A stretch of 38,260 nucleotides of DNA, from NCBI GenBank assembly GCA_013152375.1, contig JAADGM010000122.1:1-38260 (forward strand). Reading direction: 5' to 3'. The position numbers and the translations under genes were made by a program. Source of the DNA: FCB group bacterium (GTDB lineage Bacteria; Fidelibacterota; Marinisomatia; SCGC-AAA003-L08; JACNLC01). Within the stretch, counting starts at the first letter, position 1; each line of letters opens with the position of its first letter. A model generated the notes under the pieces. It did not search any database. It was not told the DNA's origin and worked only from the letters and a program-made list of their open reading frames with translations. Shown one piece after another: positions 1 to 38,260 of the stretch.

Positions 1-396
1 ATGCTCACTTGTAGAATTGAAATCGTAGAAGATCGTTAAAAAGAACTCAGGAACTTCTGTATCGTTGGATATTGTGATTAATATTAATTCGTTGATTTGA
101 TTATTGTTAATATCACATATTACTATATGACCCCCATAATATCCATTCTCAACTTCCACCTGGCTGTAAAAATTTTCGTTCCCATCGTTATATAATATCG
201 TTGTCCCAAAGAATAGAGAGTCTTCAAGGAAGTCAGGGCGATGTCCAACGATAATGTCTGCAAATCCATCTAAGTTTAAATCTCCAACAGTTAACATATT
301 AGGCTCTGAACGTACAGAGTAGTAGCTGCCAATTATTAAACTAAATCCTAGCAACAGCATGGTTAATCTTATATTGATTTTCATTAAATCTTTCAT
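1..396 (-). CDS. Secreted FG-GAP/VCBS-like repeat protein, N-terminal part (cut by window edge)
   Basis: A leftward reading frame of 132 codons is open from an ATG at 396 to base 1, so the C-terminus lies outside the window. The first about 28 residues are a short basic start and a hydrophobic stretch (LTMLLLGFSLIIG), consistent with a signal peptide or anchor. It is followed by VGDLNLDGFADIIVG, the Asp-rich calcium-binding loop typical of FG-GAP/VCBS propeller repeats, and by a second similar loop (CDINNNQINELILI). A GGGG stretch lies about 10 bases before the ATG; an in-frame ATG at 384 is an alternative start. The AT-rich codon use differs from the genes to its right. Family assignment rests on the repeat motif; the substrate is unknown. 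Confidence 0.75.
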   Translation of the reverse strand, partial: MKDLMKINIRLTMLLLGFSLIIGSYYSVRSEPNMLTVGDLNLDGFADIIVGHRPDFLEDSLFFGTTILYNDGNENFYSQVEVENGYYGGHIVICDINNNQINELILITISNDTEVPEFFLTIFYDFNSTSEH

Positions 397-491
397 TACT
401 GCCCCAACGTTTTCAACCCTCATTGATGTAACTGTATGATATATAGGCAGTGATAATAATTAATAAGCACTTTCTTGTAGATTCCCGGTGA

Positions 492-526
492 AAGTTGACC
501 CACTTATTTCACCAAAATTGACCCAC
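492..526. repeat. IS21-type multiple terminal repeats (two units)
   Basis: Two 12-bp direct units, AAGTTGACCCAC at 492-503 and AAATTGACCCAC at 515-526, differ at one base and start 23 bp apart. Reversed, they read GTGGGTCAA..., the repeated transposase-binding unit seen at the termini of many IS21-family elements. They sit 35 bp beyond the 3' end of the istB remnant. Confidence 0.7.
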
Positions 527-560
527 CCAAGTTACTTTGTTTTCCCTAATTGGCCATATA

Positions 561-743
561 CTAATTTCCGGTAATATTTTTCATTCTGAAGCTCTTACCC
601 TGTATGAAGAAGGGCTATGAGTGATGCAGCAGACGGTCCAGTATGGCAGCAGCTGCACTCTCATCTTCAAAGATCTTATCCGAAAGTCCCCGGTTCAGGC
701 GATAATTTGAAAACTTGAGGACGACAGTGCCCGAATGCGGTCA
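561..743 (-). pseudogene. istB: istB C-terminal remnant (IS21 helper ATPase), interrupted
   Basis: Reading leftward from 743, the frame gives SNYRLNRGLSDKIFED then ESAAAAILDRLLHHS, closely resembling the IstB C-terminal block (SNLPFSEWGxxFGDExxAAAILDRLLHHS). A TAG at 615-617 interrupts it; the same frame then continues as PFFIQGKSFRMKN, which matches the usual IstB ending (IxGxSYRxK), and stops at 561-563. The N-terminal AAA+ part with the Walker motifs is missing. The match is from motif memory, not from a search, but the order and spacing of the conserved blocks make it fairly secure. Confidence 0.75.
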
Positions 744-982
744 GCGCGGTCCTTGATGGAGTCCCTTGATTTTTAGCGTTTGCGGGTCTTTGCCGCACGG
801 GCTTATCAATCTATTCGGGAGGGTCTGATCTGACCAGGGCGGGTGGTGAAAATCCACAATTGTATGGATGGAAAAATCCGATGATCTGTTGTAATATTTC
901 AACTGGGAATCTGAATAGATTTACGAATTCCTGCCTGACAGGACAATTTTTAGTCAGTATCCGCAATAAGATTGAGGAGAGC
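744..982. other. Intergenic remainder upstream of the MEMO1-like gene; nothing recognised
   Basis: The frame of the downstream MEMO1-like gene happens to stay open back to 860, but this part has no family-like sequence and lies before a good ribosome binding site (GAGGAGAG just before 983), so it is treated as non-coding leader. With 397-743 it forms a stretch of almost 600 bases whose only recognisable content is the IS21 debris. Confidence 0.5.
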
Positions 983-1798
983 ATGACAAAAAACAAGATC
1001 AGAAGACCAGCGGTGGCAGACATGTTCTACCCGGGGGACCCGGACAATTTAACCTGGGAGATCCAAAAGTATCTGTTAGCAGCCTTCACAGCGGCCGACT
1101 TTAAACCAAAGGCCCTGGTTGCACCTCATGCCGGGTATGTCTATTCCGGAATCGTTGCCGCCGCAGCTTATAAAACGCTGGAGCGCTATACTGCAGAGTT
1201 TAATAAAGTGATCCTCATCGGTCCGAGCCATCGGGTAGGATTTTCCGGTCTGGCCACTTCATCCTACGATTTTTACAATACCGCCCTGGGAGATATTCCC
1301 GTAGATAAACAACTGCAGCAGGAGCTGGAACGCGAATTTCCTTTCGTCTTATCCTTCGATGCCGCTCATACTGATGAGCATTGTCTCGAAGTGCAGTTAC
1401 CCTTTCTGCAGGAAGTACTGGGTGACTTTTCACTGCTGCCCCTTGTTGCCGGAGATACCGACCCCGATTCAGTGGCCCGAGTTATTGAATACTGTTGGAA
1501 GTACCCGAATGCGGTGATTGTCATCAGTTCTGACCTTAGTCACTACAAATCTTATGACGCGGCCGTGAAAACGGATACCGAGACAGCAGGCACCATCGAA
1601 AGTCTTGCACCTGAACGACTTGCGGAATTCTCAGCCTGCGGAAGAATCCCCCTTGCTGGTTTGCTGTTGGCAGCCCGAAAGAATCACCTGAGCGTAAAGC
1701 GGCTTGATCTGCGCAACTCCGGCGATACGGCAGGAGACAGGAGCCGTGTAGTGGGCTACGGTGCCTGGATATTTTATGATCCGGATTGTGTAAATTGA
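983..1798 (+). CDS. amrB: MEMO1-like protein (AmmeMemoRadiSam system protein B)
   Basis: A 271-residue protein of the MEMO1 family, related to LigB-type extradiol dioxygenases; its bacterial role is not established. The start is ATG 983 because GAGGAGAG precedes it and the family N-terminus (RRPAVADMFYPGDP) begins directly after it. Metal-site residues are all visible: His49 (APHAGYVYSG), His83 (GPSHRV), His187 (SSDLSHY) and Cys219 (SACG), which correspond in order and spacing to H49, H81, H192 and C244 of human MEMO1; DEHCLEVQLPF is another family block. It is first in a cluster with AMMECR1-like and radical SAM genes, the order that defines the AmmeMemoRadiSam set. Family call is secure; function is unknown. 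Confidence 0.93.
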   Translation: MTKNKIRRPAVADMFYPGDPDNLTWEIQKYLLAAFTAADFKPKALVAPHAGYVYSGIVAAAAYKTLERYTAEFNKVILIGPSHRVGFSGLATSSYDFYNTALGDIPVDKQLQQELEREFPFVLSFDAAHTDEHCLEVQLPFLQEVLGDFSLLPLVAGDTDPDSVARVIEYCWKYPNAVIVISSDLSHYKSYDAAVKTDTETAGTIESLAPERLAEFSACGRIPLAGLLLAARKNHLSVKRLDLRNSGDTAGDRSRVVGYGAWIFYDPDCVN

Positions 1799-1835
1799 CC
1801 TGGCCGGGTGCACAAATCCCCTCCCCGTTATCCTG

Positions 1836-2405
1836 ATGAAGCTGTCACCTGAAGAACAGCAGGCATTGCTGCAGTATGCACGGCGATCAATAAAGTGGGG
1901 GCTGGAGCATACGGGAACCCTGACGGTTTCAGACGGGGATCTCACCGATACCTTTCGTCAACCGGCTTCAACCTTTGTAACCCTGCATCTCGGGGAAGAT
2001 CTCAGAGGATGTATTGGCCGACTAAAATCGAACCGCCCCCTGCTGACTGATGTTATTGAAAACGCCCATTCAGCGGCTTTTGCAGATTACCGCTTTCCGC
2101 CTGTCACAGCACCGGAACTTGGGAAAATAATTATCTCCATATCAGTACTCAGCCGACCGCATGCCCTGTATTTTAAATCCGAGGAAGATCTGCTGGGACA
2201 GCTGGTCCCGGGGACAGACGGGTTGATCCTTTCTGTGCCCGGCCACACCGGAACTTTTCTGCCGAGTGTCTGGGAGAGTCTGCCAACTCCCCGGGAATTC
2301 CTGGAGCAGCTCAAGCGCAAGGCGGGACTGCCGGCGGCATACTGGTCGGATGATATCAGTATTGAGCGCTATCACACTCTTGAATTTAGTGAGCGGGATG
2401 TCTGA
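1836..2405 (+). CDS. amrA: AMMECR1-like protein (AmmeMemoRadiSam system protein A)
   Basis: A 189-residue AMMECR1-domain protein. The hallmark LRGCIG hexapeptide is at residues 54-59, followed by the conserved NAHSAAFADYRFPPVT segment and a GTFLPSVWESL block. No signal peptide or membrane segment is seen, so it should be cytoplasmic. The gene begins 37 bases after the MEMO1-like gene; no clear Shine-Dalgarno precedes ATG 1836, which suggests coupled translation. Its last 8 bases overlap the next gene. In other genomes these proteins co-occur with MEMO1-like and radical SAM partners, and an RNA- or protein-modification role has been suggested but not shown. Family certain, function unknown. 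Confidence 0.93.
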   Translation: MKLSPEEQQALLQYARRSIKWGLEHTGTLTVSDGDLTDTFRQPASTFVTLHLGEDLRGCIGRLKSNRPLLTDVIENAHSAAFADYRFPPVTAPELGKIIISISVLSRPHALYFKSEEDLLGQLVPGTDGLILSVPGHTGTFLPSVWESLPTPREFLEQLKRKAGLPAAYWSDDISIERYHTLEFSERDV

Positions 2406-3483
2406 AACAGCCCGATATTGGCAGACCCTTGAGGACGGAACCCTGCAGTGTGATCTCTGTCCGCGCTTCTGCAGGTTACATGAGGGGCAAAGCGGACTGT
2501 GTTTCGTCCGACAGCGGCACGGAGATAAACTGGTGCTTACAACCTACGGCAGATCCTCCGGTTTCTGTATCGACCCCATAGAAAAAAAACCGCTGAACCA
2601 CTTTTTACCGGGAACGCCCATTCTCTCCTTTGGGACTGCCGGCTGCAATCTGACCTGTAAATTCTGCCAGAACTGGGATATGAGCAAGTCCCGTGAAATG
2701 GATCTGCTGCAGGCGGAGGCAGCACCGGAGCAGATTGCCGCCGCCGCCGCTGCTCTGGAGTGCAGGAGTGTGGCCTTTACCTACAACGATCCGGTCATAT
2801 TTTTGGAATATGCAGTGGACATTGCCCGGGTTTGCCGTGAGCGGGACATCAAATCGGTGGCGGTCACGGCCGGATATATCAACCGTCCGGCTCGCAGCGA
2901 GTTTTTCGCTCACATGGATGCAGCCAATGTGGACCTGAAGGGTTTTACCGAAGAGTTTTATCAGAAGCATTGCTCTGCCTCCCTTGCCCCGGTACTGGAA
3001 ACACTTAGGTACATCACTGCGGAGACGGATGTCTGGCTTGAGCTCACGACCCTGTTGATCCCCGGTCAAAACGATTCAGCAGATGATTTAAAGCGACAGT
3101 GCGGATGGATTGCAGAAAATCTTGGCTGCTATGTTCCGCTGCATTTTACGGCCTTCCACCCGGCTTACCGGATGATGAAGCTTCCTGCTACACCCTTTTC
3201 AACCTTGCAGAATGCCAGAAAAATTGCACTTCAGGAGGGCCTGCACCACGTCTACACGGGAAATGTTTACGACCCCGTGGGGTCGGGTACCTATTGTCAT
3301 TCCTGCGGCAGATTACTCATCGGAAGGAGGGGATATCAGTTGTCAGAGTGGCACCTCACGTCGGCTGGGAATTGCGAATTCTGCGGTGGAAAATGCAGCG
3401 GCATCTTCGAAACAGAGCCGGGCACCTGGGGCAGCCGTGTCCGCCGTGTTGTGATTTCGGACTTTGCTATGCCGGGTGAATGA
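2398..3483 (+). CDS. amrS: AmmeMemoRadiSam system radical SAM enzyme
   Basis: A 361-residue radical SAM protein related to pyruvate formate-lyase activating enzymes. Start ATG 2398 overlaps the AMMECR1-like stop codon; the longer upstream frame is rejected because it lies wholly inside that gene. An N-terminal Cys cluster (CDLCPRFC then GLCFVR) precedes the radical SAM CxxxCxxC motif (AGCNLTCKFCQNW, about residue 80). A C-terminal zinc-ribbon-like region has CHSCG and later CEFCGGKC. These extra Cys pairs suggest auxiliary metal binding. SAM cleavage by the 4Fe-4S cluster is expected; the substrate is unknown. Translational overlap with the AMMECR1-like gene supports stoichiometric expression. 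Confidence 0.92.
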   Translation: MSETARYWQTLEDGTLQCDLCPRFCRLHEGQSGLCFVRQRHGDKLVLTTYGRSSGFCIDPIEKKPLNHFLPGTPILSFGTAGCNLTCKFCQNWDMSKSREMDLLQAEAAPEQIAAAAAALECRSVAFTYNDPVIFLEYAVDIARVCRERDIKSVAVTAGYINRPARSEFFAHMDAANVDLKGFTEEFYQKHCSASLAPVLETLRYITAETDVWLELTTLLIPGQNDSADDLKRQCGWIAENLGCYVPLHFTAFHPAYRMMKLPATPFSTLQNARKIALQEGLHHVYTGNVYDPVGSGTYCHSCGRLLIGRRGYQLSEWHLTSAGNCEFCGGKCSGIFETEPGTWGSRVRRVVISDFAMPGE

Positions 3484-3690
3484 GGAATATCTCTTTTCAA
3501 GGTCTGTTTTTCAAATGGCGGCTCCATTTTAAAGAGGCTTAACTTCATGGGGCATCCGATTAAATCCTAATTCTGAATTTTTGTAACCTCCGACGGGAAC
3601 AGGTATCTAATATCAACCTTATCCGGACCGGTTCAGACCCCGGCTGCAAACCTCAAACAGCTTGGTTGGAAAGATATGAGCCAAGTAAAT

Positions 3691-3719
3691 TTGACGCCTT
3701 GATTTTAGAGAAATACAAA
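3691..3719 (+). promoter_or_regulatory. Candidate promoter for the grpE operon
   Basis: TTGACG (3691-3696), a 17-bp spacer, then TACAAA (3714-3719) is the best sigma70-like arrangement in the 254-base gap before grpE. The resulting leader would be only about a dozen bases, and no strong Shine-Dalgarno precedes ATG 3738, so the real start point may lie elsewhere. No CIRCE-like inverted repeat was seen in the gap. Confidence 0.3.
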
Positions 3720-3737
3720 GGGATAAATTAAAAAAAC

Positions 3738-4322
3738 ATGGCGAAAAGTACAACTTCACACACAGAGAAAAAAGCAAAAACCAGAGCCAAAAAAATGACC
3801 CAGGCTGATAAAAAAACAGCTGCAATGGAGGCGAAGATAAAGGCACTGGAAGACCAGGTCGCCGAAGCGCTCAAAGAACGGGATGCAGCCAGAGAGAAAA
3901 ATGTCCGGCTGTTGGCAGAGTTTGATAATTTCAAACGCCGTACCGCTAAAGACCGGCTTCAGCTCATCAAGTATTCCTGTGAAGATATTGCCACAGCCCT
4001 TTTGCCCGTTTTGGATGATTTGGACAGAACTATTTCTTCGACCCCCAGAGCGAAAGCTGGTAAGAACCCCCTGCTGGAGGGAGTGGTCATGGTCAGGGAT
4101 AAATTCGATAAACTTCTCCGGGAGAATGGCATCCGTCCATTCACATCAGTAGGTGAAAAATTCAATACCGATTTGCACGAGGCACTCATGAGCCGGGAGA
4201 CCGAGGATATGGAAGAAGACAGAGTCCTCGAAGAATTCGAAAAAGGCTATAAGTACCACGACAGGGTCATCCGCCATGCCAAGGTCATCGTGAGCAAAGC
4301 CAAGAAAGCCGTTGCCAAGTGA
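3738..4322 (+). CDS. grpE: GrpE, nucleotide exchange factor of DnaK
   Basis: A 194-residue GrpE. A Lys/Ala-rich N-terminus leads into a long coiled coil (residues about 25-65, ending AEFDNFKRRTAKDR, the family signature), then the compact beta domain with VLDDLDRTI and the C-terminal HEALM...GYKYHDRVIRHAKVIV block. It releases ADP from DnaK in the cytosolic folding cycle. It overlaps dnaJ by four bases (GTGA), so the two are translationally coupled. dnaK and hrcA are not in this window, which is a little unusual since grpE-dnaK-dnaJ often cluster. Confidence 0.97.
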   Translation: MAKSTTSHTEKKAKTRAKKMTQADKKTAAMEAKIKALEDQVAEALKERDAAREKNVRLLAEFDNFKRRTAKDRLQLIKYSCEDIATALLPVLDDLDRTISSTPRAKAGKNPLLEGVVMVRDKFDKLLRENGIRPFTSVGEKFNTDLHEALMSRETEDMEEDRVLEEFEKGYKYHDRVIRHAKVIVSKAKKAVAK

Positions 4323-5434
4323 GCGAGTACTACGACATACTGGGCGTCAGTAAGACGGCCTCTGCGGACGAAATTAAGAAGGCCTACCGTAAGGTTGCCA
4401 TGAAGTATCACCCGGACCGTAATCCGGGGGATGCCAGGGCCGAAGCAAAATTCAAAGAAGCCGCCGAGGCTTATGCGGTCTTAAGTGATGCCGATAAAAG
4501 GGCCCGTTACGACCAGTTTGGAAAAGCCGGGGTCAACGGCGGCGGATTTCAGCAGGGTGGTGTTCATTTCACAAATATGGAGGATATCTTCTCCTCATTC
4601 GGGGATATCTTCGGAGATTTCGGATTTGGGGATCTTTTTGGCGGCAGGAGCGGGGGAAGACGGCGCAGCGGACAACGCCGGGGAACCGATCAAAAGATCA
4701 CCATCCGTCTGACCCTGGAAGAAATTCAAAAAGGTGTTACCAAAACCATCAAACTGAAGAGACTGGAACCCTGTGACGCGTGTCACGGATCCGGCGCAAA
4801 GGCAGGGAGTCAGCCAACCATTTGTCCAACTTGTCACGGCACCGGTGAAGTCCGGCAAGTACAGAGATCCCTGCTGGGTCAGATTGTCAACATTCAGCCC
4901 TGCTATCAGTGCAGAGGTCTCGGTAAAGTTATTTCAGATCCATGCAGGACCTGTGGCGGTGAGGGGGTTGTGAGAAAATCCGGTTCGGTGGATATTGAAA
5001 TACCCCCGGGAGTCTCCACCGGGAACTACATGACCAAACAGGGGCAGGGGAACCATGGTCCTAAAGGAGCTCCGCCCGGGGATCTCATCATTTATTTCGA
5101 GGAAAAAGAACATCCATTGTTCATCCGTGACGGTAATGATGTAATTCTTCAGGTGGATATTCAATATCCCCAGGCCGTGCTGGGAACTACCCTCGAAGTC
5201 CAAACCCTGTCGGGGAAGGTCAAACTGAAGATTCCGCCCGGGATAAGATCGGGGCAGGTGCTGAGACTTAGGGGTAAGGGGCTGCCCGAACTGAACCGGC
5301 ATCGTGAAGGTGATCAATTGGTAAAGGTTCAGGTTGTTACTCCCACAAAAGTTTCTGCAACGATGAAAAAACTGCTGCGGCAGCTGGAGGATGAACTGGG
5401 TACAACACCGGAATTTAAAAAATTCAGACCATGA
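4319..5434 (+). CDS. dnaJ: DnaJ, Hsp40 co-chaperone
   Basis: A 371-residue type I DnaJ that stimulates DnaK ATPase and delivers clients. The J domain has the HPD motif (YHPDRNPGD), followed by a Gly/Phe-rich linker (about residues 75-120), four CxxCxGxG zinc repeats ([32 protein letters not shown]) and the C-terminal substrate-binding domains. The start is GTG 4319, overlapping the grpE stop; the usual YYDILGV begins at once. It overlaps the next gene by four bases (ATGA). All catalytic and zinc residues are intact. Confidence 0.98.
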
Positions 5435-5823
5435 GAGTGTTCACAGATCAGGAAAGAAAAATTATCTTCATACTTTCATCTTTTCTGGTCTTAGGAATTA
5501 TCATTAATTTTACAAAAGAAAAATTCTTAAACGATTCAACGGAGACTCTGACACAAATCGCTGTTTCGGAAGAGATCAGCGGCATTTATGACAGTGGTAA
5601 AATTCAAAAAGATAAGGATAAACCGGCAGACACGAAAATTAATGTGAATACTGCTGATGCAATAAGTTTAACCGAGTTACCGGGAATTGGTCCGGCACTT
5701 GCCAAGAGAATTATAGATTACCGGGAAAATTCCGGTGACTTCAAGAGCCCCGAAGAGTTAACGAAAGTTCGGGGGATCGGTAAAGCTGTTTTGCGTAAAA
5801 TACGACCATTTATCGAACTATAG
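5431..5823 (+). CDS. comEA: ComEA-like helix-hairpin-helix protein
   Basis: A 130-residue protein with one N-terminal membrane segment ([17 protein letters not shown]), a short linker and a C-terminal ComEA-type double helix-hairpin-helix domain ([26 protein letters not shown], with a second [10 protein letters not shown] turn). ComEA binds incoming DNA outside the inner membrane during natural transformation. The ATGA overlap with dnaJ places it in the chaperone operon. It precedes pilus-like genes, and dprA ends the same run, so a DNA-uptake role is plausible. comEC is not in this window. Family secure; role inferred. Confidence 0.85.
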
Positions 5824-5839
5824 CTGGGGGGATATCGAA

Positions 5840-6613
5840 TTGACCAAAGAAAATAACATAGAACGTAAGATCAGCATCCTTGATTGGGGGATTCTGTTAA
5901 GTGTATTAGTGCTGCTGGTAGTGATCTATATTCCCAGCTCAATCTGGCGGCAGGAGATCAAAGATCGACGGGAAAGTCGCCATCGGATGACGATAATTGC
6001 TGAAGCGGAAGCTTTCTACAAAGAACTTACCGGCTCTTACACTACGGACGGCAAAGAACTTTTTTCTCTTGTAGAAGCGGCCATGGATTCCCTCATAGCC
6101 GACACGCTTTTTGTGGGGGAGCAGACCATCCACCTGCAGGGAAAAGACTATATCGTGAATATGACCCGGGGCATCGAACATCGGATTGACACGACCTTCA
6201 GTCATGCCCAGGTTCTGAAGAAAACCTTTGTGGATACTATTTTTTATGTTACACAGATCAATATCGATACCGGTGGTTTGGACACCATTGCCGTGAATGA
6301 AAATGATATTGCCGAAAAGAAAGAAAATCCCTTTTTCAAGGAAGTGATCGGTACTGAAATTACCCGCAGAGTTGAGGATTTTACAGATTATTTAAGAGAT
6401 AAATATCACCTGACACCCGATCTGCTGTATTGTCCGCTTTCGGGGAAACCCTATCAACTGGAGATCGATAAATCTGACCCCGAAAGGGATGTTTTTATCG
6501 TACGAAGTCCCGTTCCGCCGGACTACAAGGAAACAAGATATTGGATCTTTAAATACGAATCAGGAAATCATGGAGAAATCGTGGATGGCGTAAAAAGCTG
6601 GGCTGAAAAATAA
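5840..6613 (+). CDS. Membrane-anchored protein with pseudopilin-like architecture
   Basis: 257 residues; start TTG 5840 after a CTGGGGGG ribosome-binding stretch. The N-terminus is charged, then one hydrophobic helix (WGILLSVLVLLVVIYIPSSIW, about 16-36), then a helical run and an extended periplasmic domain. The sequence just after the helix (AEAEAFYKELTGSYTTDGKEL) resembles the alpha1-C to loop region of pseudopilins, and CPLSGKPYQLE near residue 200 recalls the C-terminal part of type II secretion-type pseudopilins. No canonical G/FTxxE prepilin cleavage site is visible, so processing is doubtful. It sits between comEA-like and pilM-like genes, which supports an envelope or pilus-assembly role. 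Function is inferred. Confidence 0.6.
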   Translation: MTKENNIERKISILDWGILLSVLVLLVVIYIPSSIWRQEIKDRRESRHRMTIIAEAEAFYKELTGSYTTDGKELFSLVEAAMDSLIADTLFVGEQTIHLQGKDYIVNMTRGIEHRIDTTFSHAQVLKKTFVDTIFYVTQINIDTGGLDTIAVNENDIAEKKENPFFKEVIGTEITRRVEDFTDYLRDKYHLTPDLLYCPLSGKPYQLEIDKSDPERDVFIVRSPVPPDYKETRYWIFKYESGNHGEIVDGVKSWAEK

Positions 6614-6623
6614 GGAGCAGCCC

Positions 6624-7520
6624 TTGCTAGCCATCTCACAGGCGTATAACGCTTTTAATTTTCTGCACTGGACACCTTCAGACAGCGGCCCACTGGTAAC
6701 GGGGTTCGGGAACCTCACCTTTTCCGATTGTGATTTCAGTACGGCCGCTTCGGTCAATCAGATCATTGCTGCCATTAAAGCCAAGATCACTCTGGACCTT
6801 CCGATCTTTGCATTTTCACTGGATGCTTCCAAAGTTTTTTTTTCAACGACCCCTGCACCAAAAGATGTTGATCCTGTAGATATCCTGTCCTGGCAGATCA
6901 ATCAATCTCAGGACGAGAGATTTCAGGAAGTTATGAATTCTTTCCACTATCCCCTGGCATCCGATCTGGAGATGTTCCTGAACATTCACATTCCCAAAGT
7001 GATCAAGAAATCCATCATTGAATCAACCCGCCAATATAAGGGGGAAGTCCGGTTTGTAAGCATCGGAATATTTTCCGCCGAAAATTGTGCCCGATACTGT
7101 TTCAAAGCCGGTGACCTGAAATCTTATATGATCTGGCGGATGGGTAAATACAATATCGATCAGTTCCTGATCATTGAGGATAATGCTTTACAGGCTTATT
7201 TTTCGGTCAAGCGCTCACCGGATACGGTAAAACTTCTGGAGACCTGGGGTAACAGAGACCTGGCCGGGGAAGTCGCCGGGGAAATTGAAAAATATCTGAA
7301 AGGAGACCTCACGGGGTTTCGCAGCACGGAACGCGTTTTTGTCTATCAGGCCGATCATAAATACCTCGATATCCGCAAGGTCATCGAGGCGGCTTTAGAT
7401 AATGTTACGCTCCTGAATCCTCTAAAAGTCCTGCGTTCCGAATCCCCCGGGAAAATCAATTTTTATAAAACCTCCTATCTGGCGGAGACGGGACTGATTT
7501 TCAGAGGGCTGGATGTTTGA
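6624..7520 (+). CDS. Divergent PilM-like (actin-fold) protein
   Basis: 298 residues, no signal peptide or membrane helix. TTG 6624 is chosen because AAGGAG lies 6 bases upstream. The ending AETGLIFRGLDV looks like the close of PilM/GspL-type actin-like domains (AxGLALRGL). The order of a soluble actin-like protein followed at once by a short-cytoplasmic-tail bitopic protein (next gene) is the PilM-PilN arrangement. The usual PilM phosphate motifs are not obvious, so nucleotide binding is uncertain. It overlaps the next gene by 8 bases. The call depends on weak motifs plus gene order. Confidence 0.55.
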   Translation: MLAISQAYNAFNFLHWTPSDSGPLVTGFGNLTFSDCDFSTAASVNQIIAAIKAKITLDLPIFAFSLDASKVFFSTTPAPKDVDPVDILSWQINQSQDERFQEVMNSFHYPLASDLEMFLNIHIPKVIKKSIIESTRQYKGEVRFVSIGIFSAENCARYCFKAGDLKSYMIWRMGKYNIDQFLIIEDNALQAYFSVKRSPDTVKLLETWGNRDLAGEVAGEIEKYLKGDLTGFRSTERVFVYQADHKYLDIRKVIEAALDNVTLLNPLKVLRSESPGKINFYKTSYLAETGLIFRGLDV

Positions 7521-8253
7521 CCTGAATTTACTGGGGAAACCGGGGATTCAGCCGCAGGTGGTGGAGACGGCTTATTCTTTCATTGAACAGAAGCCAAAAC
7601 CTGCCGTGGTTTCCCATCACGAAGAATATGCCGAGGAACCTCCGGAGGGAGCCATGGAAAGCCGGCGTCTCGCTCCCATCCTGATACCGCTATTGATTTT
7701 ACTGGTGATGGTCGGTGTATATTTTTTCAATACGGGTCTGAATAAAACAGCCCTGCCTGAAGAGCGGGAAAGTCTTTCTGTTCAGGATGAGATCTCACAG
7801 GTCATCTCGATGCTGGGGAATCTGTCAGACAAGGTCTATCTTCAGCGTTTTCTGCTGACCCCTGAGATCATACTCGTGAATTTAAGGTCCGATGATCAGA
7901 TCGAATTAAATATGCTGAGCGCTGAGCTGGAAGACCTGCTTAAGGTTCAGTGCCGTATTTCAGGGAGTAAGGAATTTGGTGTGCTACTTTCAATTTCAAT
8001 TCCAATTGAATACGAAAGCCGCGAACTCAACGACACTATCCCTGTGAAAAAGATCATGGAGGAACAGGGCTTATCCGAAATCCGGGAGACGGGTTTGACC
8101 ATCTCGGCCACAGTGCGGAATGAGGATATTTTTCCCCTGCTGCAAAGATTACTGGATGACGGCTATATCTATTACAAGAAATGCTGGATTGAGTGCAGAG
8201 TGGATGAGAACTGTTTATTTCAGCTGTTATATGATGCATCAGCGACGAAATGA
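7513..8253 (+). CDS. PilN-like bitopic inner-membrane protein
   Basis: 246 residues. The N-terminus MFDLNLLGKPGIQP resembles the PilN cytoplasmic tip (INLLPxR) that binds PilM. About 45 linker residues follow, then one membrane helix (LAPILIPLLILLVMVGVYFF, about 54-73) and a periplasmic alpha/beta domain. It overlaps the PilM-like gene by 8 bases and rsmD by four (ATGA). In type IV pilus or type II secretion machines such a protein links the cytoplasmic motor to the periplasmic frame. No PilO, PilQ, PilB or PilT gene is next to it, so this is either a partial outlying cluster or a reduced system. Confidence 0.55.
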   Translation: MFDLNLLGKPGIQPQVVETAYSFIEQKPKPAVVSHHEEYAEEPPEGAMESRRLAPILIPLLILLVMVGVYFFNTGLNKTALPEERESLSVQDEISQVISMLGNLSDKVYLQRFLLTPEIILVNLRSDDQIELNMLSAELEDLLKVQCRISGSKEFGVLLSISIPIEYESRELNDTIPVKKIMEEQGLSEIRETGLTISATVRNEDIFPLLQRLLDDGYIYYKKCWIECRVDENCLFQLLYDASATK

Positions 8254-8771
8254 TCACGATCATCGCCGGAAAATATCGGGGGCGTAAACTTCTCGGAGTT
8301 TCCGATCCAGGGGTCCGTCCCACCCTGGCACGGGTTAAAAAATCTGTAATGCAAATACTGGAACCTTTCGGGGGAATTGACGTGCTCGATCTCTATGCGG
8401 GAATCGGAACACTGGGGATAGAGGCTCTGAGCCGCGGCGCCAGAAGTGTCACGGCTGTAGAAAGAAATTATTCAGTTTTTCGCATCCTGCAGAATAATTT
8501 TGAGAAAATCTGTAACACGGATGATTACCGTCTCGTAAAAATGGACGTTCACCATCACCTGGCTCTGGAGGATCGGGAGTATGATCTTATCCTGGCAGAT
8601 CCGCCCTATCATACGGAAAACTTTGAAGCGCTGAAAACTGCGGTTTTGCCGTATTTGAAAAAGGGGGGGATTTTCTGCATGGAGATGAAAAAAACTCCGC
8701 TGGAAGCCAGGGATATAAGAATAAAACTCTACGGAAAAACGCAGGTCGTGTTCTGGAGGAATTCCACATGA
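8250..8771 (+). CDS. rsmD: 16S rRNA (guanine-966 N2)-methyltransferase RsmD
   Basis: 173 residues with the RsmD order: IIAGKYRGRKL start, RPT..RVKKSVMQIL, SAM-binding LDLYAGIGTLGIEALSRGA, acidic VERN after strand 2, and the catalytic DPPY at about residue 112-115. It methylates G966 of 16S rRNA on the 30S subunit using SAM. The PilN-like gene upstream and coaD downstream each overlap it by four bases; rsmD-coaD is a very common bacterial pair. Confidence 0.93.
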   Translation: MITIIAGKYRGRKLLGVSDPGVRPTLARVKKSVMQILEPFGGIDVLDLYAGIGTLGIEALSRGARSVTAVERNYSVFRILQNNFEKICNTDDYRLVKMDVHHHLALEDREYDLILADPPYHTENFEALKTAVLPYLKKGGIFCMEMKKTPLEARDIRIKLYGKTQVVFWRNST

Positions 8772-9244
8772 AAATTGCCGTATATCCGGGGTCTTTTGAC
8801 CCTATAACTTTCGGACATATCGACATCATCGAAAGGGCGGTGACACTGTTTGATAAGGTGATCGTGACGGTCAGCCAGAATTTCGAAAAAACCCCCTGGT
8901 TCACAGCTGCTGAGCGGTGCGAAATGATCAAAGACTCCGTGTCGGGCTTGGCCAACTGTGAAGTGGATCATTTCAAGGGGTTGCTCGTCGATTATGTCAG
9001 TCGAATGCATGGCACGGCCATTATCCGTGGACTCAGGGCATTGTCTGATTTTGAGTTTGAATTTAAAATGGCGCTGATGAACAGAAGCCTGGCGGAGGAT
9101 ATCACGACGGTTTTTATGATGCCCCATGCCCGTTACACGCATGTGAGTTCTTCCCTTGTACGAGAGGTTGCGGGCCTAGGCGGGGATGTCTCAATGCTGG
9201 TTCCTGACCATGTGGCCAGGATGCTGAAAAAGAAACTTGCATAA
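8768..9244 (+). CDS. coaD: Phosphopantetheine adenylyltransferase CoaD
   Basis: 158 residues, the usual family length. The nucleotidyltransferase motif YPGSFDPITFGHIDII (TxGH-type) is at the N-terminus, RGLRALSDFEFEFKMA in the middle, and the ISSTxxR-equivalent THVSSSLVREVA near the C-terminus. It catalyses the fourth step of coenzyme A synthesis, joining ATP and 4'-phosphopantetheine to dephospho-CoA. ATGA overlap with rsmD; 8-base overlap with the next gene. Confidence 0.97.
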   Translation: MKIAVYPGSFDPITFGHIDIIERAVTLFDKVIVTVSQNFEKTPWFTAAERCEMIKDSVSGLANCEVDHFKGLLVDYVSRMHGTAIIRGLRALSDFEFEFKMALMNRSLAEDITTVFMMPHARYTHVSSSLVREVAGLGGDVSMLVPDHVARMLKKKLA

Positions 9245-10178
9245 AGCCGCTCTTCAGGATCAACTACTAAGCAGGATCAGCGAGCCCGGGGCAAAGATCG
9301 TTTTACCGGAATGGGAAGACGATCGTATCCGGAAAGCTGCAGGCCAACTCATTGCAGAGGGCGTTGAAATTGTAACACCGGCTGATTTTGAGCATCAAAG
9401 GGAGGCCTATACGACGTATATCCGCCGCCGCGCATTTACGCGAAACTGGCCCGAAAAGCTCCTGGTAAAATATCTGGAAAATCCGGTTAACTTTGCGGCT
9501 GCCATGGTAGCTCTCGGAGATGCGGACGGTATGGTAGCCGGCGTATTGACTCCAAAAGAGGATATCCTCCGGACAGCCATTCGGGTGCTGGGGGTGAGCC
9601 GGGAATACCGCTTTGTTTTCAGCTCAATCTACCTGGAAGCCCCGGATGGAAAGCGTCGTTTATCTTTTGCCGATTGCAGCGTGGTCCCCGAACCCAAACC
9701 CCTGGAACTGGCAGCAATTGCCGGGCATACGGCCCTGTTCCACCACTGGCTCACGGGAGATGAACCGGAAGTGGCTTTTATCTCTTTCTCAACAGCGGGG
9801 GAACTGGAGCATTACCGGATTGAACGGGTGCGGGAAGCCATTCAGAAATTCAGGCGGAAATTTCCCGGTCTGCGGTTTGGGGGCGAAATGCAGGCAGATG
9901 CAGCGCTGGACCCTGATACGGCCCGGCGGAAAGGGACTGACCCGGATTGGAGCGGCAGGGCAAATGTGCTGATTTTTCCCAATCTGGATGCAGGCGATAC
10001 GGCCTGGAAAATTACGGAACGATTGGCCGGCTATGCGGTTACAGGCCCCATACTGCACGGCCTGAACCGGCGGTTGAACCTCGTATCGCGGGGAAGCTCA
10101 GTTGAAAGTATCATCAAAACAGTATTGTTGACAATTGCGGAGAGAGATTATCATGCCAACTTACAATTACAAATGTGA
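9237..10178 (+). CDS. pta: Phosphate acetyl/butyryltransferase family protein (Pta-like)
   Basis: 313 residues matching the PTA/PTB family: KIVLPEWEDDRIRKAA at the N-terminus, GDADGMVAGV, a long middle domain and GGEMQADAALDP in the C-terminal half. TTG 9237 inside the coaD end is the only start that keeps the family N-terminus. It would convert acyl-CoA plus phosphate to acyl phosphate. The catalytic loop is altered: family members read (N)DLSRGCSxxDI, here it is NLVSRGSSVESI. Ser and Arg are kept, but the Asp before Ile (D316 in the Methanosarcina enzyme) is Ser. Activity or substrate may therefore differ. No acetate kinase gene is nearby. Placement after coaD is consistent with CoA metabolism. 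Confidence 0.85.
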   Translation: MHKAALQDQLLSRISEPGAKIVLPEWEDDRIRKAAGQLIAEGVEIVTPADFEHQREAYTTYIRRRAFTRNWPEKLLVKYLENPVNFAAAMVALGDADGMVAGVLTPKEDILRTAIRVLGVSREYRFVFSSIYLEAPDGKRRLSFADCSVVPEPKPLELAAIAGHTALFHHWLTGDEPEVAFISFSTAGELEHYRIERVREAIQKFRRKFPGLRFGGEMQADAALDPDTARRKGTDPDWSGRANVLIFPNLDAGDTAWKITERLAGYAVTGPILHGLNRRLNLVSRGSSVESIIKTVLLTIAERDYHANLQLQM

Positions 10179-10437
10179 AGATTGCGGACATCTTTCGTCG
10201 GTAATACAAAGTATCAAAGACGAACCCCTGACACGCTGCTCACAATGCGGTGGGAAAATATACCGCATAATCAGCGGTGGTTCAGGGCTTATCTTCAAGG
10301 GCTCCGGATTCTATGTGAATGACTATGCCCACAGCTCGGCGTTCAAATCCGGAGAAAAGATTAAAAAAACGGAAACAGCAAAGAGCCCGGAAAAACCTGC
10401 GGCAAAATCAGAACCCGTCAAAAGTGACGGGGATTAA
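10153..10437 (+). CDS. FmdB-type zinc-ribbon protein
   Basis: 94 residues. The N-terminal domain MPTYNYKCEDCGH...CSQCGGK has the two CxxC pairs of the FmdB/CxxC_CxxC_SSSS putative regulatory family, followed by GGSGLIFKGSGFYVNDYA, also typical. The C-terminal about 30 residues are Lys/Glu/Pro/Ala-rich and disordered. ATG 10153 follows GGAGAGAG and overlaps the end of the Pta-like gene by 26 bases. Family members are widespread, small and of unproven function. Confidence 0.88.
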   Translation: MPTYNYKCEDCGHLSSVIQSIKDEPLTRCSQCGGKIYRIISGGSGLIFKGSGFYVNDYAHSSAFKSGEKIKKTETAKSPEKPAAKSEPVKSDGD

Positions 10438-10473
10438 CAGGCTTCCGGACTTACCAGAACTAAAAGGAGTAAC

Positions 10474-11673
10474 ATGACAAATAACAGTATTGACAAAGCT
10501 AAAGATCAATTTGCCAAAGTTGTTGAGCAGCAGCTGGCAAGAATTGAACGCATGAAAGCCGGCGAGGAAAAAACGGATTATTCCACACTCAAACCGATCA
10601 TTGTAGGCATCATCGGCGGAGATGGAATAGGACCTTACATCGCAGACGAAGCCAAGCGGGTCCTTGAGATTATCCTGGCTGACGAGTTAAAATCCGGCAA
10701 GGTGGAATTCAGAGATATCACCGGACTGACCATTGAAAAACGAGCCGAACTCAACCAGCCGATCCCGACGGATGTACTGGAAGAGATCAGGCAATGCCAC
10801 GTAACCCTTAAAGGACCCACAACGACCCCGAGGAAAGGTGACCCCTGGCCGAATATTGAAAGTGCCAATGTTGCCCTGCGGAAGGAACTGGATCTCTTCG
10901 CCAATGTCCGGCCGGTAAAAGTCCCCAGGGACGGCATTGACTGGATCTTCTTCCGTGAAAATACTGAAGGCGCCTATGCCCTTGGCAGCAGCGGCCTGGA
11001 GATAACCGATGATCTTGCGATGGACTTCACGGTAACCACAACCCAGGGCTCTGAAAGGCTCATCCGCCTGGCTTTTGAATACGCCGATCGAAATAATATC
11101 GATAAGTTGACGCTGGTAACCAAGGCCAACGTTATCAAGACCACGGACGGGAAGTTTCTCAAAATCGGACAGGAAATCGCCAAGGAATACCCGCATATTT
11201 CCGTGGATGACTGGTACATTGACATCATGACGGCCAAACTTGTGGACAAGAAACGACGGTCTCAATTCAGGGTCATGGTGCTTCCCAACCTTTACGGTGA
11301 CATTCTCACCGATGAAGCGGCAGAATTCCAGGGTGGTGTCGGGACCGCCGGTTCGGCGAATATCGGGAATAAATATTCCATGTTCGAGGCCATCCACGGG
11401 TCTGCTCCCAGAATGGTGAGTGAAGGCCGGGCACAGTATGCCGATCCCTCCAGTATGGTTCGTGCCGGTGTCATGCTGTTAAACCACATCGGTTATACGG
11501 AGCATGCCCGCAAGCTCGAGATGGCGCTGGATATCACCAGTCAGTTCGAAAAGAAGCTGGTCATGACCGGGCGCGACACCGGTGCCAACGGCAGAGAATT
11601 CTGTGACTATATCATCGAGACCATGAATGAACCGGGGCTGGAACAGAAATGGCAATCCTATCAGGCATCCTGA
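10474..11673 (+). CDS. icd: Isocitrate dehydrogenase family protein
   Basis: 399 residues of the isocitrate/isopropylmalate dehydrogenase family. About 38 N-terminal residues extend beyond the usual start (IVGIIGGDGIGP). Substrate residues fit isocitrate: Ser130-x-Asn132-x-x-x-Arg136 matches S113/N115/R119 of E. coli Icd, Arg146 and Tyr168 are kept, and the metal-binding Asp residues lie in YGDILTDEAAE. Where E. coli Icd has Lys-Tyr for NADP (THGTAPKY), this protein has Arg-Met followed by an insertion (IHGSAPRMVSEGRAQ), so cofactor choice cannot be read off. AAGGAGT precedes the ATG. Expected role: oxidative decarboxylation of isocitrate in the TCA cycle. Confidence 0.88.
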   Translation: MTNNSIDKAKDQFAKVVEQQLARIERMKAGEEKTDYSTLKPIIVGIIGGDGIGPYIADEAKRVLEIILADELKSGKVEFRDITGLTIEKRAELNQPIPTDVLEEIRQCHVTLKGPTTTPRKGDPWPNIESANVALRKELDLFANVRPVKVPRDGIDWIFFRENTEGAYALGSSGLEITDDLAMDFTVTTTQGSERLIRLAFEYADRNNIDKLTLVTKANVIKTTDGKFLKIGQEIAKEYPHISVDDWYIDIMTAKLVDKKRRSQFRVMVLPNLYGDILTDEAAEFQGGVGTAGSANIGNKYSMFEAIHGSAPRMVSEGRAQYADPSSMVRAGVMLLNHIGYTEHARKLEMALDITSQFEKKLVMTGRDTGANGREFCDYIIETMNEPGLEQKWQSYQAS

Positions 11674-11718
11674 TCCGGAGATCAGAGCGCTGACAGCGGG
11701 GCTTTGGGCCCCTGAACG

Positions 11719-12723
11719 ATGAAATTCGTCGACCAGGCCACCATCCACGTAAAAGCCGGCAGCGGCGGTCACGGCTGCATTGCTTTTTTGCGGGAGAAAA
11801 ATCGTCCCAAGGGCGGACCCTGCGGCGGGGATGGCGGTCATGGCGGCGATGTTATCCTGAAGGTCGATCCTAACCTGGCCACCCTGCATGATGTTTCCTA
11901 CCAGCGTCATTATAAGGCCGGCCGGGGGCAGCACGGCCTGGGAACTAACAAACACGGAAAAAACGGCGAGGACATTATAATTCCCGTTCCCTCGGGAACC
12001 CTCGCCAGGGATCTGGCATCCGGAAAAATCCTCTGTGACCTGGTTCACGATGACGATACTTTTATCATTGCCAAAGGCGGTAACGGGGGGTTCGGCAACG
12101 CCAGATTCAAAACCCACACTCGGACGGCTCCCAGAATTGCCAACGACGGCCAGCCCGGTGAAGAAAAGGATATTGAGTTGGAGCTCAAAGTCCTGGCGGA
12201 TGTGGGTCTGGTGGGTTTCCCCAATGCCGGTAAATCGACATTTCTGTCTAAAGTCTCCGCCGCCAGACCCAGGATCGCAGACTATCCCTTCACCACCCTC
12301 ATTCCCAATCTGGGCATTGTCAAATATGGTGCTTTTAAATCCTATGTCATCGCTGATATTCCAGGTTTGATCAAAGGAGCCAGCCTGGGAAAGGGTCTGG
12401 GCAGTCAATTTCTCAAACATGTTGAACGAACCCGCGTGCTGGTTTATCTCATCGATGGTAACGCCTCCGATATTGCCGGACAATACAAGGTCCTGAGAGG
12501 TGAACTGGAAAATCATAATCCCGAACTGCTCCGGCGTCCGTCGATCCTGCTGCTGACCAAAGCAGACAGTTGGGGAGATGATGGACCGGAGGGCCAGCCG
12601 CTGCCGGAGGATATTGAGATCTACCGGATATCAGCGGTGAGCGGTGAGAACACCCTAACGGTCGTGGACCGGATCGCCCGGTTACTGCAGGAAAGAGATG
12701 ATCCCCCCCCATCAGATCATTAG
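11719..12723 (+). CDS. obg: GTPase Obg (CgtA), ribosome assembly
   Basis: 334 residues. The glycine-rich Obg fold occupies residues 1-158 (GGHGC, GGDGGHGGDV, GGNGGFGNARF), followed by the G domain: G1 GFPNAGKST, switch I YPFTTLIPNLG, G3 DIPGLI, G4 LTKAD and G5 SAVSG. There is no C-terminal OCT domain, as in many short Obg proteins. It acts in late 50S assembly and stress signalling. It begins 45 bases after icd and overlaps dprA by 26 bases. Confidence 0.97.
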   Translation: MKFVDQATIHVKAGSGGHGCIAFLREKNRPKGGPCGGDGGHGGDVILKVDPNLATLHDVSYQRHYKAGRGQHGLGTNKHGKNGEDIIIPVPSGTLARDLASGKILCDLVHDDDTFIIAKGGNGGFGNARFKTHTRTAPRIANDGQPGEEKDIELELKVLADVGLVGFPNAGKSTFLSKVSAARPRIADYPFTTLIPNLGIVKYGAFKSYVIADIPGLIKGASLGKGLGSQFLKHVERTRVLVYLIDGNASDIAGQYKVLRGELENHNPELLRRPSILLLTKADSWGDDGPEGQPLPEDIEIYRISAVSGENTLTVVDRIARLLQERDDPPPSDH

Positions 12724-13765
12724 CCTTACGGGGGTCGCCGGTATGGGCCCCCGGCGTATCCGCAATCTCATCCGGCATTATCCCGAGGTGGAGGATATCA
12801 CCCGTCTCTCCAAAACAGATCTCTGCCGCGCTGACGGGATTTCTGCAGAAATAGCCCTGAATATCCGCGCCATGGACGACGGCTATGGCCGCCTTGCTCT
12901 GGACAACATCGCCACGATCGGGGGACGGTATTGCAGCTATTGGGACGAGGAGTACCCGGACCTGCTGAAGACCGTTTACGATGCTCCGGTAGGGATTTTT
13001 ACGCTGGGTGATATTCCGGCAGGACCGGCGATTGCCATTGTCGGTACCCGCAGGATCACCGCCTATGGCCGGAAGATGGCTGAAAAACTCACGGCCGGGT
13101 TAGTGAAAGCCGGCCTTACCATCGTCAGCGGAATGGCCACCGGTGTGGATACCGTTTGCCACCGGACGGCGATCCGGGAAGGCGGCAAAACGCTCGCTGT
13201 CCTGGGGAATGGTCCCGATGTGTGTTATCCTGCGGCAAACCGGGAACTGCGGAAAAGCATCATCCGCCACGGTGCACTCATTTCAGAATTTACACCGGGA
13301 ACCAGACCGGATGCTCCGAATTTTCCCCGGCGCAACCGCATCATCAGCGGTCTGGCGCTGGGAACCCTGGTAGTGGAAGCAGGCCGGAAAAGCGGAGCCC
13401 TCATTACAGCCTATAACGCTCTGGACCAAAACCGGGAAGTCTTCGCCCTGCCGGGCAGAGTGGATTCAAAACAGTCCGCAGGCTGCCACCATTTAATTCA
13501 GCGGGGAGCAAAGCTGGTCGCCACGGTGGAGGATATCCTGGAAGAACTGCATCTTGATACCGGACTCAAGCAGGTCGAGTTGATGCCTGAACTTTCGACC
13601 GGTGAAAAAGAGATTTACGACTTGCTCTCCAGTGATCCCATCCCCATTGATGATCTCTGCCTTAAGCTGCACAAAGATACTCCGGAAGTACTGGCGACAT
13701 TGCTCCTGCTGGAGCTGAAGAATGCAGTCGTGCAGTTACCCGGTAAAATGTTCAGTCGAGCCTGA
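12698..13765 (+). CDS. dprA: DNA-processing protein DprA
   Basis: 355 residues. An N-terminal helix-hairpin-helix-like SAM region (GVAGMGPRRIRNLI) is followed by the Rossmann DprA core (IVGTRRITAYGRKMAEKL, SGMATGVDTVCHRTA, LGNGPDVCYPAANREL, PRRNRIISGLA, GALITA) and a C-terminal winged helix from about residue 290. DprA loads RecA on incoming single-stranded DNA during transformation. It closes the grpE-to-dprA run, and a ComEA-like gene lies about 7 kb upstream in it. The 26-base overlap with obg suggests co-translation. Confidence 0.97.
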   Translation: MIPPHQIISLTGVAGMGPRRIRNLIRHYPEVEDITRLSKTDLCRADGISAEIALNIRAMDDGYGRLALDNIATIGGRYCSYWDEEYPDLLKTVYDAPVGIFTLGDIPAGPAIAIVGTRRITAYGRKMAEKLTAGLVKAGLTIVSGMATGVDTVCHRTAIREGGKTLAVLGNGPDVCYPAANRELRKSIIRHGALISEFTPGTRPDAPNFPRRNRIISGLALGTLVVEAGRKSGALITAYNALDQNREVFALPGRVDSKQSAGCHHLIQRGAKLVATVEDILEELHLDTGLKQVELMPELSTGEKEIYDLLSSDPIPIDDLCLKLHKDTPEVLATLLLLELKNAVVQLPGKMFSRA

Positions 13766-13981
13766 TCATCCCGATCTGTTACTGCCGGATTTAATCCGTT
13801 TGTGTCGGGCAATTGCCGGACAACACCGGCTGAGACGGTTCGGTTAATTCCCCAGGGGACTGCCCCGGGTTCATACTGATTTATTACCAAGCAAACAACC
13901 CAATCCACTTAGAAGCCGTGTGCCTGGCAGGTTTTCCGCGAAGGATACACCACGGCCCCAATTTGGAGGTAATCATTTTTG

Positions 13982-14010
13982 TTGTAATTTACAGGGTTCT
14001 ATTTTATACA
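13982..14010 (+). promoter_or_regulatory. Candidate promoter of the surface-protein gene
   Basis: TTGTAA (13982-13987), 17 bp, TATACA (14005-14010), in an AT-rich patch of a 277-base gap, 33 bases before the start. A second AT-rich box (TATACT, 14021-14026) is close to the ribosome binding site. A strong GGAGGT precedes ATG 14043, and another GGAGGT near 13965 has no reading frame worth calling. Confidence 0.35.
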
Positions 14011-14042
14011 AATTATACGCTATACTAATTTTGGAGGTCAAA

Positions 14043-17000
14043 ATGAAAAAGACAGCTCCACTGCTAATCCTTCTCATAACAATCGCAACTTTTCTATCCG
14101 CTCAATCGGCAGCATTATATATCGATACCGTAAACCAACAGGCGCAAACCATTGATGTCTGGCTGGATACTCCCGGTGAGGTTGCCGGTTTTCAGTTTGA
14201 ATTGAACGGCGTGGAACTTTGCACAGAGCCTGCATGCATTTCCGGCGGCAGTTCGGGCGCTCCCTCCTGGATGTTATCTGTGGGAGAGAGTGGAATTGTC
14301 CTCGGCTTCACCTTCGGAGTGGCGTATATTCCCCAGGGGGATGCGCTTTTGGTTACCCTGACTTATAATGCCATAACAGGCCCGGAACTAACACTCTCAA
14401 ATGTGGTTATCTCGGGTCCTCCGGGACTGCCTCCCTATCCGGTTGAGATCGGTCCGCCCTATGTATTTATTGACGGACCCGTTTTTGGCTGTACTGATCC
14501 GTCAGCAATGAATTTTGATCCGGAGGCTACAACGGACAATGGCAGCTGCCAGTTTGCCGATATCTTTGGCTGTATGGACCCCACCGCCTGTAATTATAAT
14601 CCAGAGGCAGGAAATGATGATGGCTCCTGCGAGTTTGAGAGCTGCGTGGATTGTGCGGGAGTGTACGCCGGGGATGCGTTCATTGATGATTGTGGTGTCT
14701 GCTCCGGAGGCACCACCGGACATTGGGCAAACATTGATATGGACGCCTGCGGTGTTTGTTTTGGCGATGGTTCAGGCTGCATTTCAGAACTGTATTTTGG
14801 CAACCTTGATCAGAGTGCGCATACGCTTGAACTTTGGCTGAACACGAGTACCGAAATCAGTTCCTTTTCAATTCGAATAACCGGTATCAATCTCCTGACA
14901 TTTTCCGGGGGTATTCTTGGCGAGTTGCCCGATTGGACATTCGACCTGAGCATGGCTCAGCCGGACCCCAGTGTTTACTATGATTTTTCTGGAGAGAGTC
15001 TCGGTGCTGATTACATTCCGGTTGGAGAACACCTGCTGACTATATTTTCATATGATCACCTGTTGGCCACTTCGGTATGTTTTTCCTTTCAGGGTTCGGC
15101 CTTCTACGGTCCTGAGGGTTACCCTGCTTCTGTCACTCTCGGAAGCTGCCTCGACTTGTTGGATCAACCCATCCTGGGTTGTACTGATCCCCTTGCCTGT
15201 AATTATAACCCTTACGCCGTTGAGGACAATGGATTGTGTGAATACGAGTCCTGTTACGATTGTGCCGGGCAAATGGGAGGCTTCGGGGTTCTCGACGACT
15301 GCGGAATCTGTTCGGGGGGGACCAGCGACCATGTTGCCAACAGCGATATGGATTGTGCCGGTGAGTGTTTCGGTGAAGCGCTGCCGGATGACTGCGGAGT
15401 CTGTTCGGGGGGAATCAGCGGGCATGAGCCGGACAGTGATATGGATTGCGCCGGCGTTTGTTTCGGGACAGCTGAGGCAGACGTGAATGGGCTCTGCTGT
15501 CAAAACGAGGAAATCGACTGTGCCGGCATCTGCTTTGGGCAGGCCTTTGTGGATGATTGCCAGATCTGTTCGGGGGGGACCAGTGGGCATGAGGCCAATT
15601 CCGATATGGATGCCTGTGGCGTCTGTTTTGGGAACGCTCTCGAACCCGGACCGGATTGCAATGGAGAATATTGTGGCGGAGCCTATATCAATGAATGTGG
15701 CTATTGTGTTGGCGGCAGTTCCCGTTTTGACCGAGATTACGGCATGGACTGTGCCGGAGTCTGTGACGGAGAGGCCTTCATCGACGACTGCGGAGTCTGT
15801 TCCGGCGGCACCAGTGGACACGAGGCCAATTCGGACATGGACTGCTTGGGCGATTGTTTCGGTTGGGCATTTTTTGATGAGTGGGGTAACTGTGTAAACG
15901 ATGATGGTGATAGTTTTAATGCAGACCTGGATTGTAATGGCGTTTACTTTGGCAATTCGGTTATCGATGACTGTGGTAACTGTGTCCTGCCTGATGACTT
16001 CAATGCAGCCATGGATGACTGCGGTGTTTGCAATGGGAATAATGCCGACATGGATTGTAACGGCGATTGTTTCGGGACAGCCATCCTAAATGACTGCGGC
16101 TGCGTTGGCGGGAATACAGGTCTGGAGGCGGATTTCTGCATACCCCCTTCCTCATTCACGTTCAATCAATCGACCCTGCAGGCCTATTATTTTATTGCCA
16201 ATGCCACGCTTGACGGTGTTGAACTGGTGCCGGGCGAAGACTGGATCATCGCTTACAATGGTGATGTGATTGCCGGAGCGGTTGCCTGGTCCGGCAGCTA
16301 CACGACTCTCCCGACGATGGGGGATGATGGTGACGAAGCGACCGCAGGATATTTCCAGTCCGGCGATATCCCCGATATAAGGATCTACGACGGATCCAGC
16401 GGCGAACTTTATGAAACCACTGCGACAAGTGTCGACCCGCAACTGGCCTGGGAGATCAATGGTCTTTCTACCATTGATCTGTTGGAAGCCGTCCTCCGGG
16501 AGACTCAGAGCCGGGAGTTGCATGCCGGGTCGAATCTGGTTGGTTTCCAGGTAATTCCGGATGATCTGTACCTGTCGCTCGTATTATCCGGACTTACGGG
16601 TAACTGTTTTGGTGTTATCGGAGAGGGTGTCGCTGCCCAGCCAAATCCCATACAGCCTGGAGAATGGGTTGGCAGTCTGGTAAATTTTGATATTCACAAG
16701 GGTTACTGGATAAAAATGTGGGATGCCGATACGCTTGAAATACAAGGCCCGGCCATCGGGTCGGATATCACTTATGACTTGCACTCAGGTGCAAATCTCA
16801 TCAGTTATCCATTTTTCAGCAGTCTGCCCCTGGAGATGGCGATCCCCTATGAGTTCTGGCAGTCCATCATCGCCATTATCAGCGAAGGCGAGGCCGCCAT
16901 ACCCAACCCCTTCACGGAGGACGAGTGGATTGGCAGTCTTACCGAATTTATTGGTGGCCACGGTTACTGGATGATATTAGATCAGGCCCTGAACTATCAT

Positions 17001-17672
17001 TGGAACGAAGGCACATTGACCCGCAGCGAACAATTTGCAGAACCATCCTCCCCTGAATCCATGCCGGAAGAACTTGCTTTCAGCCAGTCAACCCGGCAGG
17101 CTTTTTATTTTGTCGAATTGTCCGCTGATCTCTCCCAATCACTGACAGCAGAAGACTGGCTCGCAGCTGTCTGTGACGGTCAGATCGTGGGCGCCCGGCG
17201 CTGGTCCGGCCCTCTGACGGATATCCCCGCCATGGGAACGGATGGCTCGCCTGAAACCGCAGGATATTGTGAACAGGGGGCTGCACCGGAGTTTAAACTG
17301 TATCGCCCGGGAACCGATGAATGGATTCCCCTTTACGGTAATATTCCCCGTTGGCAGGAGAATGCCGTTTTCAGAATTTCCGGGCTTGGGGACTATCCCG
17401 CAGTTCCAGTGGAGTATGGACTCTCTCAACCCAGACCAAACCCGTTCAATCCGGTGACGACCTTCTCCTATGCGCTGCCCGTGTCTGCACCGGTGGAACT
17501 TAGCATATACGATCTCAGCGGCCGTTTAGTTGAAACGCTGGTTCGTGAACAGCAGTCTCCCGGAGAATATGAGGTAGAATGGAATGCCCGGGAGGCCTCA
17601 AGCGGCGTCTATCTGGTTACACTGAAAACCGGGGAAACTCTGCTCACCCGAAAAATGATTCTGCTGAAGTGA
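14043..17672 (+). CDS. Large secreted Cys/Asp-rich repeat protein with C-terminal sorting-like domain
   Basis: 1209 residues. ATG 14043 follows GGAGGTCAAA and begins a signal peptide (about 1-20, LLILLITIATFLSA). Order: cohesin-like beta domain (about 22-145); GCTDPSAMNFDP and GCMDPTACNYNP motifs (149, 176); first Cys-rich stretch (200-246); second cohesin-like domain (about 248-365); third GCTDP motif (379); long Cys/Asp repeat array (about 404-700) of alternating DDCGVCSGG and DMDCAGVCFG units; module (N/S)QSTxQAxYF (706-816); two copies of a GSNL...GYW module (828-900, 915-985); a second QST module (1013-1115); and a FlgD-like/type IX-like tail (1125-1209, RPNPFNPVT...SSGVYLVTLKTG). The last part suggests export across the outer membrane. 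The Asp-rich units may bind calcium. Function unknown; a surface structure or adhesin is possible. Confidence 0.8.
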   Translation: MKKTAPLLILLITIATFLSAQSAALYIDTVNQQAQTIDVWLDTPGEVAGFQFELNGVELCTEPACISGGSSGAPSWMLSVGESGIVLGFTFGVAYIPQGDALLVTLTYNAITGPELTLSNVVISGPPGLPPYPVEIGPPYVFIDGPVFGCTDPSAMNFDPEATTDNGSCQFADIFGCMDPTACNYNPEAGNDDGSCEFESCVDCAGVYAGDAFIDDCGVCSGGTTGHWANIDMDACGVCFGDGSGCISELYFGNLDQSAHTLELWLNTSTEISSFSIRITGINLLTFSGGILGELPDWTFDLSMAQPDPSVYYDFSGESLGADYIPVGEHLLTIFSYDHLLATSVCFSFQGSAFYGPEGYPASVTLGSCLDLLDQPILGCTDPLACNYNPYAVEDNGLCEYESCYDCAGQMGGFGVLDDCGICSGGTSDHVANSDMDCAGECFGEALPDDCGVCSGGISGHEPDSDMDCAGVCFGTAEADVNGLCCQNEEIDCAGICFGQAFVDDCQICSGGTSGHEANSDMDACGVCFGNALEPGPDCNGEYCGGAYINECGYCVGGSSRFDRDYGMDCAGVCDGEAFIDDCGVCSGGTSGHEANSDMDCLGDCFGWAFFDEWGNCVNDDGDSFNADLDCNGVYFGNSVIDDCGNCVLPDDFNAAMDDCGVCNGNNADMDCNGDCFGTAILNDCGCVGGNTGLEADFCIPPSSFTFNQSTLQAYYFIANATLDGVELVPGEDWIIAYNGDVIAGAVAWSGSYTTLPTMGDDGDEATAGYFQSGDIPDIRIYDGSSGELYETTATSVDPQLAWEINGLSTIDLLEAVLRETQSRELHAGSNLVGFQVIPDDLYLSLVLSGLTGNCFGVIGEGVAAQPNPIQPGEWVGSLVNFDIHKGYWIKMWDADTLEIQGPAIGSDITYDLHSGANLISYPFFSSLPLEMAIPYEFWQSIIAIISEGEAAIPNPFTEDEWIGSLTEFIGGHGYWMILDQALNYHWNEGTLTRSEQFAEPSSPESMPEELAFSQSTRQAFYFVELSADLSQSLTAEDWLAAVCDGQIVGARRWSGPLTDIPAMGTDGSPETAGYCEQGAAPEFKLYRPGTDEWIPLYGNIPRWQENAVFRISGLGDYPAVPVEYGLSQPRPNPFNPVTTFSYALPVSAPVELSIYDLSGRLVETLVREQQSPGEYEVEWNAREASSGVYLVTLKTGETLLTRKMILLK
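15243..16139 (+). repeat. Cys/Asp-rich tandem coding repeats
   Basis: Within the surface-protein gene, units encoding DDCGVCSGGTSGHEANSDMD and CAGVCFG recur at least eight times with variation. At DNA level the block GACTGCGGAGTCTGTTC recurs nearly unchanged (for example near 15298, 15390 and 15786), pointing to recent internal duplication or gene conversion. Some units are reduced (WGNCVNDDGDSF), so copies are diverging. Confidence 0.8.
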
Positions 17673-17687
17673 CTGTTTGGATGTATA
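17597..17687 (+). repeat. 91-bp direct repeat, copy A (3' end of surface-protein gene)
   Basis: Contains the last 25 codons of the surface-protein gene, its TGA stop and 15 bases beyond it. It matches 18923-19013 at 89 of 91 positions. The two differences fall in third codon positions of Val codons (GTC/GTT and GTT/GTC). Similarity ends abruptly after ATGTATA. Confidence 0.95.
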
Positions 17688-17839
17688 GGTAGTGTAAACT
17701 TCTTTCTGTAGAATTGAATAAGAAAAGAGGTTTACGATATTCTGAATTAAATTGTGGAGAAAAAATGATACTGTTGATTCACAATTTTACAGGGAAGATG
17801 TTACTCGACCGATTTTTCTGTAAGCGCATGTCCTTTTGC

Positions 17840-17864
17840 TACTTTTCCTGCGCCAGGAAAAGTA
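17840..17864. repeat. Perfect 11-bp hairpin (TACTTTTCCTG / CAGGAAAAGTA)
   Basis: Arms 17840-17850 and 17854-17864 pair perfectly around a CGC loop. The preceding TTTTGC and the arm sequence resemble hairpin repeats (TTTTGCTACTTTT...) that recur between genes in Bacteroidetes and relatives, so this is probably a dispersed repeat. It is not followed by a T-tract, so a terminator role is unlikely. Confidence 0.75.
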
Positions 17865-17907
17865 CAGAGAAGCAATGCCGCACCTTTGGTGTTGTCTTTT
17901 TTGGAGT

Positions 17908-17926
17908 GCGGCGACAACGTCGCTGC
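17908..17926. repeat. Hairpin GCGGCGAC-AAC-GTCGCTGC
   Basis: Eight-base arms with a single G-T pair surround a 3-base loop, within TTGGAGTGCGGCGAC. Similar GGAGTGCGGCGAC-type palindromes are dispersed in many environmental genomes. It lies between the previous hairpin and the composite palindromic repeat. Confidence 0.6.
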
Positions 17927-17940
17927 AATGTTGAATGGAA

Positions 17941-18009
17941 TTCAACCCCTTCAGGGTTGCGGTGGCGGTGTTCCGGTTTCTATTGATATTCAACCCCTTT
18001 GGGGTTGAG
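17941..18009 (-). repeat. Composite palindromic (REP-like) repeat, locus 1
   Basis: Two palindromic units, TTCAACCCCTTCAGGGTTG (17941-17959) and TTCAACCCCTTTGGGGTTGAG (17989-18009), are joined by a 29-base linker. Read on the minus strand, the whole module (GGGGTTGAATAT, AATAGAA, linker, ACCCTGAAGGGGTTGAA) matches the arrangement at 35995-36062 on the plus strand, including linker words. It is therefore a two-part dispersed element, not chance hairpins. Confidence 0.85.
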
Positions 18010-18262
18010 AATCCCCTATTGACATGCCATTCAGATTTAAGCCTTTGATGTATTTTGGCGAACAACCTGCGCCTTAAGAAAAATCCCGGTGAGAGCAGGG
18101 TGGCGGGCCGGGAACAGAGAAGAAATGTCACACCAACGGGATATTGATTGCGACCAGCCAGCCGTGTTATCTATTTGACATCTTCCAAAATCAGGGTGAG
18201 TTCCCGCTGCCCCTACCCGAGCAAGTTGAATGTACCGCATAAATATTCCTTTTAAAAAACGC

Positions 18263-18292
18263 TTGTATGTAGCATGGTGCCCGTGCTACTAT
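18263..18292 (+). promoter_or_regulatory. higBA promoter with embedded operator palindrome
   Basis: TTGTAT (18263-18268), 18 bp, TACTAT (18287-18292). Between and over these boxes lies GTAGCATGG-TGC-CCGTGCTAC (18269-18289), an inverted repeat with 8 of 9 positions paired. Antitoxin autorepression at such a site is the rule for HigA-type proteins. The TACTAT box is only 6 bases before the higB ATG, so the higB message would be nearly leaderless. Confidence 0.55.
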
Positions 18293-18298
18293 TACTAC

Positions 18299-18592
18299 AT
18301 GATTCGATCGTTCGCCGATGAAGGAACTGCAGATATTTATAATGGTATCGATTCAAAAATTGCCAGGAAAACGTGTCCTTCGACTCTGGTTAAAATAGCC
18401 CTTAGAAAGTTAGATCAGCTTGATTCCGTCGTTAAACTGGCTGAACTAAGGATTCCGCCCGGAAACAGATTGGAATCCCTGAAGGGTGACAGAGAAGGAC
18501 GGTACAGCATTCGTATCAATGAGCGCTATCGAATCTGTTTTGGGTGGACTGAACCAGGTCCAATTGATGTAGAAATTATCGATTATCATTAA
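18299..18592 (+). CDS. higB: HigB-type toxin (RelE/ParE superfamily)
   Basis: 97 residues; a longer frame opens at 18230 but would include the promoter, and MIRSFADEGTADIYNG is the usual HigB N-terminus. LESLKGDREGRYSIRINERYRI is the family core with basic residues for mRNA/ribosome binding, ending in VEIIDYH, where the terminal His is typical. Members cleave mRNA on the ribosome. higA starts 10 bases later after AAGGAGG. Toxin-first order is characteristic of HigBA. The module lies between two copies of the 91-bp repeat. Confidence 0.92.
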   Translation: MIRSFADEGTADIYNGIDSKIARKTCPSTLVKIALRKLDQLDSVVKLAELRIPPGNRLESLKGDREGRYSIRINERYRICFGWTEPGPIDVEIIDYH

Positions 18593-18601
18593 GGAGGTAA
18601 A

Positions 18602-18901
18602 ATGGTCAGAATCCCCTCACATCGTTTACCAACACATCCCGGCGAGATGTTACTTGAGGAGTTCTTAAAACCCATGGGAATAACTCAAAAACAGTTAGCG
18701 TTGGCCATACATGTTCCGTTTCAGCGGATTAACGAAGTTGTCAATGCTAAAAGAGGAATAACACCAGGCACAGCTCTCAGGTTATCAGTATTTTTTGGGA
18801 ATACCCCCGATTTCTGGATGAACCTGCAACAGCGATGGGATTTATACCGGGCACAATTGAGAGAATCTGAAGAACTTCAAAAAATACAAAGTATCGTTTG
18901 A
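18602..18901 (+). CDS. higA: HigA-type antitoxin (XRE helix-turn-helix)
   Basis: 99 residues. IPSHRLPTHPGEMLLEEFLKPMGITQ is the standard HigA/VapI opening, followed by the helix-turn-helix (QKQLALAIHVPFQRINEVVNAKRGIT) and ALRLSVFFGNTPDFWMNLQQRWDL. It neutralises HigB and represses the operon through the palindrome at 18269-18289. A strong AAGGAGGTAAA precedes the ATG. A clean family member with no sign of decay. Confidence 0.95.
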   Translation: MVRIPSHRLPTHPGEMLLEEFLKPMGITQKQLALAIHVPFQRINEVVNAKRGITPGTALRLSVFFGNTPDFWMNLQQRWDLYRAQLRESEELQKIQSIV

Positions 18902-18922
18902 CAGCATCAGAACCGATGAGAT

Positions 18923-19013
18923 CTCAAGCGGCGTTTATCTGGTCACACTGAAAACCGGGGAAACTCTGCTCACCCGAAAAATGATTCTGCTGAAGTGACT
19001 GTTTGGATGTATA
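18923..19013 (+). pseudogene. 91-bp direct repeat, copy B (orphan tail of a paralogous surface-protein gene)
   Basis: Encodes SSGVYLVTLKTGETLLTRKMILLK and a stop, as at the end of the surface-protein gene, but without an upstream gene body: the frame merges into higA's 3' flank within about ten codons. It matches copy A at 89/91 positions including 15 bases past the stop. It is either the leftover of a tandem paralogue or a duplication made when the higBA segment was inserted. Confidence 0.85.
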
Positions 19014-19046
19014 TTTAACTTAGATTTGAAAAATGATGGAGGCGAA

Positions 19047-19346
19047 ATGAAACTTATAACCGCCATTACTGCCCTGTTGTTAATGGGAGTTGCCTGTCAG
19101 CATAATCCCGGGTCTGATCAGGATGCGATGAGTGAAGGATCTATACTGGGTGCGGATTTGGGAATGTGCATAACGTGCGGCGGATGGCTTATCGAAATTG
19201 ATGACCAGATATATCACTTTGGCAGTGTACCGTTGGAAAGTGGGATCGATCTGGAAAATGAGACCTTTCCGTTGACTGTCCGTTTGACCTGGAGGGAAGA
19301 TCCCGAACCTACCTGGATTGTTATCGAATCCATTGTAAAAATATGA
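19047..19346 (+). CDS. Small lipoprotein with CxxC motif, unknown function
   Basis: 99 residues. GGAGGCGAA precedes ATG 19047. The signal peptide ends in a lipobox-like LLMGVAC with Cys17 as the lipidation site. The mature part has MCITCGGWLIEIDDQIYHFGSVP, a block I recall from small lipoproteins of Bacteroidetes-type genomes (MCxCCGGWxIEIxG), followed by beta-rich sequence. The CxxC pair could bind a metal or be redox active. It begins right after the orphan 91-bp repeat, so its own promoter must lie in or near that repeat. Confidence 0.7.
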   Translation: MKLITAITALLLMGVACQHNPGSDQDAMSEGSILGADLGMCITCGGWLIEIDDQIYHFGSVPLESGIDLENETFPLTVRLTWREDPEPTWIVIESIVKI

Positions 19347-19371
19347 ACTGAGGGAGTTGACAGGAAGGAAA

Positions 19372-19413
19372 ATGCAATTAGGATCCGGCTTACTTGCTAT
19401 AAAGTCCGGATAA
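19372..19413 (+). promoter_or_regulatory. Candidate 13-codon leader ORF with internal hairpin
   Basis: AAGGAA precedes ATG 19372, which opens 13 codons ending TAA 19411-19413. The stem ATCCGG (19383-19388) with CCGGAT (19406-19411), extended by ACTT/AAGT (19392-19395 with 19402-19405), lies inside it and is followed by AATTTTGT. It could be a short terminator for the lipoprotein gene or a leader controlling the next gene. Chance cannot be excluded. Confidence 0.3.
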
Positions 19414-19455
19414 TTTTGTACGGTATCTGCTGAAAATGAATTGGAATGGAAAACG

Positions 19456-21054
19456 ATGAGAAAATATTTTATTACAGGACTTCTCGGTATCTTACTGCTC
19501 TACATTTGGAGCGCCTTGCTATACCCGCCTCTGTTGTGGACTTTAATTATTACCGGACCCCTGATGCTCGTTGGGATTTATGATTTCACACAAAAAAAAC
19601 GCGCGATCATCAGAAATTATCCCATTATCGGACATATCCGTTACCTGTTTGAATCCATTCGGCCTGAGATCGCCCAGTACTTTATTGAGTCCGATACAGA
19701 GGGCCGGCCTTTCAATCGCGTGCAGCGCTCGGTGGTTTACCAGCGTGCCAAAGGTGTGCGGGATACAGTCCCCTTTGGAACTTTAAAGGATGTTTATGAG
19801 GTGGGGTACGAATGGGTAAATCATTCCCTGAACCCGGTCCACCTTACCCCAAAGGACCTCTGTATTACCGTTGGCGGCCCGGATTGTAAACAGCCTTACT
19901 GCGCCAGCCGCTTCAATATTTCGGCCATGAGCTTCGGGGCGCTGAGTAAAAATGCCGTACTCGCGCTTAGCTACGGAGCCAAAATGGGAAACTTCGCCCA
20001 CAATACGGGGGAAGGCGGGATCAGTCCCTATCATCTTGAGGGTGGAGGAGACCTGATCTGGCAGATAGGAACCGGATATTTTGGCTGCCGCACTCCGGAA
20101 GGTGGATTTTGCCGCGATACATTCCGCAAAACTGCGACACTGCCCAATGTCAAGATGATCGAGATCAAACTATCCCAGGGTGCGAAGCCCGGTCATGGGG
20201 GTATTCTCCCTGCTGCAAAGCTGACGCCTGAAATTGCCGAGATCCGTCATGTCCCCTTAGGGCAGGATGTCATGTCTCCGCCTGCCCACAGTGCTTTTTC
20301 AACGCCCCTGGGCTTGATGGAATTCGTGGCCACTTTAAGGGAACTCTCCGGCGGCAAGCCGGTGGGGTTTAAGCTGTGCGTGGGGAAACGCCGGGAGTTT
20401 CTGGCCATCTGCAAGGCCATGGTCAGCAGCGGTATCACACCGGATTTCATCACGGTGGATGGAGGAGAGGGAGGCACTGGCGCTGCCCCTCTGGAATTTA
20501 CCAATAATATCGGCGCCCCGCTGATTGAAGGTATGATCTTCGTGCAAAATGCTCTGGTTGGATTCGGCCTCCGGAGTAAGATCCGCCTGCTTGTCAGCGG
20601 AAAAGTGATCAGCGGATTTGATATGGTGAAACGCCTGGCACTGGGCGCTGATATTTGTTATTCGGCCCGGGGCATGCTCATGGCCATGGGCTGCATACAG
20701 TCCCTGAAATGCAATACCAATCATTGTCCGGTGGGGGTCACGACCCAAAAACCGGAATTGGTGGCCGGACTGGTCGTTGAAAACAAACGCGATAGGGTCT
20801 TCGGTTTTCACCATGAACTCTTGAAGAGTGTCTGCGAGATCATGGGCGCTATGGGGATTGCCGATCCGGATAATTTACACCCCTGGCATATCATGCGGCG
20901 CATCAGTCCCACTGAGGTCAAACATTACGGTGAAATATACGAATTTTTAGATGAGGGCGATCTGTTGAAGGGGGAACTTCCTGAAAGTTACAGGCGGGCC
21001 TTTACGGTGGCAACAGAGAATAGTTTTGGTCATGCCCCCTGCAATGTCAACTGA
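19456..21054 (+). CDS. Membrane-anchored FMN-binding glutamate synthase-domain protein
   Basis: About 532 residues. ATG 19456 is preferred over TTG 19441 because GGAATGGA lies at suitable distance. Two N-terminal membrane segments (FITGLLGILLLYIWSALLYP and LLWTLIITGPLMLVGIYDF) precede the (beta/alpha)8 glutamate-synthase FMN domain with MSFGALSKNAVLALSYGAKM, NTGEGGISPYH, HGGILPAAKLT, DGGEGGTGAAP and SGKVISGFDMVKRLALGAD. The 3Fe-4S cysteines are present as C-x5-C-x4-C (CIQSLKCNTNHC). The glutaminase domain and the GltD partner are absent, so classical GOGAT activity is doubtful. Such stand-alone proteins are widespread but uncharacterised; a membrane-linked oxidoreductase is likely. Confidence 0.88.
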   Translation: MRKYFITGLLGILLLYIWSALLYPPLLWTLIITGPLMLVGIYDFTQKKRAIIRNYPIIGHIRYLFESIRPEIAQYFIESDTEGRPFNRVQRSVVYQRAKGVRDTVPFGTLKDVYEVGYEWVNHSLNPVHLTPKDLCITVGGPDCKQPYCASRFNISAMSFGALSKNAVLALSYGAKMGNFAHNTGEGGISPYHLEGGGDLIWQIGTGYFGCRTPEGGFCRDTFRKTATLPNVKMIEIKLSQGAKPGHGGILPAAKLTPEIAEIRHVPLGQDVMSPPAHSAFSTPLGLMEFVATLRELSGGKPVGFKLCVGKRREFLAICKAMVSSGITPDFITVDGGEGGTGAAPLEFTNNIGAPLIEGMIFVQNALVGFGLRSKIRLLVSGKVISGFDMVKRLALGADICYSARGMLMAMGCIQSLKCNTNHCPVGVTTQKPELVAGLVVENKRDRVFGFHHELLKSVCEIMGAMGIADPDNLHPWHIMRRISPTEVKHYGEIYEFLDEGDLLKGELPESYRRAFTVATENSFGHAPCNVN

Positions 21055-21111
21055 CCCCGCGCCTGCCATAATAATCTAAAGTCAAAAAGTCAACTAGCCT
21101 CTGAAAAAAAC

Positions 21112-21155
21112 TTGCCCACAAAATGAATATAGTGTTATACTACACCATAACACTA
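21112..21155 (+). promoter_or_regulatory. Promoter with palindromic operator for the GntR/ABC operon
   Basis: TTGCCC (21112-21117), 18 bp, TATACT (21136-21141). A perfect 9-bp inverted repeat, TAGTGTTAT (21130-21138) and ATAACACTA (21147-21155) with an 8-base spacer, covers the -10 box. This is the classic position and shape for autorepression by a GntR/YtrA-type regulator, whose gene starts at 21168. Confidence 0.7.
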
Positions 21156-21167
21156 ATATGGTAATTT

Positions 21168-21539
21168 ATGGAATTAAACCTGAACAACGATACCCCTATA
21201 TACCAGCAGATTGCCCAGATGATCCGCAAAGCGATTATTGCCGGTGATCTGAAGGAGGGGAGTGCAATTCCGTCAGTGCGGCAGATCTCGGTGGAATACA
21301 AACTGAATCCCCAGACCATTCTGAATGCAACGCAGATCCTCATTCAGGAAGGCGCTATCGAGAAAAAGAGAGGATTGGGTATGTTCGTCTGCACCGGTGC
21401 AAGAGAAAAACTGATCACCCGTGAATCGGATATTTTCCGGACGGAGAAGACGAAAGACTATATCGCCAGAGGCAAGATACTGGGCTATACCGAAAAACAA
21501 CTCTGCGGACTCATCAAAGAAAAATACGAGGAGGTTTGA
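21168..21539 (+). CDS. GntR-family (YtrA-type) transcriptional regulator
   Basis: 123 residues: an N-terminal winged helix (IYQQIAQMIRKAIIAGDLKEG then PSVRQISVEYKLNPQTILNA and EKKRGLGMFV) and a short helical tail (about 80-123), the YtrA layout that lacks a ligand-binding domain of the FadR or UTRA kind. Such repressors control neighbouring ABC transporters and often respond to cell-wall antibiotics. The palindrome at 21130-21155 is the likely target. The downstream ABC gene starts within a few bases. Confidence 0.92.
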   Translation: MELNLNNDTPIYQQIAQMIRKAIIAGDLKEGSAIPSVRQISVEYKLNPQTILNATQILIQEGAIEKKRGLGMFVCTGAREKLITRESDIFRTEKTKDYIARGKILGYTEKQLCGLIKEKYEEV

Positions 21540-21541
21540 AT

Positions 21542-22396
21542 TTGGAACCCTTGATCAATATACAACATCTCAGTAAGAGTTATGGCAGTACGAAGGCTCT
21601 GGATGATGTGAATCTTACTATTCCCGCCGGCAGAATTGTCGGTTTGGTGGGACCCAACGGATCCGGCAAGACCACCATGCTGCGGGCCATGACCGGACTG
21701 ATCAGTTATGAGGGGAATATCTCCATCCTCGGTGTGGAACCAAAAGATAACCGGGCTGAACTCATGCGGTCCACTGGTGTGATACACGATATTTCCGTGC
21801 TCCCCCCGTGGATGACCATCCGCCAGGCTCTTACTTTCCAGAGCGGTATTCATTCCGGGTTTAACCGGGAGCGTTGCATAAAATTACTCCAAAAAACCAG
21901 TATTCAGCTGGATTCCAAAGTTAAACAGCTCTCCAAGGGTATGAAGACACAGCTCCATCTGGCCATGGTTCTGGCCACCGATACCCGTCTGCTGATCCTC
22001 GATGAGCCCACTCACGGGCTTGACATCCTATTCCGGAAAGAACTGTACTCCAATGTGCTGGAAGATTATTTTGACAGTGAAAAGTCCATAGTTATCTCCA
22101 CACACCAGGTGGAAGAGGTGGAGCATATTTTAAGTGACGTAATCTTTATTAAATCCGGTCAGATTTTCATGTACGAATCCATGGAAAACCTGCGGCAGCG
22201 GTTTTGCCAGGTGAGCGTGCCTGAAGAGGCGGTTGAACGCATCCGTTCCTTCAAACCCCTGCTGGAGACTGCCATCTTTGGCAAAACCGTTTTCCTGCTG
22301 GAGGATGCCGACCGCGGGGAGTTGGCAAAGCTCGGAGATGTCAGAACGCCCTCGGTCGTTGATATATTCATTGCAGTGATGGGAGGTGCGGCATGA
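21542..22396 (+). CDS. ABC transporter ATP-binding protein
   Basis: 284 residues. TTG 21542 is chosen over the overlapping TTG 21536 because GAGGAGG ends 7 bases before 21542 but almost touches 21536. Walker A is GPNGSGKTT, the signature is degenerate (LSKGMKTQLHLAM, where LSGGQ is usual, common in export-type ABC-2 ATPases), Walker B is LLILDEPTHGLD and the switch His is in STHQVEEVEH. It pairs with the permease that overlaps its stop (ATGA). With the GntR regulator it forms a three-gene YtrA-type operon. The substrate cannot be told. Confidence 0.92.
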   Translation: MEPLINIQHLSKSYGSTKALDDVNLTIPAGRIVGLVGPNGSGKTTMLRAMTGLISYEGNISILGVEPKDNRAELMRSTGVIHDISVLPPWMTIRQALTFQSGIHSGFNRERCIKLLQKTSIQLDSKVKQLSKGMKTQLHLAMVLATDTRLLILDEPTHGLDILFRKELYSNVLEDYFDSEKSIVISTHQVEEVEHILSDVIFIKSGQIFMYESMENLRQRFCQVSVPEEAVERIRSFKPLLETAIFGKTVFLLEDADRGELAKLGDVRTPSVVDIFIAVMGGAA

Positions 22397-23373
22397 GACA
22401 ATTTGCAACGCTGTTGAGAAGAGAATGGTGGGAATGGCAAAAGACGGTTTACTGGACGATGGGTATTTTCAGTGTACTCCTGCTCCTGTCCCTGTTTCCT
22501 GTAAACCGGCTGTCAACTGCCGTCAACAATAAATTCGATACGGAACAGTTACAGGATGAGGGTGAGATCATCATTAACGGCCGTGATATCCTGCCGGACC
22601 TCAAAAAAAACGGCGGTATCGATGGACTTAAAAAAACATTGTCTGAAAAACCACAAAAAGTACTGGTACCCTATGGTTACACCATCGTGACTGGTTTTCA
22701 TATCCTGCAGATCATCGTTCTGTTCATCGCACTGTTTTATTTTTCCGATTCTCTTTTTAAAGAACGCTCAGATGGCAGCACCCTGTATTACCGCAGCCAG
22801 CCGGTAGGAGATCACTGCCTGCTCTTGTCCAAAGTGGCCGCTGGTATCATCGGTATTCTCGGCGTGTCCATTATCATGTCTTTCGTGCTGCTCACCTTTA
22901 CCAAGCTGGATTTGATGGTCATGTCCGGGAAGCTTTCAGACCTGCTCCTGCCCGTACTTGGGAGATTGCGGGTCCTCGATCTGTTCAAAGACATGTTGGT
23001 TTTTCAATTTGTTTCGATATTATGGCTCAGCCCGCTGATCATGTTTCTGATTTTTGTGTCCAGTGCTGTAAAAAACCGACCCCTGATTATCGGGATAGGC
23101 GGTCCAATCCTCCTGGCGATTGTGATCCAGCTGATCTTCAGCAATCATGATATTTTCAATGTGGTTGTAACGACTTTCCGGCGGATTGGTGAGATACAGA
23201 ATGAACAGATGCTGCTGGACTGGGATATGCCGCTCACAGGTGGACAGGTTAGTGTATTCGGGTCTTTTTCACAGTATTTCTTCACACTGCGAACACTGTT
23301 CTCTCTGGGTATTTCCGCAGTGATCTATGGTCTGACCTGGTTCATGTATCACCGGAATTTAACAACTTCATAA
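22393..23373 (+). CDS. ABC transporter permease (ABC-2 like)
   Basis: 326 residues with about six hydrophobic segments (VYWTMGIFSVLLLLSLF, ILQIIVLFIALFYFSD, IIGILGVSIIMSFVLL, FVSILWLSPLIMFLIFVSS, IGGPILLAIVIQLIF, LFSLGISAVIYGLTWFMY). An extracytoplasmic loop of about 70 residues separates the first two. FKERSDGSTLYYRSQPV after the second segment is a typical ABC-2 turn. ATGA overlap with the ATPase gene shows they form one transporter. The substrate is unknown. Confidence 0.82.
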   Translation: MRQFATLLRREWWEWQKTVYWTMGIFSVLLLLSLFPVNRLSTAVNNKFDTEQLQDEGEIIINGRDILPDLKKNGGIDGLKKTLSEKPQKVLVPYGYTIVTGFHILQIIVLFIALFYFSDSLFKERSDGSTLYYRSQPVGDHCLLLSKVAAGIIGILGVSIIMSFVLLTFTKLDLMVMSGKLSDLLLPVLGRLRVLDLFKDMLVFQFVSILWLSPLIMFLIFVSSAVKNRPLIIGIGGPILLAIVIQLIFSNHDIFNVVVTTFRRIGEIQNEQMLLDWDMPLTGGQVSVFGSFSQYFFTLRTLFSLGISAVIYGLTWFMYHRNLTTS

Positions 23374-23736
23374 GCGTCTTCACCTAAATCGGTTATTTCT
23401 CCCACGGGTTGTAATAGCAGCAAAACGAACAGAAATAGAGCGAAACTATAACCGCACCTGATCGTTGGTCTTTCCGGGCGGCTGGCAGGGGCAAAGAAAA
23501 TGCTGACACTGACCGGTCTCTGCAGCGTTTCCGGACAATATACAACGACTGCGAAAAGTATATCAGACGCTGCTGGAAGCATAAGCGCAAGCGGCATCAC
23601 TTTTCAACTGACAAACCGGACTCACCGACTGCCCCGCTGCAGGTGGCGCAGGGCGGCATTACACTGTGATAAGAAAAAAGGGTGCATCAGAAAAGAAAGT
23701 CCGAATTAAATTTATGCATTAATTTTAGAGGAATAT
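23374..23736. other. Intergenic 363 bases; no gene recognised
   Basis: Short frames exist (for example plus strand 23500-23709) but show no family-like sequence, no convincing ribosome binding site and unusual composition. A GAGGA box just before 23737 belongs to the next gene. No clear terminator hairpin with T-tract is seen after 23373. Confidence 0.5.
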
Positions 23737-24441
23737 ATGGAATATTTATCAGTACTGACCGGTATCATTTCAAGTCCCCGGCAAACCATAAGATCTTTTC
23801 CTGAAAAAATCCAGCCTCTGGATTGGCTAGTTCCCCTTATCCTGCTGCTGCTCACCGTCTCGATCTCAACCTGGCTCACGGGCCCTCTGACTGCCGAGTA
23901 CAGTATGAACAGGCAATACGAGATGATTGAAAACAATCCAAACCTTACGGATGACCAGAAGGAAGAGTACCTTAACAACCTCGATGAACAGGACCCTGCT
24001 AAAAATCTGTATCTTAAAGTTTTTGCCGGGACCCTCGTCGGCCTGCTGTTGGAGGTGGGGGTACTCATGGTAATCGGTTCTCTGGTCCTGGGAGGAAGCG
24101 CAGCTTTTCTGGCCGTATGGCATGGCGTACTTTGGGTTTCGGTAATCAAGATCCTGGAGATCATCGTCACGGTGATCATAACCCTGACTACAGGGCAGGT
24201 TCTGGTTGAACTGGGACTCACGGTGCTGTTACCCGATTCCATGACCGGGAGTATGCTCTATTATCTGCTGCTTCAATTCGGTATCTTTGCCGTGTGGCGA
24301 ACCATCTTATACGGCATGGTTATTTCCACCCTCTATGAGGTCGATCAGAAAAAGGCCTGGGTGACCCTCTTCGCAGCCTGGTTTATCTTCGCTTTGATCT
24401 CGGCTGTAATGATTACCAAAAGCGGCCTGATGATCACCTGA
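23737..24441 (+). CDS. Yip1-domain membrane protein
   Basis: 234 residues. The N-terminus TGIISSPRQTIRSF is the usual start of bacterial Yip1/DUF1282-type proteins (xxPxxxFxxI), followed by five predicted membrane helices (LVPLILLLLTVSISTWL, LVGLLLEVGVLMVIGSLVL, VIKILEIIVTVIITL, LLLQFGIFAVWRTILYGMV, WFIFALISAVMI). A 45-residue acidic loop sits after the first helix. The role of bacterial members is unknown. Only 5 bases separate it from the tolC-like gene, so it may assist the efflux set. Confidence 0.75.
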   Translation: MEYLSVLTGIISSPRQTIRSFPEKIQPLDWLVPLILLLLTVSISTWLTGPLTAEYSMNRQYEMIENNPNLTDDQKEEYLNNLDEQDPAKNLYLKVFAGTLVGLLLEVGVLMVIGSLVLGGSAAFLAVWHGVLWVSVIKILEIIVTVIITLTTGQVLVELGLTVLLPDSMTGSMLYYLLLQFGIFAVWRTILYGMVISTLYEVDQKKAWVTLFAAWFIFALISAVMITKSGLMIT

Positions 24442-24446
24442 ACTCC

Positions 24447-25802
24447 ATGAAATTTAAATATTTTTTCATCATTCTCGTCTGTTTTGGAATTACGATTTCA
24501 TCAGCTGCGGTGTCCGAGGTTCAGTTAACATTGGATGAACTTATCAGCAAAGCCCTGGAGCATAATCACGAGATACAGATCAGCCGCTTACAACTCAAAG
24601 GCGCCGAATCCACCGCCGCAGGAGCCTTTGCCGGTTTTCTTCCCTCGGTAAATCTGTATATGAATCAGGATTTGAATAACCGGACAAGTTTCGGTCTGCC
24701 GTCTGCCCCGGATACCAGTGACACGGGGCTGGACAGTCTCTATAACTTTTATGATCTGGGGTCCACCTCCACTTCCAGCACGACCCTGAGTATCAATGAA
24801 ACTCTTTTTGACGGTGCCCGCTCCTGGTATGCCAACCGGAATGTGAAGAATTTCATTCACCAGGCAAAACTGAATCTGGACGCACAGGTTGAGAAGGTCG
24901 TCCTGGATGTAAAAACGGCCTATTTCCGTTACCTGTCAGCGTTGGAGCAGAAAGAAGTGGCTGATTTTTCACTGGAGCTGGCAGATTCACAACTGGAGCT
25001 GGTTCAGCAGCAGTATGACTTGCAGGCAGTCAGTGAAACGGACCTGTTAAAAGCCAGAGTCAGAAGAGGTCAGGCAGAAGCGTCTGTGCTGTTGAAACAA
25101 CAGGATGTGAAGGCGGCCAGAAACGAGATCTGCATCGCGGTTGGAGAAACTGCCGGCTGCAGTATTGGGATCGGCAGGATCGATATTTTCCTTTCTGATC
25201 TGCCGGCGTATGAAGATGCTAAACGGGAACTGCTCCGTGACAACACACAGCTGCAGCTGGCGGATATCACCGTCATCGGCCGGGAGTTGGCCTATAAAAC
25301 GCAGATCAGTGTGTTTCTCCCCATTGTATCCCTGGGTGTCAACTATACCGCCAGGGCCGATAATGTCGGAGACCAGTTCGACGGCCTGTTGAAAACTCCT
25401 CCGTCTTCGACGCTGAACCTCTCTTTCCCCATCTTTAAAGGATTTTCAAATAAAAGCCGCCTTTATCAGCTTAAATACGATTTGCTGTCCGCTGAAAATA
25501 ACGTGAATAAACTTCGGAAAAGTTTGTTGGTTCAACTCGACAACCTGCTGACCGCGCTGGACACTTACCATCGGTTGATCCCCATCAATGAGGAGATCAT
25601 TACCTCCGCCCGGTTGGATGTGGAATTGGTGGAAAAAAAGTATCATCTCGGTTCCAGTGATATTCTGGATGTACTGAACGCCCAGAATTCGCTGATACAG
25701 GCTCAAAGTGACCTGGTGCAGATCAAGCATGATGCAAAAATATTGGAAGCTCAGCTGGAGGTATTACTGGGCAGGGTCCCAAATGGGAAGGCGGGAAATT
25801 AA
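24447..25802 (+). CDS. TolC-family outer-membrane efflux protein
   Basis: 451 residues with a signal peptide (IILVCFGITISSAA). Two structural repeats of the TolC fold are visible: LDELISKALEHNHEIQ opening the first, and long coiled helices with FSNKSRLYQLKYDLLSAENN and SSDILDVLNAQNSLIQAQSDL in the second, which matches the family's (S/T)xxDxLxAQxxLxxA block. It forms the outer-membrane and periplasmic channel of tripartite pumps. Adaptor, ATPase and permease genes follow, 133 bases downstream. Confidence 0.92.
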   Translation: MKFKYFFIILVCFGITISSAAVSEVQLTLDELISKALEHNHEIQISRLQLKGAESTAAGAFAGFLPSVNLYMNQDLNNRTSFGLPSAPDTSDTGLDSLYNFYDLGSTSTSSTTLSINETLFDGARSWYANRNVKNFIHQAKLNLDAQVEKVVLDVKTAYFRYLSALEQKEVADFSLELADSQLELVQQQYDLQAVSETDLLKARVRRGQAEASVLLKQQDVKAARNEICIAVGETAGCSIGIGRIDIFLSDLPAYEDAKRELLRDNTQLQLADITVIGRELAYKTQISVFLPIVSLGVNYTARADNVGDQFDGLLKTPPSSTLNLSFPIFKGFSNKSRLYQLKYDLLSAENNVNKLRKSLLVQLDNLLTALDTYHRLIPINEEIITSARLDVELVEKKYHLGSSDILDVLNAQNSLIQAQSDLVQIKHDAKILEAQLEVLLGRVPNGKAGN

Positions 25803-25935
25803 TTCACTGCTCAGACCCGGCAAAATATGGAGACCCAACAGGTTCTCAATTCATAATCCCGGGCTCAACAGAAGTTTTAGCGCAGCCATATCATTGATTG
25901 CGTCATGATCAGGAATCATCAAAAGTGGTAAACAT

Positions 25936-27252
25936 ATGACAAAAAAGAAAGTATTTATCGCGGCGGGAATCATCGTTTTACTGGCCCTCATCATCTGGAA
26001 AAACGCTTCCCGATCCGATAGTGGTCCGGCCAAACCTATCGCTGTCCAAATGGAAAAAGTCCGGCGGAAAACCATTGAGCAGGTCGTGTCGGCCACCGGC
26101 AACATCAAGCCCGTGGTGGAGGTGAATCTCTCGGCGAATATCAGTGCGGAGATCAGGGAGGTGTTCGTCAAAGAAGGTGATAACGTCCAGGCAGGACAGA
26201 CCCTGGTCATACTCGACAGCCTCAAATATGCTGCCGCCCTCCGGCAGGCTGAATCTGCGCTCTCCGCTGCCAGAGCGAGTGAAAAACAGGTCAGACTGGA
26301 ATACCGGCGGGCAAAACAGCTCCTCGAAAATAAGTTGATCAGTGACCAGGAATTCGAAGCTCTGGATGCCTCTCTGAAACTTCGGGAAGCCGAGGTCAAA
26401 CAGGCGAGCGAACGGGTCACTCAGGCCAGAGACGATTTACAGAAGACCATACTGGCTGCCCCCGTGGCCGGAACCATAACTTCTCTGCAAAAGGAAGTGG
26501 GAGAGATGGCGCTGGGTTCCGTGTTCCAGGCAGATGTAATTCTCACCATATCGGATCTCTCGGCCATGGAGGTGGTCGTTAAGGTGGACGAGACGGATGT
26601 AGTGAACATTGCCCTGGGAAATCCCGTAAAGGTGGATATTGACGCCCTGCCGGATACTCAGCTGAAGGGGTCAGTAACGCAGATTGCTCAATCCGCTCAA
26701 ACTAATATTCAAACCGGCAGTCAGGATCAGGTGATTGATTACGAGGTACGTGTGCTCATCGACATGCAGTCGATGGATGATCGCATCAGACCGGGAATGT
26801 CCGCCACGGCCAATATTACTACCGCCGTCAGTGAAAATGCCATCGCCATCCCTATTCAGGCTTTGACAGCCCGGCCTGAAAATGAGCGGCCGGCACGGAG
26901 TGGGAAAAAGGATAAATCTGACAAGCAGGATAAGGTCGAGACCTCTCTTTATGATATCGAAAAGGACAAACTGATTGATGTGGTGTTTGTGGCGACCCGG
27001 GACAGTACAGGGAGTGGCGGATTTTCATTCGGCCGGAAAAAGGAAAAATTTACGGTTTCACGACGGCCGGTTACAGTGGGAATTTCCTCAGCCAATTTCT
27101 ATGAGGTAAAGGCCGGTCTGGAAGAGGGTGAATTGCTGGTCGTGGGGAATTACAAGGCTATCAGCAAGGAATTGAAAGACGGCAGCCCGGTTACGCGGAA
27201 AAAGACGGGTACCCGTAAAGTACGGGGACGCCGGAATGGCGGCGGGGAATAG
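25936..27252 (+). CDS. HlyD/MacA-type periplasmic adaptor
   Basis: 438 residues: N-terminal membrane anchor (VFIAAGIIVLLALIIW), barrel-sandwich start (VVSATGNIKPVVEVNLSANISAEIREVFVKEGDNVQAGQTL), an alpha hairpin (about 90-165), lipoyl half (ILAAPVAGTITSLQKEVGEM) and beta-barrel domain with IRPGMSATANI. A Lys/Asp-rich insert (ARSGKKDKSDKQDK, about residue 320) and a Gly/Ser-rich piece interrupt the membrane-proximal domain. It links the inner-membrane ABC unit to TolC. Three bases separate it from the ATPase gene. No strong ribosome binding site precedes ATG 25936. Confidence 0.92.
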   Translation: MTKKKVFIAAGIIVLLALIIWKNASRSDSGPAKPIAVQMEKVRRKTIEQVVSATGNIKPVVEVNLSANISAEIREVFVKEGDNVQAGQTLVILDSLKYAAALRQAESALSAARASEKQVRLEYRRAKQLLENKLISDQEFEALDASLKLREAEVKQASERVTQARDDLQKTILAAPVAGTITSLQKEVGEMALGSVFQADVILTISDLSAMEVVVKVDETDVVNIALGNPVKVDIDALPDTQLKGSVTQIAQSAQTNIQTGSQDQVIDYEVRVLIDMQSMDDRIRPGMSATANITTAVSENAIAIPIQALTARPENERPARSGKKDKSDKQDKVETSLYDIEKDKLIDVVFVATRDSTGSGGFSFGRKKEKFTVSRRPVTVGISSANFYEVKAGLEEGELLVVGNYKAISKELKDGSPVTRKKTGTRKVRGRRNGGGE

Positions 27253-27255
27253 CCC

Positions 27256-27984
27256 ATGGCCTCAAACCACCTGATCCATCTGGAAAAAATCACTAAAACC
27301 TATGTGATGGGGAGTGATACCATACACGCCCTGGACGGAGTTGATTTCCAGATACAGAAAAACGAATATATCTCCATCATGGGACCTTCAGGGTCGGGGA
27401 AATCCACGCTTATGAATATCATCGGCTGCCTGGATACACCCACCTCGGGGACCTACAGGTTTGAAGATGAAATTGTGTGCGATGTTGGTGATACGGGCAC
27501 TGTCAAGATGAATGGTAATGACCTGGCCAGGATTCGCAACCGCAAAATTGGCTTTGTGTTCCAGACTTTCAACCTGCTGCCCCGGGTAACTGCTTTTAAA
27601 AATGTGGGGTTACCTCTGGTTTATGCCAATATACCCCGGGCACAGCAAGTTCAGATGACTCAGCTTGCCCTCGAAAAAGTCGGTCTGGCGGATCGCGCTC
27701 ACCATAAGCCCAGCGAACTCTCTGGCGGTCAGCGTCAGCGCGTTGCCATCGCCCGGGCACTGGTCAACAATCCTTCAATAATTCTTGCCGATGAACCCAC
27801 TGGAAATCTGGACTCCGAAACCTCTAACGAAATTATGGCCCTGTTTGACGACCTCCATCGACAGGACAATACTATCATACTTGTAACCCATGAACCGGAT
27901 ATTGCACTGCATGCGCACCGCAGCGTCCATATTCTGGACGGCAGGATCGAAAGTGATGAGATCAATCCCAATGTCCGTCGCTGA
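27256..27984 (+). CDS. MacB/LolD-type ABC ATPase
   Basis: 242 residues. Walker [11 protein letters not shown]-loop [12 protein letters not shown], signature [19 protein letters not shown], Walker [14 protein letters not shown] and H-loop LVTHEPDIA mark the MacB/LolD/FtsE family. Between the first strands and the Q-loop it carries about 14 extra residues ([14 protein letters not shown]) compared with ordinary LolD/MacB ATPases. It serves the two FtsX-type permeases that follow. In E. coli MacB the ATPase and permease are fused; here they are separate. Confidence 0.93.
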
Positions 27985-27992
27985 ACGGCAGA

Positions 27993-29207
27993 ATGATTGA
28001 GATCATCAAGCTGGCGCTGGCAGCCCTTTGGGGGCATAAGCTCAGAGCTTTCCTGACCACGCTGGGGATAGCAATCGGTGTGTTCACTGTGGGGACGGTT
28101 ATGGCCATCATTCACGGTCTTAACACGTCTTTTTCCGATCAGATATCAATGCTCGGATCGGACGTTTTTTATATTTCCACCCATAAATGGGGAGGGGGAT
28201 ACGAAGAGTGGATCCGTTCCTGGCGGCGAAAACCCATCACCCCGGAAGCTGTCAATTATATTTTAGATCATGGCCGCCTTGTGGACATTGCCTCACCGAT
28301 GCTGGGGAGACGTTCTACGCTGAAATTTAATGATAAATCTCTGGAACTGGTGCAGGTTGCCGGTGTCAATCAATATGCGCTTGAAATAGATGGTTCCGAC
28401 CTGGCTGAAGGCAGATTTTTTTCCGCGGCGGATGTGAGTCACCGGAAAAATGTGGTCGTTATCGGGGATGATGTCCGTCAGGAATTCTTCCCGGGGATCG
28501 ATCCCCTGGGGCAAATCCTGAAGATCAGTGGGCATAAATTCACCGTCATTGGCTGCTTCGTTCGCAAAGGGCAAATGCTGGGGAATAATATGGATAACCG
28601 CGTCCAGATCCCCTATCTCACGTTCAGTAAATTTTTCGGGGGACGCCGCACGAACACCACTATAGCAGCCAAAGCGGTAAGTCCTGACCTGGTGGATGAT
28701 GCCTACGACGAACTGCGCAGTCTCCTGCGGCACTATCGCAGGTTAAAACCGCAGGATGAAGATGATTTTGCAATTAATCAGATCAGCTCCATCATGGAAC
28801 TGTACAACAAAATGACGGCCATGCTCTGGGCTGTGGCCATCGGTATCGGCAGTATTTCGCTCATAGTGGGCGGAATCGGTGTCATGAACATCATGCTGGT
28901 TACGGTAGCTGAGCGTACAAAGGAGATCGGCATCCGCAAATCTATCGGCGCTACCCGGTCAAAAATCCTCTTCCAGTTTCTGGTAGAGAGCATGGTGGTC
29001 TGCGCTTTGGGTGTAATTCTGGGGTTGACTCTTGCTTCAGGCGTGGCCTTTGCAGTTCAGAAATTTACACCACTTGCGGCCAGTATCCCCGCAAACTGGG
29101 GACTTCTTGGGGCCGGGACCGTCGTCATTGTCGGATTGGTCTTTGGTTTGTGGCCGGCAAACAAAGCTGCCAAGTTAGATCCTATCGAAGCGCTTCACTA
29201 CGGCTAA
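27993..29207 (+). CDS. MacB/FtsX-type ABC permease 1
   Basis: 404 residues: N-terminal helix with LRAFLTTLGIAIGVFTVGTVMAIIHG, a large periplasmic MacB core domain (about 50-275, with DGSDLAEGRFFSAADV and NVVVIGDDVRQEFFPG), then three membrane helices with the FtsX motif (GGIGVMNIMLVTVAERTKEIGIRKSIGATRSKIL) and a C-terminal PANKAAKLDPIEAL. Such mechanotransmission permeases expel substrates from the periplasm through TolC. It shares layout with the next gene, so the two probably form a heterodimer. Confidence 0.92.
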   Translation: MIEIIKLALAALWGHKLRAFLTTLGIAIGVFTVGTVMAIIHGLNTSFSDQISMLGSDVFYISTHKWGGGYEEWIRSWRRKPITPEAVNYILDHGRLVDIASPMLGRRSTLKFNDKSLELVQVAGVNQYALEIDGSDLAEGRFFSAADVSHRKNVVVIGDDVRQEFFPGIDPLGQILKISGHKFTVIGCFVRKGQMLGNNMDNRVQIPYLTFSKFFGGRRTNTTIAAKAVSPDLVDDAYDELRSLLRHYRRLKPQDEDDFAINQISSIMELYNKMTAMLWAVAIGIGSISLIVGGIGVMNIMLVTVAERTKEIGIRKSIGATRSKILFQFLVESMVVCALGVILGLTLASGVAFAVQKFTPLAASIPANWGLLGAGTVVIVGLVFGLWPANKAAKLDPIEALHYG

Positions 29208-29214
29208 ATGAACC

Positions 29215-30441
29215 ATGCTTGAATACATACGATCGGCTCTTTCCTCGCTGGTGAGCAACAAGCTCCGCTCAAGCCTTACAATTCTCGGTGTTATCATTGG
29301 AGTCTGGGCCATTGTGAGCATGCAGTCCATCGTAGCCGGTTTTGACCGTTCCATGAGGGAGACCATGGCAGAGTTCGGGACGGAAACTTTTTTTATCCAG
29401 AAATTCCCGGCAATTATAATGGGCAACGGGACCTGGCGAAAATATATGCGTCGGAAAGACCTCACCTATGAGGATGCGATTTATCTTGAAGAAAATGCTA
29501 ATTTTCTGAGGAGCGCCGCCGCCAGCATTACCAATCGGGCACAAACGCTGAAGTACCGTAATCACAAGACTTCTCCGGGTGTAGCGGTCATCGGTGCGAC
29601 TGCGGGGTATTTTGTGGCCAATGCAACCAGCTTGTATGAAGGGCGATTTTTCACAAAAGATGACGTTCATCATCAGCGAAATGTCATCATCCTGGGGATG
29701 GACGTGGCGGATGAGCTCTTCCCGGTTGAAAGCCCCATTGGGAATACCGTCTCCATCAGAGGGATTAAATTCACGGTCACAGGGGTTCTGAATCTGATGC
29801 CCGGGTTCGGCAGTGAGTCCCCTGACAATATTGTCATCATCCCCATCACGGTTTACCAGAAGATCTTTGAATGGTCCTCGGATGCTCTGGGTCTGCAGCT
29901 GCGGGCGCTCTCATCGGATGTACTGGAGGAAGCCCTTGACGAAGCTACCTCTTTGATGCGGATCCGGCGAAAAGTACCGGCAGGAAAGCCCAATGATTTT
30001 GAAATATTTACCGGTGACTCCATCGCAGACACGGTGAAGGATCTCACTGCCTATGTTCGTATCGCGGCCCTTGGCATCGCGGGCATATCCCTGATCGTAG
30101 CAGGTATCGGTATCATGAACATCATGCTGGTTGCTGTTCTGGAGCGTACCCGGGAAATCGGTACCCGTAAAGCAATTGGCGCCAGGAATTCCGACATTCT
30201 GTGGCAATTTCTGCTGGAATCTGTGATCCTGTCGGAGTTTGGTGCTTTTATCGGCCTGGGATTTGGCTATCTCACCGCCTGGGCCATCACCAGTAAAATC
30301 CCGCAGATGACGGCAACCGTGCCCTACTGGTCTATCATTTCGGCCGTGATCTACTGTTCCGTCATTGGAATCTCCTTCGGCAGCTTCCCCGCCCGCAAGG
30401 CCTCCCGTCTGGATCCCATCGATGCCCTGCGTTATGAGTAG
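29215..30441 (+). CDS. MacB/FtsX-type ABC permease 2
   Basis: 408 residues with the same architecture as its upstream neighbour: LRSSLTILGVIIGVWAIVSMQSIVAGFDRS, periplasmic core with EGRFFTKDDVHHQRNVIILG, then AGIGIMNIMLVAVLERTREIGTRKAIGARNSDIL and PARKASRLDPIDAL at the end. The paralogues differ most in the periplasmic domain, which suggests a heterodimeric pump with one ATPase gene serving both. It starts 7 bases after the previous stop and ends the efflux operon. Confidence 0.92.
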   Translation: MLEYIRSALSSLVSNKLRSSLTILGVIIGVWAIVSMQSIVAGFDRSMRETMAEFGTETFFIQKFPAIIMGNGTWRKYMRRKDLTYEDAIYLEENANFLRSAAASITNRAQTLKYRNHKTSPGVAVIGATAGYFVANATSLYEGRFFTKDDVHHQRNVIILGMDVADELFPVESPIGNTVSIRGIKFTVTGVLNLMPGFGSESPDNIVIIPITVYQKIFEWSSDALGLQLRALSSDVLEEALDEATSLMRIRRKVPAGKPNDFEIFTGDSIADTVKDLTAYVRIAALGIAGISLIVAGIGIMNIMLVAVLERTREIGTRKAIGARNSDILWQFLLESVILSEFGAFIGLGFGYLTAWAITSKIPQMTATVPYWSIISAVIYCSVIGISFGSFPARKASRLDPIDALRYE

Positions 30442-30508
30442 ATGATATTTCCCTTGGAGCAACGAAAGCGAGGCACGCCGCCTGATTTATAAATACCAGA
30501 CGTCCTTT

Positions 30509-30886
30509 TTATGGCCGATATTCAGGTAAGAGGTCACTTAATCTGACGGTTCTGTCTTCAGCGAGGATAACCTGCGTGTCCCGGTTTTGCGGATTGACCT
30601 GAAACATTAGTTCCCTGCAGCGACCACAGGGGGGCACAATACCCTTGCTGTTGACGGCAACAATCGTCAGGATCCTGGTTTCACGTTCCTTCAGCATGTC
30701 TGCAATCGCGGCATGTTCGGCGCAAAACCCGATTCCGCAGGCGAGATCAAGACAAATGCCCGTATAGATCTTTCCGTCACCAGCCCGTAAAGCAGCGGCA
30801 CAGGACCCGGCCGTCAATCCCCTGCGTGAAAGTTTGAATTCTCCACAGATATTCCGTGCCCTTTCAATCAGTTCTTTATCCATCAT
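30509..30886 (-). CDS. cdd: Cytidine deaminase-like protein
   Basis: 125 residues on the minus strand, the only gene in the interior of the window that runs leftward. The zinc and catalytic motif is CAEHAAI (Cys ligand and proton-shuttling Glu), followed by PCGRCREL, which supplies the other two Cys ligands. SCAAALRAGDGKIYTGICLDLACG is the substrate-side block. It fits cytidine deaminase (cytidine to uridine salvage) in length; blasticidin-S-deaminase-like members share these motifs and cannot be excluded. ATG 30886 and ATG 30883 are both possible. Convergent with the efflux operon, divergent from the DUF4835 gene. Confidence 0.85.
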   Translation of the reverse strand: MMDKELIERARNICGEFKLSRRGLTAGSCAAALRAGDGKIYTGICLDLACGIGFCAEHAAIADMLKERETRILTIVAVNSKGIVPPCGRCRELMFQVNPQNRDTQVILAEDRTVRLSDLLPEYRP

Positions 30887-31134
30887 GACTCACTCTTTCT
30901 TTAAGTTCGAATTTTCAGCTTTGAAATCGTAATCAATTTTACGATCAGCGAAAATATGATCCTGTATAAACAAACGTAATTTAAAATGATTTGGGTGCCG
31001 GTTGGGTATTTTACAGTATGCTGATGGGACCTGCCGGTAAATTCCCGGGTAACCAAATCCGTTTTGAAGGTTCTTCAGAGAATGACAAAAAGTATAAATT
31101 TCAAACTTCCCCTGACGATGCTTAAATTTCTGCC

Positions 31135-31986
31135 ATGAAAATGTCCCATAAATCTCTCTTATTCCTGATGATCAGCTTCAGCGGTCTGCTGTTATCACAG
31201 TTTACGGAGGTTGAAGTAACCGTCGATGAAACACGAATGCGCGGAGAATCTGAACATTATCTCACCAATTCATTGGAAGAACAAATGCAGACCTATCTTT
31301 TGAATACGCGCTTCGCACCCGACGCGGAGGATATTGAGATGGTCATCAATGTCCGCGTGGTTGTCGAGTCCATAACCGATCATGGGAATGCCAAAGTGAT
31401 CAAGGTTCAGGCGGTGATCACAAATAACCTGGATCAGCAGTTCTACGCCAAGGGTGTCGATTTTCCCTACTCAGCCGGTCAGTCCATCAATTTTGACACT
31501 GTGTATGATCCTCTCGCGGCATTTCTGGACTATTATGCCTTTCTCCTCATCGCCGGTGAGCTCGACACATATTATATTTTGGGCGGGACGCCTTATTTCA
31601 GCCGGGCCATCCAGATTGCCGACGAAGGACAGACATCCGCCTATTCCAGAGGCTGGCAGGATCGCTGGAAACTGGCACGGGATATTAATGAAAACGTCTA
31701 TACCCGCGAGGCCAAATACCATTTTTATGCGGCTCTGGACATCCTTTTCCAGCCCAAAGCAAAGAAAGCCGATTTGAAGGAACATCTGGTAATCTTCCAT
31801 GATAAGATCATGGATGTTGTCAGTCAGATCGGGAATGATCGCTATACGACGGTATTTCTCACTGCGCACGCCGAAGAGGTTGCCAGAATGATGCAGATGA
31901 CCGAGATGTACCCGGAGCTAAGAGACCTGATGGATTTTGACCTTGAGAACAAAGAGATCTATCAGAAATATCTGCCTGAAGATTAA
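31135..31986 (+). CDS. DUF4835-type secreted protein
   Basis: 283 residues with a signal peptide (LLFLMISFSGLLLSQF). VEVTVDETRMRGESEHYLTN, INVRVVVES, DYYAFLLIAGELDTYYILGGTPYFSRAIQIA and GWQDRW recall DUF4835, known mainly from Bacteroidetes, where members are secreted and function is not established. A second ATG lies at 31141. No good ribosome binding site is seen. 21 bases separate it from the EnvC-like gene. Confidence 0.75.
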   Translation: MKMSHKSLLFLMISFSGLLLSQFTEVEVTVDETRMRGESEHYLTNSLEEQMQTYLLNTRFAPDAEDIEMVINVRVVVESITDHGNAKVIKVQAVITNNLDQQFYAKGVDFPYSAGQSINFDTVYDPLAAFLDYYAFLLIAGELDTYYILGGTPYFSRAIQIADEGQTSAYSRGWQDRWKLARDINENVYTREAKYHFYAALDILFQPKAKKADLKEHLVIFHDKIMDVVSQIGNDRYTTVFLTAHAEEVARMMQMTEMYPELRDLMDFDLENKEIYQKYLPED

Positions 31987-32007
31987 CACAATCCCGCACA
32001 TAACCGG

Positions 32008-33249
32008 ATGAAAATACTGTCAGGCATTAACCGGCTGACATATTCTGTCATGTTAAGATCTGCTCTCCTGACGATCTTTCTGGTGGTTTTGGTCTCCTTT
32101 GGTGCGGCCCAGCAGCTTTCCTCAAAAGATATCCAGAAAAATATTGATGAGCGAAACCGGGAAATTCTGGAGCTGAAACAGGATATCTCAAAGGTTGAAA
32201 AACGTCTTGGCAAGAAAATCCGTGAGGCCAATTCCACCGAAGATATCCTGAATGAACTGAATAACAAAATAGATCTTACCGAAAAACTTATCAAATCCCT
32301 GTCGCGCGAGGAGCGTTTTGTATCAGAACAGTTATTTATCATCCAGTCGGATATTGAAAAGATCCGGCAGGAGCTGACACAACTGCGGGAGAATATGAAA
32401 AAACGCATCATTTACCTCTACGAGTATGGCCGCCCAACACTCCCGGAAACGATCCTCCTCTCGGATAACTGGAACGAGATGCTCTATCGCATCAAGTACC
32501 TGGATGTGCTCATTCGCTATGAAGATCAACTAGCAGTCGATATCGAAGCTAAATTGTCGGAACTCACCGCTGAAAATGAAAAATACAATCAGGAATTGGC
32601 CCGCAAGCAGGACCTGCGACAGGCGAAGGAAACGGAAAACCGCGTTCTCACCCGGGATAAGCAGAAACGGGAGGAGTTGAAGAGCAAGCTCGATAAAGAA
32701 ACAAAACAGCTTTCAGCAAATCTTAAAACCAAACAAGAAATGCTGAAACAAATGCAGGAGCTCATCGATAAACTGCTTGCAGATAAAAAGTCCGCTCAGA
32801 AACGCGAAGCAGAACTGGCCCGCGAGAGAGAGCTGAGACAGATGGCCACAACCGGAAATTTTGCCGCCCTGAAAGGGAAACTGCCCTGGCCCGTAGAAGG
32901 AACTGTCATCACGCATTTCGGAGTGCAGGTGAATCCTGAACTCAAGACAAAAACTGCCAATCCGGGAATCGATATCCGCAGCAGCAAGGGGCAGGATGTC
33001 ACTGCTGTACTGGATGGCATTATTACAAAAATAACCTATCTGCACGGATACGGTAATATCCTGATTGTTGCCCATGGCTCGGGCTACCATTCCGTTTATG
33101 CCCATGTGGATGACATTATCGTGCACGAAAAAGAGTATGTACAGGCAGGTTCCCAGCTGGCGGTCGTTGACGGCCAGGGCATCCTGCATTTTGAGATTTA
33201 TGGCAATCAAACTAAATTAAATCCAGAAAACTGGTTGATGAGAAAATGA
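32008..33249 (+). CDS. EnvC-like murein hydrolase activator (LytM/M23 domain)
   Basis: 413 residues: signal sequence (best seen from Met at residue 15, LTIFLVVLVSFGAAQQ), two long coiled coils (about 35-140 and 175-270), then a C-terminal LytM domain (about 290-413). The usual HxxxD zinc motif reads NPGID (His replaced by Asn), and the HxH near the end reads ILHFE (first His replaced by Ile); VYAHVDD keeps its His. Two zinc ligands are therefore missing and hydrolase activity is unlikely. EnvC proteins with such sites activate cell-division amidases. It overlaps the delta' gene (ATGA). Confidence 0.88.
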   Translation: MKILSGINRLTYSVMLRSALLTIFLVVLVSFGAAQQLSSKDIQKNIDERNREILELKQDISKVEKRLGKKIREANSTEDILNELNNKIDLTEKLIKSLSREERFVSEQLFIIQSDIEKIRQELTQLRENMKKRIIYLYEYGRPTLPETILLSDNWNEMLYRIKYLDVLIRYEDQLAVDIEAKLSELTAENEKYNQELARKQDLRQAKETENRVLTRDKQKREELKSKLDKETKQLSANLKTKQEMLKQMQELIDKLLADKKSAQKREAELARERELRQMATTGNFAALKGKLPWPVEGTVITHFGVQVNPELKTKTANPGIDIRSSKGQDVTAVLDGIITKITYLHGYGNILIVAHGSGYHSVYAHVDDIIVHEKEYVQAGSQLAVVDGQGILHFEIYGNQTKLNPENWLMRK

Positions 33250-34421
33250 ACTTCCCTGATCTGATACTGAACAAGAAGATCTGGCGGCAGGTGATGACAG
33301 CCTGGAAAAACGACAAGCTGCCGCATTCGCTGTTATTTTACGGACCGCCGGGCACCGGCAAAGAAGGTCATGCCCTGGAGATTGCCAGTCTGGTAGGCTG
33401 CCAACACCCCGGCGAGGATGGTCCCTGCGGTGATTGTGGCGGCTGCAGGAAAGTGGCTTCGTTTCAGCACGGGAATGTACATCTCATACTGCCCCTCCCA
33501 AGGGGAAAGGGATCGGTCAAAAAAGACGACGATCCCCTTAAAGGCCTGACGACGGCTCAACTTGAGGAGCTCCGCAGACAGTTAGCTGCCAAAGGCAAAG
33601 ACCCCTATTTTCGGATTGAGCTGGAACACGCCAATACGATCCTGATCAATTCGATCCGTGACCTCAGACACAAAATCTACATGACTACCTCTGAATTCGG
33701 GTGGAGGGTCATTCTCATTTTCGAGGCAGAGAAACTTTGCATTCCCCAACCGGAATCCGCCAATGCTCTTCTGAAAATACTCGAAGAACCTCCTGACAAT
33801 ACGATCTTCATTTTAGTGACCTCAAATGTGGTGCAGATGCTGGATACGATCAGGTCACGCTGTCAACAGATCTATTTTCCGCCTCTTTCCGACGAACAGA
33901 TACTGGCCGATCTGGTCAAAAGCAAGATTTCGGACCAGCAGGCAGGCGTCATAGCGCATATCGCCGATGGAAATATCAGACTCGCCCGTAAACTTGCCGG
34001 TTCATTTGATACTATCACCGGGGCAATTGAGCTGTTGGAGAAGGCACTATACAGTTCAGAGCCGGATCACTGGCAAACTTTGATCTCTCATGTCACGGTT
34101 TTGAAAAGACAGGGAAATGCCGACCTTGAGAACTTCTTTCGCGCCGTAATCCTTTATTTCAGAGATTTACTCGTAATTAAACAGGCCGGCCCTGAAGCAC
34201 TCGTGATCAGGCAATTTGAAGAAAATTATAAGAAGTTGGTTCGAAAATTCCCCGATGCGTTCTGGGAACAACTGATCCACCAATCTGAAAATACACTGCG
34301 TTATCTCAAAGCAAATGGATATGCACCGCTGATCCTGACGACCTGGCTTTTGGATATGCAGTCGCTGCTCAAAAGAGAGGACAGACGTTATTTTGATCTT
34401 GCCGAGTGGCAGGCAGGCTGA
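33246..34421 (+). CDS. holB: DNA polymerase III subunit delta' (HolB-like)
   Basis: 391 residues, AAA+ clamp-loader fold: YGPPGTGKE (Walker A with Glu in the Ser/Thr position), a four-Cys zinc knuckle (CQHPGEDGPCGDCGGC), ESANALLKILEEPPDNTIF and the SRC motif (IRSRCQQI). The altered P-loop agrees with delta' being a non-hydrolysing clamp-loader subunit. The segment between the zinc knuckle and the lid has a charged insert (GKGSVKKDDDPLKG). It overlaps the EnvC-like gene by four bases. Confidence 0.9.
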   Translation: MNFPDLILNKKIWRQVMTAWKNDKLPHSLLFYGPPGTGKEGHALEIASLVGCQHPGEDGPCGDCGGCRKVASFQHGNVHLILPLPRGKGSVKKDDDPLKGLTTAQLEELRRQLAAKGKDPYFRIELEHANTILINSIRDLRHKIYMTTSEFGWRVILIFEAEKLCIPQPESANALLKILEEPPDNTIFILVTSNVVQMLDTIRSRCQQIYFPPLSDEQILADLVKSKISDQQAGVIAHIADGNIRLARKLAGSFDTITGAIELLEKALYSSEPDHWQTLISHVTVLKRQGNADLENFFRAVILYFRDLLVIKQAGPEALVIRQFEENYKKLVRKFPDAFWEQLIHQSENTLRYLKANGYAPLILTTWLLDMQSLLKREDRRYFDLAEWQAG

Positions 34422-34508
34422 TTTTGCTGGGATTCAACATCATATTAACGTTTAAATTATACACCTTGTAAGAGTGAAAATGCGAATCATTAACATAGGA
34501 CCGATACC

Positions 34509-35825
34509 TTGAAGAGAGACTTACTTAATACGGGTTTCCGACCCATCATCGACAGGATAGTATTTGTGCTGACCCTGCTCGGTGTACTGACGACAGTTCA
34601 TCTGTGGATACAACAGAACAGGGGATTTGACCGGGGGTGTCTCGGGATAACCCTTTCAGAAAGCATAGAAGAGAATTTTGATTGTGAATCAGTCCTGCTG
34701 AGTGAGGCGGGAACCTTTTTCGGCATTCCCAATACGGTTTCCGGGCATCTGTATTACGACCTGCTGTTACTGTTAAGTCTTTCACTGGTTTTCCTGGATG
34801 ACAAACGTATCCGTCTCATTAAGAATCTGCGTTTGCTGGCTATCGTTGGTGGTGTTTTCTATACCGGCTATCTTGTGTATTTTCAATATTTCGTCCTGGG
34901 AGAATTCTGTGCGCTCTGCCTGATATCGGCGACGATCGTTGCAACTCTGCTTATCACACAGATCTTTGACAGACTGCTGGCACCGCCTTCCCCGGCATCT
35001 CCGCGACACCGGGGCAGTATGAAAAGTGAACTGACACTGACCCTGGGCCTGATTGCGCTGACAGTGGCTCTTTCTGCGGCGGATGTACAATATTTTAGAG
35101 GACTGGACATTCTTGCAAAAAGTAAGACCGGCCAGGCGGCTGCGGAAGCAGGGAAGGACACAAAGACCGAAACCACTGTGGATGGAAGCCAATCAAAAAA
35201 TGATACTGAAAAAGCACCCGCCCCTGTAGAAACAGTAGAAGAACCGTCAAAACCCGCCGCGGAAACGGTTTGTGAGTATCATAAAACTTTAGAACCGGTG
35301 GAAGAATGGGAATTACAGATCCAGGCCCGTGACCCTTACAAAGGAGACCCCAACGCAGAGGTTGTCGTCTTTGAATACTTCGACCCCAATTGTCCCCATT
35401 GTAAATTGCTGCATGAAACCATGGAATCGGTCGAAGAGAAATATGGTGCTTCGGTCCAATTTATTTATAAACCCTTCCCCTTGTGGAGCTATTCCATACC
35501 CCAGATCCAGGCCCTGTACCTGGCCTCGGATGCGCATAAATTTTTTGAGATGCTGGACCGGCAGTTTGAACTCCAGGAGCACGGGAAGGGACTCACACCG
35601 GAACAGCTTGGAGCTATTGCGGATGAGATTGGCATGGATGGAAATGCTCTCATGCAGCAGCTTAAAAAGAAAAAATATGCCCGGTTAGTTCTGGCACAGC
35701 GAAAATCAGCACGGAGTATCGGTATCCGCAGCGCTCCCGTTGTCATGATCAACGGGAAATTCATCGCCTCAAATTCCCGGACTGAAGATTGTCTCAGCTG
35801 GTTTATTGAAAAAGAGCTGAAATAG
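34509..35825 (+). CDS. VKOR-DsbA fusion (disulfide formation)
   Basis: 438 residues. TTG 34509 is chosen because AGGA lies 9 bases upstream. The N-terminal half is a vitamin K epoxide reductase-like membrane domain with four helices (about 14-33, 82-97, 108-128, 133-153), loop cysteines at 44 and 59, and CxxC (CALC, 134-137). A further helix (about 176-192) and a Lys/Pro/Glu-rich linker (200-255) lead to a periplasmic DsbA-like thioredoxin fold with CPHC (295-298). VKOR would reoxidise the fused thioredoxin domain using quinones. This explains how Cys-rich secreted proteins in the window could be folded. Confidence 0.9.
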   Translation: MKRDLLNTGFRPIIDRIVFVLTLLGVLTTVHLWIQQNRGFDRGCLGITLSESIEENFDCESVLLSEAGTFFGIPNTVSGHLYYDLLLLLSLSLVFLDDKRIRLIKNLRLLAIVGGVFYTGYLVYFQYFVLGEFCALCLISATIVATLLITQIFDRLLAPPSPASPRHRGSMKSELTLTLGLIALTVALSAADVQYFRGLDILAKSKTGQAAAEAGKDTKTETTVDGSQSKNDTEKAPAPVETVEEPSKPAAETVCEYHKTLEPVEEWELQIQARDPYKGDPNAEVVVFEYFDPNCPHCKLLHETMESVEEKYGASVQFIYKPFPLWSYSIPQIQALYLASDAHKFFEMLDRQFELQEHGKGLTPEQLGAIADEIGMDGNALMQQLKKKKYARLVLAQRKSARSIGIRSAPVVMINGKFIASNSRTEDCLSWFIEKELK

Positions 35826-35905
35826 AAAAATGCCCCCTGGGCAGACCCGTGGTCCGCTCTGCATTCAGTTTCTCGACAGCCCGAATGCCCGACCCGAAAG
35901 CAACG

Positions 35906-35951
35906 GTTGGCAGTTTGACGATAGAGGATTGCGGATCAGTGCGCTGCCAAC
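35906..35951. repeat. Inverted repeat GTTGGCAG / CTGCCAAC
   Basis: Perfect 8-bp arms at 35906-35913 and 35944-35951 enclose 30 bases, directly before the palindromic repeat cluster. It may be part of the same repeat element, since it abuts the first unit by three bases. Confidence 0.5.
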
Positions 35952-35953
35952 GA

Positions 35954-36062
35954 CAACCCTGAAGGGGTTAAACAGAAAAATTCGCCGCGAACAGCAACCC
36001 CAAAAGGGGTTGAATATGAATAGAAGATAATGACCAGCACCACCACCCTGAAGGGGTTGAAC
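35954..36062 (+). repeat. Composite palindromic (REP-like) repeat, locus 2 (three units)
   Basis: Units: CAACCCTGAAGGGGTTAAAC (35954-35973), CAACCCCAAAAGGGGTTGAA (35995-36014) and ACCCTGAAGGGGTTGAAC (36045-36062). The last two plus their linker match locus 1 (17941-18009) read in reverse, including GAATATnAATAGAA after the first unit and CACCNCCAC before the second. The first unit is an extra copy. Confidence 0.85.
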
Positions 36063-36310
36063 GGAAGAATCAGCGCCAGCCCCGATGCCCGCACAGCCGG
36101 GTCATGGCTTACTTGAAAACCGGCGAAAAATCTCGCAGGTCAATCGTAAATAATTTTGTATTTTCAGTTGTAGTTTGTACCCTCTCCCATAATAGTTGAC
36201 CTCTTTTCTTTATTCATTATCAACTGACAGCAGCAAACAGCTGCTTTAGAAGCCGTTTTGCTCCTGATCTTTTGTTATAGTATTTCTCACACGAATTTAT
36301 CGTTTAAGCT

Positions 36311-36349
36311 GTCTACGTCCGGCAGTTGCGTGACTATGTCGGACGAGAC
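36311..36349. other. Predicted stem-loop in the leader region of the TPR regulator
   Basis: GTCTACGTCCGGCA (36311-36324) pairs with TGTCGGACGAGAC (36337-36349), with small internal bulges and a 12-base loop. It has no T-tract. It could be an RNA structure or chance. Confidence 0.3.
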
Positions 36350-36477
36350 GATTTGGATAATTCCCCGCCGCTTGCAGCAGAGTAAATCATTTACCCACTA
36401 TTCATGGCTGTATATTCCATTTGCTTCAATTTCAAATAAGTACGCAAAAAATCATAATTATTAAGATAAATATTCAA

Positions 36478-36494
36478 TATAATGCTTGCATTAT
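36478..36494 (+). promoter_or_regulatory. -10-like TATAAT within a perfect palindrome before the TPR regulator
   Basis: TATAAT at 36478-36483 overlaps ATAATGC-TT-GCATTAT (36479-36494), perfect 7-base arms. No good -35 box is seen at 17 bp. The position 50 bases before the start would suit a regulated promoter, perhaps by the gene's own Fis-like domains. Confidence 0.4.
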
Positions 36495-36543
36495 GAGCCG
36501 TCTGTAAAACAAAATTTCAATCAATTTACATGAGGGTTTTCCT

Positions 36544-38019
36544 TTGATTGAAATCCCGGACATCTTTATTTATGGAAATGGCGAATATCCAGTATTAAAG
36601 GACGGCAGCGACATCAGTCCGTCACAATGGGTGGAATACATCTCGCAAACTGCACTGTTAGCCGAATCCGACCTGCCGAAAACCTACAGGGAATTTACCA
36701 GAATAGACCGGGGATCGTGCAGTGATACGGTCAGGGCGGTGGCGCTGGCAGGACAGGGACGCTGCATCATTCGGCGGGGAGATTTTCTCTCCGGGGCAAA
36801 ACTTTTGGGACAGGCTATTCGTATAATACCGGATTTCTCAAAAGACGCCAGGGCCTTTATCCTCCTTGAAATGGTCTCTTTTCTTGGTATGATCGGCAGT
36901 TTTGAAATCTCCCGTCTGCTCCTGCAGCAGATACCCATGTTAACCCGGTCGGAATACCTGATAAAACTTGCAGAATACTATACGCTGGTTCAGCATATCC
37001 GCACCGGAAAACCGGATGTAATGGATAAGCTCATTGCTTCACTAGAATACTTCACGAACGTAAAACTCCATTCCGTTGCGGCATATCATCATAAGATCAT
37101 GGGGAATCTCCTCCGCAGGAAGGGGAAATACGACCTTGCCGTGCAGGAATATGAAAAAGCAGTTGACTTGGCGGATCTTCACAAATTCCCTCATATATCC
37201 GTTGCCGTCAAACACGATATTGGAATGCTTCTATTCTATCAGGGCCGTTATGAAGATGGAATCAAAACCATGAAATATTGTATTGACAAGGCAGAAAACA
37301 GTTATACACGGGCGTTTATTTTTGCAAACCTGGGATTTATCCACCTGAAGAAGAAGGATGATGAGAATGCCCACCGGTGGTTTGATAAAGCTATGGATGA
37401 GATCACGTCCCATGGGGTATTCCATATGCTTCCCGGAGTCTGTTATTATCTTGGGCATATCCATGAAAAACAGGGGCAGCTTCGTCTGGCAAAATTCTAC
37501 CTTGAGAAAGCCAGCAAAGCCGCTCATGATCTGCTGAAACAGAATTTCCCCTACAACGGGGATCGGGAGCGTGCTATAACAGGGTATATCCGATTCCTTG
37601 AGAAACATCCCGCCGTTTCCGGAGACCCGTTGGAGGATATGGACATCAGCTTTGCAATAGACAGATCACTGAAAGAAATCAGGGGAATTTTCCAGCACGG
37701 GGTACTGTCTCACATGGTGCAGAAATACGGTTCCGCCCGGAAGTCCGCCCAGGTCATGAAGATGTCTGAACGCACCTTCCACGCAATTCAGAAACGTGTG
37801 CGGGACTACAGCGGTAAGTTCATGCCCAAAGAGATCATTCAACTGTTTATAGACCGGCAGGAACTCAACTGGTCCGAGATCAACCAGCGGTTTGAATCCA
37901 TTCTGCTGAAATATCTGTTGAAAGAATACGGCAGCAAACGGGCAGCCAGCGAAAAACTGCAGATGAGCTATCCACATCTGGTGGGAAGAACTAAAAAAAT
38001 ATCAGAGTCACGAATTTAA
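36544..38019 (+). CDS. TPR protein with tandem C-terminal Fis-like helix-turn-helices
   Basis: 491 residues, TTG start supported by GAGGG 7 bases upstream. No signal peptide or membrane helix. TPR-like helix pairs occur at about 63-95, 178-212, 220-250, 256-288 and 298-330 (for example KIMGNLLRRKGKYDLAVQEYEKAVDLA). Two similar C-terminal motifs follow: LSHMVQKYGSARKSAQVM at 388-405 continuing to 418, and LLKYLLKEYGSKRAASEKL at 454-472 continuing to 485. Both look like the Fis/HTH_8 helix-turn-helix (yG(s/n)xxxAAxxLxmS). There is no AAA+ or receiver domain. It is likely a DNA-binding regulator that senses a protein partner through the TPRs. The Cys-rich secreted gene downstream is a possible target. 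Confidence 0.75.
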   Translation: MIEIPDIFIYGNGEYPVLKDGSDISPSQWVEYISQTALLAESDLPKTYREFTRIDRGSCSDTVRAVALAGQGRCIIRRGDFLSGAKLLGQAIRIIPDFSKDARAFILLEMVSFLGMIGSFEISRLLLQQIPMLTRSEYLIKLAEYYTLVQHIRTGKPDVMDKLIASLEYFTNVKLHSVAAYHHKIMGNLLRRKGKYDLAVQEYEKAVDLADLHKFPHISVAVKHDIGMLLFYQGRYEDGIKTMKYCIDKAENSYTRAFIFANLGFIHLKKKDDENAHRWFDKAMDEITSHGVFHMLPGVCYYLGHIHEKQGQLRLAKFYLEKASKAAHDLLKQNFPYNGDRERAITGYIRFLEKHPAVSGDPLEDMDISFAIDRSLKEIRGIFQHGVLSHMVQKYGSARKSAQVMKMSERTFHAIQKRVRDYSGKFMPKEIIQLFIDRQELNWSEINQRFESILLKYLLKEYGSKRAASEKLQMSYPHLVGRTKKISESRI

Positions 38020-38027
38020 CAGGACGA

Positions 38028-38082
38028 CACCGATGACACGGATTTTTCAATCCGTGAAATCCTTTAATCTGTGTAATCGGTG
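38028..38082. repeat. Long inverted repeat with nested hairpin
   Basis: CACCGATGACACGGATT (38028-38044) and AATCTGTGTAATCGGTG (38066-38082) pair at 15 of 17 positions. The left arm's ACGGATT (38038-38044) can also pair with AATCCGT (38049-38055). Similar ATCnGTGTAATCGGTG-type repeats are dispersed in many FCB genomes. It might act as a bidirectional stop between genes, but no T-tract is present. Confidence 0.65.
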
Positions 38083-38104
38083 ATTCAGACATAAGGGGAG
38101 CAAA

Positions 38105-38260
38105 ATGAGAAACACATTAATAACAATTATCTTATTGACTTTAAATATTGCATTTGGGCAGGACTGCTATTCCAGCACCGACTGCGATGAGAGTGAAATT
38201 TGTGTCCCTGTTGATGGCTTATGCGATACCAGCAATGAACCTGGCTTCTGCTTTGCAATT
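38105..38260 (+). CDS. Cys-rich secreted protein, N-terminal part (cut by window edge)
   Basis: ATG 38105 after AAGGGGAGC opens 52 codons to the window end without a stop. A signal peptide (LITIILLTLNIAFG) is followed by QDCYSSTDCDESEICVPVDG, a dense Cys/Asp run (seven Cys counted with CDTSN and FCFA). This resembles the (C-x5-C) segments of other FCB surface proteins and recalls the 1209-residue protein upstream. The C-terminus is not seen. Confidence 0.7.
   Translation, partial: MRNTLITIILLTLNIAFGQDCYSSTDCDESEICVPVDGLCDTSNEPGFCFAI

Follow-up and report, generated by a model that had tools for sequence, protein, structure and literature searches.

Three consecutive genes, ORF2, ORF3 and ORF4, are likely to encode an inner-membrane complex that is derived from type IV filaments and is independent of a motor. 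They lie in a 38 260-nucleotide stretch of DNA from an FCB group bacterium (contig JAADGM010000122.1), the whole of which is referred to here as the window; the analysis dealt with its first 13.8 kb, the ORFs beyond being listed; the phylum in all counts is that of the host, Candidatus Neomarinimicrobiota. The three-gene unit is nearly universal in this phylum and persists without the platform, an intact motor, the prepilin peptidase, the secretin, ComEA or ComEC. Because the genes are retained where all of the motor, pore and processing parts of the pilus have been lost, their products probably do some other job in the cell envelope than pilus building.

The genes belong to a single run, grpE-dnaJ-comEA-ORF2-ORF3-ORF4-rsmD-coaD-pta-fmdB-idh-obgE-dprA, in which neighbours overlap or are separated by no more than ~50 bases (Table 1). 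The initial annotation had placed ComEA-, pseudopilin-, PilM- and PilN-like genes between dnaJ and rsmD, with tiny gaps or overlaps, and dprA at the end of the same run; the coordinates agree with both statements. Among 35 loci sampled across the phylum, 34 have dnaJ within 1.5 kb on the 5' side of ORF2 and 33 have rsmD and coaD on the 3' side, an arrangement that is not due to chance. Searches of Pfam and NCBIfam with ORFs 2-4 gave no significant match, nor any common to their relatives, and sequence searches of the PDB gave nothing significant. All three genes are under purifying selection (NG86 dN/dS of 0.031 for ORF2, 0.069 for ORF3 and 0.123 for ORF4 against a genome of the same genus).

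Table 1. Positions in the window of the genes of the run and of the parts of ORF2 and ORF4.
Feature	Position	Strand	Remarks
grpE	3738-4322	+	Context; Pfam GrpE 1.5e-45
dnaJ	4319-5434	+	Context, 5' neighbour; Pfam DnaJ_C 1.6e-47, DnaJ 6.5e-28
ORF1	5431-5823	+	ComEA-like; N-terminal membrane helix and HHH DNA-binding repeat; Pfam HHH_3 1.7e-22
ORF2	5840-6613	+	Putative pseudopilin-derived bitopic membrane protein without prepilin-peptidase Gly; most conserved part; TTG start
ORF2 residues 1-10	5840-5869	+	Equivalent of the leader; Lys10 at position -1 in place of Gly/Ala
ORF2 residues 11-64	5870-6031	+	Pilin-like N-terminal helix; membrane part ~11-33; Asp15 is +5, Pro32 is +22
ORF2 residues ~89-194	6104-6421	+	Insertion, limits approximate; from alignment; absent from relatives outside the phylum (120-126 aa)
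ORF2 C-terminal motif	6569-6601	+	HGEIVDGVKSW; common to syntenic pseudopilins and two canonical pilins
ORF3	6624-7520	+	Diverged PilM-like (actin-like family) cytosolic protein; TTG start after AAGGAG
ORF4	7513-8253	+	PilN/GspL-like bitopic protein
ORF4 residues 1-13	7513-7551	+	MFDLNLLGKPGIQ; sole well conserved stretch (18-row alignment)
ORF4 residues 54-75	7672-7737	+	Membrane helix
ORF4 residues 87-165	7771-8007	+	First ferredoxin-like domain, GspL-periplasmic-like; from fold matches
ORF4 residues 176-239	8038-8229	+	Second a-b-b-a-b-b domain; from model, pLDDT ~81-89
rsmD	8250-8771	+	Context, 3' neighbour; Pfam Cons_hypoth95 1.4e-36
coaD	8768-9244
PTA_PTB (pta)	9237-10178
Zn-ribbon	10135-10437		Presumably FmdB-like
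Iso_dh (idh)	10474-11673
Obg (obgE)	11719-12723
dprA	12698-13765	+	Context, last gene of run; Pfam DNA_processg_A 4.2e-76

Counted as profile matches at E 0.001, ORF2 is present in 228 of 245 phylum genomes and in 90 of the 94 good ones; most of the genomes are draft assemblies, in which an absence may be a gap. PilC (PF00482) was found in 143 of the 245, and 91 of the 102 PilC-negative genomes carry ORF2. The loss of the pilus core was assessed in 24 genomes of three groups (eight of f5, five of g5 and 11 of f13). All 24 have ORF2; none has a match to PilC, the secretin (PF00263) or the prepilin peptidase (PF01478), and the only T2SSE match over the cut-off is a 141-aa fragment in one genome (G187), so that no intact PilB was seen. 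The absence of the peptidase is informative because it was detected in all 11 PilC-positive genomes tested (and in three of 39 PilC-negative genomes). Each of the 13 f5 and g5 genomes has ORF3 together with ORF2. The 11 f13 genomes are ~0.8-1.0 Mb in size and also lack ComEC. Here a single ORF of 463-483 aa occupies the place of ORF3 and ORF4 in the four loci read; it matches the fused ORFs of other families at 98.5% and ORF3 directly at 11.3%, and is thus linked to ORF3 only through the former.

The initial annotation had reported PilO, PilQ and motor ATPases to be absent from the region. Motor ATPases and secretins are missing from the contig of the window and present elsewhere in the genome; comEC, pilQ, pilB, pilC and pilD were all found on other contigs. 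The host therefore has conventional type IV filament machinery as well. ORF2-4 might then be an accessory part of that pilus or secretion machinery, as the full sets in the host and the frequency of PilC in the phylum would allow. Nor are the three genes always together, which also counts against a single three-part complex: at three sampled loci of one family (L161, L163 and L165, the last having the same genes as L121) rsmD directly follows ORF2 and the locus has no ORF3-4, and the loci of this kind include that of G113, a genome of family f17, in which PilC is present in all three genomes. The retention of ORF2 in most PilC-negative genomes speaks against an accessory part, and the 24 genomes without core parts largely refute it as a sole role; we regard it as very improbable.

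The sequence of ORF2 points to a relative of the pseudopilins that has lost the prepilin-peptidase site and has kept the mostly acidic position +5, Pro22 and the C-terminal motif. Pilin leaders are described as ending in Gly or Ala (PMC10191384). At position -1 of the phylum sequences, Gly occurs in none of 28 rows of one alignment (A4) and none of 37 of another (A7), and Ala in two and none, respectively. Position +5 is Asp or Glu in 22 of the 28 (the rest being five Asn and one Ser) and in all 37, and position +22 is Pro in every row of both. In hhalign comparisons ORF2 matched a pilin set at 95% and the canonical pilin of L183 at 84%, both targets containing sequences retrieved with the very profile of ORF2, and the genome's own pilin at 28% (local) and 1.6% (global), with controls at no more than 0.2%. 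Among the four matches of the ORF2 profile to the PDB are two PilA entries and GspG, which at E values of 0.15-1.4 are a hint only. The AlphaFold2 model (mean pLDDT of 86.8) has a helix at residues 2-64 and, within the insertion, a pair of long strands at residues 121-140 and 166-188, and indicates that ORF2 has gained an inserted β-domain. It has no significant match in the PDB (best Foldseek E of 0.1; VIA with Z of 4.3 and r.m.s.d. of 5.1 for 69 aligned residues), so that the case for descent from pilins is one of sequence and synteny; the fold searches returned no pilin, though they exclude nothing. Short matches to phage proteins (residues 121-189) and matches of the long helix to flagellins were judged to be common arrangements.

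Eight residues of ORF2 (P32, E39, D83, D117, T118, P199, I247 and W254) are invariant in 28 diverse rows. This bears on whether the locus is a vestige of a lost pilus locus that was retained by chance in a conserved operon, as the missing cleavage site and nucleotide motif (see below) might suggest. Such a vestige is refuted by the purifying selection on all three genes, is at odds with their near-universal retention, streamlined genomes included, and is in our view extremely improbable.

Outside the phylum, the ORF2 profile matches 11 genomes, in six of which the match lies in the same gene neighbourhood. In G347, G254, G278 and G260 the match falls on pilin-like genes or on a pilus locus at another site, and G342 has no convincing gene at the match. 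The complex predates the phylum. There is a gradient between a syntenic pseudopilin that has Gly at -1 and one that lacks it, so that the conversion can be tested.

ORF3 aligns with PilM over its whole length in profile comparisons (hhalign against a PilM set: 99.1% in global mode, with 12 unrelated controls at no more than 0.2%; 98.0% in local mode, with four controls at no more than 0.2%). None of 20 phylum members matches Pfam PilM_2, whereas syntenic relatives outside the phylum do (9.3e-33, 1.2e-15 and 5.2e-15). Judged from these profiles, ORF3 descends from PilM via intermediates that carry the Pfam domain. A GxDxG-type phosphate motif was not seen by eye in the alignment of ORF3, and the nucleotide-binding glycine motif seems to have been lost.

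ORF4 is predicted to be built like PilN: its N-terminus is conserved, and a single membrane helix precedes two ferredoxin-like domains. In the 18 rows aligned, P10 is invariant and N5, G11 and Q13 are each conserved in at least 90%; this N-terminal stretch occupies the position of the PilN motif that docks to PilM. After the membrane helix, the first domain of the model runs H90-102, E108-115, E119-126, H129-143, E147-152, E156-164. It aligns with PulL (PDB entry 8a9w; Z of 6.9, r.m.s.d. of 2.1 for 73 of 75 residues), with 5hl8 (Z of 5.6, r.m.s.d. of 2.8 for 78 residues) and with EpsL (2w7v; Z of 5.6, r.m.s.d. of 2.8 for 77 residues). These GspL entries rank second to fourth, all with Z below 8, behind an unrelated regulatory domain (Z of 7.0). 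Sequence profiles link ORF4 to the syntenic outgroup genes (70-91%); hhalign against classical PilN and PilO gave nothing significant (PilN ~10% at best). The link to pilus proteins made in the initial annotation, which had turned on a PilN ferredoxin-like domain among other features, is thus supported for ORF2 and ORF3 and is consistent with the GspL/PilN-type domain predicted in ORF4.

ORF1 passes the model of the ComEA HHH repeat (TIGR00426, 60.1 bits against a cut-off of 53.1) and scores below the cut-off of the full-length model (TIGR01259). In one rival reading, ORF2-4 would stand in for the transformation pilus and pass DNA on to ComEA and ComEC, if only where type IV pili have been lost. 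ComEA lies directly 5' of ORF2 in 33 of the 46 loci scored (of 51; the five omitted lack a dnaJ adjoining ORF2), the genome of the window has comEC, and f5 and g5 retain comEA and mostly comEC in the absence of pilus core parts. Tabulated by PilC and ComEC, however, ORF2 is present in 83 of 86 genomes with both, 54 of 57 with PilC only, 38 of 41 with ComEC only and 53 of 61 with neither. The cross-table of ComEA at the locus and ComEC in the genome reads 30/3/0/13 (p of 5.5e-9, which is only descriptive because related genomes are not independent), the 13 being loci that keep ORF2 with neither. ComEA is therefore a separable neighbour, retained or lost with ComEC, and not the reason for the complex; ORF2 tracks neither. 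The motor and the secretin for pulling DNA are both missing. We rather doubt the uptake role: a minimal complex feeding DNA to ComEA, as first proposed, lacks support as the core role, and the findings agree better with the other suggestion then made, that of an unrelated machine using the same scaffold.

A further reading is a scaffold for the envelope or cell division, in which an FtsA-related, actin-like ORF3 and its PilN-type partner act near FtsEX. The PilM and FtsA families are close, the genome's own PilM also matching the FtsA model (5.7e-15); ftsE lies 5' of ORF2 in 29 of the 35 sampled loci, and ORF2 is kept in genomes of ~0.8-1.0 Mb. Against this, ftsEX is not upstream in the window itself, and the neighbourhood says little because housekeeping genes of many kinds (rsmD, coaD, obgE) share the operon. 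We consider this reading unlikely.

The reading that we favour is a motor-independent complex in the inner membrane. ORF3 would dock onto the N-terminus of ORF4 in the cytosol, and the periplasmic domains of ORF4 would hold ORF2. As the peptidase could not release it, ORF2 would stay anchored, and the assembly would not build filaments but would span the inner membrane as a static scaffold or relay. We judge about as likely as not the broader proposal of a phylum-wide core envelope machine, a tethered, unprocessable pseudopilin with a GspL-like PilM-PilN pair and no motor, platform, peptidase or secretin, whose type IV filament ancestor became a static trans-membrane device that outlived pili and DNA uptake down to genomes of ~0.8-1.0 Mb. 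PilMNO are regarded as aiding the assembly of filaments. One review suggests that they may only stabilize the motor and platform (PMC10191384), and the key parts of the type IV filament superfamily are given as the ATPase, platform and major pilin, with the peptidase and secretin (PMC6668835). A PilM-PilN pair and pseudopilin kept without motor and platform would, if true, demonstrate an independent function for this subcomplex. No publication on the locus, and none combining Marinimicrobia, competence and comEC, appeared among the search listings and abstract openings covered; for this uncultured marine phylum, ORF2 offers a marker protein that nearly all genomes carry and that has no Pfam match.

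Compared with known systems, the window resembles ComEA/ComEC DNA uptake in its upstream ComEA and in the DprA that closes the run, and differs in that ORF2 is not lost with ComEC, whereas ComEA is. ORF2 shares the long N-terminal helix, acidic +5 and Pro +22 with GspG/PilA-type proteins, and an HG...G..SW motif with the syntenic pseudopilins and two canonical pilins, but lacks Gly at -1, has a ~105-residue insertion and is kept without a prepilin peptidase. ORF3-4 follow the PilM-PilN alignment subcomplex of type IVa pili in gene order and in the LNLL-P motif at the start of ORF4, behind which come one membrane helix and a ferredoxin-like domain; unlike that subcomplex they have no adjacent PilO, PilP or PilQ, and ORF4 has its second such domain. 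With respect to GspL of type II secretion (PulL, EpsL), the window has the two halves as separate genes, with no GspE, GspF or GspD alongside, yet ORF4 has the GspL periplasmic domain among its best matches in fold, and the fused PilM-PilN ORFs of relatives show the GspL build.

In the window, grpE, dnaJ, ORF1, ORF2, ORF3, ORF4, rsmD, coaD, genes for a PTA_PTB and a zinc-ribbon protein, Iso_dh, obg and dprA form an unbroken run in which neighbours overlap or lie no more than about 50 bases apart, in agreement with the tight grouping of ComEA-like to PilN-like genes with dprA described in the initial annotation. ORF1 is ComEA-like (HHH_3 at 1.7e-22; TIGR00426 above cut-off); ORFs 2–4 (pseudopilin-derived, PilM-like and PilN/GspL-like, respectively) matched no family in the family searches. 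Among 35 sampled loci of the phylum (Candidatus Neomarinimicrobiota), dnaJ precedes ORF2 in 34, rsmD and coaD follow it in 33, and 29 have ftsE upstream of it. The remaining features with coordinates are listed in the table.

Coordinates of features in the window and in sampled loci of relatives (L-numbers)
Locus	Positions	Feature	Remarks
Window	983-3483	Memo, AMMECR1 and radical SAM protein, grouped upstream of grpE	In most relatives this position holds ftsE-ftsX, often with hrcA
Window	5431-8253	ORF1 to ORF4	Between dnaJ and rsmD
Window	13920-17672	1250-aa ORF after dprA	Many cysteine-rich DCAGVC/DDCGVCSGG-type repeats; looks like a large secreted protein
L127	8663-10894	ORF2 of ~740 aa	ORF2-like repeat units between N-terminal helix and C-terminal motif; same family as L126
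L126	5906-8119	ORF2 of ~740 aa	As L127
L049	6599-9175	ORF2 of 858 aa	Contains a long acidic insert with many DLGE/NGVWD-type repeats that resemble calcium-binding ones

ORF2 was found in 228 of the 245 phylum genomes, PilC in 143 and ComEC in 127. It is present in 83/86 genomes with both PilC and ComEC, 54/57 with PilC only, 38/41 with ComEC only and 53/61 with neither. Motor, secretin and peptidase were searched for in 39 of the 102 PilC-negative genomes, giving T2SSE above cut-off in five, a secretin in eight (9/40 including the window's own genome) and a peptidase in three; as a positive control, the peptidase was recovered from all 11 PilC-positive genomes tested. In the 24 genomes of groups f5, g5 and f13 (the last being the smallest genomes, ~0.8–1.0 Mb) there was no secretin, no peptidase and, bar a 141-aa fragment in one genome (G187), no T2SSE above cut-off; all 24 carry ORF2. 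ComEC is present in 6/8 f5, 4/5 g5 and 0/11 f13 genomes. The initial annotation had suggested, as one of two options, a minimal envelope complex passing DNA to ComEA, and DNA uptake is possible as a side role in the pilus-less members that bear ComEC. In 46 scored loci, all with ORF2 by construction, ComEA and ComEC occur together in 30, neither occurs in 13, ComEA alone in three and ComEC alone in none. ComEA therefore goes with ComEC, and ORF2 is independent of both. Several genera (genomes G160–G164, G167, G169, G171, G172 and G174–G178) have PilC and no ComEC match, and comEA is gone from their locus wherever it was scored.

The search for comEC, pilQ and pilB proposed in the initial annotation located all three elsewhere in the window's own genome, comEC on contig C94 and pilB on C15 and C19. 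C15 carries a PilM-N fusion, PilO, a PilP-like ORF, a secretin, two PilT-like ATPases, PilD and PilB; C137 carries PilM, PilN, PilO, a secretin, pseudopilins and one PilT-like ATPase; C19 carries PilB, PilC and PilD (some of these names, for example PilO and PilP, were assigned by reading the sequence). Because these contigs hold further pilus genes, the ORF2–4 locus is an extra set and not the only one in the cell. Across C15, C137, C117 and C6, this genome has four secretin matches and no fewer than two distinct gene sets of type IV filament-like character.

ORF2 is the best conserved of the parts. Its structure model (37 sequences, mean pLDDT of 86.8) predicts a single helix spanning residues 2–64, together with a long β domain, and had no significant match in the PDB; its apparent pilin ancestry rests on sequence and synteny. 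Pseudopilins of 120–126 aa occupy its place in two genomes outside the phylum (G380 and G301), and these, together with two pilins of G347 that have a canonical leader (Pfam N_methyl at 6.5e-10 for the one tested), align with the N-terminal helix of ORF2. A C-terminal HG...G..SW motif is shared by ORF2, the G380 pseudopilin and both G347 pilins, and is blurred in G301; relative to all of these, ORF2 has an insertion of about 105 residues. Profile comparison gave 95% against a pilin set, 84–97% against single members that the ORF2 profile itself had found and 28% (local) or 1.6% (global) against the pilin of its own genome, with controls at ≤0.2%. Around the prepilin peptidase site, Gly at −1 (Lys10 in the window) is absent from 28 diverse rows and from a partly overlapping set of 37, +5 (Asp15) is D or E in 22/28 (otherwise N or S) and 37/37, and Pro22 (Pro32) is invariant in both sets. 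Of the relatives outside the phylum, G380, G301 and G289 retain the −1 Gly and G298 has lost it.

The ORF3 profile matched syntenic PilM proteins encoded outside the phylum (1.3e-13, 3.5e-8 and 6e-4), and these proteins match Pfam PilM_2 at 1.2e-15, 5.2e-15 and 9.3e-33. Profile–profile comparison of ORF3 gave 98–99% against a PilM set, 43–59% against the PilM on C137 and ≤0.2% against unrelated or non-PilM controls; in the global comparison, two further PilM sequences used singly scored close to zero. In an alignment judged by eye, AISQ-like residues replace the N-terminal G-x-D/H-F-G of PilM, and nucleotide binding has thus probably been lost.

ORF4 is poorly conserved (mean column identity of 19%). 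The exception is its N-terminal start, M-F-D-x-N-L-L-x-x-P-G-I-Q, which occupies the position of the PilM-docking motif in PilN; a literature search on this motif found no paper. An AlphaFold2 prediction from 12 sequences (mean pLDDT of 73, with 81–92 across most of residues 90–239) shows a membrane helix at 54–75 followed by two α-β-β-α-β-β domains. GspL periplasmic domains ranked 2–4 among the 999 chains compared with this fold: PulL (Z of 6.9, r.m.s.d. of 2.1, 73 of 75 aligned), a second PulL entry (5.6, 2.8, 78 aligned) and EpsL (5.6, 2.8, 77 aligned). An unrelated regulatory domain reached a Z of 7.0 and the fold by itself is therefore no proof of descent.

The closest named relative is a Neomarinimicrobiota MAG (93% ORF2 identity). 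Of 37 loci in named genomes, 35 are labelled Neomarinimicrobiota or Marinimicrobia, and the labels of the other two are 'bacterium TMED46' and 'FCB group bacterium'. Among 147 genomes from outside the phylum, 11 gave a match to the ORF2 profile, six of them (G289, G298, G301, G317, G324 and G380) in the same neighbourhood, defined as comEA, PilM or rsmD adjoining the match; the unit therefore predates the phylum. ORF3 and ORF4 are fused into a single ORF of 572–592 aa in several families, and a fused ORF of 463–483 aa takes their place in the smallest genomes. Three loci (L161, L163 and L165) retain ComEA and ORF2 and have lost ORF3–4, rsmD starting 66–180 bases past ORF2; L121, from family f17 (G113), has the same gene set, likewise without ORF3–4. 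As PilC is present in 3/3 f17 genomes, we speculate that another PilM–PilN may serve there instead.

The dN/dS ratios are 0.031 for ORF2, 0.069 for ORF3 and 0.123 for ORF4. ORFs 2–4 would most likely act as a static inner-membrane scaffold or relay, in which a cytosolic ORF3 would be seated on the N-terminus of ORF4 and the periplasmic domains of ORF4 would hold the tethered ORF2. The three proteins probably stem from the assembly base of type IV filaments, are under strong selection and are independent of filament assembly.
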